Shown one piece after another: positions 1 through 64,000 of a DNA stretch of 64,000 nucleotides. The DNA is from Comamonadaceae bacterium PBBC1 (GTDB lineage Bacteria; Pseudomonadota; Gammaproteobacteria; Burkholderiales; Burkholderiaceae_C), in the NCBI GenBank assembly GCA_002256145.1, contig NKIP01000003.1, forward strand, positions 124,001-188,000, given 5' to 3'. The first letter of the stretch is position 1. Each line of letters starts with the position of its first letter. The translations under genes were made by a program, and so were the position numbers. The notes beneath the pieces are model-generated. The model was not told where the DNA came from. It saw only the letters and a program-made list of their open reading frames with translations, and ran no database searches.

Positions 1-1
1 T

Positions 2-304
2 GGCACCGAAGACAAACGACCTGCCGCCGAAGCTTTTCTGGCCGAGTTGGGCCTGACTTGGTCACAAGCAGCGGCCATGGGGGACGACTGGCCCGATTTG
101 CCGGTGATGCAGCGAGCCGCCTTCGCCTGCGCCCCGGCCAATGCCCATGCGCAAGCCAAGGCACTGGCCCACCACGTCACCACCGAACGCGGGGGTGAAG
201 GTGCAGCTCGCGCGTTTTGTGATCTGCTGCTGGTCGCGGGTGGGCACTACGCCGGTTTGCTGGCCCAAGTCGGGCACCACGACCACCCCGGGGCCTCGGC
301 ATGA
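2..304 (+). CDS. kdsC: 3-deoxy-D-manno-octulosonate 8-phosphate phosphatase, C-terminal part (5' truncated by window edge)
   Basis: The open frame runs in from the window edge and stops at TGA 302-304, leaving the last 100 residues. The segment GDDWPDLPVM is the C-terminal HAD-superfamily acidic motif, and the following AFACAPANAHAQAKALAHHVT matches the tail of KdsC phosphatases, which release Kdo from Kdo-8-phosphate for lipid A core synthesis in the cytoplasm. The stop overlaps the lptC start by four bases (ATGA), the usual kdsC-lptC coupling. The catalytic N-terminal Asp motif is outside the window, so the assignment rests on the C-terminal motif and synteny. Confidence 0.85.
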   Translation, partial: GTEDKRPAAEAFLAELGLTWSQAAAMGDDWPDLPVMQRAAFACAPANAHAQAKALAHHVTTERGGEGAARAFCDLLLVAGGHYAGLLAQVGHHDHPGASA

Positions 305-924
305 ATGCTTGGGTGCGTTTTCGTCGCAGCCTGGACCGGTTGACACTCTACGTCCCCTTGATCATCATGGCCACTTTGGCCCTGGGCAGTTGGTGGTTGG
401 TTCGCAGCATGCCCGATCTGCTGCCCGCAGACCCTGACCGGCCTGTGCGCACCGATCCGGATTATCAATTGCAAAATTTCACGGTCAAAAATTTTGATGG
501 CTCAGGCCAATTGACGCGGCAAATCAGCGGAGAGGCCGCAACGCACTTGCCACAAGCCAATGAGTTGCACATCCAGCGCATTCGCATCTTTGCCCAAAAT
601 GAGCAGGGCAGCCAATTGAACGCCGAGGCCGACCAAGGCATCTCCAGTGACAACGACAACCGGTTCACCTTGATCGGAAATGTGCGGGCTGTTCGACAAG
701 CCGATGCACACACTCCTTTAACACGGCTGCAAGGTGAACGATTAACGGCCATTTTGAACGAAGACCGCCTGGTGTCTTCTCTGCCCGTCGTGATCACCCG
801 CCAACGCGATGTTTTCACCTCTGAAACTTTGGATTTCAATACCCGCTCGGGCCAATACCTGATGCAAGGGCGTGTCAAAGCCACGCTCATGCCCACCGCT
901 GGAAAGCACACAAGCCCCAAATAA
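301..924 (+). CDS. lptC: LPS export ABC transporter periplasmic protein LptC
   Basis: A 207-residue protein with one N-terminal membrane anchor (about residues 17-37) and a periplasmic region with the LptC/OstA-like beta-jellyroll pattern (QLQNFTVKNFDGSGQLTRQI, then TLIGNVRA and SETLDFNTRSGQYLMQGRV). LptC links the LptBFG ABC transporter to LptA in moving LPS across the periplasm. The start overlaps the kdsC stop, so it is translationally coupled. In many relatives lptA-lptB follow directly; here the operon ends at a strong terminator, so lptAB must lie elsewhere. Length and architecture are normal for the family. Confidence 0.9.
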   Translation: MNAWVRFRRSLDRLTLYVPLIIMATLALGSWWLVRSMPDLLPADPDRPVRTDPDYQLQNFTVKNFDGSGQLTRQISGEAATHLPQANELHIQRIRIFAQNEQGSQLNAEADQGISSDNDNRFTLIGNVRAVRQADAHTPLTRLQGERLTAILNEDRLVSSLPVVITRQRDVFTSETLDFNTRSGQYLMQGRVKATLMPTAGKHTSPK

Positions 925-1044
925 GCATGGAACACCGCGGGTCTGTGCACACGTTCCAATCCATCGCAGGCAAATCAGATCGTGCAAGTCTGACCCCATG
1001 CAACAAGCCTTCGCGATGAATTGAAGTACTGCTCTGTTCAATTG

Positions 1045-1072
1045 AAAAAGCCCTGCATGGCAGGGCTTTTTT
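1045..1072. terminator. bidirectional Rho-independent terminator between lptC and the RRM gene
   Basis: Near-perfect hairpin with arms GCCCTGC (1050-1056) and GCAGGGC (1060-1066) and a three-base loop, flanked by an A-run on the left and a T-run on the right. It therefore works on both strands. It sits between the convergent lptC and the glycine-rich RNA-binding protein gene. Confidence 0.92.
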
Positions 1073-1113
1073 GATCAAAGGCTGAAGCTTTAGGGGTTCA
1101 GCCTGGCACGGAC

Positions 1114-1692
1114 TCAGTAACCGCCGCCGTAGCCGCCACCGCCTTCACGGCGACCGCCACCCGAGCCTCCGCGAGGACCCGCGCCGTAGGGGCTGCGGAA
1201 TCCGCCACCGCCTTCACGGCCACCGCCTTCACGACCGCCGCCGTAGCCGCCGCCTTCACGACCGCCGCCGTAACCGCCGCCACCTTCACGGCCGCCGCCG
1301 TAACCGCCACCGCCTTCACGGCCACCGCCGTAACCGCCGCCGCCTTCACGGCCGCCACCGAAGCCGCCGCCGCCTTCACGGCGACCACCGCCGTAACCAC
1401 CGCCACCACCAAAACCGCCGCCACCTGTGCGTGGAGGACGTGCTTCCATGGGGCGAGCTTCGTTGACGACCACATTGCGACCGCCGAGGGCTTGGCCGTT
1501 CATGCCATTGATGGCCGCTTGGGCTTCGTTGTCGCTGCCCATTTCCACAAAACCAAAACCCTTGGAACGGCCCGTGTCACGTTCCATCATGACTTTGGCG
1601 CTGGTCACCATGCCAAACTCACCAAAAGCTTGTTCCAGATCAGCGTCTCGAACCGAATATGGCAGGTTGCCAACGTAAAGTTTATTGCCCAT
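1114..1692 (-). CDS. RRM RNA-binding protein with glycine-rich repeat tail
   Basis: Residues 1-80 are one RNA recognition motif with RNP2 (LYVGNL, 5-10) and RNP1 (RSKGFGFVEM, 42-51). Residues about 90-192 are low complexity, built from repeats of GGGREGGGGYGG type with interspersed Tyr, Phe and Arg. The design matches bacterial Rbp proteins, often cold-induced, that bind RNA; the RGG/YGG-like tail probably gives weak multivalent RNA contacts. A ribosome-binding site (GAGGAG) lies about 8 bases before the ATG. The repeats run also at DNA level (GC-rich 27-33 bp units), a likely source of length polymorphism. Specific targets cannot be told. Confidence 0.9.
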   Translation of the reverse strand: MGNKLYVGNLPYSVRDADLEQAFGEFGMVTSAKVMMERDTGRSKGFGFVEMGSDNEAQAAINGMNGQALGGRNVVVNEARPMEARPPRTGGGGFGGGGGYGGGRREGGGGFGGGREGGGGYGGGREGGGGYGGGREGGGGYGGGREGGGYGGGREGGGREGGGGFRSPYGAGPRGGSGGGRREGGGGYGGGY

Positions 1693-1873
1693 AAAAGGGA
1701 CTCCTCAAAACACAGAAATAAAAGCGATGGAGTTCCGAAAGCGCATTCAACAAGCCTGAAAACCACGGAAGGAAAGCGAAACTGATCTGGTCACCGCAAA
1801 CATTGCCTCACTGTTTTTTTCAGAAAAGCACAATAATTATGCGTCATAAATCCAAAAACTGTGCAATGAAAAT

Positions 1874-1907
1874 CGCCTCATAGCCCGTATTCAGGGGCTT
1901 TGAGGCG
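1874..1907. terminator. hairpin downstream of amt, possible terminator
   Basis: Inverted repeat CGCCTCA (1874-1880) / TGAGGCG (1901-1907) with an inner AGCCC/GGGCT pairing. Read on the minus strand it follows the amt stop directly and ends in a short T-run. The T-run is weak, so termination efficiency is uncertain. The rest of 1693-1920 is the promoter/5' UTR side of the RRM gene and shows no further gene. Confidence 0.55.
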
Positions 1908-1920
1908 CTGTTTTGTGGTT

Positions 1921-3123
1921 TTACCAACTGACCTCACGGTCTGGTGTGGCACTGATTTTGTGAACGCTCAGATCTGCTCCATCGTATTCTTCCTCTTGGC
2001 TCATTTTCAGACCCAAGGTGACCTTTAAAACACCATAAACCAGCACACCACCCAACAGGGCCCAAACAATTCCCAAACCCGTTCCTATCAATTGGGCGGT
2101 GAAGTTGACCCCCCCCAAGCCACCCAAAGCTTGCGTGCCGAAAAGTCCTGCGGCCAATCCACCCCATACACCACACAGACCATGCAATGGCCAAACACCC
2201 AGCACATCGTCAATCTTCCATTTGTTTTGGGTCAGTGTGAACATGACCACAAACAAACCACCGGCCACAGCACCCGTCACCAGCGCACCAAAAGGGTGCA
2301 TCAAGTCGGAACCTGCACACACGGCAACCAATCCAGCCAAAGGTCCGTTGTGCACAAAACCGGGATCATTTTTGCCCATCAACAAAGCCACCAAGGTGCC
2401 GCCCACCATGGCCATCAAAGAGTTGACAGCCACCAGGCCTGAGATTTTGTCAAGCGTTTGAGCGCTCATCACGTTGAAGCCGAACCATCCCACAATCAAG
2501 ATCCAGGAGCCCAAAGCCAAAAAAGGGATGCTCGATGGCGGGTGCGCCGAGACTTGACCATCTTTACGGTAACGGTTGTAACGTGCACCCAACAGCACCA
2601 CGGCAGGCAAAGCAATCCAGCCGCCCATGGCGTGCACCACGACCGAGCCAGCAAAGTCATGGAACTCATCGCCCGTGACCGCCTTGATCCAAGCTTGCAC
2701 ACCAAAATGCTGATTCCAGGCAATGCCCTCAAAAAAGGGATACACAAAACCCACAATCACCGCCGTGGCGATGAGCTGTGGCCAAAATTTGGCCCGCTCG
2801 GCAATACCACCCGAAATGATGGCGGGAATGGCCGCTGCAAAAGTCAGCAAAAAGAAAAACTTGACCAATTCATAGCCGTTTTTAGCAGCCAGTTGTTCGG
2901 CCCCGACAAAGAAGGTTGTGCCATAAGCCACGCTGTAACCGACCACAAAATAAACCACGGTCGACACGGAAAAGTCCACCAAAATCTTGACCAGCGCATT
3001 AACCTGGTTTTTTTTGCGTACCGTGCCCAGCTCTAAAAATGCAAAACCAGCGTGCATGGCCAAGACCATGATGCCGCCCAACAAAATAAATAGCGCATCC
3101 GCGCCCTGTTTCAGTGCTTCCAT
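1921..3123 (-). CDS. amt: ammonium channel/transporter (Amt family)
   Basis: A 400-residue polytopic protein with about 11 hydrophobic segments, starting directly in the first one with no signal peptide. Family landmarks: the Asp of HDFAGS (D156), first pore histidine in VVVHAMGG (H164), twin histidine in WPLHGLCGVWG (H314), and the GGIAERAKFWP signature. Conducts ammonium/ammonia across the inner membrane. No glnK sits next to it, unlike the common glnK-amtB pair. The short C-terminal tail (after about residue 370) is the usual PII contact region. Upstream there is a possible sigma-54 element and an inverted repeat. Confidence 0.93.
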   Translation of the reverse strand: MEALKQGADALFILLGGIMVLAMHAGFAFLELGTVRKKNQVNALVKILVDFSVSTVVYFVVGYSVAYGTTFFVGAEQLAAKNGYELVKFFFLLTFAAAIPAIISGGIAERAKFWPQLIATAVIVGFVYPFFEGIAWNQHFGVQAWIKAVTGDEFHDFAGSVVVHAMGGWIALPAVVLLGARYNRYRKDGQVSAHPPSSIPFLALGSWILIVGWFGFNVMSAQTLDKISGLVAVNSLMAMVGGTLVALLMGKNDPGFVHNGPLAGLVAVCAGSDLMHPFGALVTGAVAGGLFVVMFTLTQNKWKIDDVLGVWPLHGLCGVWGGLAAGLFGTQALGGLGGVNFTAQLIGTGLGIVWALLGGVLVYGVLKVTLGLKMSQEEEYDGADLSVHKISATPDREVSW

Positions 3124-3151
3124 GACCGTCTCTCAAGGTTTTTTGATCTAA

Positions 3152-3212
3152 ATTGGTGCAAAAAGGGTTTCAAACCTCTTGGCGCACCAAACGAAAGCAA
3201 GAAATAGGCCCA
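3152..3212 (-). promoter_or_regulatory. possible sigma-54 promoter and inverted repeat upstream of amt
   Basis: Read on the minus strand, GGG-CCTATTTCTT-GC-T (about 3196-3212) keeps the GG-N10-GC spacing of a -24/-12 promoter, which would suit a nitrogen-regulated amt gene. Downstream of it lies an inverted repeat, TTGGTGC (3153-3159) / GCACCAA (3184-3190), with a smaller palindrome (GGTTTCAAACC) inside. The GGTGC/GCACC arms resemble NtrC half-sites but their position would be unusual. Inference only. Confidence 0.3.
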
Positions 3213-3288
3213 AATTGATGCACACCGGCACAACAGGCCCACATCGCTCACGTAAGATTCGCCATCTTTGACTCTGTGAAACCATCCT

Positions 3289-3855
3289 ATGGAAGCCTTC
3301 CTTGTCTCCACCGGCATCGTCGCCCTGGCCGAAATGGGCGACAAAACCCAACTCTTGTCCCTGGTGCTGGCCGCCCGTTTTCGCAAACCCTGGCCCATTG
3401 TGCTGGGCATTTTGGTCGCCACACTGGCCAACCATGGTCTGGCCGGTGCCGTGGGCAGCTGGGTCACCACCGTCATGGGACCCGATGTGCTGCGCTGGGT
3501 CTTGGGCGCATCGTTCATTGCGATGGCCGTATGGATGCTCATTCCCGACAAACTGGACGACGGTGAAGGGGACAGCGCCCCGCGCATGGGCGTGTTCCTG
3601 ACCACGGTGGTCGCCTTCTTTTTGGCAGAAATGGGCGACAAAACCCAAATCGCCACGGTCATGTTGGCCGCGCAATACAACGCCTGGTTTGCCGTGGTGG
3701 CGGGCACCACGCTGGGTATGATGCTGGCCAACGCCCCGGTGGTGTGGTTGGGCGATGCGATCACCAAACGCGTGCCACTGCGTCTGGTGCACCTGATCTC
3801 GGCGGGTATTTTTGCTGTGCTGGGCGTGATCGCGCTGTCGGGCTGGGGGGCCTAA
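3289..3855 (+). CDS. GDT1/TMEM165 (UPF0016) family cation transporter, probable Mn2+ exporter
   Basis: 188 residues, six hydrophobic segments arranged as two homologous halves, each carrying the family signature EMGDKTQ (about residues 15-21 and 113-119). UPF0016 members exchange divalent cations; characterised bacterial members (such as Vibrio MneA) export manganese, and eukaryotic homologues supply Mn2+/Ca2+ to the Golgi. The acidic residues in the repeated motif form the cation site. A manganese-sensing yybP-ykoY riboswitch, common upstream of such genes, was looked for in 3124-3288 and not recognised. Substrate is inferred from the family. Confidence 0.88.
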   Translation: MEAFLVSTGIVALAEMGDKTQLLSLVLAARFRKPWPIVLGILVATLANHGLAGAVGSWVTTVMGPDVLRWVLGASFIAMAVWMLIPDKLDDGEGDSAPRMGVFLTTVVAFFLAEMGDKTQIATVMLAAQYNAWFAVVAGTTLGMMLANAPVVWLGDAITKRVPLRLVHLISAGIFAVLGVIALSGWGA

Positions 3856-3920
3856 ACGACAGTAGCGCGTGCCACGCTGTGCGCGGTTCCTCGCAGGAGC
3901 GCACCCTGTGCGCGATGGTC

Positions 3921-4736
3921 TCAGGTGGATGGCTGGCGTTTATAAATGACGTGGTACACCCCGGCCACCCACAACGCACCGCCCACCACATTGCCCAAAA
4001 TCACGGGCAGCAAGTTGCCCCACATGCCGCTCCAGGTGACGGCGGTGTGGCCCGTCAGTCCACCGTGTTGCAGCAGCATGGCCAGCGGCATCAAGTACAT
4101 GTTGGCAATGCTGTGCTCAAAGCCTGCAGCCACAAAAGCCATCACGGGCAGCACCACGGCCACCGCTTTGTCGGTCACGCTGCGCCCGCCCATGGCCATC
4201 CAAACGGCCATGCACACCAGCACATTGCACAGCACCCCGCGCAGCAAGGCCGTGACAAAGGGCAGCTCTTGTTTGGCCACGGCCATTTGCACCACCTTGT
4301 GGCCAATCGCCCCGCCGTTCAGGCTGGTGTGTCCACTGGCCCACACCAACAGCGCCAGTCCAGCGGCCCCCACAAAGTTGGCCGCGCACACAATGGCCCA
4401 GTTGCGCAGCACCTGCCCCGTGCTGACCCGGCCATCGGCCCAGGCCATGACAATCAGGTTGTTGCCGGTGAACAGCTCGGCCCCGGCCACCACCACCATG
4501 AACAAGCCCAAAGAAAACACCAGCCCGCCCAGCACCGCGCTGGCGGCAAAGCCCAAAGTGGGGTCGGACTTGACCAGTACAAACAGCATGGCCCCCAGGC
4601 CAATAAAGGCCCCGGCCAACACACCCAGCAAAGCCAGCGGCAATAGGCTCATGCGAGCTTTGGCCTCGCCCACAATCTCGACGCGGCGGGCAATTTCGGC
4701 GGGGCTATAGGCGTCCGAGCCATAGAGTTCTGCCAT
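3921..4736 (-). CDS. formate/nitrite transporter (FNT) family channel
   Basis: 271 residues with six membrane segments. FNT signatures present: GAELFTGNN (about 85-93), CNVLVCMAVW (Asn about 171) and GFEHSIANMY (His about 208), the residues that correspond to the gating His and Asn of FocA. Transports small monovalent anions (formate, nitrite or similar). The start at 4736 is preferred to the ATG 15 bases upstream because GGAGAA sits five to nine bases before it. Which anion is carried cannot be told; no formate or nitrite enzyme genes are adjacent. It converges on the GDT1-type gene across a short GC-rich hairpin (3879-3904). Confidence 0.88.
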   Translation of the reverse strand: MAELYGSDAYSPAEIARRVEIVGEAKARMSLLPLALLGVLAGAFIGLGAMLFVLVKSDPTLGFAASAVLGGLVFSLGLFMVVVAGAELFTGNNLIVMAWADGRVSTGQVLRNWAIVCAANFVGAAGLALLVWASGHTSLNGGAIGHKVVQMAVAKQELPFVTALLRGVLCNVLVCMAVWMAMGGRSVTDKAVAVVLPVMAFVAAGFEHSIANMYLMPLAMLLQHGGLTGHTAVTWSGMWGNLLPVILGNVVGGALWVAGVYHVIYKRQPST

Positions 4737-4771
4737 GTGTTCTCCATGCAAAAGGGGGATCTGTTCGCCCT

Positions 4772-4777
4772 TATACT
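4772..4777 (+). promoter_or_regulatory. candidate -10 box of the metX leader
   Basis: TATACT sits about 10 bases before the start of the riboswitch P1 stem, which is the spacing expected if transcription starts just upstream of the aptamer. No convincing -35 box is visible 17 bases upstream. Confidence 0.45.
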
Positions 4778-4783
4778 CGCGAT

Positions 4784-4853
4784 ATGCGCCGATTTGAACC
4801 CGATTGCGGGCGCCGCACCTACAAAGGTTGCGAAATTCAGCTAAATGGCGTGT
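4784..4853 (+). promoter_or_regulatory. SAM-II-type riboswitch (metA/SAM_alpha motif) upstream of metX
   Basis: P1 pairs GCGCC (4786-4790) with GGCGC (4809-4813). The P1 loop GATTTGAACCCGATTGC closely follows the SAM-II consensus loop, and the downstream pseudoknot strand GCTAAA (4840-4845) is present with its A-rich context. Between P1 and the pseudoknot strand is an extra hairpin, CGCACC (4814-4819) with GGTTGCG (4826-4832). The motif lies between a TATACT box and metX, the expected target of S-adenosylmethionine feedback. Recognition is by eye against the remembered family consensus. Confidence 0.8.
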
Positions 4854-4867
4854 GTTTCATCCCACAG

Positions 4868-4906
4868 AAACCCGGCCCAGCTGACTGCGAAGCCGGGTTT
4901 TGTTTT
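4868..4906 (+). terminator. Rho-independent terminator of the metX riboswitch (attenuator)
   Basis: Perfect stem AAACCCGGC (4868-4876) / GCCGGGTTT (4892-4900) followed by TGTTTT. It lies between the SAM-II-like aptamer and the metX ATG and points toward metX, so it is best read as a conditional terminator rather than the end of a gene; the gene to the left is on the other strand. Confidence 0.85.
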
Positions 4907-4928
4907 ATTGCACACCACCACACATTAG

Positions 4929-6074
4929 ATGCTGATTGCCCAGTCCCAAAGCATGCTGTTTGAAGCCCCTTTGCCTTTGCAAAGCGGTGCATCCCTCCGT
5001 GGCTATTCGCTGAGCTACGAAACCTACGGCACGCTCAACGCCGACAAATCCAACGCCGTGCTGATCTGCCACGCGCTCAACGCCTCGCACCATGTGGCGG
5101 GCGTCTATGCCGACCAGCCCAAAAACCTGGGCTGGTGGGACAACATGATCGGCCCGGGCAAGTCGCTCGACACGGACCACTTTTTTGTCATTGGCGTGAA
5201 CAACTTGGGCTCGTGTTTTGGCTCGACCGGCCCCATGCACATCAACCCCGACACCGGGCGCGTGTACGGCGCGGACTTTCCGGTGGTCACGGTGGAAGAC
5301 TGGGTCAACGCCCAGGCCCGCTTGCTGGACGCCTTGGGCATCGAACAACTGGCTGCCGTGATGGGCGGGAGCCTCGGTGGCATGCAGGCGCTGAGTTGGA
5401 CGCTGCAATACCCCGAGCGCATGAAGCACGCAGTGGTGGTGGCCAGCGCCCCCAACCTGAACGCCGAAAACATCGCCTTCAACGAAGTGGCCCGCCGTGC
5501 CATCGTGACCGACCCGGACTTTCACAACGGCCACTTTTACGCGCACGGCGTGGTGCCCAAACGCGGCCTGCGCATCGCCCGCATGATTGGCCACATCACG
5601 TATTTGAGCGACGACGTGATGAACGAAAAGTTTGGCCGTGAGCTGCGCAGTGCAGTCAACAGCCCTACCGGCTACAAATACTCCACGCAGGAAGTCGAAT
5701 TCCAGATCGAAAGTTACCTGCGTTACCAAGGCGACAAGTTCAGCGAGTACTTTGACGCCAACACCTATTTGCTGATCACCCGGGCGCTCGATTACTTTGA
5801 CCCGGCCCGCGCCTTTGGTGGCGACCTGTCCAAAGCGCTGGAGCGTGCCATCTGCAAGTTTTTGCTGATCAGCTTCACCACCGACTGGCGCTTTTCGCCG
5901 GCCCGCAGCCGCGAAATCGTCAAAGGCCTGATCGACAACCGCCGTGACGTGAGCTACGCCGAGATTGACGCGCCGCACGGCCACGACGCCTTTTTGCTCG
6001 ACGACGAGCGCTACATGAACGTGGTGCGGGCCTACTTCGGCCAGATCGCCAACAGCCTGGGAGGTGCCGCATGA
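4929..6074 (+). CDS. metX: homoserine O-acyltransferase MetX
   Basis: 381-residue alpha/beta hydrolase. The nucleophile elbow GGSLGG places Ser148; Asp319 (FTTDWRF) and His352 (PHGHDAF) complete the expected triad. Converts homoserine to O-acetyl- or O-succinyl-homoserine, the first committed step of methionine synthesis. Many betaproteobacterial MetX enzymes use succinyl-CoA, and the donor cannot be decided here. It overlaps metW by four bases (ATGA) and is preceded by the riboswitch and terminator described above, fitting feedback control by SAM. A 359-residue open frame on the opposite strand is a codon-usage shadow. Confidence 0.95.
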
Positions 6075-6655
6075 GCGATCCTTTGATCATGCAAGCCATC
6101 GCCCGCCTGGTGCCGCAAGGCGCACGCGTGCTCGACCTGGGCTGCGGCGACGGTGCTTTGCTCGCCTATTTGCAAAAGCACAACGGCTGCACCGGCTATG
6201 GCGTCGAACTCGACGACGCCAATGTGCTGGCCTGCGCCCAGCGCGGCGTGAACGTGCTGCAGCTCAACCTTGACCAGGGCCTGAAAGTTTTTGCCGACCA
6301 GTCGTTTGATGTGGTGCTGCAGATCGACACGCTGCAACACCTGCGCAACGCCGAAACCATGCTGCGCGAGACCGCTCGCGTTGGAAAAATCGGCATCGTG
6401 GCTTTCCCCAACTTTGCGCACTGGTTCAACCGCCTGAGCGTGCTGCGTGGCCGCATGCCGGTGACCAAACGCCTGCCCTACCAGTGGTACGACACGCCCA
6501 ACATCCGCGTGGGCACCTATGCCGACTTTGCCGACCTGGCCGGCAAGAACGATTTGCGCATCCTCGATGCGTTTGGCCTGCAACACGGCCAGGAAGTGCG
6601 GTTTTTGCCCAACCTCATGGCCGGCACAGCAGTGTTCAAGTTGCAGCGTCCTTGA
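6071..6655 (+). CDS. metW: methionine biosynthesis protein MetW (SAM-dependent methyltransferase fold)
   Basis: 194 residues with the class I methyltransferase motif I LDLGCGDG (about 21-28) and the MetW-specific run [20 protein letters not shown]. In many proteobacteria metX and metW form a conserved pair and MetW is needed for, or strongly aids, homoserine acylation. The start codon overlaps the metX stop, so the pair is translationally coupled and shares the riboswitch. Confidence 0.94.
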
Positions 6656-6708
6656 GCCCTTGCCTGGGCTGATCCTGTGGGTCATGCGCCCTCCCTCTTT
6701 GGCCTTTC

Positions 6709-7920
6709 ATGACCCCATCTGCTTCGCACACCGATCATCCCGCCCATGCCCGCAGCCACTCCCCCTGGCTGATCGCCAACTTGCTGGCCCAAATCGCATT
6801 TGGGCTGCTGGCCATGACCTTGTGCCTGCCGTCCATGCAGGAATGGGGCGCCATCTTCGCCACCGACCAGGCCCATGTGCAGCTGACCTTCAGCGGCTAT
6901 GTGGTGGCCTATGGCGGGCTGCAATTGGTCTATGGCCCCCTGTCCGACCGGCATGGCCGCAAGCCTCTGTTGCTTGTGGGCCTCATGATTGCGGGCGTGG
7001 CCTCGGCGCTGGCCATGTTCACCACCGACATCCGCTGGCTCACGGCCGCACGCATTTTGCAAGGCGCAGGCTGCGCTGCCAGCATGGTGATCGGCCGCTC
7101 TTTGGTGCAAGACCTGTTTCAAGGACACCAACGCACGCGGGTCATGGCTTATGTCGGCATGTCCATGGGCCTGGTGCCGCCTCTGGCCACCTTGCTCGGC
7201 GGTCAAATCCATGTGCGTTGGGGCTGGCAAGCCAATTTTGGGCTGTTGACCCTGCTCGCCTTGGCTCTGGCCATGGCCGCCTGGCGTGGCCTGCCCACCC
7301 ATCAACCGCCCATCACCCGCGACAGCCACTGGCTGAGCGCCATGTTCAGCGCCTACAAGCGACTCATGCGTGAGCCGCGTTTTCTGCTTTACGTGCTCAT
7401 CCTCGCCGCCACCACCGCCACCTTCTATGTGTTTTTGGGGGGTGCACCCATCGTGCTCAAAGGCTATGGCATTGGCCCGGACGGCATTGGCTGGTTCATC
7501 ATGGCCGTGCCCATGTCCTACATCGTGGGCAACTTCATGACCTCACGCCTGATTCAGCAACTGGGCGAGCGCCGCATGATGGCCGCAGGCCAGGTGTTCA
7601 CCCTCACGGGCCTGGTGCTCATGCTGGCCTTGGGCCTGGCGGGTCTGAAAAACCCGCTGGCCGTGGCCCTGCCCTTGCTGCTCTTGGGTTTTGGTCATGG
7701 CCTGCTGAACCCGCCTGCGTTGGCAGGCACGGTGAGTGTGCTGCCTGCGCTGGCCGGCTCAGCCGCTGCAGTGGCAGGTTTGATGCAGCAACTGACCGGT
7801 GCCACCGGCGCGTATCTGGTGGGGCTGGTCAGTCACGACGGTGCCATCAACCTGGGCTGGATGATGCTCGCCTTCAGCCTGCTGGCCGCCTTTGCGCAGT
7901 GGGTGTTGCACCGGCGCTGA
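6709..7920 (+). CDS. Bcr/CflA-type MFS drug efflux transporter
   Basis: 403 residues with 12 hydrophobic segments and the major-facilitator loop signature GPLSDRHGRKPLLL between segments 2 and 3, followed by the drug-exporter-type stretch AARILQGAGCAASMVIGRSL typical of the Bcr/CflA subfamily. Probably a proton-coupled exporter of hydrophobic drugs or metabolites in the inner membrane. The gene stands 53 bases after metW on the same strand; no regulator is adjacent. Substrate unknown. Confidence 0.88.
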   Translation: MTPSASHTDHPAHARSHSPWLIANLLAQIAFGLLAMTLCLPSMQEWGAIFATDQAHVQLTFSGYVVAYGGLQLVYGPLSDRHGRKPLLLVGLMIAGVASALAMFTTDIRWLTAARILQGAGCAASMVIGRSLVQDLFQGHQRTRVMAYVGMSMGLVPPLATLLGGQIHVRWGWQANFGLLTLLALALAMAAWRGLPTHQPPITRDSHWLSAMFSAYKRLMREPRFLLYVLILAATTATFYVFLGGAPIVLKGYGIGPDGIGWFIMAVPMSYIVGNFMTSRLIQQLGERRMMAAGQVFTLTGLVLMLALGLAGLKNPLAVALPLLLLGFGHGLLNPPALAGTVSVLPALAGSAAAVAGLMQQLTGATGAYLVGLVSHDGAINLGWMMLAFSLLAAFAQWVLHRR

Positions 7921-7999
7921 AGACTGCACGGCATCAACACCAATGCGCACGAACAAGCCGCACCTGTCGGGGCGTCCCAGAAAACGATGGCCCCACCCA

Positions 8000-9094
8000 T
8001 CACCCGAAAGCCCTTTGGAAAAACCAAAAGGTGCCCAAGGCCATCGCAATATACGAGGCCAAACGGGTGGTTTGGGTCACGCCAACAGGTCCGCTCAGTT
8101 GCCGAACAAGCCGCATCACCAGCGCAGCGCTGAAGGCCACGACCAACTGCCCCAGCTCAATGCCCACGTTAAAGCCAAGCAAGCTCATGGCCTTGCCCAT
8201 CCCGCCCACACCCAGGTCGGTCAAAGCACCGGCCAGACCCCATCCATGAATCAAGGCGCAGACAAAAACCAATGTCAAACGCACAGCAACCGCCCCCGTC
8301 AAACTGCGATGAACTGACCAGCGGTCAAACACGGCCATGCCCACAATGGTGGCGGCAATGGCGGGCTCAACCCAAGCGCCGGGCACGTCCAAGCCATACC
8401 CAGCACAGGCCACCAGCGTCACCGCGTGACCTGCCGTGAAACAGGTGAGCACCAGCACCACTTGGCGCAAGCTCCACGCTGCAGCCAGCACCACCAGCAA
8501 AAACAACAAATGATCGGCACCCGAAAGCACATGCCAAGCCCCCTGCCGCACTTGCTGCGCCAAGCTGGCCCAGGCCGAGGGCAAGACAGCCCCCTGTGGA
8601 TGCTCGGGTGTCAAGGTCATGAGCTGAGCTTGCGCCCCCCGCGTGACGGCGATGTGCTCTGTTTGCTCATCGGCATTTGTGCCAAACAAGCGCAATCCAA
8701 GTTGGAGGTCAGTGGCCAGCGCTGGTATCGCAAATCGTCCCAACACCACCAAGTGGGTGGATGGGGCAAAGGGGGTGCTGTCAGGCGGCGCCGTGTTGAG
8801 CAAGAGGCCTTCCAGCACACTGCGCCCTTGGTCACTGTCCAATGAAACGCCCCGCTTGATTTGCGACTCGATGCTCGCGCCATGGGTTCGCAGTTCCTGG
8901 ATGGACAGCAGGCCATCGCGGTCGTCATCAAATCCTGTCAATGAGGACACGGGCAGTGACAGCACCATGTATGCACCATCCCCCACAATATTCAAGGTCC
9001 CCCGTTGCGACACCACCCAATGCGCATGGGCTGCCGACATGGCAGAGACTGCCAGCAGGCATGTCAAAACCCATGCCCGCAGCCATGAGGGCAT
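8000..9094 (-). CDS. HupE/UreJ-like membrane protein with periplasmic EF-hand segment
   Basis: 364 residues from the ATG at 9094, chosen because it opens a clean signal peptide (MPSWLRAWVLTCLLAVSAM, cleavage after AHA); the longer frame adds 38 unlikely residues. The periplasmic half holds a canonical 12-residue EF-hand loop, DDDRDGLLSIQE (acidic at 1, 3, 5 and 12, Gly at 6). The C-terminal half has six to seven membrane segments with the HupE/UreJ motifs GADHLLFLLVVL and FTAGHAVTLV. Such proteins are thought to move nickel, cobalt or other small solutes, but the role is unproven. It starts five bases after the YHYH gene stop. Confidence 0.82.
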   Translation of the reverse strand: MPSWLRAWVLTCLLAVSAMSAAHAHWVVSQRGTLNIVGDGAYMVLSLPVSSLTGFDDDRDGLLSIQELRTHGASIESQIKRGVSLDSDQGRSVLEGLLLNTAPPDSTPFAPSTHLVVLGRFAIPALATDLQLGLRLFGTNADEQTEHIAVTRGAQAQLMTLTPEHPQGAVLPSAWASLAQQVRQGAWHVLSGADHLLFLLVVLAAAWSLRQVVLVLTCFTAGHAVTLVACAGYGLDVPGAWVEPAIAATIVGMAVFDRWSVHRSLTGAVAVRLTLVFVCALIHGWGLAGALTDLGVGGMGKAMSLLGFNVGIELGQLVVAFSAALVMRLVRQLSGPVGVTQTTRLASYIAMALGTFWFFQRAFG

Positions 9095-9099
9095 GCACG

Positions 9100-10077
9100 T
9101 CACAGCTTGCCTTTGACGCAGCGTTGCAGGTGAGGGAAGGTATCGGTAGCGTAGTAGTGGTAAATGCCCTTGGGAAATTCGGGTGTGACGCCGGTCCGAC
9201 CATTGCACTCATCCAGATCGCCCAAACCGGCCACGTATTCATAGTCTTGCGTGAAGGTGCCCATGGCATAGGTTGTGGTGTTGGCCGGGCGGTTGACATC
9301 AGGCGTCGCTTTGGTGCGGTAGCTGGATGTGACCGCCTTGACCGCAGAGCTGGCGTCGCTTGCGACTGTGTAGCCATAGCGTCCGTAAATTGGAAAACCA
9401 TCCGCTGCCCAGCCAATCAGGGTCATGGCCTTGTTTCCCTTGCTCAGCTTGGTCAGCAAGCCCTCTGGAACACCGTGGTAGTGGTACATCCCGTTGGGCT
9501 GAACGTGCGCGTTGCTGCTGTCGGTTCCCCATTTAAAGAACGTCTGGCCCAAAGCCTCCAGACTCCATGCGCCCAAAGGCTGACCGCCTTGTTGGCAATT
9601 GCCTGCGTCACTGCAAGAGCCTGCTGTGCCCGGGTCAAAGGTGATGCCATTCAAAGCCACGCCAGGCTTGTCCCTGGCACCGACACGCGGCGTGACGACC
9701 GATGTCGCGACAGGTGTCACGGTCACAGAAGCGGCGATGGATTGTGCAGAAATGGTGTTGGGGTTGTCGTTGTTGGGAAATGTGCCCACGTCGTGGTCTG
9801 GCAAGCCATTGGAAGTGAGCGAACGCAATGTGTCGCTGCAAGACCAAGTTGCCGTGGCGGTGGCATTGACCGACGCAGAGCCATTGAACGCACTGGTGGC
9901 GTAGTTGCAGAGCACACCAGCCGTGCTGGTGGCGGTCGTGCTGGTCTCCGTGGTCGCTGCCGTCGTGGTATCGCCGCCGCCGCAAGCGGTCAAGCCCAGC
10001 CCGCTCAGAGCGGTGGCCACGAGCATTAAAAGGGGTACATGGCCTTGGCTTGACGAAAAATTTTTGAATGTGTTCAT
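9100..10077 (-). CDS. YHYH-domain lipoprotein
   Basis: 325 residues from the ATG at 10077. The first 32 residues form a lipoprotein signal with lipobox LTAC followed by GGG, then a Thr/Ser-rich linker. The body carries the YHYH signature (GMYHYHG) and a second related motif near the C terminus (GIYHYYATDTFPHLQRC), with several paired cysteines. YHYH proteins are secreted proteins of unknown function; the His/Tyr pairs look suited to metal binding. An alternative GTG start at 10128 adds 17 residues; neither start has a clear ribosome-binding site. The next gene, a HupE/UreJ-like protein, follows by five bases, so the two are probably one unit. Confidence 0.82.
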   Translation of the reverse strand: MNTFKNFSSSQGHVPLLMLVATALSGLGLTACGGGDTTTAATTETSTTATSTAGVLCNYATSAFNGSASVNATATATWSCSDTLRSLTSNGLPDHDVGTFPNNDNPNTISAQSIAASVTVTPVATSVVTPRVGARDKPGVALNGITFDPGTAGSCSDAGNCQQGGQPLGAWSLEALGQTFFKWGTDSSNAHVQPNGMYHYHGVPEGLLTKLSKGNKAMTLIGWAADGFPIYGRYGYTVASDASSAVKAVTSSYRTKATPDVNRPANTTTYAMGTFTQDYEYVAGLGDLDECNGRTGVTPEFPKGIYHYYATDTFPHLQRCVKGKL

Positions 10078-10631
10078 GATTTTTAAGGTGTTGCTTGTCT
10101 GGCTTGTGTTGATGGAGGACTTGGCCACCGACGCTCAAAGGCACCGCTGCATGAAGGTGGACTTGAGGGACACCTTGGCGTTGTTGGCTTTCATGCCGTC
10201 ACTGCGGTTGTTTCGGCAAGCACCTGCGCTGCCTTGCGTCCATTGTGAAAAAACAATGTGGCGCAAATATGGGCAAATCCTCACAATCGCTTCACAATTT
10301 CCGCGCCCAACAGCAAGCCCCGCGAACTCAACTCGTGCGAACCCAACCCGTGCATACCCCGGCACTTTTACAACGCTGCTTTGTATTCGTGACAGTGCTG
10401 CCCGTGAACGCACTCACCGCCCATGGATGACAGACATGTCCGGTCTGTGAACGAGGTCTCCGCCCCACGGTCTGCGCTCAAGACTTGCCTGGCCTTGTTG
10501 CAGGCGGGCGCACTCCAATCGGGGGGTGGCGATGGCGCACACCCGGATGTTCTTGGGCCACCAGACAGCGGCTCATTGGATTTTTAGTCGGATGGGCCTG
10601 GCATTGTCGGCCGATCAAGCATTCAAGCCTC
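10078..10631. other. 554-bp spacer without a recognisable gene
   Basis: Lies between the start of the YHYH lipoprotein gene and the end of the DUF2783 gene, both on the minus strand, so it should hold the YHYH promoter and the end of the DUF2783 transcript. Open frames here lack plausible starts, conserved motifs or ribosome-binding sites. The stretch around 10240-10310 is more AT-rich than its surroundings and is the likeliest promoter region. A short direct repeat of CAAGCCTCT (two copies, about 10623-10641) spans the DUF2783 stop. No tRNA or clear terminator seen. Confidence 0.5.
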
Positions 10632-10874
10632 TCAAGCCTCTTTCCGCGCCGCTTGCAACGCCTCGCGCAACACCCGCAAGTCGCCAATATGGTTGGCCAG
10701 CAGCAAGATCAGGCGGGCGTTGAGTGCCTCGCTTTGTTCGTCGCTCAGGCCGTTGTGCGCGTCGATCAGGTGTTCATAAAACTCGTCGCCGGGCGAAAAA
10801 TCTCGGAAGAAGCGGCGGCCGGTTTCGTGGAAATTCGGCGCGGTGTTCAGCGCTGTGGGGGTGTTGGTGGGCAT
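10632..10874 (-). CDS. DUF2783 domain protein
   Basis: 80 residues from the ATG at 10874, which has a purine-rich GGAAGAG about nine bases upstream; an ATG 18 bases earlier is also possible. The protein is short, helical and acidic, with the stretch FYEHLIDAHNGLSDEQSEAL and LLLANHIGDLRVLREAL matching DUF2783. Members of this family are usually encoded next to an FAD-dependent aromatic hydroxylase, as here. It may be an accessory subunit or stability partner of that hydroxylase; no biochemical function is known to me. Confidence 0.82.
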   Translation of the reverse strand: MPTNTPTALNTAPNFHETGRRFFRDFSPGDEFYEHLIDAHNGLSDEQSEALNARLILLLANHIGDLRVLREALQAARKEA

Positions 10875-10892
10875 GTCTGTTCTCTCTTCCAT

Positions 10893-12560
10893 TCAGGCCT
10901 GTTCGCCCACTTGCCCCAAGGCACGGGCCAGGGCCGTTTGCAGCCGGGCGCTGTCCAGGCTGCGCCAGCGGGCCAGCACATGCTGGTCGGGGCGCAGCAA
11001 ATAAGTGGTGCCGGGCTGGGCGTCGTAGCGCTTGGCCATCCAGCCTTGTGTGTCCACCAAGACTCGGAAGCCGGGCACCTGCAGGGCCTGGCGAGACACG
11101 ATCAGGCTGTCCACTGGCACCGAGTTTTGCTTCAGGGCTTGCAGGGTGGCCAGCGTCTGGGCATCGGGCGCAGCATCCACAAAGTGCAAAACCGCAAAGC
11201 CGCGCCCCACTTGGTCGAGCAGCCAGGCGTCTTGTCCGTCCACTTGCACGGGTGCATCGTCCATCGGTGCGCCGGGCACCATCTGGCCTTCAAACGCATC
11301 GGCGTCGGGGGTGTTGAGCACCGAGTCGGTCAGGAAAGACGGCATGGACAAGCGGCCCGAATTGACCAGCTTGCGTGCAAACGGGTGGTGCTTGGCCAGC
11401 GCCAGCACCTGGTTGCGGAAGGTCTTGCTGGTGCGGCTCTTGGGCGTGATGAAGTCGGTCGAGCGGGTCGAGTTCATGATGTTCTCGTCGGCTGCAAACT
11501 GCCGGTCCATCGCGTAGGTGTCGAGCAGCTTTTCGCTGGCCTGGCCCTTGATGACCAAGCCCAGCTTCCACATCAGATCGTCCGCGTCCTGAAAGCCTGA
11601 GTTGGCCCCGCGTGCGCCAAAAGGTGAGACTTGGTGCGCCGCGTCGCCCACAAACAGCACACGGCCGTGGCGAAAATCGGTCATGCGGCGGCACTGGAAG
11701 GTGTAGATGCTGACCCACTCCAGCTCAAACGGCCGCTCGTCGCCCAGCATGGCCTGCAGGCGCGGGATGACTTTTTCGGGCTTCTTTTCTTCTTCGGGGT
11801 CGGCGTCCCAGCCGAGCTGAAAGTCGATGCGCCAGACGTTGTTGCTTTGCTTGTGCAGCAGCACGCTTTGGTTGGGGTGAAAGGGCGGGTCGAACCAGAA
11901 CCAGCGCTCGGCGGGGTAGTCGGCTTTCATGATCACGTCGGCGATCAAAAAGCGGTCCTGAAACACCCGGCCTTCGATGTCCAGCCCCAAGTGGCGACGG
12001 ATCGGGCTGCGTGCACCGTCGGCCACCACCAGCCAGTCGGCCTCGATGTCAAAGTGGCCTTCGGGCGTTTCCACCGTCAGCGTGGCGTGGTCGTCCTGGC
12101 GCGTCACCGCCGTCACCTTGTGCTGCCAGCGGATGTCGGCCCCCAATTCGAGGGCGCGGGCAATGAGCATCTCCTCGACGTGGTATTGCTGCAGGTTGAT
12201 CATGCCGGGGCGCTTGTGGCCCGCATCGGGCACCAGATTGAACTGGTAGACCTCGTCTTCTTCCAAAAAGGTGCGGCCGATGTTCCAGCTCACGCCCAAG
12301 CCGCAGGCCTCGTCGGCAATGCCCAGGCGGTCCAGAATTTCGAGCGAGCGCTTGGCGTAACACACCGCCCGCGAGCCAACCGAGACGGTCTTGTCGTCGT
12401 CCAGCACCAGCACGTCCAAGCCCTGCAAACGCGCATCGATGGCCGCCGCCAAGCCCACCGGGCCTGCGCCAATCACGATCAGCGGTTTGCGCTGCGGCGG
12501 TGTGGCCATCAGGTCGGCAGGCGACTTGTAGGGATAAATCGGGTTGACGTAAGCACCCAT
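10893..12560 (-). CDS. FAD-dependent hydroxylase, MhpA-like (class A flavoprotein monooxygenase)
   Basis: 555 residues from the ATG at 12560, preceded by GGAG. Domains: N-terminal FAD Rossmann motif GAGPVGLAAAIDARLQGLDV, the DGARSPIRRHLG (DG) motif in the middle, the second FAD motif GDAAHQVSPFGARGANSGFQ, and a C-terminal thioredoxin-like region (about the last 130 residues). This is the architecture of 3-(3-hydroxyphenyl)propionate hydroxylase and related phenolic ring hydroxylases. The actual substrate is unknown. It is divergent from a GntR regulator with palindromic sites between them, and linked to the DUF2783 gene downstream, so it is probably induced by its substrate through that regulator. 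Confidence 0.88.
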   Translation of the reverse strand: MGAYVNPIYPYKSPADLMATPPQRKPLIVIGAGPVGLAAAIDARLQGLDVLVLDDDKTVSVGSRAVCYAKRSLEILDRLGIADEACGLGVSWNIGRTFLEEDEVYQFNLVPDAGHKRPGMINLQQYHVEEMLIARALELGADIRWQHKVTAVTRQDDHATLTVETPEGHFDIEADWLVVADGARSPIRRHLGLDIEGRVFQDRFLIADVIMKADYPAERWFWFDPPFHPNQSVLLHKQSNNVWRIDFQLGWDADPEEEKKPEKVIPRLQAMLGDERPFELEWVSIYTFQCRRMTDFRHGRVLFVGDAAHQVSPFGARGANSGFQDADDLMWKLGLVIKGQASEKLLDTYAMDRQFAADENIMNSTRSTDFITPKSRTSKTFRNQVLALAKHHPFARKLVNSGRLSMPSFLTDSVLNTPDADAFEGQMVPGAPMDDAPVQVDGQDAWLLDQVGRGFAVLHFVDAAPDAQTLATLQALKQNSVPVDSLIVSRQALQVPGFRVLVDTQGWMAKRYDAQPGTTYLLRPDQHVLARWRSLDSARLQTALARALGQVGEQA

Positions 12561-12610
12561 GTGCACAGCTCCAAATTGGTCAAAAAGCACCCTGTGGTGC
12601 CCAGACCGTA

Positions 12611-12652
12611 ATTTACCATTGATAAATCGGTTTACCTAAACGTAATTTTAGG
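12611..12652. promoter_or_regulatory. two palindromes in the hydroxylase/GntR divergent promoter region
   Basis: ATTTA-N7-TAAAT (12611-12627) and CCTAAA-N6-TTTAGG (12635-12652) lie close together in an AT-rich patch just upstream of the hydroxylase start. Their position suits operators for the divergently encoded GntR/FCD regulator or core promoter elements of the hydroxylase. Not confirmed. Confidence 0.4.
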
Positions 12653-12684
12653 CCTTGAGGGCTCAGCGTTCAGCGTGGTGTGTT

Positions 12685-12710
12685 GAACGCCCAACGCCCA
12701 ACGCCCAACG
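12685..12710. repeat. short tandem repeat in the divergent promoter region
   Basis: The heptamer AACGCCC is repeated three times without gaps, followed by a partial fourth copy. It lies between the two palindromes and the GntR start. Could vary in copy number by slippage. Confidence 0.8.
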
Positions 12711-12763
12711 ACACCTGTTTGACAGCACCCCGTTGCATGGTCCGTTATGCTTGAACTTGTTTC

Positions 12764-12774
12764 TTGTATGACAA
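12764..12774. promoter_or_regulatory. candidate GntR/FCD operator
   Basis: TTGT-ATG-ACAA is a short palindrome of the type bound by FadR-subfamily GntR regulators. It lies five bases upstream of the regulator's own ATG, a position suited to autorepression. Confidence 0.4.
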
Positions 12775-12778
12775 CTCC

Positions 12779-13552
12779 ATGAGTCAACACTTCACCCCTG
12801 TTTCCAGCGGTGCCCGTTTGTCCGATCAGGTGGCCGAGCAATTGAGCGCCGAGATCAAGCAAGGTCGTTTGGCACCGGGCGACAAACTGCCCACCGAGGC
12901 GCGACTGGTCGAGCAGTTCGCCGTCAGCCGCACCGTGGTGCGCGAGGCGGTGTCGCGACTCAAATCGCTGGGCTTGGTGGATTCGCGCCAAGGCAGTGGG
13001 GTGTTTGTGAGTGCGCAGCAGCCTTTTGCGCCCCTGAATTTCGAAGCCCGGCACGCCGCTTCGCAAGAGGCGGTGGTTCAGATCGTGGAGGTGCGCCGCG
13101 CCCTGGAGGCCGAGGTGGCGGCGCTGGCGGCCGAGCGGCGCAGCGCCAGCGACTTGCTGGCCATCGAGCAGGCGGTCCAGGCGCTGGACCAAGCGGTGCA
13201 GTCGGGTGGTGATGGCGTGGCCGAGGACGTGAATTTTCACCGCGCCATTGCCGAGGCCACGCGCAATCCATTTTTGATCCAGACGCTGGGTTACCTGAGC
13301 CAGTTTTTGCACGGGGCCACCCAGGTGACCCGGGCCAACGAGGCCCGGCGCGGTGACTTTGCGGCCGCTGTGCGCAGCGAGCACCAGGCCATCTTGCAAG
13401 CCGTGCAGGCGGGCGATCCCGAGCGGGCACGCGAAGCCGCTTTTGCCCACATGGGCAACGCCATCGGCCGCATTCGCAAAGCCGATCCGGTGTTCTGGGT
13501 GCAAGAAGGCGAGCGGCTGGCGCAGCCCCTGGTCAAGGGGCTGCAGGGCTGA
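12779..13552 (+). CDS. GntR-family regulator, FadR/FCD subfamily
   Basis: 257 residues from the ATG at 12779; a TTG start 15 bases upstream is less likely because it falls inside a palindrome. Residues about 12-75 form the winged helix (KLPTEARLVEQFAVSRTVVR, then SRQGSGVFV), and the rest is an all-helical FCD domain with the metal/ligand residues D and H in EDVNFHRAIAEATRNP. FCD regulators respond to carboxylic acids and related metabolites. The gene is divergent from the MhpA-like hydroxylase and convergent with a Bug-type binding protein, so it probably controls this locus. Confidence 0.88.
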   Translation: MSQHFTPVSSGARLSDQVAEQLSAEIKQGRLAPGDKLPTEARLVEQFAVSRTVVREAVSRLKSLGLVDSRQGSGVFVSAQQPFAPLNFEARHAASQEAVVQIVEVRRALEAEVAALAAERRSASDLLAIEQAVQALDQAVQSGGDGVAEDVNFHRAIAEATRNPFLIQTLGYLSQFLHGATQVTRANEARRGDFAAAVRSEHQAILQAVQAGDPERAREAAFAHMGNAIGRIRKADPVFWVQEGERLAQPLVKGLQG

Positions 13553-13553
13553 G

Positions 13554-14573
13554 TTACTCAGCCTTGATGTTGGCCGCCTTGACCACCGCCGCATAGCGCG
13601 ACAGGTCACGCGCCATGTCGCGGCCAAACTTCTCGGGGCCACCCGGGCTGGCGGTGATGCCCAAGGTGTTCAGGCGCTCGCGCACGGCCGGGTCGTTCAA
13701 GACCACATTCAGCTCGGTGTTGAGTTTGTCCACAATCGCCCGGGGTGTTTTGGCCGGGGCCAGCAAACCGACCCAAGAGTTGATGTCGAAATCGGCCACA
13801 CCCGCTTCGATGAAGGTCGGCACATCGGGCATGGACGGGGCGCGTTGTGCGCTGGACACGGCCACCGCGTGCAGCTTGCCCGACTTGACGTGCGAAATCG
13901 CCCCCGCCACGGCGGTGTAGACCAGCGGAATGTTGCCGCCCATCACATCGATCATGGCCTGGCCACCGCCTTTGTAGGGGATGTGCGTCAGGTTGGCCCC
14001 CGTGCGCTGCTTGAGCAATTCACCCGCAATGTGGGGTGTGCCGCCCGTGCCGGAGGTGCCGTACGACAGGCCGCCCGACTGTGTCTTGGACAGGGCGATC
14101 ACTTCCTGCAGCGTCTTGGCCTTCACGCCGGGGTGCGCCACCAAAATCAAAATCGCATCGCCAATTTTGCCGATGGGGGCAAAGTCTTTGGCGGTGTCAA
14201 AACCCACTTTGGGAAACACATGGGGGTTGATCACCATCGTGCCGTCAAAGCCCAAGAGCAAGGTGTAGCCATCGGGTTCGGCCGTGGCCACCATTTGTGT
14301 GCCGATGTTGCCCGAGGCACCGGGTTTGTTGTCCACGATCACCTGCTGGCCCAAGCGCTTGGACAGCTGCTCGGCAATCAGGCGGCCGCTGGTGTCGGTC
14401 ACGCCGCCGGTCGCAAAGGGCACCACCAGGCGAATGGGTTTGGCGGGGTAGGCTGCTTGGGCAGCGGCTGTGCCAGCGCTCAGGGCCAAGCCGCCGCAGG
14501 CAGCGGCCACCAAGCCTGTGCTCAGCGCGGCTTTGAGCCATTGGCGTCGGGGTGTTGGGGTCTTCTGGGTCAT
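13554..14573 (-). CDS. Bug/TctC-type tripartite tricarboxylate transporter substrate-binding protein
   Basis: 339 residues from the ATG at 14573, preceded by GGAGACAACG. The N terminus has a twin-arginine-like signal (TPRRQWLKAALSTG ... AAAQA). The mature protein begins with the family signature YPAKPIRLVVPFATGG and continues with GASGNIGTQMVATAEPDGYT. Bug proteins are periplasmic receptors for carboxylates and other small molecules; Burkholderiales carry many without adjacent tctAB membrane genes, as here. It is followed upstream by an ICL/PEP-mutase-family gene on the same strand (28 bases apart), which suggests a shared substrate. Confidence 0.9.
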   Translation of the reverse strand: MTQKTPTPRRQWLKAALSTGLVAAACGGLALSAGTAAAQAAYPAKPIRLVVPFATGGVTDTSGRLIAEQLSKRLGQQVIVDNKPGASGNIGTQMVATAEPDGYTLLLGFDGTMVINPHVFPKVGFDTAKDFAPIGKIGDAILILVAHPGVKAKTLQEVIALSKTQSGGLSYGTSGTGGTPHIAGELLKQRTGANLTHIPYKGGGQAMIDVMGGNIPLVYTAVAGAISHVKSGKLHAVAVSSAQRAPSMPDVPTFIEAGVADFDINSWVGLLAPAKTPRAIVDKLNTELNVVLNDPAVRERLNTLGITASPGGPEKFGRDMARDLSRYAAVVKAANIKAE

Positions 14574-14601
14574 CGTTGTCTCCAATGGGTTTGTGGCTGA
14601 A

Positions 14602-15474
14602 TCAATCGGTTTCAGCGTAGCGCTTTTCAAAAGCCCACACGTCTTCAAAACCCATGAGCTTTGTCAGGTCGGCAAAGTCGTACAAAGGCGTGCTGCCCTG
14701 GGCCGAAGAGCCGGTGTCTTTGAACTGCTGGTAAACCTGCGTCATGGCCTGCACGCCCGCCAGCAAGGCGGTCACCGGGAAGATGGCGATCTTGTAGCCC
14801 AGCGCTTCCAGCTCTGGCTTCGTCAGCACCGGGGTGCGGCCTTTTTCGACCATGTTGGCCACCAGCGGCACGTCAAAGCTTTGGCCGATGCGGCGCATTT
14901 CTTCTTCGGACTCGGGCGACTCGACAAACAAGATGTCGGCACCGGCTTTGGCGTAAGCCTCGGCCCGGCGCAGCGCTTCATCCAGGCCCAGGGTGGTGCG
15001 GGCGTCGGTGCGGGCGATGATCAAGAAGTCTTTGGACTCGCGCGAGTCCACTGCCACCTGGATCTTGCGCACCATGTCGGCCATGGGGATGACGCGGCGG
15101 CCTGGCGTGTGGCCGCATTTTTTGGGGAACTCCTGGTCTTCAAGCTGGATGGCGCAAGCGCCCGCCGCCTCGTAACCCCGGATGGTGTGGCGCATGTTGA
15201 GCAGGCCGCCGTAGCCGGTGTCGGCATCGGCAATCAAGGGCGTGCGGGCCATGCCCGCCATGGCCGTGACGCGGCCCACCATGTCGCTGTAGGTGGCCAA
15301 GCCCGCATCGGGCAAGCCCATGTGCGAGGCCACGGTGCCGTAGCCGGTCATGTACAGCGCATCAAAGCCAAAGCTGTCGGCCAGGCGCAGCGAGACCATG
15401 TCGAACACACCAGGGGCGACCACCAGGCCGGGTTGGTTCAAACGCGCACGCAGCGCAGAGGTTTTGGGGTTCAT
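14602..15474 (-). CDS. isocitrate lyase/PEP mutase superfamily protein (2-methylisocitrate-lyase-like)
   Basis: 290 residues from the ATG at 15474. The TIM-barrel family motifs are clear: Mg-binding Asp residues in ADADTGYGG (about 82-90), the LEDQEFPKKCGH loop with the catalytic Cys120, and a later FVESPES. Members cleave or rearrange C-C or C-P bonds of 2-hydroxy or 2-methyl di/tricarboxylic acids (methylisocitrate lyase, oxaloacetate decarboxylase, carboxyphosphonoenolpyruvate mutase). The KKCGH loop supports a lyase activity rather than PEP mutase. The pairing with a Bug receptor and SDR hints at organic acid catabolism; the exact substrate is unknown. Confidence 0.86.
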   Translation of the reverse strand: MNPKTSALRARLNQPGLVVAPGVFDMVSLRLADSFGFDALYMTGYGTVASHMGLPDAGLATYSDMVGRVTAMAGMARTPLIADADTGYGGLLNMRHTIRGYEAAGACAIQLEDQEFPKKCGHTPGRRVIPMADMVRKIQVAVDSRESKDFLIIARTDARTTLGLDEALRRAEAYAKAGADILFVESPESEEEMRRIGQSFDVPLVANMVEKGRTPVLTKPELEALGYKIAIFPVTALLAGVQAMTQVYQQFKDTGSSAQGSTPLYDFADLTKLMGFEDVWAFEKRYAETD

Positions 15475-15544
15475 GGAGCAGGACTTGTGCAAGAGTGATT
15501 AAAGTGACAGGGTCAGAATTTTTGATTTCATCAGAGAAAACACC

Positions 15545-16339
15545 ATGGACCTGCACCTAAGCGACAAACACATCCTCATCACCGGTGGCAGCAAAGGCAT
15601 TGGCCTGGCCTGTGCGCGGGGCTTTTTGGCCGAAGGCGCCCGCGTGAGCCTGGTCTCGCGTGACAGCGCCAACCTCGAGGCCGCACGCGCCCAGCTGCAA
15701 GCCACATTTCCCGCCGAGCGCATCCACACCGTGGCCGCCAATTTGCGCGATGCCTCGGCCGCCTTGGTGGCCCTGAACGCGGCCGAAGCCGCGTTCGGCC
15801 CCGTCGACGTGTTGGTCAATTCAGCTGGTGCGGCCAAGCGCACACCCGCCCCCGAACTCACGCCCGAGGCCTTTGCCGACGCCATGCAGGCCAAGTACTT
15901 CACCACCATCCACATGGTCACGCCCTGCATCCAGCGCATGGCCGCACGCGGGCAAGGCGCGGTGGTGAACGTGGTGGGCAACGGCGGCAAAGTGGCCAGC
16001 CCCATCCACCTGCCCGGTGGCGCGGCCAATGCGGCGCTGATGCTGGTGAGCGCGGGCTTGGCCGCTGCTTATGGGGCGCAAGGCATCCGCGTCAATGCCG
16101 TCAACCCCGGCCTGACCCTGACCGACCGCCTCAACGAAGGCTTGGCCGCTGAAGCCCGACTCAAAGGCATCAGCCCCGACCAGGTCATGGCCCAGTCGGT
16201 CGCCAAAATTCCGCTGGGCCGCATGGCAGAGCCCGAAGAAATCGCCAACGCCGTGCTGTTTCTGGCCTCGTCCAAAGCCAGCTACGTCACCGGCATTTGC
16301 ATGAGCATGGACGGGGCACTGAACCCGATCGTGGTGTAA
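15545..16339 (+). CDS. SDR-fold protein lacking the usual Tyr-Lys catalytic pair
   Basis: 264 residues with the NAD(P) motif TGGSKGIG (13-20) and NSAGAA (92-97), so it is clearly a short-chain dehydrogenase/reductase by fold. At the position of the YxxxK active site it reads GGAAN (158-162), and the usual Ser is also not evident in VGNGGKVASP. A classical dehydrogenase reaction is therefore doubtful; it may bind cofactor only, or use other residues. The C-terminal SMDGALNPIVV is SDR-like. Divergent from the ICL-family gene across about 70 bases. Confidence 0.85.
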   Translation: MDLHLSDKHILITGGSKGIGLACARGFLAEGARVSLVSRDSANLEAARAQLQATFPAERIHTVAANLRDASAALVALNAAEAAFGPVDVLVNSAGAAKRTPAPELTPEAFADAMQAKYFTTIHMVTPCIQRMAARGQGAVVNVVGNGGKVASPIHLPGGAANAALMLVSAGLAAAYGAQGIRVNAVNPGLTLTDRLNEGLAAEARLKGISPDQVMAQSVAKIPLGRMAEPEEIANAVLFLASSKASYVTGICMSMDGALNPIVV

Positions 16340-16429
16340 CGGACAGACGCTGTGTGATCGCTGTGGCAAGCTTGCTGCAGCGACACCGCCTTCCTGAGAC
16401 TGCCCAGACACCTCCCAAAGGACAAGCCC

Positions 16430-17035
16430 ATGAACCCCACAACCCACGCGATGAATGCGCCCAAACGAGGGGCCGGTCAAGCCGCCACGCATCGAATGGC
16501 GGCAGTTCTGATGACTTTGGCCTTGACCGCTGGGGTGGCCATCGGTCCGGCGCAGGCCAACCCCGCGCCCTTGCAAACCGTGCCCTCGGTCGATGTGCCG
16601 CGCTACATGGGCACTTGGCACGAGATCGCCAAATACCCGAACTGGTTTCAGAAAAAATGCGTCAGCAGCACGCAGGCCACCTACACCCTGCAAGCCGACG
16701 GCCGGGTGCAGGTGCTCAACCGCTGCAAAACCGACAAGGGCGAATGGAGCGAGGCCTTGGGGGCGGCACGCCAAATCGGCGGACCGAACTCTCCCCGGCT
16801 CAAGGTGCGCTTTGCCCCCGAGTGGCTGTCCTTCATCCCCATGGTCTGGGGCGACTACTGGATCATTGATCTGGACCCGGACTACCAATGGGTGGTGGTG
16901 AGCGAGCCTGATCGGGACTATTTGTGGATCTTGTCACGCACGCCCCAAATGCCGGCAGCCATCTACCAGGAATTGCTGGGCAAGCTGCACGACCGGGGCT
17001 TCGACCTGAAACGGATCGAGCCCAGCAAACCTTGA
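16430..17035 (+). CDS. lipocalin family protein (Blc-like)
   Basis: 201 residues. An N-terminal signal peptide (about residues 20-43, cleavage after AQA) is followed by the lipocalin GxW motif in RYMGTWHEIAKYPNWFQKKC and the Blc-typical strands GDYWIIDLDPDYQWVVVSEP and LWILSRTP. Bacterial lipocalins bind lysophospholipids or other hydrophobic molecules at the outer membrane or in the periplasm. Unlike E. coli Blc, no lipobox cysteine is visible, so this one is probably soluble periplasmic. AAGGAC precedes the ATG. Confidence 0.9.
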   Translation: MNPTTHAMNAPKRGAGQAATHRMAAVLMTLALTAGVAIGPAQANPAPLQTVPSVDVPRYMGTWHEIAKYPNWFQKKCVSSTQATYTLQADGRVQVLNRCKTDKGEWSEALGAARQIGGPNSPRLKVRFAPEWLSFIPMVWGDYWIIDLDPDYQWVVVSEPDRDYLWILSRTPQMPAAIYQELLGKLHDRGFDLKRIEPSKP

Positions 17036-17104
17036 TTTGTCGACGCCAGAGTTAAAGGCGGTCGGCCCACAAAGGCCCGCCCTTCGGTGCTGAGCCAAGG
17101 CCTC

Positions 17105-17133
17105 ATGTCGGGGCTGAAGCCGCCGACCTACGA
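17105..17133. repeat. dispersed palindromic repeat, copy 1
   Basis: A 29-bp unit, GTCGGGGCTGAAGCC followed by GCCGACCTACGA, that can fold on itself (GTCGG...CCGAC with AGCC/GGCT). Near-identical copies occur three more times at 42265-42424. Here it overlaps the 3' end of the PH-like gene and supplies its TAG stop codon. Confidence 0.8.
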
Positions 17134-17748
17134 AGAGACAGCTTCAGTCTCGTGCATTTGACGCGCTTCACTGGCTTGCAGCCAGCCTTGGCCCGCCGCG
17201 TCTTGGGCCAGTTGGGCGATCAGGGCGCGGGCATCGGCGTTGACCAAGGCCACGGGTTGCAGGCGCAGGGCGGCGTCTGAAAAGTGGTGCACCACCTCGG
17301 CCACGTCGTCGGCGTCCAGGGCGGTGGGTTTAAAGACCGGGCTGCAAGAAACTTTCTGGCTCAAGGCGCGGTAAAACACCGCCGCCAGATGGGCCGACGC
17401 ACCGTACACACTGCGCTGCTGGCCAGCAGCGGTCACACGCAGGGTGTAGCCGTATTTGCCTTTGACGCACTCGGCCTGGGTGATGTCTTTCAGGGCGAAG
17501 TGGTGCACCAAGGTACCCGTGTCGTTTTCTGACACCAGCAGCTGGCGGTCGGTCAGCAGCCACAGGCCACGGCCAGACAGCACCACGCGGCCCAGCACAT
17601 AGCCCAACACCCGCTCATCGGGCTGGATGTGGTTGCGCATCTGGTCCACATCGGCTTGCTTGAGCAGCTGGGCGCTGTAGGGGTTGTTCCCCTCGATCAA
17701 CAGTTCACTCAGTTCGTTGCCGTTTTTCAAAAAGTCCAACCAAGCCAT
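17128..17748 (-). CDS. PH-like domain protein of unknown function
   Basis: 206 residues from the ATG at 17748, which has GGAGATA nine bases upstream; the longer open frame adds 55 residues of poor quality. The central part (about 40-130: VLGYVLGRVVLSGRGLWLLT, LVSENDTGTLVHHFALKDIT, GYTLRVTAAG) has the beta-strand pattern of bacterial PH domains. No signal peptide or membrane segment, so cytoplasmic. The C-terminal 70 residues are helical. The stop codon lies within a dispersed repeat. Function not recognised; PH-domain assignment is by pattern only. Confidence 0.6.
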   Translation of the reverse strand: MAWLDFLKNGNELSELLIEGNNPYSAQLLKQADVDQMRNHIQPDERVLGYVLGRVVLSGRGLWLLTDRQLLVSENDTGTLVHHFALKDITQAECVKGKYGYTLRVTAAGQQRSVYGASAHLAAVFYRALSQKVSCSPVFKPTALDADDVAEVVHHFSDAALRLQPVALVNADARALIAQLAQDAAGQGWLQASEARQMHETEAVSS

Positions 17749-17916
17749 ACGGGTATCTCCAAAATTGAGCCCTGCATGTTCGGCCATGGTCCCGGGGTAC
17801 AGCCCCCTTGATTGTCCAATGGACTTGTTTTGTACCGGGTTATTGGGTCGACAAGCCGCGCTGCAACCCAGGTCTTGGGCTTGGCCATTGCCCTTGATCG
17901 TGCATGGCCCCAAGGT

Positions 17917-18345
17917 TCACGGCTGCTGGATCGTCTCGAGGTACTTGAGCAAAGACGCGATGCGTTGGCGTGCTGACCACTCGGCGGTGCGGGGTGAGTC
18001 GCCGGGTTCGGTCATGGCCCGGGCCTTGAACTCTTGGCCCCACACCGGCATCTCACGCGAGCCGTGCGGGCCACCGTCGCCCGACCAGCGGCCATCGATC
18101 ACCTCCCACATCAGCTCCTGCGGAAACTGGCCACCATGTCGCTGCGCAATGCGTGTGAGATCGGAAGGTGGCTTGAGCAAAAATGAATGCATGGGGCCAT
18201 CACCCTTGCCCGACGCGCCATGGCAGCTGGCGCAGTTGTCCTTGTAATCGGCGCGGCCCAAACCCACTGAAGTCTGTGCCCACGAGGCGGCGGTGATGCT
18301 GAGCAAGCTGGCAACGACGCAACGGCAAATGCTTTGTTTGTTCAA
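17917..18345 (-). CDS. c-type cytochrome, monoheme, periplasmic
   Basis: 142 residues from a TTG start at 18345 preceded by AGGAG; no ATG gives a sensible signal peptide. Signal segment ICRCVVASLLSITAASWAQ, then the heme motif CASCH (NCASCHGASGKGDGPMHSF) and a distal MPVWGQEF Met that is the likely sixth heme ligand. A class I cytochrome c domain for periplasmic electron transfer. No oxidoreductase partner is adjacent. The unusual TTG start is the main uncertainty. Confidence 0.85.
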   Translation of the reverse strand: MNKQSICRCVVASLLSITAASWAQTSVGLGRADYKDNCASCHGASGKGDGPMHSFLLKPPSDLTRIAQRHGGQFPQELMWEVIDGRWSGDGGPHGSREMPVWGQEFKARAMTEPGDSPRTAEWSARQRIASLLKYLETIQQP

Positions 18346-18546
18346 GTGGGCTCCTGACGTTTTTGTATGAGCCCCATGATCGTGAAAATACCCGCAGCCG
18401 TCTGTGCGCTGGCATGCCAAAACGGTGGGTTTGGCTTGATCGGTGGCAGGTCGCGGTGTCAGATGCACAGGGTGCGCTCCAACAAAGGAACCCCGATTTC
18501 ACAGAAGTCCACCCCGTGGGCGATGGGCGTGGGACGCGCCCTCCAT

Positions 18547-19203
18547 TCAATTCAAGGTGCCGCCACTGATGGCCGCATCGGCCAAGCCTTGCTGGCGCTG
18601 CGCCAGGAGCAAAGTCAGGGCCTGCGTCACCCCTGCGATTTGCAAGCTGGCCGGCCAGCTGGGCAGGGTGGGGCCCTTCCACTGCGCGGCTTGTTCGGGC
18701 AGCAGCGGCAGGTGCATGAAGCCGCTGTGCACCCCCAGCCCAGCGAGCGTGTGCTGCAGGGCATAAAACACTTGGTTGCAGACAAAGGTGCCCGCCGTTT
18801 GCGACACCGAGGCCGGAAAACCCGCCGCCTTCAAGCCCGCCACCAGTGTCTTGATGGGCAAGGTGCTGAAGTAGGCCGCTGGTCCCCCCGCGATCACCGG
18901 CACATCGATGGGCTGCGCCCCCGCGTTGTCGGGGATGCGGGCGTCTTGCACGTTGATGGCCACACGCTCAACCGAGAAATCACAACGCCCCTCGGCCTGG
19001 CCCAGGGCCAGCACGATGTCGGGGCTGTGGTGTGACAAGGCCTGCTGCAAAGCGGGCAGGGCCTGGACAAACACGCATGGCAGTTGAACCGCTGTGACTT
19101 GAGCGCCTTGCAGTTGCAAACCGTGCAGGGCACGCGCCACCTCCCACGACGGGTTGAGGCTTTGCCCGCCAAAGGGCTCAAAGCCGGTGACCAAAATGCG
19201 CAT
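18547..19203 (-). CDS. pcp: pyroglutamyl-peptidase I (pyrrolidone carboxyl peptidase)
   Basis: 218 residues from the ATG at 19203, with GAAGGG about 10 bases upstream; an in-frame ATG nine bases earlier is possible. Family C15 motifs: RILVTGFEPFGG at the N terminus, Glu in SVERVAINV, Cys in SQTAGTFVCNQVFY and His in SGFMHLPLLPEQ, the catalytic Glu-Cys-His set. Removes N-terminal pyroglutamate from peptides in the cytoplasm. It starts about 15 bases after the aldehyde dehydrogenase stop and is probably cotranscribed. Confidence 0.93.
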   Translation of the reverse strand: MRILVTGFEPFGGQSLNPSWEVARALHGLQLQGAQVTAVQLPCVFVQALPALQQALSHHSPDIVLALGQAEGRCDFSVERVAINVQDARIPDNAGAQPIDVPVIAGGPAAYFSTLPIKTLVAGLKAAGFPASVSQTAGTFVCNQVFYALQHTLAGLGVHSGFMHLPLLPEQAAQWKGPTLPSWPASLQIAGVTQALTLLLAQRQQGLADAAISGGTLN

Positions 19204-19217
19204 CACGGCCATGCCCT

Positions 19218-20654
19218 TCAGGCGTTGAAGATCGACACCGTCTTGTTGTTCAGGTAAGCCTCCAGCGCCTCAGGGCCGCCTTCGGAGCCGTAACCCGAAT
19301 CCTTGATGCCGCCAAAAGGCAGTTCGGGCCAAGGCGCGGCAGGCTGGTTGACCCACAGCATGCCCACGTCCAGACGCTGGCTGAGCTGGTGCATGGTTTT
19401 CATGGAGTTGGTGAAGGCGTAACCGGCCAAGCCAAAGGGCAGGCGGTTGGCTTCGGCAATCGCGTCTTCGATCTTCTCGAAGCTGCGGATCGCGGCGATC
19501 GGGCCAAAGGGCTCGTTGACCACCACATCGGCGTCGAGCGGCACATGCGAGAGCACGGTGGGCGCAAAGAAGTTGCCTTGTGTGCCAATGCGCTCACCGC
19601 CTGTGAGCACCTTGGCACCTTTGGCGCGGGCGTCTTGCACGATGGACTGCATGGCGGCCAGGCGGCGATCGTTGGCCAGTGGCCCCATTTGTGTGCCTGC
19701 AGCCAGACCATCGCCCACCTGCAGCGCCTGCGCTTGCGCGGCAAATTGTTCGGCAAAGGCGTCGGCAATGCTGTGATGCACCAAAAAGCGGGTGGGCGAG
19801 ATGCAGACCTGGCCCGCGTTGCGGAACTTGGCCGCACCGGCGGTCTTCAGTGCCAAGCCAATGTCGGCGTCTTCGGCCAGGATGACCGGGGCGTGGCCGC
19901 CCAACTCCATGGTCACGCGCTTCATGTGCTGGCCGGCCAAGGCGGCCAGTTGCTTGCCCACAGGTGTGGAGCCGGTGAAGGTGATCTTGCGGATCAGCGG
20001 GTGCACGATCAGGTAGTTCGAGATCTCGGCGGGTGTGCCATAGACCAAACCAATCACGCCCGCAGGCACGCCAGCGTCGTGAAAGGCGCGGATCAACTCG
20101 GCGGGCGCGGCAGGCGTTTCTTCGGGCGCTTTGACGATGATGGAGCAGCCGGTGGCCAAGGCAGCCGACATCTTGCGAACGGCCTGGTTGATGGGGAAGT
20201 TCCAGGGCGTGAAAGCGGCCACAGGTCCCACAGGCTGCTTGAGCACTTGCTGCTGCACGTTGATGTTGCGCGGCGGCACGATGCGGCCATACACGCGGCG
20301 GCCTTCTTCGGCAAACCACTCGATGATGTCGGCGGCCGACATGGCCTCGACCTTGGCTTCGGCCAGGGGCTTGCCTTGCTCTTGGGTGAGCAGCTCGGCA
20401 ATTTGCGGAGCACGTTCGCGCATCAAGGCGGCGGCCTTGCGCAGGATGGCGCTGCGCTCGTTGGCCGGCACATCGCGCCACAACTCAAAGCCTTTTTGCG
20501 CCGCTTGCGCGGCACGCTCCAGGTCGGGGATGCCCGCGTGCGCCAGGCGGCCGATTTCGGTGCCGGTGGCGGGGTTGAACACGGCCAAGGTGCGGCCGCC
20601 TTCGGCATCGCACCATTGGCCGTTGATGAAGAGTTGGGTGTTGGGGTAGGTCAT
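19218..20654 (-). CDS. NAD(P)-dependent aldehyde dehydrogenase, succinate-semialdehyde dehydrogenase-like
   Basis: 478 residues, full length for the ALDH superfamily. Catalytic residues: Asn in TPWNFP (152), Glu250 in MELGGHAPV and Cys284 in [12 protein letters not shown]; cofactor loop [11 protein letters not shown]. The CISPTRF and [19 protein letters not shown] segments are typical of the GabD / ketoglutarate-semialdehyde group. Oxidises a semialdehyde to the acid in the cytoplasm. A divergently placed LysR gene is not adjacent to its promoter (both are on the minus strand), so regulation is unknown. Exact substrate uncertain. Confidence 0.88.
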
Positions 20655-20777
20655 GGTGGGGTCCAGTCAAAAAAACAGGCGTTCAATATGGAGAGAAAAG
20701 GAGGCGTAAAAACAATGGGCTGATTGTGGCTTGAAACCCGAGGGCTGCCGTCAACACCGTGACAGCGGGCAGGCCCA

Positions 20778-21665
20778 TCAAGGTCCCGCCAGGCAAGCCG
20801 AGAGGTGTTCAATCAGCACATTCACCCGGTGCGGGATGTAGCGGTTGCTGGGCAAGACGGCGTAAATGCCCAAGGGCGGCGCTTCGAAGTCTTGCAAGAT
20901 CTCGACCACTTCGCCGCTTTGCAAGAACGGCTCGGCGATGAAGTCGGGTTGCAAGGTGATGCCCATGCCCTGCGCCGCCGCCTGCACCAAGGCCAGACCA
21001 TTGTTGGCCTGAATGCGGCCGCGCACCGCAAACAACTGCGGCTGGCCTTGAACGCGATACGGCCAGCTTGCGCCTTTGGCGGTGATGGAATAGACCAAGC
21101 ATTCGTGGTGACGCAACTCATCGGGGTGGCGCGGTGTGCCGTGTTCGGACAGGTAAGCGGGTGACACCAAGGTGAGCAATCGGCAATGCCCCAGGCTGCG
21201 CACAATGTCGCCGGGCTGCAGGTCGGCGGTGATGCGGATCGACAGGTCGATGCCCTCTTCGATCAGGTTGGCCCTTTGGTCCGAAAAGTCCATCAGCAGC
21301 TCGATGTGCGGCTGCGCTTTGGCGAACTCCAGCAAGGCGGGCATGAGCCGCTGCAGGCCAAAGCTCAGCGGCAGGCCCAGGCGGATGCGCCCGCGTGGCA
21401 CAGCTTTTTCTTCGTCCAGACTGGACTCGGCGGCGTCCACCATGTTCAGGATCACACGGCATTTTTCGAGGTAGGCCGCCCCTGCAGGCGTGAGGGTCAG
21501 GCTGCGGGTGCTGCGCGTGATGAGTTTGACGCGCAGGCGCTTTTCAAGTGCCGCGATTTGGCGCGTGACCACCGAGCGGGCCACCTGCAGTTGGTCGGCC
21601 ACGGCGGTGAAGCTGCCCGCTTCGGCCACCCGCACAAAGGTTTGCATTGCATCGAGTTTGTCCAT
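20778..21665 (-). CDS. LysR-family transcriptional regulator
   Basis: 295 residues from the ATG at 21665; the open frame upstream of it has no homology. Winged-helix N terminus (MDKLDAMQTFVRVAEAGSFT, HTH through VARSVVTRQIAALEKRLRVK) and a LysR substrate-binding domain that keeps the RGRIRLGLPLSFG strand. The CrgA-like subgroup usually acts on a divergent neighbour. Here that neighbour is the DODA-type dioxygenase, and two perfect inverted repeats lie between the starts. Confidence 0.9.
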   Translation of the reverse strand: MDKLDAMQTFVRVAEAGSFTAVADQLQVARSVVTRQIAALEKRLRVKLITRSTRSLTLTPAGAAYLEKCRVILNMVDAAESSLDEEKAVPRGRIRLGLPLSFGLQRLMPALLEFAKAQPHIELLMDFSDQRANLIEEGIDLSIRITADLQPGDIVRSLGHCRLLTLVSPAYLSEHGTPRHPDELRHHECLVYSITAKGASWPYRVQGQPQLFAVRGRIQANNGLALVQAAAQGMGITLQPDFIAEPFLQSGEVVEILQDFEAPPLGIYAVLPSNRYIPHRVNVLIEHLSACLAGP

Positions 21666-21715
21666 TGTTGCTGATTGTGCAACAAAGATTTGAAAATTCG
21701 CTACTTTTTCAAATC
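21665..21715. promoter_or_regulatory. LysR-type operator region between the regulator and the dioxygenase gene
   Basis: Two perfect inverted repeats: TTGTTGC-N7-GCAACAA (21665-21685), overlapping the LysR start codon, and GATTTGAAAA-N9-TTTTCAAATC (21687-21715). The second has the size and A/T-rich arms of a LysR-type binding site. Together they occupy nearly the whole 71-base divergent spacer. Confidence 0.65.
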
Positions 21716-21736
21716 GACTGAGCCGTCTAAAGTCCA

Positions 21737-22549
21737 ATGCAACACCACACAAGCCACACCACCATGTCTGCCCCACGTCCCGTTCTGTTTGTTCCCCATG
21801 GCTCACCCATGTTTGCCTTGCACCCTGGTGCGGCGGGCGCGGCCATGAGCGAATTGGTGCCACAACTGGGCACACCCCGCGCCATCGTGGTGGTCAGCCC
21901 GCATTGGGAAACCGCCGTGCCCACCGTGGGCTTTGCCACCCGGCCCGAAACCATTCACGACTTTGGCGGCTTTGACCCGCGCTTGTACGAGATGCAATAC
22001 CCCGCCACGGGCTGCCCCGAAGTCGCCGCTCAGGTCGTCAAAGCTTTGCAACAGGCCGGTTTGCCCGTGGCACAAGACGCCCAACGCGGCCTGGACCATG
22101 GGGCCTGGATTCCGCTGCGCCAGATGTTCCCCGACGCCGACGTGCCGGTGGTGCCGCTGTCGGTGCAAAGCCATCTGGGCCCGGCCCACGCTTACCGCGT
22201 GGGCCAGGCCCTGGCCTCGCTGGCTGAACACAACATCCTGATCATGGGCTCCGGCAACGTGACCCACAACCTGCGCGATTTCATGATGGTGCGCATGCAA
22301 GGCGGCTCCATCCCCGACTATGTGCAGGCCTTTGCCGACTGGATCCACACCCACATGGTCCAGCGGGATGTGACTGGCCTGCTGGCCTACCGGCAACAAA
22401 CCTCGGGCCAACGCGCCCACCCGAGCGACGAGCACCTGTTGCCCTTGTTCACTGCACTGGGTGCTGCGGGTGTTGACGCACAGCCAGAGGCGTTTTTCCG
22501 GGGTATCAGTGACCATGTGATCGCCATGGACGGCTACACATTTCACTGA
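21737..22549 (+). CDS. class III extradiol dioxygenase, DODA/YgiD type
   Basis: 270 residues (260 if the ATG at 21764 is used). LigB-superfamily residues: His in VPHGSPMF, His in VVSPHWET, GLDHGAWIPLRQMFPDADVP, and the late HPSDEHLLPLFTALG. Family members cleave catechol-like rings (4,5-DOPA dioxygenase in plants and YgiD in E. coli) with a single non-heme metal. The gene is controlled, by position, by the divergent LysR gene and is followed 22 bases later by a cytochrome b561. Physiological substrate unknown. Confidence 0.88.
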   Translation: MQHHTSHTTMSAPRPVLFVPHGSPMFALHPGAAGAAMSELVPQLGTPRAIVVVSPHWETAVPTVGFATRPETIHDFGGFDPRLYEMQYPATGCPEVAAQVVKALQQAGLPVAQDAQRGLDHGAWIPLRQMFPDADVPVVPLSVQSHLGPAHAYRVGQALASLAEHNILIMGSGNVTHNLRDFMMVRMQGGSIPDYVQAFADWIHTHMVQRDVTGLLAYRQQTSGQRAHPSDEHLLPLFTALGAAGVDAQPEAFFRGISDHVIAMDGYTFH

Positions 22550-22571
22550 ACCCCCTCAAGGAGCACACACC

Positions 22572-23105
22572 ATGCACACGCCGCACTACACGCGCACCGC
22601 CAAGAGCCTGCACTGGCTGATGGCCCTGATGATTTTGGGCCTGCTGGCACTGGGCTTTTACATGAGCGACCTGCCGCTGTCGCCTCAAAAACTGCAGTAC
22701 TACTCGTGGCACAAATGGGCGGGTGTGAGCGTGTTTTTGCTGGTTTGGCTGCGCCTGCTGTGGCGCCTCACGCACCGCCCACCCGCCCTGCCGGACAGCA
22801 TGCCGCGTCACATGCAGTGGGCGGCCCATGCGGGCCACTTTGTGCTGTATGTGCTGATGATCGCCATCCCCTTGAGCGGCTGGCTCATGAGTTCGGCCAA
22901 AGGCGTGCCCACCGTCTGGTTTGGCGTGTTGCCGATTCCTGACCTGATTGGCAAAGACAAGGCACTGGGCCGCAGTCTGGCCGAATTGCATGAGGCCTTG
23001 AACATCGGCTTGCTGGTGCTGATGGCAGGCCATGCCGCAGCCGCGTTTTTCCACCACTTTTTTCACAAAGACGACACGCTGCGCCGCATGTTGCCTGCCC
23101 GTTGA
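22572..23105 (+). CDS. cytochrome b561 (CybB family)
   Basis: 177 residues, four membrane segments, with histidines placed for two b hemes: SLHWLMALM, YSWHKWAGV, AHAGHFVLYVLM and LHEALNIGLL / AGHAAAAFFHH. Preceded by AAGGAG. Members pass electrons from ubiquinol or superoxide chemistry in the inner membrane. It is immediately followed by two YceI genes on the same strand, a widespread cybB-yceI arrangement, so the three very likely form one operon. Confidence 0.92.
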   Translation: MHTPHYTRTAKSLHWLMALMILGLLALGFYMSDLPLSPQKLQYYSWHKWAGVSVFLLVWLRLLWRLTHRPPALPDSMPRHMQWAAHAGHFVLYVLMIAIPLSGWLMSSAKGVPTVWFGVLPIPDLIGKDKALGRSLAELHEALNIGLLVLMAGHAAAAFFHHFFHKDDTLRRMLPAR

Positions 23106-23130
23106 TTCACCCCTTGATTTGAGATCTCCC

Positions 23131-23697
23131 ATGAAAAACGTTTTGAAAAGCATCGTCACCTTGTCGGCGCTCGCACTGGCCATGCAAGCCCAGGCCGCGC
23201 CTTACCAATCCATCGTGCCGGCCAAGAGCAGCGTCACCTTCAGCTACAAGCAAATGGGCGTGGCCATGGACGGCCGTTTCAAGAAATTTGCCGCCCAGGT
23301 GAACTTTGACCCCGCCAAAGCAGAACAAGCCAAGGTCAGCTTTGAAGTCGATCTGGCCAGCGTGGATGCGGGATCGAGCGAGGCCGATGACGAAGTGGTG
23401 ACCAAGTCGTGGTTCAACGCGGCCGCCTTTCCCAAGGCCCAGTTTGTGGCCAAACAGTTCAAACAAACTGCACCCCACCAATATGAAGTGCAAGGCACGC
23501 TCAGCATCAAAGGCCTGACGCGCGAGGTGAAGTTTCCGATGAAGCACACCGCACAAGGCAAGGACGGCCTGCTGACGGGCGGTTTCACCCTCAAACGCGC
23601 CGACTTCAGCATCGGCGAAGGCATGTGGGCCAAGTTCGATGTGGTGGCCAATGACATCCAGGTCAATTTTTCCATCACCGCTCAAGCGAGCAAATAA
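23131..23697 (+). CDS. YceI family periplasmic protein (first copy)
   Basis: 188 residues from the ATG at 23131. Signal peptide ends at AQA-AP; the mature part is a lipocalin-like beta barrel with the YceI pattern (SSVTFSYKQMGVAMDGRFKK, VKFPMKH, LKRADFSIGEGMWAKFDVV). YceI proteins bind long isoprenoid chains such as polyprenyl quinones. Position right after cytochrome b561 supports a quinone-related role. Sequence differs strongly from the second copy, so this is not a recent duplication. Confidence 0.9.
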   Translation: MKNVLKSIVTLSALALAMQAQAAPYQSIVPAKSSVTFSYKQMGVAMDGRFKKFAAQVNFDPAKAEQAKVSFEVDLASVDAGSSEADDEVVTKSWFNAAAFPKAQFVAKQFKQTAPHQYEVQGTLSIKGLTREVKFPMKHTAQGKDGLLTGGFTLKRADFSIGEGMWAKFDVVANDIQVNFSITAQASK

Positions 23698-23739
23698 ACC
23701 GGGCCTTGGCCTTTCACTTTTTCACACAGGAGCTTTCCC

Positions 23740-24318
23740 ATGACATCTTTGAAAAAACTCGTAGCCGCTTTGGCTTTCGCATCGCTGGCCGCAGGCTCGG
23801 CCTTGGCCGCACCCTTGACCTACAACGTGGATGGCTCGCACACCTTCCCTCGTTTTTCGTATTCGCACTTTGGCCTGTCCACGCAGCTGAGCAGCTTCAG
23901 CAACACCACCGGCAAAGTGGTGTTTGACGCCGAAGCCAAGACCGGCTCGGTGGACATCGTGATCGACATGAAATCGGTGAACACCGGCTCGGCGCTCTTC
24001 AACGGCCACATCCAGGGCGAAGACTTCCTGGATACCACCAAATTCCCCACCGCCACGTTCAAGTCGACCAAGGTGGTGTTTGAAGGCGATAAGCCCAAAG
24101 CCATCGAAGGCGAGCTGACCATCAAAGGCGTGACCAAGCCCGTGTCCTTGACGGTCACCAGCTTTCAGGCCATGCCCCACCCCATGATGAAAAAACCCGC
24201 TTTGGGTGCCAACGCCTTCACCACCATCAAGCGCACCGAGTTCAATGCCGGCAAATACGCGCCTTACGTGGGTGACGAGGTGCGCATCGACATCGCCATT
24301 GAAGCTGTGGCCCCTTGA
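23740..24318 (+). CDS. YceI family periplasmic protein (second copy)
   Basis: 192 residues, AGGAG upstream, signal peptide with cleavage after ALA. Contains the canonical YceI blocks DGSHTFPRFSYSHFGLSTQL, GKVVFDAE, DFLDTTKFPTATFKST, ELTIKGVTKPVSLTV and GANAFTTIKRTEFNAGKYAP. It is closer to the E. coli YceI type than the first copy. Probably an isoprenoid-quinone carrier in the periplasm, operon partner of cytochrome b561. Confidence 0.92.
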   Translation: MTSLKKLVAALAFASLAAGSALAAPLTYNVDGSHTFPRFSYSHFGLSTQLSSFSNTTGKVVFDAEAKTGSVDIVIDMKSVNTGSALFNGHIQGEDFLDTTKFPTATFKSTKVVFEGDKPKAIEGELTIKGVTKPVSLTVTSFQAMPHPMMKKPALGANAFTTIKRTEFNAGKYAPYVGDEVRIDIAIEAVAP

Positions 24319-24432
24319 TGCGTTGAGCGATGCGCGGGTGGTGCTGTGAGAGCACGTCGTTGTGGGCGTTTGCCCTGCAAGCGATATGGCCTTGCAGACC
24401 ACCTGCCGTTGATCGCCAGCAGAGGTGCTTGG

Positions 24433-25863
24433 TCATGGCATCGTGGCAGGCAGCACCAAGGTGACTTGCAGACCCGCGCCCGAACTGGGGGTTTGCAGTG
24501 AAAGTTCACCACCATACACATCCACCAAGTCCCTGACGATGGCCAGGCCCAAGCCGCTGCCGGGCACCGACTCGTCGAGGCGCACGCCGCGCTGCAAGAC
24601 CTGCGGCATTTGCGCCGGTGACATGCCCGGCCCATCGTCTTCGATGTCGATGCGGCAGCGCCTTGGGCCCTCATCCCTTGTGCCAGACGGCACGCCATCG
24701 GCCCAGGGCATCACCCGAATGCGCACCGCACTGTGCGCCCATTGGCAGGCGTTGTCCAGCACATTGCCCAGCATCTCTTGCAGGTCTTGCGCTTCACCAG
24801 CAAATTGCACTTGGGCGTCGGCGTCATCCCAGCTGATGCTCAGGCCACGATCGGCGTGCACGCGCTGCATCACTCGGACCAAGCCTTGCAAGGCGGGCAC
24901 CACGGGCACGCGCTGACCGGGCAAACCCACGGTGGCGGCCATGCGCGAGCGGGCCAGGTGCCAGTCGATGTGTCGCCGGGCCGCTTGCACCTGCTCCTTG
25001 ACCAGCAGCGCCAAACCCGAGTCCTCGCTCGCATGCGCAGCCTGCGCCAGCACCGTCAAGGGCGTTTTCAGGGCGTGCGCCAGATTGCCCGCCTGTGTGC
25101 GGGCGCGGCTCACCACCTCGTCGTTGCGGTCCAGCACGCTGTTGAAATCGCTCACCAGCGGCTGAACTTCGCTTGGAAAATCGCCGTCCAGGCGCGCAGA
25201 CCGCCCCGCCCGAACGCTTTGCAAACCCTGTTGCAAGGCCCGCAAAGGCCGCAAACCCAATGCCACTTGCGCCCATGCGGCCGCCAGCAAAAGCACCAGC
25301 AGCGCCGCGAGCGAGACACCCAACACCCGCTGAAAACCCGCCACCGCTTCGTGTGTGTCTTTCAAATCGCCCGCCACACTCAAGCGCCAGCGCAGCCGCT
25401 CATCGGGCCGCACCGTGCGCTCGAGCACGCGCAAGCGGGTGTCGCCTGGACCGGGCAATTCGTGGGCATGTGTTTCGCCATCGCGCAACACATCGGGAGG
25501 CAAGGCCAATTGCGTGTCCCACAAAGAACGTGAACGCAGCACCCCCGGCCGCACTTGGCCGGGCGTGAGCTCGTCCAACTGCCAATACAGGCCCGACAAG
25601 GGCCGCTGCCAGCGCGGATCGGACAGCGCCAGCGCATCGACCACGGGCTGGCCCTGCGCATTGACCGACAGTCGGGCGGTGACTTGGGTCAGCTGTTGGG
25701 CCAGGCTTTTTTCAAACTGCCGCAGCACATGCTCATGGAACAAGCCATTGAGCACCAAGCCCGCCAACACCAGGGCCAGCGACAAACCCAGCAGCGTGGC
25801 CGCCAGCAAGCGAAAACGCAAGGAGCCCAGCAGGCTGTGGGGCCGCAGGTCCAAGGGGGTCAT
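24433..25863 (-). CDS. sensor histidine kinase, QseC/PhoQ-like
   Basis: 476 residues: membrane segment (about 18-42), periplasmic sensor region (45-175), second segment (178-203), HAMP-like linker, dimerisation/phosphoacceptor helix with His263 in NLAHALKTPLTVLA, and a HATPase domain (GNVLDNACQWA, DDGPGM, GSGLGLAIV). Overlaps the regulator stop by four bases (ATGA). With the PepSY gene upstream it forms a three-gene unit divergent from the SHP-DHC-cytochrome b operon, which it probably controls. Signal unknown. Confidence 0.9.
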   Translation of the reverse strand: MTPLDLRPHSLLGSLRFRLLAATLLGLSLALVLAGLVLNGLFHEHVLRQFEKSLAQQLTQVTARLSVNAQGQPVVDALALSDPRWQRPLSGLYWQLDELTPGQVRPGVLRSRSLWDTQLALPPDVLRDGETHAHELPGPGDTRLRVLERTVRPDERLRWRLSVAGDLKDTHEAVAGFQRVLGVSLAALLVLLLAAAWAQVALGLRPLRALQQGLQSVRAGRSARLDGDFPSEVQPLVSDFNSVLDRNDEVVSRARTQAGNLAHALKTPLTVLAQAAHASEDSGLALLVKEQVQAARRHIDWHLARSRMAATVGLPGQRVPVVPALQGLVRVMQRVHADRGLSISWDDADAQVQFAGEAQDLQEMLGNVLDNACQWAHSAVRIRVMPWADGVPSGTRDEGPRRCRIDIEDDGPGMSPAQMPQVLQRGVRLDESVPGSGLGLAIVRDLVDVYGGELSLQTPSSGAGLQVTLVLPATMP

Positions 25864-26534
25864 CGTTCCCCGTCCTTGAGCTGGACCAGCCGATAACCCA
25901 GGCCGCGCACGGTCTCGATGTTCAGCGTGGGCAGCTTCTTGCGCAAACGCCCGACAAACACCTCGATGGTGTTGGAGTCGCGGTCAAAGTCTTGCGCGTA
26001 AATGTGCGCGATCAGTTCGCTGCGCGAGACCACCGCCTCGGGGCGGTGCATCAGGTAGTCCAGCACTTTGTATTCGTGGCTGGTCAATTGCACGGTCTGG
26101 CCCATGGCGGTCACGCGGCCGCTGCGGGTGTCCAGCGCCACCTCGCCATGGCGCAGCACCGCAGAGGCCACCCCATGGGCCCGCCGGATCAAGGCGCGAA
26201 CGCGGGCCAGCAACTCTTCCATGTGAAAGGGCTTGGTCAGGTAATCGTCGGCCCCGGCATCGATGCCCGAGACCTTGTCATGCCAGTTGTCACGCGCCGT
26301 CAAAATCAGCACCGGCATGCTGTGGCCTTGGTCGCGCCAGCGCTTGAGCACGGTCAAGCCATCCATCAGCGGCAAGCCCAAATCCAGCACCACGGCGTCA
26401 AACGCTTCGGTTTCGCCCAAAAAATGGGCATCTCGCCCGTTGTCAGCGGGCACCACCACATAACCGGCCTCGGCCAGACCTGAGCGCAACTGCTCACGCA
26501 AGGTGGGTTCGTCTTCTACCAACAAGATGCGCAT
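25860..26534 (-). CDS. OmpR-family response regulator, QseB-like
   Basis: 224 residues: receiver domain with phospho-acceptor Asp51 (VVLDLGLPLMDG), conserved Thr and Lys (ILTARDNWHDKVSG, DDYLTKPFHMEEL), and a winged-helix output domain (HEYKVLDYLMHRPEAVVSRS, FVGRLRKKLP). Translationally coupled to the kinase gene. The PepSY gene ends nine bases upstream. Likely target is the divergent SHP operon; a direct-repeat binding site was not identified. Confidence 0.92.
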   Translation of the reverse strand: MRILLVEDEPTLREQLRSGLAEAGYVVVPADNGRDAHFLGETEAFDAVVLDLGLPLMDGLTVLKRWRDQGHSMPVLILTARDNWHDKVSGIDAGADDYLTKPFHMEELLARVRALIRRAHGVASAVLRHGEVALDTRSGRVTAMGQTVQLTSHEYKVLDYLMHRPEAVVSRSELIAHIYAQDFDRDSNTIEVFVGRLRKKLPTLNIETVRGLGYRLVQLKDGER

Positions 26535-26543
26535 GGGGGGGTC

Positions 26544-26891
26544 TCAGCGTGTTTTTTGCTCAAGCAAGGCACCCGTGCGGGCATCGATCTTGAGCTTGCT
26601 CAAACGGCCATCGGGCTTGAGCAATTTGATTTCGTACTGCCATTGCCGGTCGCGGCTTTCCAGCTCCACCTCAAGCACTTGCCCGGGATGGTCCCGCTCG
26701 ATGTTGGCCAACACCTTGGACAGGGGCATGACCTGCCCGGACTGCACGGCTTGCCGGGCGCGTTCGTGGTCGCCCTTGTCGCTGGCCCCTGCGCCGCCAT
26801 GCCAGCCCAAGGCAGACACGGCCAGCAGGGCGCAGATGGCCTGGGGCCTCAAAGCAAGCGGCAAGCAGGCGCAGTGGGAGGTGTTTTTCAC
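26544..26891 (-). CDS. PepSY-domain periplasmic protein
   Basis: 115 residues if it starts at the GTG 26891, chosen because it opens a signal peptide (VKNTSHCACLPLALRPQAIC through GGAGAS). The rest is a single PepSY domain (MPLSKVLANIERDHPGQVLE, DRQWQYEIKLLKPDGRLSKL, DARTGALL). Such small PepSY proteins are often encoded beside QseBC/PhoPQ-type systems and heme-protein operons and may modulate the sensor. The start is uncertain: no good ribosome-binding site, and the open frame extends 43 residues further upstream. Confidence 0.75.
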   Translation of the reverse strand: MKNTSHCACLPLALRPQAICALLAVSALGWHGGAGASDKGDHERARQAVQSGQVMPLSKVLANIERDHPGQVLEVELESRDRQWQYEIKLLKPDGRLSKLKIDARTGALLEQKTR

Positions 26892-27010
26892 AGCGCCATT
26901 GTCCCGCACGAAAGCTGAACAGACCCTGAACAAAGGCTTCAGCTGCCGTTCAAGTGGGGATTCACACAATGCAGCCATTCGCTCACAGAACCCCTGAAAG
27001 GAGAACTCCC

Positions 27011-27454
27011 ATGCGCCCATTAACTCATTCGTCCCTTCCGTCCTGGCTTCCCACCCGCTTGTGGTCGTTGGCTGTTTTGTGCGCTGCCCAAAGCCTGCTT
27101 TTGCCGGGAGCCCAAGCCGCCGACACCACCCCTGCCCAGCAACTGAGCCACTGGACAGCGCAAGCGGGTGCCCCGGCCCAGGCCGATCGGGGCGAGGCCT
27201 TTTTCAAGCAACGCCACGGCGGCGAATGGTCTTGCGCCTCGTGCCACGGCACACCGCCCACCGCGCAGGGCAAGCACGCCAGCACCGGCAAAAGCATCGA
27301 GCCTCTGGCCCCGGCCTTCAATGCCAAAGCCTTCACCGACACGGCCAAAACCGACAAATGGTTCAAACGCAACTGCAAAGACGTGCTCAGCCGCGAATGC
27401 AGCGCCCAGGAAAAAGCCGATGTGCTGGCTTACCTGACCCGCATCAAACCCTGA
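27011..27454 (+). CDS. shp: sphaeroides-heme-protein-like cytochrome c (SHP; DUF1924)
   Basis: 147 residues from the ATG at 27011 (ribosome-binding site AAAGGAGAAC). Signal peptide ends at AQA; mature part resembles Rhodobacter SHP: TPAQQLSHWTAQAGAPA, heme motif CASCH, IEPLAPAFN, then KRNCKDVLSRECSAQEKADV. SHP is a high-spin monoheme cytochrome that binds O2, NO and other small ligands, with an Asn as the displaceable axial ligand; the Asn of KRNC is the candidate, and the two cysteines in RNC and REC match its disulfide. Followed by DHC and cytochrome b561, the known SHP gene order. Confidence 0.85.
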   Translation: MRPLTHSSLPSWLPTRLWSLAVLCAAQSLLLPGAQAADTTPAQQLSHWTAQAGAPAQADRGEAFFKQRHGGEWSCASCHGTPPTAQGKHASTGKSIEPLAPAFNAKAFTDTAKTDKWFKRNCKDVLSRECSAQEKADVLAYLTRIKP

Positions 27455-27470
27455 AACCCCCACGGATCGC

Positions 27471-28046
27471 ATGATGGAAACAAAACCCATGAACCCGCAC
27501 TTGAAAACCACACCGTCCAAACACGGGGCTCACCCCGTCGCGCCGACTTGGGTGCTGCGCACCCTGGCTGGCGTCTTGCTGATCAGCTTGGGCTTGACCG
27601 CCGCACACGCCGACGGCTCGCGCATGCCCGCCAAAATTTTGCCCTCTTACACCGCCGAGTGCGCCGCTTGCCACACCGCCTACCCGCCCGGCATGTTGCC
27701 CGCACGGTCTTGGCAACGCGTCATGAAAGGGCTGGACCAGCACTACGGCAGCGACGCCTCCCTGGACGCCAAAACCGTGACCGAAATCGGCCAGTGGCTG
27801 CAAACCCATGCGGGCACCTACAAGCGCGTGGCCGAAGAGCCGCCGCAAGACCGTCTGACCCGCTCGGCCTGGTTCGAGCGCAAGCACCGCCAGATCGACA
27901 AGGCCGTCTGGCAGCTGCCCAGCGTCAAGTCAGCCGCCAACTGCGCCGCCTGCCACACCGGCACCGAACGCGGCATGTTCGACGACCACAACTTAAAACG
28001 CCCGGCCGGCCTGAGCGCCTCGCAAAGCCGCGCCTGGAACGACTGA
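27471..28046 (+). CDS. dhc: diheme cytochrome c (DHC), SHP partner
   Basis: 191 residues with an N-terminal signal (TWVLRTLAGVLLISLGLTAA, cleavage near AHA) and two heme motifs, CAACH in ECAACHTAYPPGML and in NCAACHTGTERGMF. The spacing and the ARSWQRVMKGLDQHYGSDASL segment fit the DHC family, which reduces SHP. An alternative ATG at 27489 has a better ribosome-binding site (GGAAAC). Lies 16 bases after the SHP gene and 12 before cytochrome b561. Confidence 0.9.
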   Translation: MMETKPMNPHLKTTPSKHGAHPVAPTWVLRTLAGVLLISLGLTAAHADGSRMPAKILPSYTAECAACHTAYPPGMLPARSWQRVMKGLDQHYGSDASLDAKTVTEIGQWLQTHAGTYKRVAEEPPQDRLTRSAWFERKHRQIDKAVWQLPSVKSAANCAACHTGTERGMFDDHNLKRPAGLSASQSRAWND

Positions 28047-28058
28047 AGAAAGCCCCAC

Positions 28059-28835
28059 ATGACCCACAACATGCCCTTGTCTCCTGCAGCCCCGTCTGGT
28101 GAACCGACGCGCGCATCGCCTGCGCCCTTGGCCAGCCCGTCTGCACCCACCAACGCCACACCTCAAATGGCCGTGAGCCCCCCACCCAGCCGCCTGGTCA
28201 CCGATGCGCCCATGCGCATGTTCCACGCCTTGTTTGCCCTGAGCTTTTGTGGTGCCTACATCACGGCCGACAGCGAGCACTGGCGCTTGGGGCATGTGGT
28301 GCTGGGCTACACCTTGGCCGGCATGCTGGCCTTTCGGCTCGTGTACGGTCTGGTCGGCCCCAGACCGGCGCGGCTGAGCACCTTGTGGCGCAAAAGCAGC
28401 GGCACCTGGGCCTGGCTCCAAACGGTCAAAGCTGCGCTGTCTCAAGGCGGCAGTTGGCAAACTGTGGCCTGGCGACAAGGCCCGATTTTGCTCATGGCCG
28501 CATCACTGACCAGCTTGTTGATGGTCGTGTTGCCCTTGACCCTGAGCGGTTACGGCACCTTCCACGAATGGGGCGGGGATGTGGGGGTCGAGGTGTTCGA
28601 ATCGCTGCACGAGTTTTTTGGCAATGCCGCCTTGACTCTGGTGATGGCTCACTTGGCGCTGTTGGCCGGACAAAGTTTCTGGCGCAAAAAGAACCTGGCC
28701 TTGCCCATGCTCACCGGACGCATCGAAGGCAAAGGCCCGGACCTGGTGCCCAGCAACCGCGCCTGGCTGGCCGCCCTGTTGTTGCTCAGCGTGCTGGCTT
28801 ATTGGGCTTGGGAGTTTTATCTGAGTCGGCCTTGA
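28059..28835 (+). CDS. cytochrome b561-type membrane protein of the SHP-DHC operon
   Basis: 258 residues. The first 45 are Pro/Ala/Ser-rich and probably disordered, followed by four to five membrane segments with histidines for b heme (RMFHALFALSF, LGHVVLGYTLAG, ESLHEFFGNAALTLVMAHLA). Matches the membrane cytochrome b that delivers quinol electrons to DHC and SHP. The C-terminal segment WLAALLLLSVLAYWAWEFYL anchors the tail. Last gene of the operon; the next gene is convergent. Confidence 0.87.
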   Translation: MTHNMPLSPAAPSGEPTRASPAPLASPSAPTNATPQMAVSPPPSRLVTDAPMRMFHALFALSFCGAYITADSEHWRLGHVVLGYTLAGMLAFRLVYGLVGPRPARLSTLWRKSSGTWAWLQTVKAALSQGGSWQTVAWRQGPILLMAASLTSLLMVVLPLTLSGYGTFHEWGGDVGVEVFESLHEFFGNAALTLVMAHLALLAGQSFWRKKNLALPMLTGRIEGKGPDLVPSNRAWLAALLLLSVLAYWAWEFYLSRP

Positions 28836-28959
28836 TGGTCCGTGACCGACATGGTGTGTGGCCTCAGGGCCACCAAACAGGGTCTGTGTTTCCCGGTCGG
28901 CGCTTGCCCTGCACGCTTTGTGGGTCCAGGTCTGAAGCCACTGAAACCAGGTCCAAGGA

Positions 28960-29928
28960 TCAGTCGATCCTGGCCCCCGAGGCCTTGACCACCTGCGCCA
29001 TGCGCACATAGTCGGCGGCCAGCAGCTTGCCAAAATCGGCGTTGCTCATGTCGCGGGGCTCAATGCCTTGCTTGTCCAAGCGGGCCAACACGGCCGGGTC
29101 TTTGAGCAGCTTGCTGACGGCTGCATGGATGCGGTTGGCTTCGGCGGCCGGCACAGCGGCAGGGCCCAAGAAACCGAACCACGAATCAAACTGGTAACCC
29201 GGCAAGCCGCTCTCGGCAATGGTGGGCAAGTCGGGCAGGTATTTGCTGCGCTGGGGTGAGGTCACGCCCAGCAAGCGGATGCGGCTGTCCTTGACAAATG
29301 ACAGTGCACCGATGCTGGCCGCAATCACCGCTTGGGCGCGACCCGACAGCACTTCGTTGATGGCTTCGCCCGTGGCCTTGAGCGGGATGTGCACCACGTC
29401 CGTGCCCGACAGACCCGTGAAATAGGCCATGGCCAAGTGGGTGGCACTGCCCACACCAGCGCTGGCGTAGTTCATCTTGCCGGGGTTGGCCTTGGCGTGG
29501 CGGATGAATTCGGCCGCGTTTTTGGCGGGCACATCGGGGTGCACCATCAGCACATAGCTGGCGCTGCCAATGTGGGCCAGGGGCGCAAAGTCTTTTTGCG
29601 GGTCATAAGCGAGCTTGGTGTAGAGCGATCCGGCAATGTTGTGGCTGGCCGCTGCGGCCACCATCACCGTGCCATCGGCCTCGGCGCGGGCCACATAGCC
29701 GGTGCCAATCGTGCCGCCCGCGCCTGCGCGGTTTTCCACAATCACCGTTTGGCCCAAGGCAGCGCCCATTTCTTGCGACAAGGCTCGGGCCAGTGTGTCT
29801 TGCACACCCCCCGCAGCGAAAGGCACCACAATGCGCACCGTTTTGGTGGATTGCGCTTGCGCCAGACCCACGGCCGACAGCAAAGCTGTGCCCAAAGTGG
29901 CCGTCAAAATTTCTCGCCGTTGCATCAT
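28960..29928 (-). CDS. Bug/TctC-type substrate-binding protein
   Basis: 322 residues from the ATG at 29928 (AAGGAAAC upstream). Signal peptide RREILTATLGTALLSAVGLA, cleavage near AQA, then KTVRIVVPFAAGG and GAGGTIGTGYVARAEADGTV, the family hallmarks. A periplasmic receptor for an unknown small carboxylate or similar. It follows the ArgE-like gene by 56 bases on the same strand, so its ligand may be an N-acyl amino acid or related compound. No tctA/tctB in the window. Confidence 0.9.
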   Translation of the reverse strand: MMQRREILTATLGTALLSAVGLAQAQSTKTVRIVVPFAAGGVQDTLARALSQEMGAALGQTVIVENRAGAGGTIGTGYVARAEADGTVMVAAAASHNIAGSLYTKLAYDPQKDFAPLAHIGSASYVLMVHPDVPAKNAAEFIRHAKANPGKMNYASAGVGSATHLAMAYFTGLSGTDVVHIPLKATGEAINEVLSGRAQAVIAASIGALSFVKDSRIRLLGVTSPQRSKYLPDLPTIAESGLPGYQFDSWFGFLGPAAVPAAEANRIHAAVSKLLKDPAVLARLDKQGIEPRDMSNADFGKLLAADYVRMAQVVKASGARID

Positions 29929-29984
29929 GAGAGTTTCCTTGTGGGGTTCCGAAAAGTTCAAGCTGTCTAAAAATCAGTCCACGA

Positions 29985-31217
29985 TCAGGCCACACAGACC
30001 TGGTCGGCCAAGCGGCGCATGAAGCGCTCGCACCAGGCCAGCTGCTCCAACGTGACCCATTCGTTGGGCTGGTGCGCCTGCGCGATGTGGCCGGGGCCGC
30101 AGACAATGGTGGGCACACCCGCCTGGTGGAACAGAGCAGCTTCCGTGCCAAACGAGACCTTGCCCGCGCCACTGGCCGGGTCCACCTCGGCGCAGTCAAA
30201 ACACAGCTGCGCGATCTCGCTGTCGGCCGCCGTGGCAAAACCGGGCAACACCGATTTGAGTTCGTGGGTGATGCCTGTGTCCGGCGCGACCGCTTGCATG
30301 GCGGGCACCAGACCCTCGCCAAAGGCCTGGGCCCGTGCAAACAGGTCTTCGGGCGTGTTCATGTGGTGGTGGCGGATTTCCCAAGTCACCTCGCACTGGC
30401 GCGGGATGATGTTGAGCGCGGTGCCACCTGCGATCACACCGGTGTGGATGGTGGTGTGCGGCACATCGTAAATCGGGTCGAAAGGCCCGTTTTGCACCAG
30501 CTCGCGGTGCATGCTTTTCAGGTTCGCCACAAATTCACAAGCAATTTCGACCGCGTTCACACCCAGCGGCGTGAGCGAAGAATGCGCCTCAAAACCGTGC
30601 ACCGTGGTTTTGTACGAATGCTTGCCTTTGTGGGCAATCACCACCTGCATGCCGGTGGGCTCGCCCACGATGCAGCCTGCGGGCTTGAAACCCTGGGCCT
30701 GCATGTCGGCGATCATGCGTCGCACGCCGATGCAGCCGACTTCTTCGTCGTAGCTGAAGGCCAGGTGGATCGGGCGCTTGAGTTTTCTCTTCAGCAGCTC
30801 GGGCACCATCATCAAACAGGTGGCCCCAAAGCTCTTCATGTCGGTCACGCCCCGGCCGTACATCTTGTCGCCTTGGATCACGACTTTGAACGGGTCGGTG
30901 TCCCAGGGCTGGCCGTCCACCGGCACCACATCGGTGTGGCCCGACAGCACCAGGCCGCCCACTTTGGTTTCGCCGTCGTGCGCAGGCAGGGTGGCCCAGA
31001 GGTTGGCTTTTTGCCCGCTGTCGTCGTAGGTGCGGCTGCAAGTGATGCCCAGATCGTTCAAGTAAGCCTCGGTCCAGTCCAGCAAAGCCAGGTTGCTGTC
31101 GCGCGAGACGGTGGCAAAGGCGATCCATTTTTCGATCAGGGGCAAGGCGGTCAGGTCGGCGGCCTGGACGGGCGCTTTTTCGGACGTCAGGGCGGCATGA
31201 GAAACAGGGGCGTTCAT
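29985..31217 (-). CDS. argE: acetylornithine deacetylase (M20 family, ArgE)
   Basis: 410 residues from the ATG at 31217 (GGAG upstream). M20 metallopeptidase residues: first zinc ligand in LSGHTDVVPVDGQPW, GRGVTDMKSFG, catalytic and metal Glu in SYDEEVGCIGVRR, EPTGMQVVIAHKG, and the C-terminal metal His in CGPGHIAQAHQPNEW. The length and the HIAQAHQPNEW ending fit ArgE, which hydrolyses N-acetylornithine in arginine synthesis; related M20 deacylases on other N-acyl amino acids are possible. Operon partner of a Bug receptor. Confidence 0.88.
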   Translation of the reverse strand: MNAPVSHAALTSEKAPVQAADLTALPLIEKWIAFATVSRDSNLALLDWTEAYLNDLGITCSRTYDDSGQKANLWATLPAHDGETKVGGLVLSGHTDVVPVDGQPWDTDPFKVVIQGDKMYGRGVTDMKSFGATCLMMVPELLKRKLKRPIHLAFSYDEEVGCIGVRRMIADMQAQGFKPAGCIVGEPTGMQVVIAHKGKHSYKTTVHGFEAHSSLTPLGVNAVEIACEFVANLKSMHRELVQNGPFDPIYDVPHTTIHTGVIAGGTALNIIPRQCEVTWEIRHHHMNTPEDLFARAQAFGEGLVPAMQAVAPDTGITHELKSVLPGFATAADSEIAQLCFDCAEVDPASGAGKVSFGTEAALFHQAGVPTIVCGPGHIAQAHQPNEWVTLEQLAWCERFMRRLADQVCVA

Positions 31218-31382
31218 GGGAGGACTCCAATCCAAAAATAAAGGGCGCTCAGACCCGATCTGGATTTGATCTTACAGGGCCACCCGGCCGCCAAGACCTG
31301 CGTCCGCGTCACCTTGCCGACATGGCCATGGCGGATGTGGTCCTAAAGTAAGCCGTCATCCACCCCTGAACTTGGAGCTTTC

Positions 31383-31700
31383 ATGGCCATTTACGAACTG
31401 CGCACCTATTCTGTCATCGTCGGGAAAATGCCCGAAATCGTGTCGCATTACAAAAACGAAGGCTGGCCTGTGCTGGCCAAGCACCCCCAAAAACTGGTGG
31501 GTTATTTCACCGGCGACGTGGGTGCGCTGAACCAACTCATCCACGTCTGGAAATTTGACGACGACAACGACCGCCGCGCTTTTTGGGCCGGTGTGTACGG
31601 CGACGCCGAATTCATGGCTTTTGCGGCCAAGATTCGCCCTCTGATTCACGAACAGACAAACAAGCTGATGCTGTCCGCGCCCTGGGGCCCACAGCCCTGA
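31383..31700 (+). CDS. NIPSNAP family protein
   Basis: 105 residues beginning MAIYELRTYSVIVGKMPEIV, the NIPSNAP signature of a ferredoxin-like alpha/beta fold, with HVWKFDDDNDR in the middle. GGAG lies eight bases upstream of the ATG. Cytoplasmic, no catalytic motif; bacterial members occur in catabolic clusters but their role is unknown. Single gene between an ArgE unit and a convergent lipoprotein. Confidence 0.88.
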   Translation: MAIYELRTYSVIVGKMPEIVSHYKNEGWPVLAKHPQKLVGYFTGDVGALNQLIHVWKFDDDNDRRAFWAGVYGDAEFMAFAAKIRPLIHEQTNKLMLSAPWGPQP

Positions 31701-31733
31701 GCACCCCGCAACGGGGCCTTGCATGCCCCGCGC

Positions 31734-32099
31734 TCAAGGCGGGGCCAGTTTGATCCAGGGCAAGTCTGCTGCGTGGCGTGACCAGATGCTTTCGGCCGGG
31801 TAAATGACCCGGTCGCCCACCTTGAAAAAACCGTTCTTTTGCGCATCGTTTTGGAGTTTGACCCGTCTGGACGGGCTCTCCTGAACGATGAGCATTTGGC
31901 CTGGCCGCTGATTCAAAGCGCAGCCCAGTTGCAAGCCCTGGTATTCGCCACGAGCCCCTCGAACAGGGGCCGGGTCTTGGTCACACACCATGATGTCGGT
32001 GATGGACTGGATTTCGGCGCCCGCCATCGGGGCGGACCCTGTGGCGCAGCCCGTCAAGAACAAACCCAAGAGGGTGGGTACAGTCAACAACAAACGCAT
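31734..32099 (-). CDS. small lipoprotein of unknown function
   Basis: 121 residues. Clear lipoprotein signal MRLLLTVPTLLGLFLTGC with lipobox LTGC. The mature part has two further cysteines (MVCDQDPAPVRG, LGCALNQRPGQ), which may form a disulfide, and strands such as MLIVQESPSRRVKL and GFFKVGDRVIYP. Similar in plan to small outer-membrane-attached proteins of Comamonadaceae, but I do not recognise a family. Ends close to the NIPSNAP gene (convergent). Confidence 0.75.
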   Translation of the reverse strand: MRLLLTVPTLLGLFLTGCATGSAPMAGAEIQSITDIMVCDQDPAPVRGARGEYQGLQLGCALNQRPGQMLIVQESPSRRVKLQNDAQKNGFFKVGDRVIYPAESIWSRHAADLPWIKLAPP

Positions 32100-32246
32100 G
32101 GGTGGTCAGATAAATCCAAAGTGCTCTATTTTATTTATCAATTCATGCCAACAAAACAATCACACGAGTGATTAAAAAGTAAATTTTGTTAAAACTTGTA
32201 GCCTGACTCGGCACCCGGGCACCCAGTCAGCACCCCGCCCAACGGT
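32100..32246. promoter_or_regulatory. AT-rich promoter region of the lipoprotein gene with a palindrome
   Basis: 147 bases, much more AT-rich than the surroundings, between the lipoprotein start and the SDR stop. Contains the inverted repeat AATCAC-N4-GTGATT (32158-32173). Likely holds the lipoprotein promoter; the palindrome could be an operator. No gene seen. Confidence 0.4.
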
Positions 32247-32966
32247 TCATTGAATCAGGTAACCACCGTCCACAGGCAAGACCACGCCCGTGACAAAACG
32301 TGCGGCCGGGCTGGCCAAAAACAGCACCGGATCGGCCACGTCTTCGGGCTGGCCCCAGCGGCCCATGGGCGTGCGGCCCACAATTTGGGCGTTGCGTGCC
32401 GGGTCGTCCTGCAAGGCTTGGGTCAAGGGCGTCGCGATCCAGCCCGGGGCCACGGCGTTCACCCGGATGCCGTCGGCCGCATAGGCGATGGCGAGCGACT
32501 TGGTCAGTTGCGCCACACCGCCCTTGCTGGCGCTGTAGCCTGGCGTGAGGCCACCCCCAAAAAAACTCAGCATGGAAGCGGTGTTGACGATGCAGCCTTG
32601 GCGTGCCTTGAGGCCTGCACGCGCCGCAGCGCACACCCGCATGGTGCCGTTGAGGTTGATGTCGACGGTTTGGGCAAACACCTCGGGGTCGTGCTCGGCG
32701 TTGCGCTGGATGATGCCGGCGCAGTTGACCAACACATCGAGCGCGGTGTATTCACCCAGATGTGCCCGCACATGCTCTGCGTGACGCACGTCCATCACAT
32801 GGAAAGCGATCAGGCGGTTGGCGGGCAAAGCCTGAGCAGCTTCCACTTCGGCCTTGGTGGCCCCCGTGGCGGTGACACTGGCCCCCGTGGCCGCAAAAGC
32901 CCGTGCAATGGCTGCGCCAATGCCGCTGGTGCCGCCGGTGATGAAGACTTGGCGTTCTTTGTCCAT
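32247..32966 (-). CDS. SDR family oxidoreductase (complete catalytic site)
   Basis: 239 residues from the ATG at 32966 (GGGAGA upstream). NAD(P) motif TGGTSGIG, NCAG, and intact catalytic residues Ser in VNTASMLSFF and Tyr/Lys in PGYSASKGG. C-terminal TGVVLPVDGGYLIQ is standard. Probably an NAD(P)-dependent alcohol/ketone dehydrogenase. It lies 80 bases downstream of the reductive-dehalogenase-like gene on the same strand and may be cotranscribed with it. Substrate unknown. Confidence 0.88.
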   Translation of the reverse strand: MDKERQVFITGGTSGIGAAIARAFAATGASVTATGATKAEVEAAQALPANRLIAFHVMDVRHAEHVRAHLGEYTALDVLVNCAGIIQRNAEHDPEVFAQTVDINLNGTMRVCAAARAGLKARQGCIVNTASMLSFFGGGLTPGYSASKGGVAQLTKSLAIAYAADGIRVNAVAPGWIATPLTQALQDDPARNAQIVGRTPMGRWGQPEDVADPVLFLASPAARFVTGVVLPVDGGYLIQ

Positions 32967-33046
32967 ATGATTTCTCCCTGTTGTTGATGTGTTGCAGACA
33001 CGGTGCAAATCGCCTCGGCCTCGACCGGATTCAAGCGATCCCCTCT

Positions 33047-36000
33047 TCACATGTCAAGGACGATTAAACCCTGAGGATGCTGGGCGCGTGAGCAGCACAA
33101 GATGATTTTGTGCTGCCGCTCTTTTTGGCTGAGCACAAAGTCGCGGTGCTCCACCGCATCAGAGGCTTGTGCATCGTAAGTCAGGGCGCACACACCACAC
33201 AGGCCGTCGCTGCATTTGACGCTGACGCCCACGCCCGCCTCGGCCAGCACCTCGGTGGCGCTGCGCTCAGCGGGCACCTGCAGGCGGCGGCCCGACTTTT
33301 GCAGCAGCAGCTCAAAGGGCTGGTTCACCCAGGCGTCGGCCTCGGGCACGCTGAAGTATTCGCGGTGCAAGGCGTCTGGCGGCCAGCCGTGCGCAGCCGC
33401 CGCTTCGAACACACCGTCCATGAAGCGTGGCGCACCGCAGGTATACACATGCTGGCCCGGCGCGTAGTCGGGCAAGAGCTGCATCAGCTCAGCCCGCTGG
33501 CCTTCGTCTTTGAAGTGGAACTGCACCCGGTGGCCCCAGGGGGCCTGGGCCAGGTCTTTCAAAAAGCCCGCTGTGGTGCGGCTGGCCGCGCTGTAGTGAA
33601 AATCAAACGGTTTGCCCAAAGCGTGTAGCCGATGCGCCATGGCGATCATGGGCGTCACACCAATGCCCCCGGCCATCAGCCAGCTGTGCGTGGCGTCTTC
33701 TTGCAGCGCAAAGTGGTTAACCGGGCGCGACACAAACACCTTACGTCCTTCGCGAAAGGCCCGGTGCATGAGCGCCGAGCCGCCGCGCCCGCCGGACTCG
33801 GGCGGCTCGCGCAGCACGCCCAGCACATAGCGGCTGCGGTCCGCCGGGTCACCCGCCAGGCTGTAGGGGCGCTGGTATTCGGGGGCGATCACCACGTCAA
33901 TGTGCCCGCCTGCCGTGAAGGGCGGCAGCTCGCGGCCATCGGGTGCTTTGAACTCGTAACGCGCCAGGCCCTCGGCCATCTCTTCACGTTTGTGCAACAC
34001 CACCGGAAACACGGGCGGTTCGGCCGGCAAGGGCTGCGGCCCAGGGGCCAAGCCCTCGGTCTGGCCTGCCGCCAAACGGGCTTGGTATTGCGCGGGCGTG
34101 AGCAGCGCTTGGTAGCGGGCAATGCCCTCTTCGCGGTTGACCGGATACGTGACCGGATAGGGTTGCGGCATTTTGTCGGCAGGATACACGGCCAGGGTCT
34201 GGTCTTCGTAGCGCAGGTCCAGGTCTTTTTGCAGGGTGCGCTGGTGGGTTTGCGCCGCTTGCACATAGCGGCCCGTGCGCTTGTCCAGCTCGATGTCCCA
34301 CCACCACTTCTTGACCGGGTTGATGCTGCCGCGATCGAGCAAGTCATCGAGCCGCGCCAGCGCCGGTGCAGCGGCGGGCAGCTTCATGGCCACTTGTCGC
34401 CACAGGCTGTCGGCCAGCAAGCCTTCCAGATTCCAGGGGCAGGTTTTCATGCAGCGGCCGCACATGCCGCCCGCCGCGTTGGTGATGCGGTAGCGGGCGC
34501 ATTTTTCGGCGTCGCTTTTCCAGATTTCGTAGCCGTTGTACATCAGCTTGGGGCCTGCGGTGATGGCCCCGGACGGGCATTCACGGGCGCACTTGTTGCA
34601 GCTTTCGCAAAAGCTTTGCAGGCCAAAGTCGATGGGCCGGTCGGGGGCCATGGGCATGTCGGTGGTGACGCTGCCACTTTTCAGGCGCGGGCCCAAAAAC
34701 GGGTTGAGGATCACCTCGCCAATGCGGCTGACTTCGCCTAGGCCCGACAGCAATAACAAGGGCGGCTGCAGCACGTCGCCGTCCAGCACCGAATGCACCC
34801 GGGCCGAATAACCCAGCCGCCGAATCTGCTCGGCCAAAATGCCGCCCATCAGCGAAAAGCGCAAATAAGCCCGCATGCTTTGCGCCACCGAAATCCAGTC
34901 GTCGCCGCTGGCGCCTTCCATGGTTTCGTGGCCCTGGTCGATCAGCAGGTTCAGCGCGTTGGCGTGGTAGGCGGGCATGGGGTTGCCACCGGCATCGTGC
35001 GAGTAATAGGCCCACTCGGGCACGGCGCACAGGCCCACCGCGTCCACACCCAAATAGTATGAGGCCGCTTTCAGCTTGTCGGCGTTGCGTTGGGGGTCGA
35101 GCGTGCTGGCGGCCACCGGGCCACGCGCCGGGCCAAACTGCAAGAGCAGCAAAGCGCCCAGCGCCCTGCGGGCACAAGCCCCGATGGGGCTTTTCATCAC
35201 GTAGTGCGCGTTCTTGGCGTCGTCTTGCACCGACTTGCCCAGGTCGCCAAACAAGGCCCGCGCAAAAAAGTCGGCCCGCTTCGGGAATCGAGGCACCCGG
35301 TCGTGGTCAATGAAGGTGGTGGGCGTGTCCTGGCGCTTGAGCGTTTCAAACGGGTGCGCCCCTTGGCGAAACTCGCGCCGGGCATAGGCGTCGCGGTGAA
35401 ACGCGCTCTTGAACGTGCCCAGCCCCAACCACCAGGCCGGGCCGTGGCTTTGCCAGCGGTTTTGTTGAGGGTCGAGCGCCTGATCGGGGGCGATGGCCAG
35501 CGTGGTGCTGACAGCGGCCAGGGCGTAGCGCTGGCCCACATAGGGGTTGCCGCCATCGGGCAAGGTCAGGCCTGCGGCCAGGGCCAGGCGGGCCAAGTCC
35601 ACATCGCTGCAGCTGGCGCTGTGGGCGCGGGCCTCGTGGCCCAGCATGCGCAAATAACTCGACAGCAGCACGGCAGTTTGCGCGGCCAGAACGGCGGCGC
35701 GGGGTTCTTGGGTGCCCGCCAGCCAGTCGCAGCCGGGCTCATCGGGTTTCGGGTCCCGCGCAAATTCGACCAGGATCACGATGGCGTGGCTGTGGTGCGC
35801 AATCGGCTCATGCACCGTGCGGGCCGACTCCAGCACATCGGCCAGGATCATGTCCATGCCGGCCGCAAAACTGGCGGGCTGGCTTTGGGCCAACTCTTCG
35901 CCCAAGGCGGGTACGGCGGGGTTGCGGATCGGTTCGGCCAGCCAAGCGCTGGCGGGCAGGGCACAAATGCCCATCATCGAGGCGTCAAAGTAATAACCCG

Positions 36001-36265
36001 CAGCCTTCAGGTGCCGGGCGCGTTCGTCGGGCTCGGCCGGAATCTCCCCCATTTGCGGGTTCACGGCCCCGTCGCGCACCAGGTCGAACATGGCCATGTA
36101 ACGCGCCATGGCGTGGGCCATCGACTCGGGGTCATCGTGCTCAAAACGCAGCACTTGCATGGGCGGCACGGCCCTGTCGTCGGGTGTGGCCACCGTGCGG
36201 CGCAGGCGCTCCAGCGGGTAAGGCCCCAAGTGCACGGGGCGGTCGCGGTAAGAAAACAAGCGCAT
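33047..36265 (-). CDS. self-sufficient reductive-dehalogenase-like fusion protein (RdhA + flavin/NAD(P)H reductase + [2Fe-2S])
   Basis: 1072 residues from the ATG at 36265 (AGGGGG upstream); a TTG nine codons earlier is less likely. In numbering that includes those nine codons: residues 90-290 and 405-550 are two similar halves; the second matches RdhA cobalamin-domain consensus (GLGEVSRIGEVILNPFLGPR, TTDMPMAPDRPIDFG). Two 4Fe-4S sites follow: C562, C565, C568, C572 and C598, C611, C614, C618. Residues 765-965 are a ferredoxin-reductase module (RPYSLAGDP; GGIGVTPMIAMAHRL) and 990-1081 a plant-type 2Fe-2S domain (C1027, C1032, C1035, C1066/67). No Tat signal and no rdhB, so cytoplasmic, like aerobic BhbA and NpRdhA that use NAD(P)H to debrominate hydroxybenzoates. 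Cobalamin dependence and substrate are inferred. Confidence 0.88.
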   Translation of the reverse strand: MRLFSYRDRPVHLGPYPLERLRRTVATPDDRAVPPMQVLRFEHDDPESMAHAMARYMAMFDLVRDGAVNPQMGEIPAEPDERARHLKAAGYYFDASMMGICALPASAWLAEPIRNPAVPALGEELAQSQPASFAAGMDMILADVLESARTVHEPIAHHSHAIVILVEFARDPKPDEPGCDWLAGTQEPRAAVLAAQTAVLLSSYLRMLGHEARAHSASCSDVDLARLALAAGLTLPDGGNPYVGQRYALAAVSTTLAIAPDQALDPQQNRWQSHGPAWWLGLGTFKSAFHRDAYARREFRQGAHPFETLKRQDTPTTFIDHDRVPRFPKRADFFARALFGDLGKSVQDDAKNAHYVMKSPIGACARRALGALLLLQFGPARGPVAASTLDPQRNADKLKAASYYLGVDAVGLCAVPEWAYYSHDAGGNPMPAYHANALNLLIDQGHETMEGASGDDWISVAQSMRAYLRFSLMGGILAEQIRRLGYSARVHSVLDGDVLQPPLLLLSGLGEVSRIGEVILNPFLGPRLKSGSVTTDMPMAPDRPIDFGLQSFCESCNKCARECPSGAITAGPKLMYNGYEIWKSDAEKCARYRITNAAGGMCGRCMKTCPWNLEGLLADSLWRQVAMKLPAAAPALARLDDLLDRGSINPVKKWWWDIELDKRTGRYVQAAQTHQRTLQKDLDLRYEDQTLAVYPADKMPQPYPVTYPVNREEGIARYQALLTPAQYQARLAAGQTEGLAPGPQPLPAEPPVFPVVLHKREEMAEGLARYEFKAPDGRELPPFTAGGHIDVVIAPEYQRPYSLAGDPADRSRYVLGVLREPPESGGRGGSALMHRAFREGRKVFVSRPVNHFALQEDATHSWLMAGGIGVTPMIAMAHRLHALGKPFDFHYSAASRTTAGFLKDLAQAPWGHRVQFHFKDEGQRAELMQLLPDYAPGQHVYTCGAPRFMDGVFEAAAAHGWPPDALHREYFSVPEADAWVNQPFELLLQKSGRRLQVPAERSATEVLAEAGVGVSVKCSDGLCGVCALTYDAQASDAVEHRDFVLSQKERQHKIILCCSRAQHPQGLIVLDM

Positions 36266-36282
36266 GTGCAAACCCCCTGGGT

Positions 36283-37410
36283 TCAGCCCCAACGCGCTGG
36301 CGAGAGCATGTCAGCCGTCAGGCCAAAAGCCGCCACCGCCTCAGGCACGCCTTGGCCCATGGCCAGCGCCGCACAGGTCTGCCCCATGGCCGCCGAAGTC
36401 TGGATGCCGTAGCCGCCCTGCGCCGCCACCCAAAAAAAGCCTGGGGCCTGCGGGTCAAAACCGCCCACCAAATCGCCATCGGCCACAAAGGAGCGCAAAC
36501 CGGCCCAGGTGCGCGTCGGGCGGCGAATCTGCAAGGTGGTCATCTCTTCAATCCGGTGGATGGCCAGGGCAATGTCCATCTCTTCGGGCTGCACGTCGTG
36601 CGGCGGCACCGGGTCCACGTTGGCGGGCGAGGCCAGCAACATGCCCGCATCGGGTTTCATGTACCAACTTTCGTCCAGACTGGCCACCATGGGCCAATGG
36701 CTGCACAGCAGGCCGGGGGGCGGCGCAAAGGTCAAGGCCGAGCGTCGCTTGGGCTGCAAGCCCACGGGGCGCACGCCCGCCAGCCGGGCCACTTCGTCAG
36801 CCCAAGCTCCGGCAGCATTGAGCACCACGGGCGCTTCAAATGTCTGCCCCGCCGCCTGCACGCGCCACACCCCGTGGCTGTGCTGCAAGGCCGTGACTTG
36901 CGCGTCGCACACCAGCTGTCCGCCGTGGCGTCGAATGCCGCGCAAATAGCCTTGGTGGATGCTGTGCACATCCATGTCCATGGCGTCGGGTTCGAACACC
37001 GCACCGATGATTTTTTCGGGGCGCAGCACCGGCACCAAGGCACAGGCTTGGGCCATGTCCAGCAAGCGGACATGGGGCGTGGCCTGAGAAGAGGTGGCCC
37101 AGTCATCGGCCAGCAGCTGATCTTGACCCGGTGTGGCCACCATCATGGCCCCACGGGGTGACAAGACGGGGTGGTCGCTGAAGCCCGGTGGCGGTGACTG
37201 CAAAAACGCCCGACTGGCCCGCGTCAGCGCCCGCACCTGCGGTGTGCCGTAGTTCTCCATGAACAAGGCCGCCGAGCGCCCCGTGGCGTGGTAGCCCGGC
37301 TGCGATTCACGTTCGAGCAAAACCACCCGTCCGTGAGGGGCCAGCCAATGGCCAACCGAGGCTGCGGCCACGCCGCCGCCAATGATGAGAAAGTCTGCGG
37401 TGGTGTTCAT
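36283..37410 (-). CDS. FAD-dependent oxidoreductase, DAO (DadA-like) family
   Basis: 375 residues from the ATG at 37410. N-terminal FAD motif IIGGGVAAASVGHWLAPHGR, DAO-family ATGRSAALFMENYG, VLNAAGAWADEVARLAG, and a C-terminal ADGDLVGGFDPQAPGFFWVA plus GGYGIQTSAAMG. Oxidises an amine, amino acid or hydroxy acid with FAD. It stops 17 bases before the reductive-dehalogenase-like gene and starts 17 bases after the lipoprotein methyltransferase, so the three are almost certainly one transcript. Its link with a dehalogenase is not obvious; it could treat the dehalogenated product. Confidence 0.85.
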   Translation of the reverse strand: MNTTADFLIIGGGVAAASVGHWLAPHGRVVLLERESQPGYHATGRSAALFMENYGTPQVRALTRASRAFLQSPPPGFSDHPVLSPRGAMMVATPGQDQLLADDWATSSQATPHVRLLDMAQACALVPVLRPEKIIGAVFEPDAMDMDVHSIHQGYLRGIRRHGGQLVCDAQVTALQHSHGVWRVQAAGQTFEAPVVLNAAGAWADEVARLAGVRPVGLQPKRRSALTFAPPPGLLCSHWPMVASLDESWYMKPDAGMLLASPANVDPVPPHDVQPEEMDIALAIHRIEEMTTLQIRRPTRTWAGLRSFVADGDLVGGFDPQAPGFFWVAAQGGYGIQTSAAMGQTCAALAMGQGVPEAVAAFGLTADMLSPARWG

Positions 37411-37427
37411 GGATGACTTTCGGTGGC

Positions 37428-38285
37428 TCAGTCGGCCACACGTTGGCCCGACAGCTTCACCACCTCTGGCTGCACCTCGACCATGCCATAAGGACCGACC
37501 AACTCGCCGGCCAGGGTCTGGCCCTGCACTTGCAGCTTGGCCGCCTGGAGTTGGCCGTCGGCATTGATGAAGCTCAGATGCAACTGATCCCCCTCGATGC
37601 GAGCCCCCAACAAAGGCTGCACTTGTGTGCCCAAGGTCAGCGTTCCGCCCACGCGCTGGTGTCGCTGCGTCAGCTGCAAGCGCACAGGGCCTCGGCGGTC
37701 CAGGCCTTGCACCGTCCACTGGCCCGCTGCGTTGGCGGGCACGGTCCAGAAATAACCTGTGTTGGTGCCCGCGCGGATCACCTGATCGGGTTCCCAGTCG
37801 CCCATGGAAAACGTGTTGGACAACACCCGCGTGCCCGGTTTCATGGCCAATATCGTGGGCCGCAATTGCGCGTTCAGCTCTTCCAGCAGGTACATGGTGA
37901 CCACCGTGGCTTTGGAAAAGTCTTCTTTGAAGATGTCACCGTGCACGATGCGCACACGTTCGGCCACCCCTGCCCTTTGTGCGTTGCGCTGGGCCAGTGC
38001 GGCCAGGTCTTTGTTGTATTCAATGCCCCAGGCCCGCGCCCCGAACTGCCGCGCCGCCGCGATCGGAATCTTGCCGTCGCCCGCGCCCAGGTCCACCACC
38101 TCGTCATCGGGGCCGACGCGTGCGGCCGCCAGCATCTGCGTGACCAGCTCGTCCCGGGTGGGCAGCCACATCACGTCCTTGCCCATTTGCCCCAGCTTGG
38201 GCGTGTAGGTTTCAGGGGGCAGGCTGCTGCAAGCTTGCAACAACAACAGGGCCACAAGGGGCCAAAGACGGGTGAACTTGGGCAT
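37428..38285 (-). CDS. class I SAM-dependent methyltransferase-fold protein with lipoprotein signal
   Basis: 285 residues from the ATG at 38285 (an ATG four codons earlier is possible). The start MPKFTRLWPLVALLLLQACS is a lipoprotein signal with lipobox LQAC. Then the methyltransferase motif I VVDLGAGDGKIPIAAARQFG, acidic motif WGIEYNKDL, VHGDIFKEDFSKATVVTMYL. The last 110 residues are a separate beta-rich domain. SAM is not normally available outside the cytoplasm, so either the lipobox is fortuitous or the protein uses the fold differently. First gene of the run leading to the reductive-dehalogenase-like gene. Confidence 0.75.
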   Translation of the reverse strand: MPKFTRLWPLVALLLLQACSSLPPETYTPKLGQMGKDVMWLPTRDELVTQMLAAARVGPDDEVVDLGAGDGKIPIAAARQFGARAWGIEYNKDLAALAQRNAQRAGVAERVRIVHGDIFKEDFSKATVVTMYLLEELNAQLRPTILAMKPGTRVLSNTFSMGDWEPDQVIRAGTNTGYFWTVPANAAGQWTVQGLDRRGPVRLQLTQRHQRVGGTLTLGTQVQPLLGARIEGDQLHLSFINADGQLQAAKLQVQGQTLAGELVGPYGMVEVQPEVVKLSGQRVAD

Positions 38286-38455
38286 GGCAGACAACATCAA
38301 CAAACAAGAACTTTTGAGATTAACCGGGATTGCGCTGTTCGTCTGCCTGGACCGCGACAAGGCAAGCCAAGGGTTTGCCTGATGGCCTTGGACAAGTTGG
38401 GGCGAGCAGCGTGAACCCTCTGTGGATAAGATACTTCGGTTTTCAATTGAACCTT

Positions 38456-39160
38456 ATGCAAGCCTCTCCAACCCCTTACTACGGCAACGTCAATCCCACT
38501 TTGCTCGCGGTGGTCGATCCGTCTGCCCAGCGCATTGCCGAGTTCGGCTGTGGTGCCGGGGCTTTGGCCCGTGCGGTACGCCAGCGCAGCACCGGCCAAG
38601 TTCACTATGTCGGCATTGAGTTGATGGCTGACGAATTGGCCAAAGCACGCGATGCGCTGGATGTGGCTTGGGTGCGCAACCTCGACCATGTTCCGGTGTG
38701 GGCCGACGACCCAGAGTTGAGCGCCACCTTGCTGCCCAACAGCTTTGACCATGTGATTTTTGGCGATGTGCTGGAACACCTTTACCATCCTGCGCGTGTG
38801 CTTGAGCAGGCGGTGGCCTGTTTGCGACCCGGGGGCAGCGCCTTGGTGTGCATCCCGAATGTGCAACATTGGAGCGTCATGGCGCAGCTCATCCGTGGCC
38901 ATTGGCCGCAAGAGGATGCGGGTTTGTTTGACCGCACACACATTCGCTGGTTCACCCTGAACGACATGGGTCAGTTGTTGCAGCAAGCGGGCTTGGTGGT
39001 GGAAAAAGTCATTCCCCGTGTTTTCAAACCCGAGAATGGCCAAGCCCTGCTACAGGCTTTGCAGCCAGCCGCCCTGATGTTGGGGGTTGACCCCCAACAG
39101 TTCGTGCGGCGCAGCCTGCCTTTGCAATACGTGCTGGTGGGGCGCAAACCCGGGCCTTGA
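38456..39160 (+). CDS. class I SAM-dependent methyltransferase
   Basis: 234 residues from the ATG at 38456. Motif I AEFGCGAGALARAVRQ, HYVGIELMADEL, FGDVLEHLYHPARVLEQAV and CLRPGGSALVCIPNVQHWSV are the standard class I set, of the type found near glycosyltransferases and surface polysaccharide genes. Cytoplasmic. It is divergent from the lipoprotein methyltransferase over a 170-base spacer. Acceptor unknown. Confidence 0.85.
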   Translation: MQASPTPYYGNVNPTLLAVVDPSAQRIAEFGCGAGALARAVRQRSTGQVHYVGIELMADELAKARDALDVAWVRNLDHVPVWADDPELSATLLPNSFDHVIFGDVLEHLYHPARVLEQAVACLRPGGSALVCIPNVQHWSVMAQLIRGHWPQEDAGLFDRTHIRWFTLNDMGQLLQQAGLVVEKVIPRVFKPENGQALLQALQPAALMLGVDPQQFVRRSLPLQYVLVGRKPGP

Positions 39161-39185
39161 TGTCCCGCCTTGACACCCGGACTGT

Positions 39186-40160
39186 TCAGCCCTGACCGAG
39201 CAACTGCGCAAAGCGAGCCAAATCCACATTGCCACCGCTGACGATGATGCCCACACGTTGGCCCTGGAGCTGATCGCTCGCCTGCAAGGCAGCGGCCAAG
39301 GAGAGGCAACCGGTGGGCTCCACCACCATCTTCATGCGTTCGGCATAAAACCGCATGGCCTCGATCAGCTGCGCATCGGTGACGGTGTGCACGCCATCGA
39401 CCAAGCGGCGAATGATCTCGAAGGTGATCTCGCCGACCATGGGCGTTTGCGCACCGTCGGCAATGGTCACCGGGGTGGCAATGCGCACGCGCTGACCCTG
39501 AAGCAAGGACTGCTGCACGTCGTTGCCCGCTTCGGGCTCTACGCCGTAAATTTTGCAGGCCGGGGACATGGCCTTGGCCGACAGGGCGCTGCCACTGAGC
39601 AAGCCGCCACCGCCCAGACACACAAACAAAGCGTCCAGCTCGCCCACTTCCTGAAACAATTCCAGCGCCGCCGTGCCCTGGCCGCTCAGCACGTCCGGGT
39701 GGTCAAACGGTGGAATAAAACGCATGCCGTGCTCGGCGGCCAGGCCTTTTGCAATGGCCAATGCGTCGTCTTTGTAGCGGTCGTAACCCACCACTTGCGC
39801 ACCATAGCCTCGCGTGGCCGCCAGCTTGGCGGGCGAGGCGTCGTGCGGCATGACGATGGTGGCCGGAATGTCCAGAATCTGCGCCGACAAAGCCACGGCT
39901 TGGGCGTGGTTGCCCGATGAATAAGCCACCACCCCGGCTCGGCGCTCAGCGGGCGTCAGGCGCGACAAGGCATTGAAGCCTCCCCGGAACTTGAAGGCCC
40001 CCATGCGCTGGAAATTTTCGCATTTGATGAACGCCTGCGCACCCAACTGTGCGTTGAGCGTGCGCGATTGCAGCACCGGGGTGCGGTGGGCATGCCCTTG
40101 CAGCCGCGCAGCGGCGGCCAGGACGTCTTCAAAAGTGGGGAGGGCGCTGGCATCGTGCAT
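39186..40160 (-). CDS. PLP-dependent threonine/serine dehydratase-like enzyme
   Basis: 324 residues from the ATG at 40160. Fold-type II PLP enzyme: Schiff-base Lys57 in GAFKFRGGFNAL, cofactor loop SSGNHAQAVA, phosphate-binding glycine loop CLGGGGLLSG. It lacks the C-terminal ACT regulatory domain of biosynthetic IlvA, so it resembles catabolic threonine dehydratase, serine racemase or threo-3-hydroxyaspartate ammonia-lyase. Reaction: dehydration/deamination of a beta-hydroxy amino acid. Divergent from the acyl-CoA synthetase. Confidence 0.87.
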   Translation of the reverse strand: MHDASALPTFEDVLAAAARLQGHAHRTPVLQSRTLNAQLGAQAFIKCENFQRMGAFKFRGGFNALSRLTPAERRAGVVAYSSGNHAQAVALSAQILDIPATIVMPHDASPAKLAATRGYGAQVVGYDRYKDDALAIAKGLAAEHGMRFIPPFDHPDVLSGQGTAALELFQEVGELDALFVCLGGGGLLSGSALSAKAMSPACKIYGVEPEAGNDVQQSLLQGQRVRIATPVTIADGAQTPMVGEITFEIIRRLVDGVHTVTDAQLIEAMRFYAERMKMVVEPTGCLSLAAALQASDQLQGQRVGIIVSGGNVDLARFAQLLGQG

Positions 40161-40277
40161 GGGTGATCCCTGAATGGTGACGGCAAAGACTGCATGGTGA
40201 CATGACTGGCGATTTGAAAAACACCCGCTTGCCACTTGCGAGACAAAGCCAGCGTCAGGCGGTGTCTAACATAGGTC

Positions 40278-42173
40278 ATGCACCTGACTGTTTCATCCCC
40301 CGTTCAATCCCTGGCCGACATCCACCGCATCGAGGCCACACCACTGGCCGAGGCCATGCCTTGGGCCAGCACCTATGACCTGATCCGTGCCAGTGCCAAG
40401 GCTCATGCCGAGCAGCCTGCGCTGACTTTTTTGCACACGGGCCAGCCCGGCGCAGCGTCCACCACCTGGACCTACCGCCGCTTGCTGCAAGGCATCCACC
40501 AAACCGCCAATTTGCTGCACCAGCTGGGTGTAGGCCCTGAAGACGCCGTGGGGGTTTTGTTGCCCGGCGGCCTGGCCTACCACCTGGCGCTTTGGGGCGG
40601 CGAAGCGGCGGGCATTGTGCAGCCGCTCAACCCCTTGCTCAGTGACGACAAATTGTTGTCTCTGCTGCGGGCCAGCCAAGCCAAGGTGCTGATCGCGCAT
40701 GGCGCTGAAGACGACAGCCAGCTGCGTGCCAAAGCCTTGCGGCTGCAAACCCAATTGCCCGGTTTGAAGACGGTGTTGCTGGTCCACCCGGACGCAGGCC
40801 CCCTGCCAGAAGGCGACGCGCTGCCTGCAGGTGCGCAAGACTTTCACGCCCGGCGGGCCACGCAAGAAGCCGAGCACCTGGTCAGCCAACGGGTGTTTCA
40901 GCCCACGGACATTGCGGCTTACTTTCACACGGGTGGCACCACCGGCGCGCCCAAACTGGCGCGGCACAGCCATGGCGCGCAGGTCTTCACCGCTTGGGCC
41001 AATGCCAACATGCAAGGCTTTCGTTCGAGCGATGTGACGATCAACGGCTACCCGCTGTTCCATGTGGCGGGCGTGTTGCCCGGGGCCTTGTGTTCGCTGG
41101 CGGTGGGCATGCATGTGATCATTCCCACCGAGGCCTTGTTTCGCAACCGCGAGGTGGTGCACAACTATTGGCGGCTGGTGGCCCAGCACCGCTGCACGCT
41201 GATGTCGGGCGTGCCCACGGTGCTGGCCGCCCTCGCGGGCGTGCCACTGCAGGGGGCCGATATAGCCACTCTGCGTGCCGTACGCACGGGCGCAGCGCCG
41301 CTGCCGCCCGAGCTGGCGCAACGCTTTGAACAAGGCTTCGGTTTGCACATCAACGAAAGCCTGGGCATGACCGAAACCGCCGGCCTGAGCACCGTGGCCC
41401 CACCGGGCCTGAGTGCGCCCGCTGGCTGCGTGGGCTGGCCCTTGCCGCATGCGCGTGTGCGCATCGTGGCGCTGAGCAGCGATGATCAAGCCACATCACA
41501 CACCCTGCCTGCAGGCGAGAAAGGCATGGTGCTCTACCAAGGGCCGAATTTGTTTTCTGGTTATCTGGACGCCGCGGAAACAGCCCGCAGTTTCACGCCC
41601 GACGGCTGGCTCATCACGGGTGATGTGGGCTTCATCGACACACAAGGCCGCCTGCACCTGTCGGGCCGGGCCAAGGACCTGATCATCCGCGGCGGCCACA
41701 ACATCGACCCCAAAGTGATTGAAGACGCACTGGGTGCGCACCCGGCGGTGGCCTTGTGTGCGGCCGTCGGTGCGCCAGACGCCTATGCGGGCGAGTTGCC
41801 TGTGGCCTTTGCCACCCTCAAACCCGGCAGCCTGGTGACCGAAGCCGAGTTGCTCGCCTTCACGGCCGAACGTGTGGACGAAGGCCCTGCCAAACCCAAA
41901 TCGATCACGGTGCTGAGCGCCATGCCGGTGACCAACGTGGGCAAAATTTACAAACCCGAATTGCGCACACTGGCCACAGCGGCGGTGGTACGGGGGCTCA
42001 TCCAAGGCGTGATGGCCCCCTTGCAGACCCCTGCCGCGCAATGGCCGCAGGTGCAGGCAACAGGCGATGCACCGGTGGTGGTGGACGCCCGCGCCACGCC
42101 TGCCGCTGCCTGGAACACGCTCAAGCCCTTGCTGAACGCTTTGCCCGTGAAGCTGGTGTTGCATGCGCCGTGA
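40278..42173 (+). CDS. AMP-binding acyl-CoA synthetase
   Basis: 631 residues. Adenylate-forming motifs: YFHTGGTTGAPKLARHSHGA (P-loop), NESLGMTETAGLSTV, GWLITGDVGFID and the GRAKDLIIRGGHNIDPKVIE hinge. The Lys that usually catalyses thioesterification is expected in KPKSITVLSAMPVTNVGKIYK near residue 560. The C terminus carries an extra 60 residues or so beyond the ANL fold. Activates an organic acid as its CoA ester in the cytoplasm; chain length or aromatic preference cannot be read from sequence. Confidence 0.9.
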   Translation: MHLTVSSPVQSLADIHRIEATPLAEAMPWASTYDLIRASAKAHAEQPALTFLHTGQPGAASTTWTYRRLLQGIHQTANLLHQLGVGPEDAVGVLLPGGLAYHLALWGGEAAGIVQPLNPLLSDDKLLSLLRASQAKVLIAHGAEDDSQLRAKALRLQTQLPGLKTVLLVHPDAGPLPEGDALPAGAQDFHARRATQEAEHLVSQRVFQPTDIAAYFHTGGTTGAPKLARHSHGAQVFTAWANANMQGFRSSDVTINGYPLFHVAGVLPGALCSLAVGMHVIIPTEALFRNREVVHNYWRLVAQHRCTLMSGVPTVLAALAGVPLQGADIATLRAVRTGAAPLPPELAQRFEQGFGLHINESLGMTETAGLSTVAPPGLSAPAGCVGWPLPHARVRIVALSSDDQATSHTLPAGEKGMVLYQGPNLFSGYLDAAETARSFTPDGWLITGDVGFIDTQGRLHLSGRAKDLIIRGGHNIDPKVIEDALGAHPAVALCAAVGAPDAYAGELPVAFATLKPGSLVTEAELLAFTAERVDEGPAKPKSITVLSAMPVTNVGKIYKPELRTLATAAVVRGLIQGVMAPLQTPAAQWPQVQATGDAPVVVDARATPAAAWNTLKPLLNALPVKLVLHAP

Positions 42174-42492
42174 GGGGCTGAGCCCCGCCGCGACCCTGGC
42201 CAATCTCTGGGGTGACTTTGCCAAAAAACACTTGCCGTCGGCCTTGATCGAGTGCATGTCAGTTGTAGGTCGGCGGCTTTAGCCCCGACATGCGGCCAGC
42301 GTCGAAGCCACCCACGTCGGGGCTGAAGCCACCGACCTACGAGGGAGCGGTCTTGCAAGTCAGCGGCCACATGCGGCCCACGCCGAAGCCCGCAATGTCG
42401 GGGCTGAAGCCACCGACCTACGGGAGACCGGTGAACAAAACTCAAACCTCAGCGTGCCGTATCGATAGGCCCACAAAAAACGCCCGTCACCC
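42174..42492. repeat. repeat-filled spacer with three copies of a dispersed palindromic element
   Basis: Between the convergent acyl-CoA synthetase and topoisomerase genes. Holds an inverted copy of the repeat also seen near 17.1 kb (42265-42291) and two direct copies (42314-42343, 42395-42424). The direct copies sit in an 81-bp tandem period that also includes ACATGCGGCC and CGAAGCC blocks. The core can form stem-loops, and the inverted and first direct copies can pair with each other. No coding region supported; no T-rich terminator seen. Confidence 0.85.
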
Positions 42493-45432
42493 TCAGCTCA
42501 GGTGCTTGCCAATGATCCCGGCCAGCTCGAACATGGTGGCCTGGTCTTTGCCAAACACGGCTTGCAGCTTGCTGTCGGCCTTGATGGAGCGCTTGTCGGC
42601 CGGGTCTTGCAGGTTGTTGGCCTTGATGTAGTCCCAGATTTTCTTGACCACTTCGGTGCGTGCATACGCACCGTCACCAATCACGGCCATCAGGGCGGCG
42701 CTGGGCTTCAAGGTGCCGACTGCGGCTTTGCGCGGCACTTTTTCTGCAGCTGGCTTGGCGTCTTTTTTGGCCGCTGGGGCTTTGGCGGTTTTAGCGGCAG
42801 CGGTCTTGGCCGTGGTTTTTTTCGCAGCTGTTTTGCCGAAAGGCGTTTTGGCTGCGGCCGTCTTGCGTTGCGGGTATTTCTTGCCGCCTTCGCGCTGCTC
42901 AAACTCAAACGTCACTTTGCCCTCTTCGGGGTTCCAGGCCAGCATGGCCTTGAAGGTGCGGCGTGTGCGGTTGCTCAAGAACTTGTCCAGCAAGTCGGTT
43001 TTGCCCGTGCTCAGCAGCTTGATGACCTGTTCGCGTTCCACGGGCTGTTGAAGAATGACCTTGCCGGTCTTGAAGTCGCAGCTGGGTGTGGGTTGCTCAT
43101 TGGTGGGCAAGGCTTTGCTGCACACATAGTTGCTGCCGTGCTCGTGCACCGGGCTGCCGCACTTGGGGCAGGCACCCAGGGATTCGTCGCTGAACTCGAC
43201 GATTTCGCCACTCTCTTCGTTCTTCTTGTCGTCGCCGAAGTCGAACTCGAGCTTCCAGTTCTTTTCTTCTTCGTTGTACTTGAGCGCCATTTCGGCCACA
43301 AAGGGCCAACCGGCTTTGGAGCGGAAGCCGTCCAAAGGGCCAATCTTTTTGTCGCGCATGAACTGCTCGACTTCAGCCGGCTCGAAGGTGCGCCCGGCGG
43401 GTGACTTGCCAAACGAGAAACCGCAGCCGTCGCTGGACCCATCGGCACCATTGCAGGTGTAGCGGCGGTAGTTTTCCTTGACCACGCCGCCGCAATTGGG
43501 GCATGGGGTGCTCAGCGTGGCGTAGTCGCCGGGCACGGTGTCGCGGTCGTATTCCTTGGCTTTTTTGACGATGTGCTCGGTCATGGCCGCGATCTCGGCC
43601 ATGAAGGAGGCCCGGCTCAATTTGCCTTGCTCCATTTGGGCGAGTTTGTATTCCCATTCGCCGGTCAGCTCGGGCTTGGACAGTTCTTCCACTTGCAGAC
43701 CGCGCAACAGCGTCATGAGCTGGAAGGCCTTGGCCGTCGGGATCATCTCGCGGCCTTCGCGCAGCATGTACTTCTCGTTGATCAGGCCTTCGATGATGGC
43801 GGCGCGGGTGGCTGGTGTGCCCAGGCCTTTTTCCTGCATGGCTTCGCGCAGCTCGTCGTCGTCGACCATCTTGCCCGCGCCTTCCATGGCGCCCAGCAGC
43901 GTGGCTTCTGAATAACGGGCAGGGGGCCGGGTCTTCAGGCCCTTGGCCTCGACCGACTCCACGCCGACTTGTTCGCCCGGCTGCACCGGCACCAGGTTCT
44001 GGCCCTTGTCGCCGTCTTTGGCGTCTTCGACTTCAGCGGCGGCTTCTTTGCCGTAAATGGCCAACCAGCCGGGCTTGACCAACACCTTGCCCACGGTCTT
44101 GAAGCTGTGGCCTGCGGCCACGCTGATGCGGGTGGTCACCTGGTATTCGGCGCTGGGGAAGAACACCGCCATGAAGCGGCGCACCACCAGGTCATAGAGC
44201 TTTTGCTCGGCCTCGGACAAGCCGCTGGGCGCTTGCAGCGTGGGGATGATGGCGAAGTGGTCCGACACTTTTTTGTTGTCAAACACGCGGGGGATCTTGC
44301 GCACGTAGTTGTTGTTCAGCGCCGTGAGCGCGTGCGGGGCCAGGTGGCGCATGCCGGAGTCGGCCAGCATTTCAAAGGTCTGCTTGGCCACAGGCACGTA
44401 GTCTTCGGGCAGGTGGCGCGAGTCGGTACGCGGGTAGGTCAGGGCCTTGTGGCGTTCGTACAGGCTTTGGGCCAGCGCCAGCGTGGTCTTGGCCGAGAAG
44501 CCGAACTTGCCGTTGGCCTCGCGCTGCAGGCTGGTCAGGTCAAACAGGCCGGGGCTGGCCTGCGTGGTGGGCGTGGCCTCTTCGGTGACCGTGGCTTTTT
44601 GGCCGCGCACGGCGTCGACAATGGCTTGTGCCTCAGCAGCCGTCCACTTGCGGTCGGCTTTCTTTTCGGCGTCTTCTTCTTTGCGCCACTTGGGGTCAAA
44701 CCACTTGCCGGGGTAGGTGCCAGCTGCAGCCCCAAACTCGGCGTGGATTTCCCAATAGTCGCGGCTCACGAACTTGCGGATTTGCTCTTCGCGTTCCACC
44801 ACCACGGCCAGCGTGGGCGTTTGCACCCGGCCCACGGTGGTCAAGAAGAAGCCGCCATCGCGCGAATTGAACGCGGTCATGGCACGCGTGCCGTTGATGC
44901 CCACCAGCCAGTCGGCCTCGGATCGGCTGCGGGCGGCGTCGGCCAGGCCCTGCATTTGTTGCTCGCTGCGCAGGCTGTTGAAGCCGTCGCGAATGGCTTG
45001 CGGCGTCATGGACTGCAACCACAGGCGCTTGACGGGCTTGTTCAGCGGCTTGGCGCCGCCTGCGTACTGCTCAATCAAACGGAAGATCAGCTCCCCTTCG
45101 CGGCCCGCGTCACAGGCGTTGATGATGGCCGTCACATCTTTTCGTTTGGCTTGCCTGACCACGGCCGTCAAGCGGCTCTTGGTCTTGTCCACGGGCTTCA
45201 GGTCAAAGTGCGGCGGAATCACGGGCAGGTTGGCAAAGCTCCACTTGCCGCGCTTGACGTCGTATTGCTCGGGGGCCTGGATCTCCACCAGGTGGCCCAC
45301 GGCGCTGGTCACCACATAGGTGTCGCTCTCAAAATGGTCATCGTGCTTTTCGAACTTGCCCGCCACCGGTGTGAGGGCCCGAACAATGTCTTGGGCCACT
45401 GAAGGCTTTTCTGCAATTACCAAGGTCTTCAT
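42493..45432 (-). CDS. topB: DNA topoisomerase III with C-terminal SWIB/MDM2 domain
   Basis: 979 residues from the ATG at 45432. N-terminal Toprim (TLVIAEKPSVAQDIVRAL; ACDAGREGELIFRL with the acidic metal site), type IA core with active-site Tyr in ALTYPRTDSRHLP, then zinc-finger-like segments (TPCPNCGGVVKENYRRYTC; ACPKCGSPVHEHGSNYVCS). After these comes an Ala/Lys-rich linker of about 60 residues and a SWIB domain (ALMAVIGDGAYARTEVVKKI, NLQDPADKRSIKADSKLQAV). Decatenates and relaxes single-strand-containing DNA. The linker and SWIB module go beyond E. coli TopB (653 residues). Confidence 0.93.
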   Translation of the reverse strand: MKTLVIAEKPSVAQDIVRALTPVAGKFEKHDDHFESDTYVVTSAVGHLVEIQAPEQYDVKRGKWSFANLPVIPPHFDLKPVDKTKSRLTAVVRQAKRKDVTAIINACDAGREGELIFRLIEQYAGGAKPLNKPVKRLWLQSMTPQAIRDGFNSLRSEQQMQGLADAARSRSEADWLVGINGTRAMTAFNSRDGGFFLTTVGRVQTPTLAVVVEREEQIRKFVSRDYWEIHAEFGAAAGTYPGKWFDPKWRKEEDAEKKADRKWTAAEAQAIVDAVRGQKATVTEEATPTTQASPGLFDLTSLQREANGKFGFSAKTTLALAQSLYERHKALTYPRTDSRHLPEDYVPVAKQTFEMLADSGMRHLAPHALTALNNNYVRKIPRVFDNKKVSDHFAIIPTLQAPSGLSEAEQKLYDLVVRRFMAVFFPSAEYQVTTRISVAAGHSFKTVGKVLVKPGWLAIYGKEAAAEVEDAKDGDKGQNLVPVQPGEQVGVESVEAKGLKTRPPARYSEATLLGAMEGAGKMVDDDELREAMQEKGLGTPATRAAIIEGLINEKYMLREGREMIPTAKAFQLMTLLRGLQVEELSKPELTGEWEYKLAQMEQGKLSRASFMAEIAAMTEHIVKKAKEYDRDTVPGDYATLSTPCPNCGGVVKENYRRYTCNGADGSSDGCGFSFGKSPAGRTFEPAEVEQFMRDKKIGPLDGFRSKAGWPFVAEMALKYNEEEKNWKLEFDFGDDKKNEESGEIVEFSDESLGACPKCGSPVHEHGSNYVCSKALPTNEQPTPSCDFKTGKVILQQPVEREQVIKLLSTGKTDLLDKFLSNRTRRTFKAMLAWNPEEGKVTFEFEQREGGKKYPQRKTAAAKTPFGKTAAKKTTAKTAAAKTAKAPAAKKDAKPAAEKVPRKAAVGTLKPSAALMAVIGDGAYARTEVVKKIWDYIKANNLQDPADKRSIKADSKLQAVFGKDQATMFELAGIIGKHLS

Positions 45433-45529
45433 GTCATTACAATCCCGTTGTCTCGCGTGTGTGTACGCGCCCGGGCACGCGCTCACGCGCACGCCCACAT
45501 GAATTCACCATAACAAATTTTTCAACGCT

Positions 45530-46078
45530 GTGGCCAAAACACCTGCTCCGACCCCTGGCCGTTCTGTGCCACGCACCACCGGCAAGCGCATCCAGGTCCG
45601 CCGCTCAGGCGTGCATGGCAAGGGCGTATTTGCCTTGCAAGACATTGCCGAGGGCGACACCGTCATTGAATATGTGGGCGAGATCATCAGCTGGGACGAA
45701 GCCCAAGACCGTCACCCGCATAACCCCGAAGACCCCAATCACACCTTTTACTTCCATGTGAACGAAGACCGGGTGATTGATGCGCTCAATGGCGGCAACT
45801 CTTCGCGCTGGATCAACCACAGCTGCGATCCCAACTGCGAAGCTGACGAAGACAACGACCGCATCTTCATCAAAGCCATTCGCGACATTGCCGCCGGTGA
45901 AGAGCTCAATTACGACTACGGTCTGATCATTGACGAGCCCTACACCAAGAAGCTCAAGGCCGAATACCCCTGCTGGTGTGGCAGCGACAACTGCCGGGGC
46001 ACTTTGCTCTCGCCCAAACGTCGCCCGGCCACGCCCAAAATCCCAGCTCAGAAGAAAAAGTCAGCGCGGGGCGTCTGA
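45530..46078 (+). CDS. SET-domain protein lysine methyltransferase
   Basis: 182 residues from a GTG start. SET motifs: GVHGKGVFALQDIAEGD, EYVGEIISW, RWINHSCDPNCE (96-ish knot motif), GEELNYDYG with the catalytic Tyr, and a post-SET cysteine cluster CWCGSDNCRGT that with C103 could hold zinc. The C-terminal tail (KRRPATPKIPAQKKKSARG) is basic. Eukaryote-like SET enzymes in bacteria methylate lysines of proteins; target here unknown. No ribosome-binding site is obvious and the GTG start is a best guess. biotin ligase follows 14 bases downstream. Confidence 0.88.
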   Translation: MAKTPAPTPGRSVPRTTGKRIQVRRSGVHGKGVFALQDIAEGDTVIEYVGEIISWDEAQDRHPHNPEDPNHTFYFHVNEDRVIDALNGGNSSRWINHSCDPNCEADEDNDRIFIKAIRDIAAGEELNYDYGLIIDEPYTKKLKAEYPCWCGSDNCRGTLLSPKRRPATPKIPAQKKKSARGV

Positions 46079-46092
46079 GCCCCGTGACGCCC

Positions 46093-46860
46093 ATGACACC
46101 CTGGCCTGCCGAATCAATCTGGGAACAGATTTTTCCCCTGCTGCCCGACTTCACGGTCGAGGTGTTGCCCGAATTGGATTCGAGCAACAGCGAGCTCATG
46201 CGCCGTGCGCGGGCCGGACAGCTCGAATCCACCTTGTTGGTGGTTGAACGCCAAACGGCAGGACGGGGGCGTTTGGGCCGGGTCTGGCAAAGCCAGCCGG
46301 GCGACTCGCTCACCTTTTCTCTCAGTCTGTCTTTGGCCCCTCAGGACTGGTCAGGTTTGTCTCTGGCCGTGGGGCTGAGCCTGGCTGAGAGCCTGCACCC
46401 CGATGTGCAACTCAAATGGCCCAATGATTTGTGGTTTGAAGACCGCAAACTCGGCGGCATTTTGGTCGAAGCGGCCAGCATGGGCGGGCGCAGCCAAGTG
46501 GTGGTTGGTGTGGGCCTGAACATCCGCCCGCGCTTGGCCGATGGCCTGAGCACGCCACCCGCGTGCTTGTCAGAGTTGCTGCCCGAATTGACGGCACCCT
46601 CTTGCCTTGCACGCGTTGCCAGCCCGCTCATCCAAGCCTTGCTGCGTTTTGAGTCACAGGGTTTTGCGCCTCTTCAGGCCGCTTTTGAAGCCCGTGACAC
46701 GCTCAAAGGTCGACAGGTGCACACCAGCGATGGCCAACAAGGTCTGGCCATGGGGGTTGGCCCCAACGGGGCGCTGCGCATCCAAACCGATGGCCTGGTG
46801 CACGACATCGTCAGTTCCGAAATCAGTGTGCGTCCATTTTCATCAGGGGGTTCCCTTTGA
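46093..46860 (+). CDS. birA: biotin-[acetyl-CoA-carboxylase] ligase, monofunctional
   Basis: 255 residues from the ATG at 46093. Catalytic loop GRGRLGRVW (about 58-66), LKWPNDLW (Lys 108) and KLGGILVEA are the biotin-protein-ligase signatures; C-terminal SH3-like domain ends SSEISVRPF. The N-terminal DNA-binding domain of E. coli BirA is missing, so it biotinylates carboxylase carriers but should not act as a repressor. The next gene starts inside its stop (TTGA). Confidence 0.92.
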   Translation: MTPWPAESIWEQIFPLLPDFTVEVLPELDSSNSELMRRARAGQLESTLLVVERQTAGRGRLGRVWQSQPGDSLTFSLSLSLAPQDWSGLSLAVGLSLAESLHPDVQLKWPNDLWFEDRKLGGILVEAASMGGRSQVVVGVGLNIRPRLADGLSTPPACLSELLPELTAPSCLARVASPLIQALLRFESQGFAPLQAAFEARDTLKGRQVHTSDGQQGLAMGVGPNGALRIQTDGLVHDIVSSEISVRPFSSGGSL

Positions 46861-47120
46861 AGCTCAAATACGGGGTTGGCATTTTGGTGCTGCTCAACGC
46901 GGCGCTGCTGGCTTGGCAGTGGGAGCTTTTTGCGCCTTGGGGCTTTGACCCCCATGGGCACCGGGAACCGGCACGTCTTGCGCAACAAATTCAGCCCGAA
47001 GCCCTCACCGTCTCCCCCCTGAGTGCCCAAACCCCTGCCAAGCCAGCCCTCGTGGCCGAACCCGTTTTACCCCCCGTGGCGGCGGATGCCTCGGCGGCCC
47101 CACCGTCTTCTCAGCCTTAG
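46857..47120 (+). CDS. small single-pass membrane protein of unknown function
   Basis: 87 residues from a TTG start that overlaps the biotin ligase stop. One N-terminal membrane segment (YGVGILVLLNAALLAWQW), then a short basic stretch and a Pro/Ala-rich tail. The sequence after birA in many Burkholderiales encodes such a small anchored protein, sometimes with a SPOR domain; none is present here. Function not recognised. Confidence 0.65.
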   Translation: MKLKYGVGILVLLNAALLAWQWELFAPWGFDPHGHREPARLAQQIQPEALTVSPLSAQTPAKPALVAEPVLPPVAADASAAPPSSQP

Positions 47121-47135
47121 TTTTTTAAACACCCC

Positions 47136-47795
47136 ATGAGCCTTCAACTTTACTTTGCCCCCGGTGCTTGCTCTTTTGTGCCCCATGTGCTGCTGGAAAT
47201 GAGCGGTGCCCCCTTTGAGCCTTGCATGGTCAAACTGCACAAGGGTGAACAAAACAGCGACGACTACAAAGCCATCAACCCGCGTGGCCAGGTGCCGGTT
47301 TTGGTCAACAACGGTCAAGCGGTGACACAAATTGTGGCCATCGTTTTGCACCTGGACCAACTCTTTCCCGAATTGGGATTTTTGCCCACAGAGCCCTTGG
47401 CTCGCGCACGGGCCATCTCGACCTTGGCGTGGATGAACAACACTGTGCACCCCACGTTCACCCACATCTTCATGCCGCAAAAATTCTCGGATCAACCCGA
47501 AGTCCAAGCGGCCCTGAAACCCTACAACATCCAGCTGTTTCGCGGCATGCTGGGGGAGTTGCAAAGCTTGGTGAGCCAGGCCTCTGACTCCTCTCAAGCT
47601 TGGTTGAGTGGCGCACACTTTGGCCCGCTGGATGCCTATGCTTTGACCCTGACCCGTTGGGGCACGATCGCAGGCATTGCGCCCGAAGAACACCCCGAGT
47701 TGTGGGCTTTTGTGGCCAAAGTGGCCGCCCACCCTGCCGTCGCGCGTGTCATGGAGCGCGAGCGTTTACAACTCGACATGAGCCCCACCGCCTGA
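47136..47795 (+). CDS. glutathione S-transferase family protein
   Basis: 219 residues. N-terminal thioredoxin-like domain begins MSLQLYFAPGACSFVPHVLL, where Ser/Cys 11-13 are candidates for glutathione activation; NPRGQVPVLVNNGQAVTQ carries the cis-Pro and glutathione-binding residues (usual E/S in TES replaced by TQI). Helical C-terminal domain (LSGAHFGPLDAYALTLTRW) has the GST N-capping Asp. Likely a beta-class-like GST in the cytoplasm. Activity should be considered open because the glutathione-binding SNAIL/TRAIL-like motif is altered. Confidence 0.85.
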   Translation: MSLQLYFAPGACSFVPHVLLEMSGAPFEPCMVKLHKGEQNSDDYKAINPRGQVPVLVNNGQAVTQIVAIVLHLDQLFPELGFLPTEPLARARAISTLAWMNNTVHPTFTHIFMPQKFSDQPEVQAALKPYNIQLFRGMLGELQSLVSQASDSSQAWLSGAHFGPLDAYALTLTRWGTIAGIAPEEHPELWAFVAKVAAHPAVARVMERERLQLDMSPTA

Positions 47796-47801
47796 CATCG
47801 A

Positions 47802-47828
47802 TGCACACCCAGCTTGTCTTGGTGTGCA
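47802..47828. terminator. hairpin between convergent GST and kinase genes
   Basis: Perfect 8-bp stem TGCACACC (47802-47809) / GGTGTGCA (47821-47828) with an 11-base loop, placed between the GST stop and the histidine kinase stop. No T-run follows on either strand, so it may slow rather than end transcription. Confidence 0.45.
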
Positions 47829-47852
47829 GATCAAACCCTTGCCGTCGTATCC

Positions 47853-49313
47853 TCAACTTGTGGCGAAACGCAAGGTAAAACACGCGCCGTGAGGTGTCAG
47901 TCCATGGTGAACATAGTCGATGCTCACGCTCGCCCCATGCTGTTGTGCAATTTCCTTGACGATGGGCAGCCCCAAACCCGAACCGTCCACATTGGTTCCC
48001 AGTGCGCGGTAAAAGGGCTGAAACACCAAATCGCGTTCAGGCAAGGGGATGCCCGGTCCGTTGTCCTCGACCTGAATCACCAAGGCACGGCTGTACGGGT
48101 CCACCAAGACCCTGACCGTGATGACCCCCTGACGCTCAGGGGTGCTGGGCGTGTAAAGCATGGCGTTTTCGACCAAGTTGCGCAGCATCTCTTTGAGCAA
48201 AGTGGCATTGCCTTGCACTTGTGCACCCAAAGTGCCCGATTCAACCCCTTCATAGCCCAAGTCCAGGCCCTTGTCCATCGCCCGTGGCAAACAGTCTTGC
48301 AAGACTTCACTGGCCAAAAACACCATGTCGCAATTTTGCTGCGCCACATGCGTGCCCCCGCCTTCCGCACGCGCGAGCGACAACAACTGATTCACGGTGT
48401 GGGTCGCCTGAACACTGGCTCGACCAATTTGCTGCAGTGATTTTTTCAGATCCTCTTCGCTGGAGCCCGAGCGCTGCGCCAAATCAGCCTGCATGCGCAG
48501 ACCGGCCAGTGGGGTTTTCAGCTGATGTGCGGCATCGGCCAAAAATCGTTTTTGCGTCACGATGGAATCTTTCAGGCGCTCCAGCAAATCGTTGACCGAG
48601 ACCACCAAAGGTGCCACCTCCATGGGCACAGCCTTGTCGTCCAGCGGGCTCAAGTCGTCTGGTTTTCGGGCCCGGATGCGCTCCTCGAGCTCGGACAAGG
48701 GCTTGATGCCGCGCACCAGAGCCAGCCACACCAGCAACACCGCCAATGGCAGCAAAGCAAATTGGGGCAACATGACGCCCTTGATGATTTCTGCGGCCAG
48801 GACCGATCGTTTTTCACGGGTTTCCGCCACTTGCACCAAGGCAGGTTCTTGGTTTTGTGCATCCAAGCGTATCCATGTATAGGCCACCCGCACCTCCAGC
48901 CCGCGCATTTCATCGTCGCGAATGTGCACCTCGTAGCTTCGGCCTTTGTCTTGGTCTGCCGGTGGCGCAGGTAAATCGCGCTCACCACTCAAATGCTCGC
49001 CCCGCGCCCCACGCACTTGGTAGTACACGAGATCGGTTTCATCTGCCCGCAACAATTCACTGGCCGGCTGGGGCAAACTGAAATCAATCTTTTGATTGGG
49101 TCCTAACCTGACTTGCTGGGCCAAAGCCTGCACGTTGTAGACCAGCGCACGGTCAAAGGGTTTGTTGGCCAACCCCTGCGCCACCAGCCAAGTCAAGGCC
49201 AGGCTGATGGGCCAGAGCAACAGCAAAGGGGTGAGCATCCAGTCCAGTATTTCCCCGAACAAGGAACGCTGCTCGCGTTTGAAAATTCGCACGTTCCAGC
49301 CTTGAGATTTCAT
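47853..49313 (-). CDS. sensor histidine kinase, TctE-like (2CSK_N domain)
   Basis: 486 residues: membrane segment (about 26-48), periplasmic 2CSK_N-type sensor region (55-178, with SYEVHIRDDEMRGLEVRVAY), second segment (183-201), HAMP-like linker, phospho-acceptor His263 in ADAAHQLKTPLAGL and HATPase motifs (NLVENAMLYTPS, EDNGPGIPL, GSGLGLPIV). This sensor type is found in TctE kinases that control tricarboxylate uptake. The regulator gene ends 48 bases upstream. No tct transport genes are adjacent. Confidence 0.9.
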   Translation of the reverse strand: MKSQGWNVRIFKREQRSLFGEILDWMLTPLLLLWPISLALTWLVAQGLANKPFDRALVYNVQALAQQVRLGPNQKIDFSLPQPASELLRADETDLVYYQVRGARGEHLSGERDLPAPPADQDKGRSYEVHIRDDEMRGLEVRVAYTWIRLDAQNQEPALVQVAETREKRSVLAAEIIKGVMLPQFALLPLAVLLVWLALVRGIKPLSELEERIRARKPDDLSPLDDKAVPMEVAPLVVSVNDLLERLKDSIVTQKRFLADAAHQLKTPLAGLRMQADLAQRSGSSEEDLKKSLQQIGRASVQATHTVNQLLSLARAEGGGTHVAQQNCDMVFLASEVLQDCLPRAMDKGLDLGYEGVESGTLGAQVQGNATLLKEMLRNLVENAMLYTPSTPERQGVITVRVLVDPYSRALVIQVEDNGPGIPLPERDLVFQPFYRALGTNVDGSGLGLPIVKEIAQQHGASVSIDYVHHGLTPHGACFTLRFATS

Positions 49314-49361
49314 GTTTTAAGGCCTCAAAGCGCCGATGTTGGTGCTCAAAACCTGGAGGAA

Positions 49362-50036
49362 TCAGCCCGGAATTTTTTCCAAGCAATAGCCCAAACCGCG
49401 CACCGTGGCGATGCGGATGGGGCCTTTTTCGATTTTTTTGCGCAAGCGGTGGATGTACACCTCAATGGCATTGTTGCTGACCTCTTCGCCCCATTCGCAC
49501 AGACGCTCCACCAACTGATCTTTGCTGACCAAACGCCCCGCGCGTTGCAGCAGGACTTCCAGCAAGCCCAACTCACGGGCCGACAACTCCACCATTTTGC
49601 CGTCGATGGTGGCCACCCGACCGGACTGGTCATAGACCAGCGGGCCGTGCTTGATTTGGGAGGTGGCCCCGCCCATGCCCCGTCGGGTCAAGGCGCGAAC
49701 CCGGGCTTCCAGCTCCTGCAAACTGAAGGGCTTGGCCATGTAATCGTCAGCCCCGTAATCCAGCCCTTTGACGCGTTCTTCCACACTGTCAGCTGCGGTC
49801 AAAATCAGCACAGGCAGTACCGAACCACGCGCCCGTAAACGCTTGAGCACCTCCAATCCATGCATTCTGGGCAAACCCAGGTCCAGAATCAACAGATCAA
49901 ATTCATTGTTGGTCATGAGGGCCGCATCGGCTTCACTGCCACTGGCCACGTGATCGACGGCAGCTCCGGCACTGCGCAAAGTGCGTAACAAACCATCGGC
50001 CAGAACCTGGTCGTCTTCGGCAATCAAAATACGCAT
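49362..50036 (-). CDS. OmpR-family response regulator, TctD/QseB-like
   Basis: 224 residues. Receiver domain with phospho-acceptor Asp52 (LLILDLGLPRMHG), LILTAADSVEERVKG and DDYMAKPFSLQEL; winged-helix output domain (ARELGLLEVLLQRAGRLVSK, NNAIEVYIHRLRKKIE). Pairs with the TctE-like kinase just downstream. A MarR-type gene ends 90 bases upstream on the same strand. Target genes not identified; a Bug/TctC gene elsewhere in the window is a candidate only by family logic. Confidence 0.92.
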   Translation of the reverse strand: MRILIAEDDQVLADGLLRTLRSAGAAVDHVASGSEADAALMTNNEFDLLILDLGLPRMHGLEVLKRLRARGSVLPVLILTAADSVEERVKGLDYGADDYMAKPFSLQELEARVRALTRRGMGGATSQIKHGPLVYDQSGRVATIDGKMVELSARELGLLEVLLQRAGRLVSKDQLVERLCEWGEEVSNNAIEVYIHRLRKKIEKGPIRIATVRGLGYCLEKIPG

Positions 50037-50126
50037 GGCGGTCTCCTGTTGTTGTGTGAGGCTCTCGGGTGTGCCGGTACGGGCATTCTGATTCTAGTTC
50101 CACCTTAGCCAACCCTTGCGCAAGGC

Positions 50127-50627
50127 TCAGGACGCGTAGGCCTCCAAGCCCAAGGCCACCACAGTGGCCACATCCTTGCCCACGGCGGCTCGAAACTCCG
50201 CTTCGGCTTGGGCCACGGCGTCCTTGAATGCCTGCAACCAAGCCAATCCCACGGGCGTGAACACCACCCGACGGACACGGGCATCGGCTGTGTCCACTTC
50301 ACGCCGCACCAAACCCCAGGCCGTGCACTGGTCCACCAAGTCGCCCATGGCCTGTTTGCTCATGCCCGCCGCTTGGGCCAGATCGGTCAGGCGCGAGCCC
50401 TCCAACGCCAAATGCCGCGTGATGTGCACATGGGCTGCACTGATCTGGTCGCGTGCTGCCAAATTGGCCAAAGCCAAAGGCACACCTTCGTTGCCCGCCA
50501 TGAGGTAAAGCACACGCTCATCAAAGCGGCGCATGGCGTGTCCAAGCAATCGGCCCAAATGGGTTTGCCGCCATCGGTCATCGTGTCTCTCAAGGCCCTC
50601 AGGCGGTGTGGTGGGGGTGAGTTCCAT
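50127..50627 (-). CDS. MarR-family transcriptional regulator
   Basis: 166 residues from the ATG at 50627. Winged-helix core: ISAAHVHITRHLALEGSRLT, DLAQAAGMSKQAMGDLVDQC (recognition helix), REVDTADARVRRVVFTPVG (wing). Long amphipathic C-terminal helix for dimerisation. Divergent from recA with a perfect inverted repeat just upstream of its start that is likely its own operator. Ligand unknown. Confidence 0.88.
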   Translation of the reverse strand: MELTPTTPPEGLERHDDRWRQTHLGRLLGHAMRRFDERVLYLMAGNEGVPLALANLAARDQISAAHVHITRHLALEGSRLTDLAQAAGMSKQAMGDLVDQCTAWGLVRREVDTADARVRRVVFTPVGLAWLQAFKDAVAQAEAEFRAAVGKDVATVVALGLEAYAS

Positions 50628-50643
50628 GGTCGCAAATGATAAG

Positions 50644-50669
50644 GTAAACTGACTAAAAATTGAGTTTAC
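50644..50669. promoter_or_regulatory. inverted repeat in the MarR/recA divergent promoter
   Basis: GTAAACT (50644-50650) and AGTTTAC (50663-50669) with a 12-base A/T-rich spacer. It lies 17 bases before the MarR start codon. A second GTTTACAG copy occurs at 50685-50692. Good candidate for a MarR autoregulatory site that might also affect recA. Confidence 0.55.
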
Positions 50670-50694
50670 AGGTTTATACAGCTCGTTTACAGTA

Positions 50695-50710
50695 CTGTTC
50701 AAGCATCCAG
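50695..50710 (+). promoter_or_regulatory. candidate LexA box upstream of recA
   Basis: CTGTTCAAGCATCCAG matches the CTG-N10-CAG / CTGT-N8-ACAG LexA consensus except for one base in the right arm. It sits 60 bases before the recA ATG, as expected for SOS control. Confidence 0.65.
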
Positions 50711-50770
50711 TCAACAGCACATGACCCAGCCCACTGGTGCCACAACCCATTGATATTCAAGGAGATTTTC

Positions 50771-51810
<1,040 letters not shown>

Positions 51811-51814
<4 letters not shown>

Positions 51815-52269
51815 ACAAGCCCGGTTTTCAGCCCTCGCTCAAAGGCCGCGCCCTGCGGCTTTTGAGCCAGCGTGAACACTCCCGTGCAGAGTTGGAGCGC
51901 AAACTGGCACCCCACGAAGAAGTACCCGGCGAATTGGCCAAGGCACTCGACGAGTTGCAGGCGCGGGACTTCATCAACGACGGCCGCGCCGTGGACTCCT
52001 TGGTCAACCGTCGGTCTGCCAAGTTAGGAAGCACCCGCATCAAGCAAGAGCTCGCCGCAAAGGGGCTGTCGGGCGAAGCGGTGACCGAAGCCATGGCGGG
52101 CCTGAAAGAAACGGAATGGCACCGTGCGACGGAAGTGTGGCGCAAGAAATTTGGTCACCCCACCCAAGACCCGCAAGACAGGGCCAGGCAAATGCGCTTC
52201 TTGCTGACCCGGGGATTCAACGCCGACGTGGTGCGGCGCGTGGTTCAGGGCAGTGACTTGGACGAATGA
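51811..52269 (+). CDS. recX: RecX, regulator of RecA
   Basis: 152 residues from a TTG start overlapping the recA stop. Contains the RecX helical repeats ([79 protein letters not shown]). RecX binds RecA filaments and restrains their activity. Translational coupling with recA via TTGA keeps the ratio low, which suits an inhibitor. Confidence 0.94.
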
Positions 52270-52307
52270 GCGCTCGCGGCCACGAAGCCGCCTGGTGCTC
52301 AACGTTG

Positions 52308-52769
52308 TCAGGGTTTCAAATCGAGCGGCACTTGCGCATCGGCCGCCGCTTTGGCCCAACGGCGGTCTTCGGCGGCGCGTTCGGCATAGCGGTTAAAGCG
52401 CCACGAGGTGCCCTCTGCGGTGATGCGCTGCCAAATAGCACGTTTTTCACCCGGACTCATCTCAATCCACAGCTGCACCTCTTCAAAACTCCGACCACAG
52501 CCTTTGCAGGTTTCGTCACCCTGGCTGGTGGAACAAATGGCAATGCACGGCGTATCGGGCGTGCTGGCATACCAGTCTTGCCAAGCCTCGGCGGCTTTCA
52601 CAGGCAAGGTGAATTCGTCAGCCAAGTCCTGCTGGTGGTAGACCATCAGCCCATACACCTGGGCCAATGCCCGCAGCTCAGGCGGCAGCGACACCCCGTC
52701 GGGCGAGGGGTTCTTGCTGCGCCAATGGTTGATGGCGGCTTCAATGTCGGTGATGTGGATTCCAGCCAT
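52308..52769 (-). CDS. DUF3717-DUF1289 two-domain protein
   Basis: 153 residues. Residues 1-70 (MAGIHITDIEAAINHWRSKN ... LYG.. region LPPELRALAQVYGLMVYHQQ) match DUF3717. Residues about 72-125 match DUF1289, with a CIAICS-N8-CKGCGRS four-cysteine cluster fit for zinc, followed by EVQLWIEMSPGEKRAIWQRI. Cytoplasmic, unknown function. DUF1289 is usually a stand-alone small protein, so the combination is worth noting. Convergent with recX. Confidence 0.85.
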   Translation of the reverse strand: MAGIHITDIEAAINHWRSKNPSPDGVSLPPELRALAQVYGLMVYHQQDLADEFTLPVKAAEAWQDWYASTPDTPCIAICSTSQGDETCKGCGRSFEEVQLWIEMSPGEKRAIWQRITAEGTSWRFNRYAERAAEDRRWAKAAADAQVPLDLKP

Positions 52770-52892
52770 AGCGTGTGTACCAAAGGTCGGCGATCATAGC
52801 GTCAAGCGGGACTGCGCACATCGTGACCGAGTTGATTGATCCGGCCTGATGATGTGGGCCAAGACTTTCACTTCAAACTTCACAGGGCTGGC

Positions 52893-54488
52893 TCAGTTGC
52901 GCTGAACCTGCATGTCGCGCAGCCGGTCTTGTGCGTAACGCAAACGGGCGTCCACAATGGACGCTTCGATGTGATCGCCCGGCTGCAAGCGGCCTTGTCT
53001 GGCCCGATCTTGGGCCGCCCGCAAGCGGTCCACCGCGCCCGTCCAGTCCAGGCGTGCAATTTGGGCTTCCCCCTCGGCACGCAAAGCCCCCAGGGCAGCG
53101 CCTTGCAGCGAGAGCAAACCGGCCAGGGTTTGCCAAGCCTGGGCGTCGTTGGGCGAGCGCTGCACCGTGCTGCGCAGCTGGCGTGTGACCCCGTCAAGCC
53201 ACGGGTGTTGGGGCAAACGCTGCAAGGCTTGTGCCACCGCGATCAGTTCAGGCCGGGGCAAGTTGGCCTGTGGGCCATTGGGCACCAGCGTGGTCAGCAC
53301 AGCTTCAAAGCGGTTTTGTTTGAAGGCCACTTCCGCACGCAACAAGCGCAGCCAACGGCTTGCCGCCATTTCGGGCGCGGCCTGCAGCAGGCCTTGCCCG
53401 CCCTTGTCGGCTTGCACCTTGGCAAGCCGATCGGTCAAAGATGCGAGCGTGCGGTCTGCGCCCTCCATGTTGCGCATCTGCAAATAGGCCAGTGTGGCGG
53501 CGTACAAAGCACCGATTTGCTGGACCTCAGAGCGCCCTGCACCCGCCTGGCGTTCGTCCTGCGTCCAGGCCCTCAGGGCGTCCGGGCTGCTTTGCGCCAA
53601 AACGCGCGCTCTGGCGGCCAGCATGGCTTGGGCCACATCGCTGGGCGCAGCTGCCGCGCTGGCATTGAGCTGCTGCCGCGCTTGCATGTCAGCCAAGCGC
53701 TCCGTCGTCAACGGGTGGCTGCGCAGATAAGGAAAGGCACCGCTGTCATTCAAACCGGAGGCTTGTTGCAACTTGGCAAACATGCCAACAAAGCCTTTGG
53801 GGTCATAGCCTGCATCCACCAAAATGCCATAGCCCACCCGGTCGGCTTCGCGCTCCATGTCGCGTGAGTAGCTCAGCTGAGACTGCGCGGCTGCGGCCTG
53901 TCCACCCACAATCAAGGCTTGAGCGCCTTGGGCACTTTTGCTGGCGGCCAGAGCCCCCAAAATCATGGAACCAATGACCCAAGGGGTCATTTTGGCTTGG
54001 TCGTCCATGCTCCGCGCAATGTGGCGCTGGGTCACATGGCTCAACTCATGCGCCAAGACCGAGGCCAGTTCGTCATGCGAACTGACCACGGCAATCAACC
54101 CCAAGTGGACACCCAAATACCCGCCCGGCAGAGCAAAGGCGTTCACGGTTCTGTCGCGGCCCAGCAAAATGCGCCAGGCAAACCGTTCTTGCAATTCGGG
54201 TGACAAGTCGCCTCGGGCCGCCGCCGATTTGATCAAAGGCGCCCACAATTGCTGGATGTACTCGTCCAGGACGGCATCTTCCAGAAAATCGGGGTCCCGG
54301 TACAACTCACGGGCAATCCGGTCACCCAACTGCCTCTCGGCGCTCAAGGAGATGCTTTCCCCGTCACCCAGGGCAGGCAGGCCCAGCGTTTGTGCCCGGA
54401 CAGGCGCAAAAGTCACGGCACAAGCCAGTGAAGCCAGCAACAAATGGAGACGCAATTTGTTTTTCAAGGTCGGTCGTGTCTTGTTCAA
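52893..54488 (-). CDS. periplasmic M48 metalloprotease with TPR-like C-terminal region (BepA/YfgC-like)
   Basis: 531 residues from a TTG start; no better ATG opens the signal peptide (LRLHLLLASLACAVTFAPVR, cleavage near RAQ). Zinc site HELSH (147-151) with third ligand in the YSRDMEREADRVGYG helix. C-terminal 220 residues are helical TPR-like repeats. Family members assemble or degrade outer-membrane beta-barrel proteins, including LptD. Divergent from moaC with only about 50 bases between starts. Confidence 0.88.
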   Translation of the reverse strand: MNKTRPTLKNKLRLHLLLASLACAVTFAPVRAQTLGLPALGDGESISLSAERQLGDRIARELYRDPDFLEDAVLDEYIQQLWAPLIKSAAARGDLSPELQERFAWRILLGRDRTVNAFALPGGYLGVHLGLIAVVSSHDELASVLAHELSHVTQRHIARSMDDQAKMTPWVIGSMILGALAASKSAQGAQALIVGGQAAAAQSQLSYSRDMEREADRVGYGILVDAGYDPKGFVGMFAKLQQASGLNDSGAFPYLRSHPLTTERLADMQARQQLNASAAAAPSDVAQAMLAARARVLAQSSPDALRAWTQDERQAGAGRSEVQQIGALYAATLAYLQMRNMEGADRTLASLTDRLAKVQADKGGQGLLQAAPEMAASRWLRLLRAEVAFKQNRFEAVLTTLVPNGPQANLPRPELIAVAQALQRLPQHPWLDGVTRQLRSTVQRSPNDAQAWQTLAGLLSLQGAALGALRAEGEAQIARLDWTGAVDRLRAAQDRARQGRLQPGDHIEASIVDARLRYAQDRLRDMQVQRN

Positions 54489-54541
54489 TCCCCGTATGAT
54501 GCGCCATTGTTGTGAACCACTTGTAAACGGGTGTTACCCCT

Positions 54542-55039
54542 ATGGCCATGAGCGAGAATTCCGGTGTTCTGACCCATTTTGATGCCCAAGGGCAAGCCCA
54601 CATGGTCGATGTGGGCAGCAAAGCCCTGACCCAACGGGTGGCGGTGGCCACTGGCCGCATTGACATGCTGCCCAGCACACTGGCCTTGGTCACCTCGGGA
54701 ACAGCCAAAAAAGGCGATGTGCTGGGCATTGCCCGCATTGCCGGTATTCAGGGGGCCAAGAAAACCAGCGATTTGATTCCGCTGTGTCACCCCATTGGAT
54801 TGACCCGTGTCGCCGTTGAATTTGAGATCTTGCCTGACGCATCTTGCGTGGTCTGCACCGCAACCGCCGAGGTCACCGGGCAAACCGGCGTGGAGATGGA
54901 AGCCTTGACGGCTGTTCAGGTGGCCTTGCTCACCATTTACGACATGTGCAAGGCTGTGGACCGGGGCATGACCATCAACGGCGTCAAGCTGCTTGAAAAA
55001 CACGGCGGCAAGTCCGGCAGTTTTGTAGCCCCGCAGTGA
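54542..55039 (+). CDS. moaC: cyclic pyranopterin monophosphate synthase MoaC
   Basis: 165 residues (162 if the third codon ATG is used). MoaC signatures: [83 protein letters not shown]. Converts the MoaA product to cyclic pyranopterin monophosphate in molybdenum cofactor synthesis. Other moa genes are not in the window. Confidence 0.96.
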
Positions 55040-55070
55040 GCCTGCCGCCCGCTCTTGAACATCCAAACTG

Positions 55071-56459
55071 ATGGTGTTGCAACTGCCCACAGCGCTGCTT
55101 CTGGCAGGAGGGACATGCATGGCGCTGTCGGGTGTGGTGAAGTACTTGCTGAAATCCACAAAGTCCCGTGCCACTGCCTTGTGGTGCAGCGGCACCATGG
55201 CATTGGGCGCGGGGCTGTGCATGGCGGGCTTGTGGTGGAACAACGTTCACGGCTGGCTGGATTTGGGGATCGCTGGCGTGTGCCTGTGGGGGGTGTGGGC
55301 CCAAGCGCTGGCCTTGCGCCACGTCTTGAACCGCCCGCTCAAAATGGCACAAGCCTGGCTCGCCTGCGCGGTGTTGAGCAGCCTTGCCGCTGCACTCGCA
55401 CAGTGTTTGCCCAACCAGGCATTGGGGCCATCGGGGCTGTTGATCGCCTTGGCTGGCAGCTGCCTTTGGGCAGGGCTGTTGGCCCGTGACATTCGGCGAC
55501 GCCAAGACAGTGCAGCAGCAAGCTGCATGGCCTTGGCGTTCTTGACGGCGGCCTTGGCGCTGGCCCTTGTGTCGGTGTTGCTGGCCTCCGGGCGCTCGCC
55601 TTGGCCAAACGGGCACGCCCCCCACACATGGTTGTGGGTCGCTGCGGTGGTGCTTGTGACGATGTTGGCGCATCTGGGGTTTTTGGGCTTGAAGCTCGAA
55701 GACATGACCCGCCAAATTCATGCGCTGCGAACCGACCAAGCACATCAAACGCGGGTGATCCGTCTGAATGAGCAAATGGCACACATCGACCGCCACCATG
55801 GCTTGGGCGGCATGGCTGCATCACTGGCCCACGAACTGAGCCAACCCCTGACCAACCTGTACCTGATCACCGATCGGTTGGAGATGGAAGTTCAGGACAA
55901 AGGCCCCGACACCCTGACCCCCTACATTCAGGATCTGCAGCGCAACGCCCAAAAGGCGGGCGACTTGGTGGGCCGCATTCGGTCTTTTGTCAGCTCAGAA
56001 AACGGCCCTCACCCCCGTGTCCAAATCCAGCAAGTGATGCTGGACGCACAACAACTGGCCAGCAGCTGGACATGGGCCGAGGGGGTGCAAATGCACGTCA
56101 GCTGGCCTGAAGACACGTTGTTCGTGCACGCTGATGCCGCCCAATTGGTGCAAATTCTGGCCCATGTGCTGCGCAATGCCCTGCAAGCGACCTTGCCGCA
56201 AAGCACGCGCCGTGTCGATTTTCGAGCCTGGCGATCGGGCGCAACGGTGCACTTGGCCATCACCGACAACGGCCCCGGCATGACGGCCGAGGTTTATCGG
56301 CAAGTGAGCTCGGCATTTTTCAGCGCCCCTTCGCAAGGTGTCGGCCTGGGCCTGTCGCTGGCGCAATCCTTGGCCAAACGCAACGGCGGGCGCTTGGTCT
56401 TGGCTGAGCATGCCGGCAGCGGTGCCTGCATCGAGCTGCAATTGCCTGCAGCCGATTGA
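55071..56459 (+). CDS. membrane-bound orphan sensor histidine kinase
   Basis: 462 residues. About seven hydrophobic segments in residues 1-205 with no large periplasmic loop, then a coiled-coil linker, phospho-acceptor His254 in GGMAASLAHELSQPLTNLYL and HATPase motifs (HVLRNALQATLP, TDNGPGM, GVGLGLSLAQSLAKRNGG). The HELSQPL variant of the H-box is typical of kinases related to FixL/DctB-type sensors. No response regulator is adjacent. Follows moaC by 31 bases but no functional link is known. Confidence 0.88.
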   Translation: MVLQLPTALLLAGGTCMALSGVVKYLLKSTKSRATALWCSGTMALGAGLCMAGLWWNNVHGWLDLGIAGVCLWGVWAQALALRHVLNRPLKMAQAWLACAVLSSLAAALAQCLPNQALGPSGLLIALAGSCLWAGLLARDIRRRQDSAAASCMALAFLTAALALALVSVLLASGRSPWPNGHAPHTWLWVAAVVLVTMLAHLGFLGLKLEDMTRQIHALRTDQAHQTRVIRLNEQMAHIDRHHGLGGMAASLAHELSQPLTNLYLITDRLEMEVQDKGPDTLTPYIQDLQRNAQKAGDLVGRIRSFVSSENGPHPRVQIQQVMLDAQQLASSWTWAEGVQMHVSWPEDTLFVHADAAQLVQILAHVLRNALQATLPQSTRRVDFRAWRSGATVHLAITDNGPGMTAEVYRQVSSAFFSAPSQGVGLGLSLAQSLAKRNGGRLVLAEHAGSGACIELQLPAAD

Positions 56460-56536
56460 CGCAGGACCGGGTCCTGTGCACAGTGGCCCTTGCAGCCATT
56501 TGACCCAGAAATGGCCAGGTCAAATTTTTGCAAGAT

Positions 56537-59500
56537 TCAGCGTTTGGCTTGTCGACCCTGATCAGCGGGGAAACAAATTTCCATGGCCGAATCCACGACT
56601 CGCTCACAAATGCAGTCTTCCAGTTTTTGGGGCGTGCACGCCTGAGCTGGCTGGGTGCGAATGCTGTAGTTGACTTGTCCCATGGCCGCACCCACACCAC
56701 CCAAGCCCCCAAAACCTTGAAAGTAAAGTCGGCTGAAAGTCGGCTTGGCGGCCTGGCTGTCCGTCACCACCAAGTTCGACACGGTGGGCGCCGTGATGTT
56801 GGCTTTGAGCACCACCGGTGACCAGTCGTAATTGCTGGCACGACCTCCGTGATCGCCATTGCTCAGGCTGTAAACCACTTCAACCGCTTTGTCTGTGCCT
56901 GGCGCTGCATCGGCAAAACGGCCTGTCACTGCGCTGATGTTGAGCGACTCGGCTCCCATCAAACCGGTGATGCGCCCCGCCTTGACCTGCGCGACGGTGT
57001 TGCCATCGGCCAACTTGTCAGACACCGTGGTGCCCACAAAACCCAGCATCGCTTTTTGAATGCGCAAATCGGCTTGCTGCAAACGGACCGTGTAATTTTT
57101 GACATCGGCTCCGCTGACCGACAAATTGGAGGCATAGCTGCCCGCGTCGCGCCCCTGTGCCGCACCCGTCACCACAACGTCATCACCGGCTATGAATCCC
57201 TCTTGACGTGGGGCACTTTGGATTTGTGTGCTGCCGTTGTATGTGACGCTTTGAGCCTGCGCCGAGACCCAGGCATCTTTGGGCGTGATCGTCAATTTTC
57301 CATGGCCATAGGTGATGTCGTAGTTGCCCGCATCCGCGCCGGAAACCATCAGGGCTGAGGTGTATTGACCCACTTGACGCCCACTGGGCAAACCGCCAAA
57401 GATCAAATCGTCACCCACGACAAAACCGCTGCCCTGAGTGCCCACCAGACTCTGCGTCTGACCGTTGTAAACCACACTTTGGTCCAGTGAGGACAAACTC
57501 GCGGCTTTTTTGCCAATCTGCAGGGCCGCATTGTTGAAGGTGATGGTGTAGTTGCCCACATCGCGCCCGGCGGCTGTCAGCGCAGAGGCATAACTGCCCA
57601 CCTGACGTCCACTGGCCAAACCACCGGCTTGCACGTCATCACCCGACACAAAACCGCTGAGCACGGCTGCACTTTGAGATTGGGTTTGGCCGTTGTAGGT
57701 CACCGACATGGCGGAGGCACTGATGCTGGCTTGCGCCCGGTCAATCACCCCCTCCACACTGTTGATGTACTCGATGCTGTAGTTGCCCGTGACATCGGCC
57801 AAGGTGCCGTCGATCAGGCGAACGCCCTTGACGGTCACGGTTTTGCCTGTGCCCGCATTTTTATCCGTGAAGCTCAAAACGCCCGCTTGATCGATTTTGT
57901 CGCCTGCCTCAGCTCCGGCCAACACGCCCACCAACACGCCCGTGCCATTGGCCAAAGGGGTGCCATCGTAGGTTTTGCGAACGGCGGTGGCCTTGATTTT
58001 CAAGGGGGCAGGGGTGATGTTGGCCGTCGTCAGGGACTGCAAAGTGATGTTGTAGTTGCCAACATCCTGGCCATCCAAAGTCGTGCTGATGACAACCGGT
58101 TTGGACTGGCCCACATGGCGCGTATCAAAACTGCCCGTGGCGGAAAGGGTCACCACATCATCCTGAACCAAACCGTCAAAGATGGCTGCGCCGGTGACCA
58201 CTTTGGCTTGGGTGTTGCCGTCATAGACCTTGTTGGCCGCCGTCAGGCCGCTGATGTGGAGGTCTTTCTTGGAGATGTTGGCAGTGGTGGTGGATTGATC
58301 GGTGATGGTGTAGTTGCCCAGATCGGCACCCGTTAAGGTGTTGCTGAGCGTGACTGTTTTGCTTTCGCCAACATTCTTGTCGCTGAACGTGCCGATGGAG
58401 GCGACAGACAAATCGTCACCAACAACCATGTCCTTGAAAACAACACCAACGACAGAAACAGCCGCAACGTTGTTGCCGTCGTAAGTCTTGTTGGCCGCAG
58501 TGATGCCGCTCAGTGTGATGGCTTTCTTGCTGATGTCGGCCGTGGTGTTGGCTTGATCAGCGATGCTGTAGTTGCCCAGATCGGCACCGCCCAAGGTATT
58601 CACCAGGGTCACCGTTTTGCCCGTGGCCACATTCTTGTCGTCGAACTTGCCAGTGGAGGCCACTGTCAGTTCATCACCTTCGACCATGTCCTTGAACACG
58701 GCACTCAAAACTGAAACAGCCGCAACGTTGCTGCCGTCATAGGTCTTACTTGCTGCGGTGATGCCGTTCAAGCTGATGGCCTTCTTGCTGATGTCGGCCG
58801 TGGTACTGGCTTGGTCGGTGATGGCGTAGTTGCCCAGATCGGCACCACTGAAGGTGTTGGCCAAAGTGACCGTTTTGCCTGTGGCCGCATTCTTGTCGCT
58901 GAACGTGCCAGTCGAGGTCACTTTCAGCTCATCACCCACAACCATGTTGTTGAACACGGCATCAAAAACTGAAACAGTCGCAGCTTTGCTGCCGTCATAG
59001 GTCTTGCTTGCTGCGGTGATGCCGCTCAGTGTGATGGCCTTCTTGCTGATGTCGGCCGTGGTACTGACTTGATCGGTGATGGTGTAGTTGCCCAGATCAG
59101 CACCGCCCAAGGTATTCACCAAAGTGACCGTTTTGCCAGTAGCCGCATTCTTGTCGCTGAACGTGCCCGTGGAAGCAACGGACAAATCATCGCCACTGAC
59201 CTTATCCCCGAAGTTGGCGTTGGTGACAGAAACAGCAGCAACGTTGTTGCCGTCGTACGTCTTGCTGGCCGCAGTGATGCCACTCAGTGTGATGGCCTTC
59301 TTGCTGATGTCGGCCGTGGTCGTGACCTGATCAGTGATGGCGTAGTTGCCCAGATCAGCACCGCCTAAGGTATTCACCAAAGTGACCGTTTTGCCTGCGG
59401 CCGCATTCTTGTCGCTGAACGTGCCTGTGGAGGCAACGGACAAATCATCGCCACTGACCTTACCCCCGAAGTTGGCGCTGGTGACCGAAACAGTAGCAAC

Positions 59501-62500
59501 GTTGTTGCCGTCGTACGTCTTGTTAGAGGCAGTGATGCCACTCAGTGTGATGGACTTCTTGCTGATGTCGGCCGTTGTAGTGACTTGATCGGTGATGGTG
59601 TAGTTGCCCAGATCAGCACCGCCTAAGGTATTCACCAAAGTGACCGTTTTGCCTGCGGCCGCATTCTTGTCGCTGAATGTGCCAGTCGAGGTCACAGACA
59701 ACTCATCGCTGCTGATCTGGCCATTGAAGTGAGCTCCAGACACCGAAACAGTCGCAGCATTGCTGGCGTCGTACACCTTGCTGGCAGCAGTGATGCCACT
59801 CAAGCTGATGGATTTTTTATCAACCACGTAGTTGTTGTCAGCGGTCGTGATGCCACCAAAGCTGTAGTTGGCCGCATCGTCACCGTTGATGGCGGTGGCT
59901 GTTTGTTGATAGCTGCCTGCTTTAAGGTGGCCACTGGTGCTGTTGGAGCCGCCCACGATGGAAGCCGAAGCCGTGACTTTGTCAGTACCCTGGACGTTGG
60001 TAAAGCTCACGGTGCCTGTATTGGCCGCCGTAGCGTAGGTGGTTGCCACACCTGCAATGGCTGCGCCGTTCAAGGCCAGTTTGTTGACCACGTAGTTGTT
60101 GTCCGTGGTGGTGAAGCCTCCAAAGCTGTAATTGGCAGCATCTTCACCGCTGACCGAAGTGGCTGTTTGCTGGTAGCTACCAGCTTTGAGGTTTCCACTG
60201 GTGCTGTTGGAGCCACCCACAATGGAAGCCGCAGCAGTGACTTTGTCAGTACCCTGGACGTTGGTAAAGCTCACAGCACCCGCATCGGCCGCAGTGGCGT
60301 AAGTCGTGGTTACACCTGCAATGGCCGCGCCTGACAAGGCCAGCTTGTTGACCACGTAGTTGTTGTCAGTGGTGGTGACGCCAGCAAAGCTGTAGTTGGC
60401 CGCATCGTCACCGTTGATGGCGGTGGCTGATTGTTGATAGCTGCCTGCTTTGAGGTGGCCGCTGGTGCTGTTGGAGCCACCCACGATGGAAGCCGAAGCC
60501 GTGACTTTGTCAGTACCCTGGACGTTGGTAAAGCTCACAGCGCCTGTGTTGGCCGCTATGGCGTAGGTGGTGCTCACACCTGCAATGGCTGCGCCGGTCA
60601 AGGCCAGCTTGTTGACCACGTAGTTGTTGTCAGCGGTCGTGATGCCACCAAAGCTGTAGTTGGCCGCATCTTCACCGTTGATGGCGGTGGCTGTTTGCTG
60701 GTAGCTACCTGCTTTGAGGTGGCCACTGGTGCTGTTGGAGCCTCCCACAATGGAAGCCGAAGCAGTGACTTTGTCAGCACCCTGAACATTGGTAAAACTC
60801 ACTGCGCCCACATCGGCCGCAGTGGCGTAAGTCGTGGTTACGCCTGCAATGGCCGCGCCGGTCAAGGCCAGCTTGTTGACCACGTAGTTGTTGTCAGTGG
60901 TCGTGATGCCAGCAAAGCTGTAGTTGGTCGCGTCATCGCCGCTGATCGAAGTGGCTGTTTGTTGGTAGCTGCCTGCTTTGAGCTGGCCACTGGTGCTGTT
61001 GGAGCCTCCCACAATGGAAGCCGAAGCAGTGACTTTGTCAGCACCCTGGACGTTGGTAAAGCTCACAGCACCCGCATCGGCCGCGGTGGCGTAAGTGGTG
61101 CTCACGCCTGCAATGGCCGCGCCGGTCAAGGCCAGTTTGTTGACCACGTAGTTGTTGTCCGTGGTGGTGAAGCCTCCAAAGCTGTAATTGGCCGCATCGT
61201 CACCGCTGATCGCAGTGGCGGTCTGCTTGTAGCTGCCCGCTTTGAGGTTGCCACTGGTGCTGGTGGCGGTATCGACGATCGAAGCTGAAGCAGTGACTTT
61301 GTCCGTACCCTGGATGTTGGTAAAGCTCACGGCGCCTGCGTTGGCCGCCGTAGCGTAAGTGGTGGTCACACCTGCAATGGCTGCGCCGGACAAGGCCAGC
61401 TTGTTGACCACGTAGTTGTTGTCAGTGGTGGTAACGCCAGCAAAGCTGTAGTTGGCTGAATCGTCACCGGTGATCGCAGTGGCTGTTTGCTTGTAACTGC
61501 CTGCTTTGAGGTTGCCACTGGTGCTGGTAACGGCGTCGACGATCGAAGCCGAAGCATTGACATTGTCAGTACCCTGGACGTTGGTAAAGCTCACAGCACC
61601 TGCGTTGGCCGCCGTAGCGTAGGTCGTGGTCACACCTGCAATGGCTGCGCCAGACAAGGCCAGTTTGTTGACCACGTAGTTGTTGTCAGTCGTGGTGACT
61701 CCACCAAAGCTGTAGTTGCCCGCATCGTCACCGTTGATGGCGGTGGCTGTTTGTTGATAGCTGCCTGCTTTGAGGTGGCCACTGGTGCTGTTGGAGCCGC
61801 CCACGATGGAAGCAGATGCCGTCACTTTGTCGGCACCCTGGACGTTGGTAAAGCTCACGGCGCCTGTGTTGGCCGCTGTGGCATAGGTGGTGCTCACGCC
61901 TGCAATGGCTGCGCCAGTCAGAGCCAGCTTGTTGACCACGTAGTTGTTGTCAGTGGTCGTGACGCCAGCAAAGCTGTAGTTGGCCGCATCGTCACCGCTG
62001 ATGGCGGTGGCGGTTTGTTGGTAGCTGCCTGCTTTGAGGTGGCCGCTGGTACTGGTGGCGGTTTCAACAATCGAAGCCGAAGCAGTGACTTTGTCAGTAC
62101 CCTGGACGTTGGTAAAGCTCACGGCGCCTGTGTTGGCCGCCGTAGCGTAGGTGGTGGTCACACCTGCAATGGCTGCGCCGGTCAAGGCCAGCTTGTTGAC
62201 CACGTAGTTGTTGTCAGTGGTGGTGAAGCCTGCAAAGCTGTAGTTGGCTGAATCGTCACCACCGATGGTGGTGGCGGTTTGCTGGTAGCTGCCTGCTTGG
62301 AGATGGCCGCTTGAACTGTTTTCACCGCCAACGATCGAAGCCGAAGCAGTGACTTTGTCACCACCTTGGACGTTGGCAAAACTCACGGCACCTGTATTGG
62401 CCGCGGTGGCGTAAGTGGTGCTCACGCCTGCAATGGCCGCGCCGGTCAAGGCCAGTTTGTTGACCACGTAGTTGTTGTCCGTGGTCGTGAAACTCTCAAA

Positions 62501-64000
62501 ACTGTAGTTGCCCGCATCGTCACCGCTGATGGCGGTAGCGGTTTGTTTGTAGCTGCTTGCTTTGAGGTGGCCGCTGGTGCTGTTGGTGCCGCCCACGATG
62601 GAAGCAGATGCGGTGACTTTGTCAGCACCTTGCTTGTTGCCAAAGCTCACAACACCTGCATCAGCTGCCGTGGCGTAAGTCGTCGACACGTCTGCGATGG
62701 AAGCGACGGTCAAGGCCAGCTTGTTGACTTTGTAATCGCCTTTGATGTCGGCAAAGGTGTAGTTGTCCGTATCCGCACCCGTGAGGCCCGTGAGGGTCTG
62801 AACGCCGGTGTGCACGCCCGCTTTGAGGTGGCCACTGGTGCTTGTCTTGTTTGTGGTGTCGACGATCACGCCACTGGCGTCCACCACGTCGGTGCCAACC
62901 TTGTTGCTCAGCGTCACCGTGCCGGCCACCAAGGCGTCGCCGTAAGTGGTCAAACCTTGTGCAATCGAACCCGTCAAGGCCAGTTTGTTGACGGTGTAAT
63001 CGCCTTTGACATCGGCGAAGGTGTAGTTGTCCATGTCGGCACCCGTGAGGCCCGTGAGGGTCTGGATGCCCGTGTGTTCACCGGCCTTGAGCTTGCCGCT
63101 GGTGCTGGTCTTGCCTGTGGTGGCTATGCTCACGCCGCTGGCGTCCACCACGTCGGTGCCGACCTTGTTGCTAAGGGTCACCGCACCCGCTTGCAAGGCC
63201 GATCCGTAAACAGTCTCACCCTTGGCGATGGTGCCAGACAAGGCCAGCTTGTTGACGGTGTAATCGCCTTTGACGTCGGCGAAGGTGTAGTTGTCCATGT
63301 CGACACCCGTGAGGCCAGTGAGGGTCTGGATGCCCGTGTGTTCACCGGCCTTGAGCTTGCCTCTGGTGCTGGTCTTGCCTGTGGTGGCTATGCTCACGCC
63401 ACTGGCGTCCACCACGTCGGTGCCGACCTTGTTGATCAGCGTCACCGTGCCGGCCACCAAGGCGTCGCCGTAAGTGGTCAAGCCTTGTGCAATCGAACCC
63501 GTCAAGGCCAGTTTGTTGACTTTGTAATCGCCTTTGACGGCGGCGAAGGTGTAGTTGTCCATGTCAGCGCCCGTGAGGCCCGTGAGGGTCTGAACGCCGG
63601 TGTGCATGCCTGCTTTGAGCTTGCCGCTGGTGCTGGTCTTGTCTGTGGTGTCGATGGTCACGCCACTGGCATCCACCACGTCGGTGCCGACCTTGTTGGT
63701 CAGTGTCACTGCACCCGCTTGCAAGGCCGATCCGTAAATGCTCTCGCCCTGGGCAATGCCGCCGGTCAAGGCCAGTTTGTTGACTTTGTAGTCGCCTTTG
63801 ACATCGGCAAAGCTGTAGTTGTCTTTGTCAGTGCCCGTCAAACCGCTGAGGGTCTGGATGCCCGTGTGTTCTCCGGCCTTGAGCTTGCCACTGGTGCTGG
63901 TCTTGCCTGTGGTGTCAATGCTCACACCACTGGCATCCACCACGTCGGTGCCGACTTTGTTGGTCAAGTTGACGGTACCGGTCAGCAAGTTGGCACCGTA
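56537..64000 (-). CDS. giant repeat adhesin (YDG/MBG domains), C-terminal 2487 residues; start outside window
   Basis: Open frame without stops from the right window edge to TGA at 56537. From N to C in the visible part: family A repeats (unit 88 residues; KLALTG, YGDAL, GTDVVDASGV, KLKAGEHTGIQTLTGLTG, KGDYKVN), family B repeats (11 units of 88 residues; AAIAGVSTTYATAAN, VQGADKVTASASIV, GSYQQTATAI, TTTDNNYV), seven YDG-type units of 86 residues (GITAASKTYDGNN, FSDKNAATGKTVTLVNTLGG, ADLGNYTITDQ), one longer MBG-like unit and three MBG_2-like units of about 75 residues (SVTYNGQTQ, SGDDV, GNYTITF). The last 120 residues are unique and hold four to five cysteines. This is the plan of large filamentous-haemagglutinin-type adhesins secreted by two-partner secretion; the secretion domain would be upstream, outside the window. 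Confidence 0.88.
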   Translation of the reverse strand, partial: YGANLLTGTVNLTNKVGTDVVDASGVSIDTTGKTSTSGKLKAGEHTGIQTLSGLTGTDKDNYSFADVKGDYKVNKLALTGGIAQGESIYGSALQAGAVTLTNKVGTDVVDASGVTIDTTDKTSTSGKLKAGMHTGVQTLTGLTGADMDNYTFAAVKGDYKVNKLALTGSIAQGLTTYGDALVAGTVTLINKVGTDVVDASGVSIATTGKTSTRGKLKAGEHTGIQTLTGLTGVDMDNYTFADVKGDYTVNKLALSGTIAKGETVYGSALQAGAVTLSNKVGTDVVDASGVSIATTGKTSTSGKLKAGEHTGIQTLTGLTGADMDNYTFADVKGDYTVNKLALTGSIAQGLTTYGDALVAGTVTLSNKVGTDVVDASGVIVDTTNKTSTSGHLKAGVHTGVQTLTGLTGADTDNYTFADIKGDYKVNKLALTVASIADVSTTYATAADAGVVSFGNKQGADKVTASASIVGGTNSTSGHLKASSYKQTATAISGDDAGNYSFESFTTTDNNYVVNKLALTGAAIAGVSTTYATAANTGAVSFANVQGGDKVTASASIVGGENSSSGHLQAGSYQQTATTIGGDDSANYSFAGFTTTDNNYVVNKLALTGAAIAGVTTTYATAANTGAVSFTNVQGTDKVTASASIVETATSTSGHLKAGSYQQTATAISGDDAANYSFAGVTTTDNNYVVNKLALTGAAIAGVSTTYATAANTGAVSFTNVQGADKVTASASIVGGSNSTSGHLKAGSYQQTATAINGDDAGNYSFGGVTTTDNNYVVNKLALSGAAIAGVTTTYATAANAGAVSFTNVQGTDNVNASASIVDAVTSTSGNLKAGSYKQTATAITGDDSANYSFAGVTTTDNNYVVNKLALSGAAIAGVTTTYATAANAGAVSFTNIQGTDKVTASASIVDTATSTSGNLKAGSYKQTATAISGDDAANYSFGGFTTTDNNYVVNKLALTGAAIAGVSTTYATAADAGAVSFTNVQGADKVTASASIVGGSNSTSGQLKAGSYQQTATSISGDDATNYSFAGITTTDNNYVVNKLALTGAAIAGVTTTYATAADVGAVSFTNVQGADKVTASASIVGGSNSTSGHLKAGSYQQTATAINGEDAANYSFGGITTADNNYVVNKLALTGAAIAGVSTTYAIAANTGAVSFTNVQGTDKVTASASIVGGSNSTSGHLKAGSYQQSATAINGDDAANYSFAGVTTTDNNYVVNKLALSGAAIAGVTTTYATAADAGAVSFTNVQGTDKVTAAASIVGGSNSTSGNLKAGSYQQTATSVSGEDAANYSFGGFTTTDNNYVVNKLALNGAAIAGVATTYATAANTGTVSFTNVQGTDKVTASASIVGGSNSTSGHLKAGSYQQTATAINGDDAANYSFGGITTADNNYVVDKKSISLSGITAASKVYDASNAATVSVSGAHFNGQISSDELSVTSTGTFSDKNAAAGKTVTLVNTLGGADLGNYTITDQVTTTADISKKSITLSGITASNKTYDGNNVATVSVTSANFGGKVSGDDLSVASTGTFSDKNAAAGKTVTLVNTLGGADLGNYAITDQVTTTADISKKAITLSGITAASKTYDGNNVAAVSVTNANFGDKVSGDDLSVASTGTFSDKNAATGKTVTLVNTLGGADLGNYTITDQVSTTADISKKAITLSGITAASKTYDGSKAATVSVFDAVFNNMVVGDELKVTSTGTFSDKNAATGKTVTLANTFSGADLGNYAITDQASTTADISKKAISLNGITAASKTYDGSNVAAVSVLSAVFKDMVEGDELTVASTGKFDDKNVATGKTVTLVNTLGGADLGNYSIADQANTTADISKKAITLSGITAANKTYDGNNVAAVSVVGVVFKDMVVGDDLSVASIGTFSDKNVGESKTVTLSNTLTGADLGNYTITDQSTTTANISKKDLHISGLTAANKVYDGNTQAKVVTGAAIFDGLVQDDVVTLSATGSFDTRHVGQSKPVVISTTLDGQDVGNYNITLQSLTTANITPAPLKIKATAVRKTYDGTPLANGTGVLVGVLAGAEAGDKIDQAGVLSFTDKNAGTGKTVTVKGVRLIDGTLADVTGNYSIEYINSVEGVIDRAQASISASAMSVTYNGQTQSQSAAVLSGFVSGDDVQAGGLASGRQVGSYASALTAAGRDVGNYTITFNNAALQIGKKAASLSSLDQSVVYNGQTQSLVGTQGSGFVVGDDLIFGGLPSGRQVGQYTSALMVSGADAGNYDITYGHGKLTITPKDAWVSAQAQSVTYNGSTQIQSAPRQEGFIAGDDVVVTGAAQGRDAGSYASNLSVSGADVKNYTVRLQQADLRIQKAMLGFVGTTVSDKLADGNTVAQVKAGRITGLMGAESLNISAVTGRFADAAPGTDKAVEVVYSLSNGDHGGRASNYDWSPVVLKANITAPTVSNLVVTDSQAAKPTFSRLYFQGFGGLGGVGAAMGQVNYSIRTQPAQACTPQKLEDCICERVVDSAMEICFPADQGRQAKR
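58016..59821 (-). repeat. seven tandem 258-bp repeats (YDG domains) in the adhesin gene
   Basis: The segment at the start of each unit (GATGTCGGCCGTGGT or close variant on the plus strand) recurs at 58016, 58274, 58532, 58790, 59048, 59306 and 59564, exactly 258 bases apart. The middle units are the most alike; the outer one at 58016-58274 is more diverged. Confidence 0.92.
59823..62726 (-). repeat. eleven tandem 264-bp repeats (family B) in the adhesin gene
   Basis: The junction ACCACGTAGTTGTTGTC (encoding NNYVV on the minus strand) recurs at 59823, 60087, 60351, 60615, 60879, 61143, 61407, 61671, 61935, 62199 and 62463 with no length variation. Units differ mainly at scattered codons, so the array looks homogenised by recombination. 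Confidence 0.94.
62727..64000 (-). repeat. 264-bp repeats of family A in the adhesin gene, continuing past the window edge
   Basis: Junctions encoding KGDY(K/T)VNKLALTG recur at 62727, 62991, 63255, 63519 and 63783, again 264 bases apart: four full units and a partial fifth. The unit shares the VNKLAL junction with family B but the rest of the sequence differs. Confidence 0.93.

Follow-up and report, generated by a model that had tools for sequence, protein, structure and literature searches.

The catabolic reductive dehalogenases (RdhAs) characterised so far have ortho-halophenols as substrates, and a vestigial duplication of the corrinoid-binding domain is their hallmark (PMC10463259). JtRdhA, an enzyme of the fused type with a reported insert in its RdhA domain, turns over bromo- and iodophenols with tight NADPH coupling, also in air; chlorinated phenols inhibit it and are not turned over (PMC10463259). 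NpRdhA represents a truncated kind from which the reductase domain is missing, and its first corrinoid-domain copy does not bind cobalamin. Unlike JtRdhA, it is implied to reduce chlorinated compounds, and whether fused enzymes are restricted to brominated compounds is unclear (PMC10463259). A Roseobacter debrominase has been reported as well (PMC13101508).

The window analysed here, by which we mean the whole stretch of 64,000 nucleotides, contains a gene that joins both kinds of module. Its sequence gives good support for a Limnohabitans-like betaproteobacterium having an RdhA that resides in the cytoplasm, depends on a corrinoid and draws on NAD(P)H through a reductase fused to it. This was the core of the sequence-only reading, and profiles, structure matches and two trees now bear it out. 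The fused RdhA-like protein is real, since profile, structure-sequence and domain matches all agree. Sequence and model comparisons establish the domain order, the cofactor ligands, the catalytic residues, an intact frame under selection and membership of the fused clade. The sequence marks of a self-sufficient catabolic RdhA are found here: the RDH profile, the domain duplication, the PDOR module, the catalytic residues and a place in the fused clade.

The reading frame is open over 1081 codons (33047-36292, minus strand). ATG 36265 is the likely start codon, because AGGGGG lies 7 bases upstream of it and because residue 1 then aligns with residue 1 of NpRdhA. The gene from this preferred ATG has exactly the coordinates given in the sequence-only reading (Table 1). 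Across the whole gene dN/dS is 0.05-0.17 in five of five comparisons, hence the gene is intact and constrained; in all five pairs the RdhA half is under stronger constraint than the reductase half. Such purifying selection means that the gene is in use.

Table 1. Features of the fused dehalogenase gene and its surroundings (positions in the window).
Feature	Position	Strand	Details
Fused self-sufficient reductive dehalogenase gene	33047..36265	-	1072 aa
Probable RBS AGGGGG	36273..36278	-	7 bases before ATG 36265; inferred from sequence
First corrinoid-binding domain copy, vestigial	35474..36076	-	residues about 64-264; hhalign against second copy
Insert of fused subfamily	35798..35953	-	residues 105-156; 51-52 residues in 40/40 fused rows
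Second, active corrinoid-binding copy	34628..35140	-	residues about 376-546; S463, M464, Y467, K529
Two 4Fe-4S motifs and R593	34430..34609	-	Cys 553/556/559/563 and 589/602/605/609
Flavin and NAD(P)H module	33344..34018	-	residues 750-974
Plant-type 2Fe-2S domain	33050..33316	-	residues 984-1072; Cys 1018/1023/1026/1057; Fer2
DAO-type FAD oxidoreductase	36283..37407	-	PF01266, 180.5 bits; 17 bases upstream
Short-chain dehydrogenase (SDR)	32247..32966	-	PF13561, 193.4 bits; 80 bases downstream
NIPSNAP	31383-31700	+	in 10/10 of L001-L010
M20 deacylase	29985-31235	-	in 8/10 of L001-L010
TctC/Bug receptor	28960-29961	-	ortholog (88% or more) in 8/10 of L001-L010

The RdhA half is recognised by TIGR02486 (RDH, NCBIfam) over residues 430-643; the protein scores 182.9 bits, where 160.35 is required. 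Among solved structures, NpRdhA (4ras, E 1.7e-167) aligns with residues 1-104 and 157-733, and the insert at residues 105-156 falls outside the alignment. PceA (4uqu) matches over the core with E 5.2e-28, and epoxyqueuosine reductase structures reach E 0.004-0.005 only. Among the Pfam profiles, Fer4_16 (32.7 bits, cut-off 30) and Fer4_7 are both over their cut-offs. The RdhA-like half with two 4Fe-4S sites that had been read from the sequence is thus confirmed. PF13486, which had been put forward as the detecting profile, failed in this role. It is absent from the protein matches up to E 1, gives no match in the whole genome and is silent in 14 control genomes too. Pfam PF13486 appears not to cover the fused RdhA subfamily, and TIGR02486 replaced it as our RdhA recogniser.

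Aligning residues 60-265 with residues 375-560 in hhalign gives a probability of 99.5 at 29% identity, i.e., the corrinoid-binding domain is duplicated. The NpRdhA residues F291/S422/M423/Y426/K488/R552 correspond to F334/S463/M464/Y467/K529/R593; several of them have roles in holding the substrate and donating the proton, according to PMC7565698. All six, like the eight 4Fe-4S cysteines, are invariant in 40/40 aligned rows. Four of the 11 compared active-site positions are unlike NpRdhA (K307 to A350, F310 to Y355, P311 to V356 and A419 to V460), the mappings of A350, Y355 and V356 being less sure since there is an alignment gap around NpRdhA 307-311. Hence, the outer pocket differs from that of NpRdhA, and the substrate is not readable from the sequence. 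The predicted structure matches the fold of NpRdhA over the whole length and that of 2pia in the C-terminal half, with low confidence in parts of the active core (pLDDT blocks of 46-64). The comparison with NpRdhA (4RAS) that the sequence-only reading had recommended therefore agrees in sequence and in fold. No PceA or QueG structure is among the 50 fold matches listed, which excludes nothing.

The other half resembles phthalate dioxygenase reductase (2pia, E 1.6e-52 over residues 754-1069), and the Pfam profile Fer2 scores 22.4 bits (cut-off 21). These matches uphold the flavin/NAD(P)H reductase module and the 2Fe-2S domain described earlier; the four 2Fe-2S cysteines are unvarying in 40/40 rows.

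In one scan of genome contigs, relatives of either half were encoded in 445 stretches. Each of the best 80 spans 1060 or more of the 1072 residues, and the ten nearest, at 91-97%, come from Limnohabitans except for one uncultured Burkholderiales record, in keeping with the freshwater-type betaproteobacterium that had been proposed as host. Close relatives are carried by Limnohabitans WS1 (L001, G461) and Bal53 (L006, G028), both in the genus group of the window. Precedents had been called few, which does not hold: the best 80 of the 445 relatives are near full length, and JtRdhA, of the fused type, has already been purified and studied. Of the two precedents named, BhbA is fused as claimed, but NpRdhA is not self-sufficient; it is truncated and aligns only within residues 1-733.

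In a tree of the RdhA core (58 rows; L110, L114 and L118 are left out, L118 ending at a contig edge) the window protein groups with fused proteins, within a set of 20 rows that are mostly Burkholderiales (94/97). Short reductase-free proteins including NpRdhA form one clade of 11 rows (100/100), which is joined (95/98) by the pair of BhbA and Nitratireductor OM-1 (96/93). PceA and QueG stand outside on very long branches. We do not trust the root that they give, since these branches measure 5-10 changes per column and the long row L092 was flagged. The tree of the reductase half (49 rows) separates 40/40 fused rows from nine other reductases (100/99). The nine include the tail of one P450 fusion, 2pia itself is not among the 49 rows, and the BhbA/OM-1 branch comes first among the fused rows. 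A single fusion event would fit both trees, if the root of the RdhA tree lies on the short branch.

Matches are also found in 1038 plasmid records, with a query coverage of 80% or more in only eight; the other 52 rows among the plasmid matches listed cover the reductase half only. Nine phage records match, none over 80% of the query, and the five shown match the reductase half only. The fused RdhA finds a match in 53 of 60 genomes, most of those listed being the reductase or 2Fe-2S part alone. Among the same listed matches, the RdhA core alone was matched in two genomes (G037 and G045), at 30-35%.

The gene is flanked by DAO and SDR genes across intergenic gaps of 17 and 80 bases. The DAO gene is probably co-transcribed with it. 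As a standing partner DAO was rejected: besides the window it occurs at the same place in one of 11 related loci (L001, 99%). An earlier 52% match at L005 was not repeated with a trimmed protein query. SDR lies downstream of RdhA in 10/10 Limnohabitans or near loci (L001-L010). It is not an obligate partner, as one genome (G026) retains it though the dehalogenase has decayed. Going by the sequences compared, NIPSNAP, M20 and Bug are neighbours conserved within the genus (28960..31700); the orthologous neighbour set is absent from all of L011-L080, which lie outside Limnohabitans. The loci examined there have MarR or LysR regulators, or aromatic-ring-cleavage genes in the case of BhbA and OM-1. 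A Bug receptor gene on the same strand and within 300 bases is present in 4/80 loci (L017, L027, L028 and L040; upstream sequence of at least 1.1 kb is available for 73 of the 80, and downstream sequence for 75) and also at BhbA. Since these bacteria commonly have Bug genes, so few cases do not make the receptor a standing neighbour. The comparison of neighbours across loci rests on codon-scored gene calls. In contrast to the BhbA and OM-1 loci, nothing beside the fused RdhA in the window was recognised as belonging to aromatic catabolism or as related to halogens. The neighbours therefore do not name a substrate. Rfam gives no match at gathering score in the window, i.e., no known riboswitch at the locus.

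How widespread is the enzyme? Among 399 sampled genomes of the family, 11 are RdhA-like by TIGR02486 score: seven of fused length, three short and one ending at a contig edge. Six of the 11 exceed the curated cut-off. The scores are split in two, the interval from 131 down to 48.5 bits being empty; the remaining genomes score at most 48.5, the range of QueG (27.4 for the QueG of the window genome). Within the Limnohabitans group 33/90 genomes have an RdhA match (E up to 1e-20). Fifteen of these are fused with a complete frame, 14 short, three partial fused (G468, G026 and G488) and one an unclear piece (G472). Two of the 14 short-type copies have a stop inside the match and one ends at a contig edge. 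No genome of the 90 has both types; for independent genomes an overlap of zero would arise by chance in about 3/100 cases, but these genomes are not independent. Two short-type loci from the genus were inspected, and both have a type II haloacid dehalogenase gene and GST-like genes beside RdhA. A literature search outside most subscription journals found no paper on a reductive dehalogenase in Limnohabitans.

Limnohabitans is facultatively anaerobic and grows better with air, according to PMC13350131. The window genome has one RdhA and one QueG. It also has a cobalamin riboswitch (76.7 bits), directly followed by a BtuB-like receptor that scores 397 bits to TIGR01779, under the cut-off of 599.7. 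Among the products of the ABC genes after the receptor, one has BtuF as its best match (81.7 bits, cut-off 234) and another scores 43.5 bits to BtuF. The permease scores 180.4 bits to FhuB and 178.7 to BtuC, and the ATPase is best to a heme-transporter model, all below cut-offs. Reading this uptake operon as one for B12 therefore depends on the riboswitch and the receptor. CobS was not found in the genome; one family alone does not show auxotrophy. B12 salvage by the host is likely on these sequences. Elsewhere the genome encodes relatives of PobA (a 4-hydroxybenzoate hydroxylase, 53% to that of Nitratireductor OM-1) and of LigB (59% to LigB of pBHB), which implies that a dehalogenated hydroxybenzoate could be used by the host.

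Taken as a whole, these observations are very probably best explained by NADPH-driven, corrinoid-dependent dehalogenation of ortho-halogenated phenols, in a role that would be catabolic and not respiratory. By analogy with JtRdhA and NpRdhA, hydride from NADPH would reduce FMN, and the electrons would pass through the 2Fe-2S cluster and the two 4Fe-4S clusters to a base-off corrinoid. The halogenated phenol would be bound with its halogen on the cobalt and its oxygen held by Arg593 and Ser463; Tyr467, tuned by Lys529, would donate the proton, and halide and phenol would then be released. The corrinoid is probably salvaged through the riboswitch-linked Btu-like operon, and the apparently encoded PobA/protocatechuate 4,5-cleavage route could receive a product of the 4-hydroxybenzoate type. 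As substrates, our best guess, again by analogy, would be 4-hydroxyphenyl acids or phenols that carry bromine or iodine. That a particular natural or man-made aromatic is dehalogenated is what we infer.

One could argue that the protein belongs to another class altogether. QueG has the same corrinoid and 4Fe-4S core, and TIGR00276 gives the window protein 27.4 bits. Its cut-off is 200, however, and the QueG of this genome reaches 430.7; the RDH score of the window protein and a tree that sets QueG apart from the RdhA rows also speak against a QueG relative. Profile scores and tree together refute this identity. The sequence-only reading had named a grouping with epoxyqueuosine reductases as the result that would count against it, and the protein instead falls within the fused RdhA rows. 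It is just as far-fetched that we are dealing with a respiratory, membrane-attached RdhA. The superfamily is common to both, as is visible from the match to PceA across the core, but the N-terminus (MRLFSYRDRP..., judged by eye) has no visible signal peptide and the short gaps leave no room for an RdhB-like gene directly beside the fused RdhA, in line with the earlier claim that Tat signal and RdhB anchor are lacking. In addition, the fused NAD(P)H reductase and the duplicated domain are as in catabolic RdhAs.

What the enzyme acts on leaves more room for argument. An RdhA-fold corrinoid reductase of a non-halogenated phenolic, with dehalogenation at most a side activity, would suit an outer pocket unlike those of NpRdhA and BhbA and a window locus where no aromatic-catabolic or halogen genes were recognised beside the gene. 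Fresh water is, moreover, poor in bromide. The fused relative JtRdhA ignores chlorinated phenols (PMC10463259). We nevertheless consider such a reductase improbable, since in 40/40 rows the residues that face the cobalt and donate the proton are those of a dehalogenase, and all characterised catabolic RdhAs act on ortho-halophenols (PMC10463259). Less improbable, if still unlikely, is a true dehalogenase that serves chlorinated natural phenols or detoxification and not growth on bromo- or iodophenols. NpRdhA is implied to act on chlorinated compounds, and the haloacid dehalogenase and GST-like genes at the short-type loci point the same way; however, these clusters belong to the short type and not to the fused type of the window, and JtRdhA, the closer characterised relative in domain layout, is inhibited by chlorophenols (PMC10463259).

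Beyond the catabolic dehalogenation of ortho-halogenated phenols that we prefer, a bolder idea may be entertained, if only tentatively. Limnohabitans might use two alternative RdhAs, one self-powered and one dependent on outside donors, in a routine plankton metabolism of natural halophenols in oxic lakes. The Y355/V460 pocket would then stand for a substrate class unlike that of BhbA, perhaps chlorinated lake phenols. If true, salvaged B12 would be tied to halogen cycling in oxygenated lake water. As aerobic NADPH-driven dehalogenation requires neither an anaerobic zone nor a partner protein, any of the hosts might turn over bromo- and iodophenols in oxic water. The genus is common in lakes, which, with an RdhA or a piece of one in 33/90 Limnohabitans genomes, makes for a testable ecological claim. 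Enzymes of this kind have so far been studied from marine and polluted sites. With freshwater members, whose pocket is slightly different, the possible bromine restriction raised in PMC10463259 could be tested directly.

The reductase half has the sequence and fold of phthalate dioxygenase reductase (2pia), which, unlike it, is a stand-alone protein. With NpRdhA of Nitratireductor pacificus (4ras, 6zxu) the window protein shares the RdhA half, the catalytic residues, the duplicated domain and the fold; NpRdhA has neither reductase half nor insert and requires outside electron donors (PMC10463259). BhbA of Comamonas sp. 7D-2 (L102) has the same fused layout and catalytic residues at 51.7% identity over the whole length. 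It differs in its separate branch with Nitratireductor OM-1 adjoining the short clade, in having S/S in place of Y355/V460, and in its location on plasmid pBHB beside ligA and an extradiol dioxygenase, by which the window gene is not flanked. JtRdhA of Jhaorihella thermophila, likened here by its published description, shares the duplicated-domain RdhA, the two 4Fe-4S sites, the PDOR order, the RdhA-domain insert and the F291/S422/M423/Y426/K488/R552 set (PMC10463259). Its host is a coastal hot-spring bacterium, and its activity is known whereas that of the window protein is predicted only. The enzyme kind is thus already known and the window protein a further member of it; it is the spread through freshwater Limnohabitans that is worth following.

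Within the genus group of the window (90 genomes, including named Limnohabitans), a fused and a short RdhA were never found together in one genome (0 of 90). Fused genes numbered 15 complete and 3 partial, short genes 14, and 1 further piece was unclear. The distribution of the two types may be sorted by lineage or lifestyle.

Two of the 14 short-type loci, both from the same genus as the window, were examined for neighbors, and in both the RdhA is adjoined by a haloacid dehalogenase type II (TIGR01428; 204.3 bits in L153 and 196.8 in L154, cut-off 125.4). One or two GST-like genes, scoring below cut-offs, also lie beside it. It is possible that this cluster serves organohalide degradation in lake bacteria.

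The fused gene has decayed in one genome, G026, where the remaining frame starts at the second 4Fe-4S motif and runs directly into the reductase half; the SDR gene behind it appears intact. Among the fused RdhAs grouping with Burkholderiales are those of L026 and L032, two records whose titles name Bordetella parapertussis and Candidatus Fonsibacter lacus; mislabelling or mixing of these metagenome bins is probable. Matches restricted to the RdhA core in two genomes of the same order as the window are perhaps other RdhA or QueG relatives.

Features discussed in the text, with locations
Feature	Location	Strand	Remarks
Decayed fused RdhA gene	L155:5002-5982 (genome G026)		
RdhA-core-only match	G037:C20:50096-50860		35% identity, frame 458 residues
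RdhA-core-only match	G045:C97:231638-232252		30% identity, frame 344 residues
RdhA-neighbor cluster	L153:2950-6789 (genome G001)		NpRdhA-type RdhA, haloacid dehalogenase type II, GST-like
RdhA-neighbor cluster	L154:2178-6921 (genome G033)		NpRdhA-type RdhA, haloacid dehalogenase type II, GST-like
Very long open frame	window 56537-63988	-	2483 codons; strong coding signal; near window end
Gene group	window 10893-15492		FAD aromatic-hydroxylase-like, regulator, Bug receptor, methylisocitrate-lyase-like

In the window itself, the very long frame is perhaps a putative repetitive surface protein. About 18-22 kb away from the dehalogenase lies a gene group that is a possible second catabolic cluster. 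Its hydroxylase-like gene falls in the PRK08132 subfamily (830.6 bits) and its regulator is nearest to the LldR/PdhR models, while the Bug receptor and the methylisocitrate-lyase-like gene have model scores below or without a cut-off for function.
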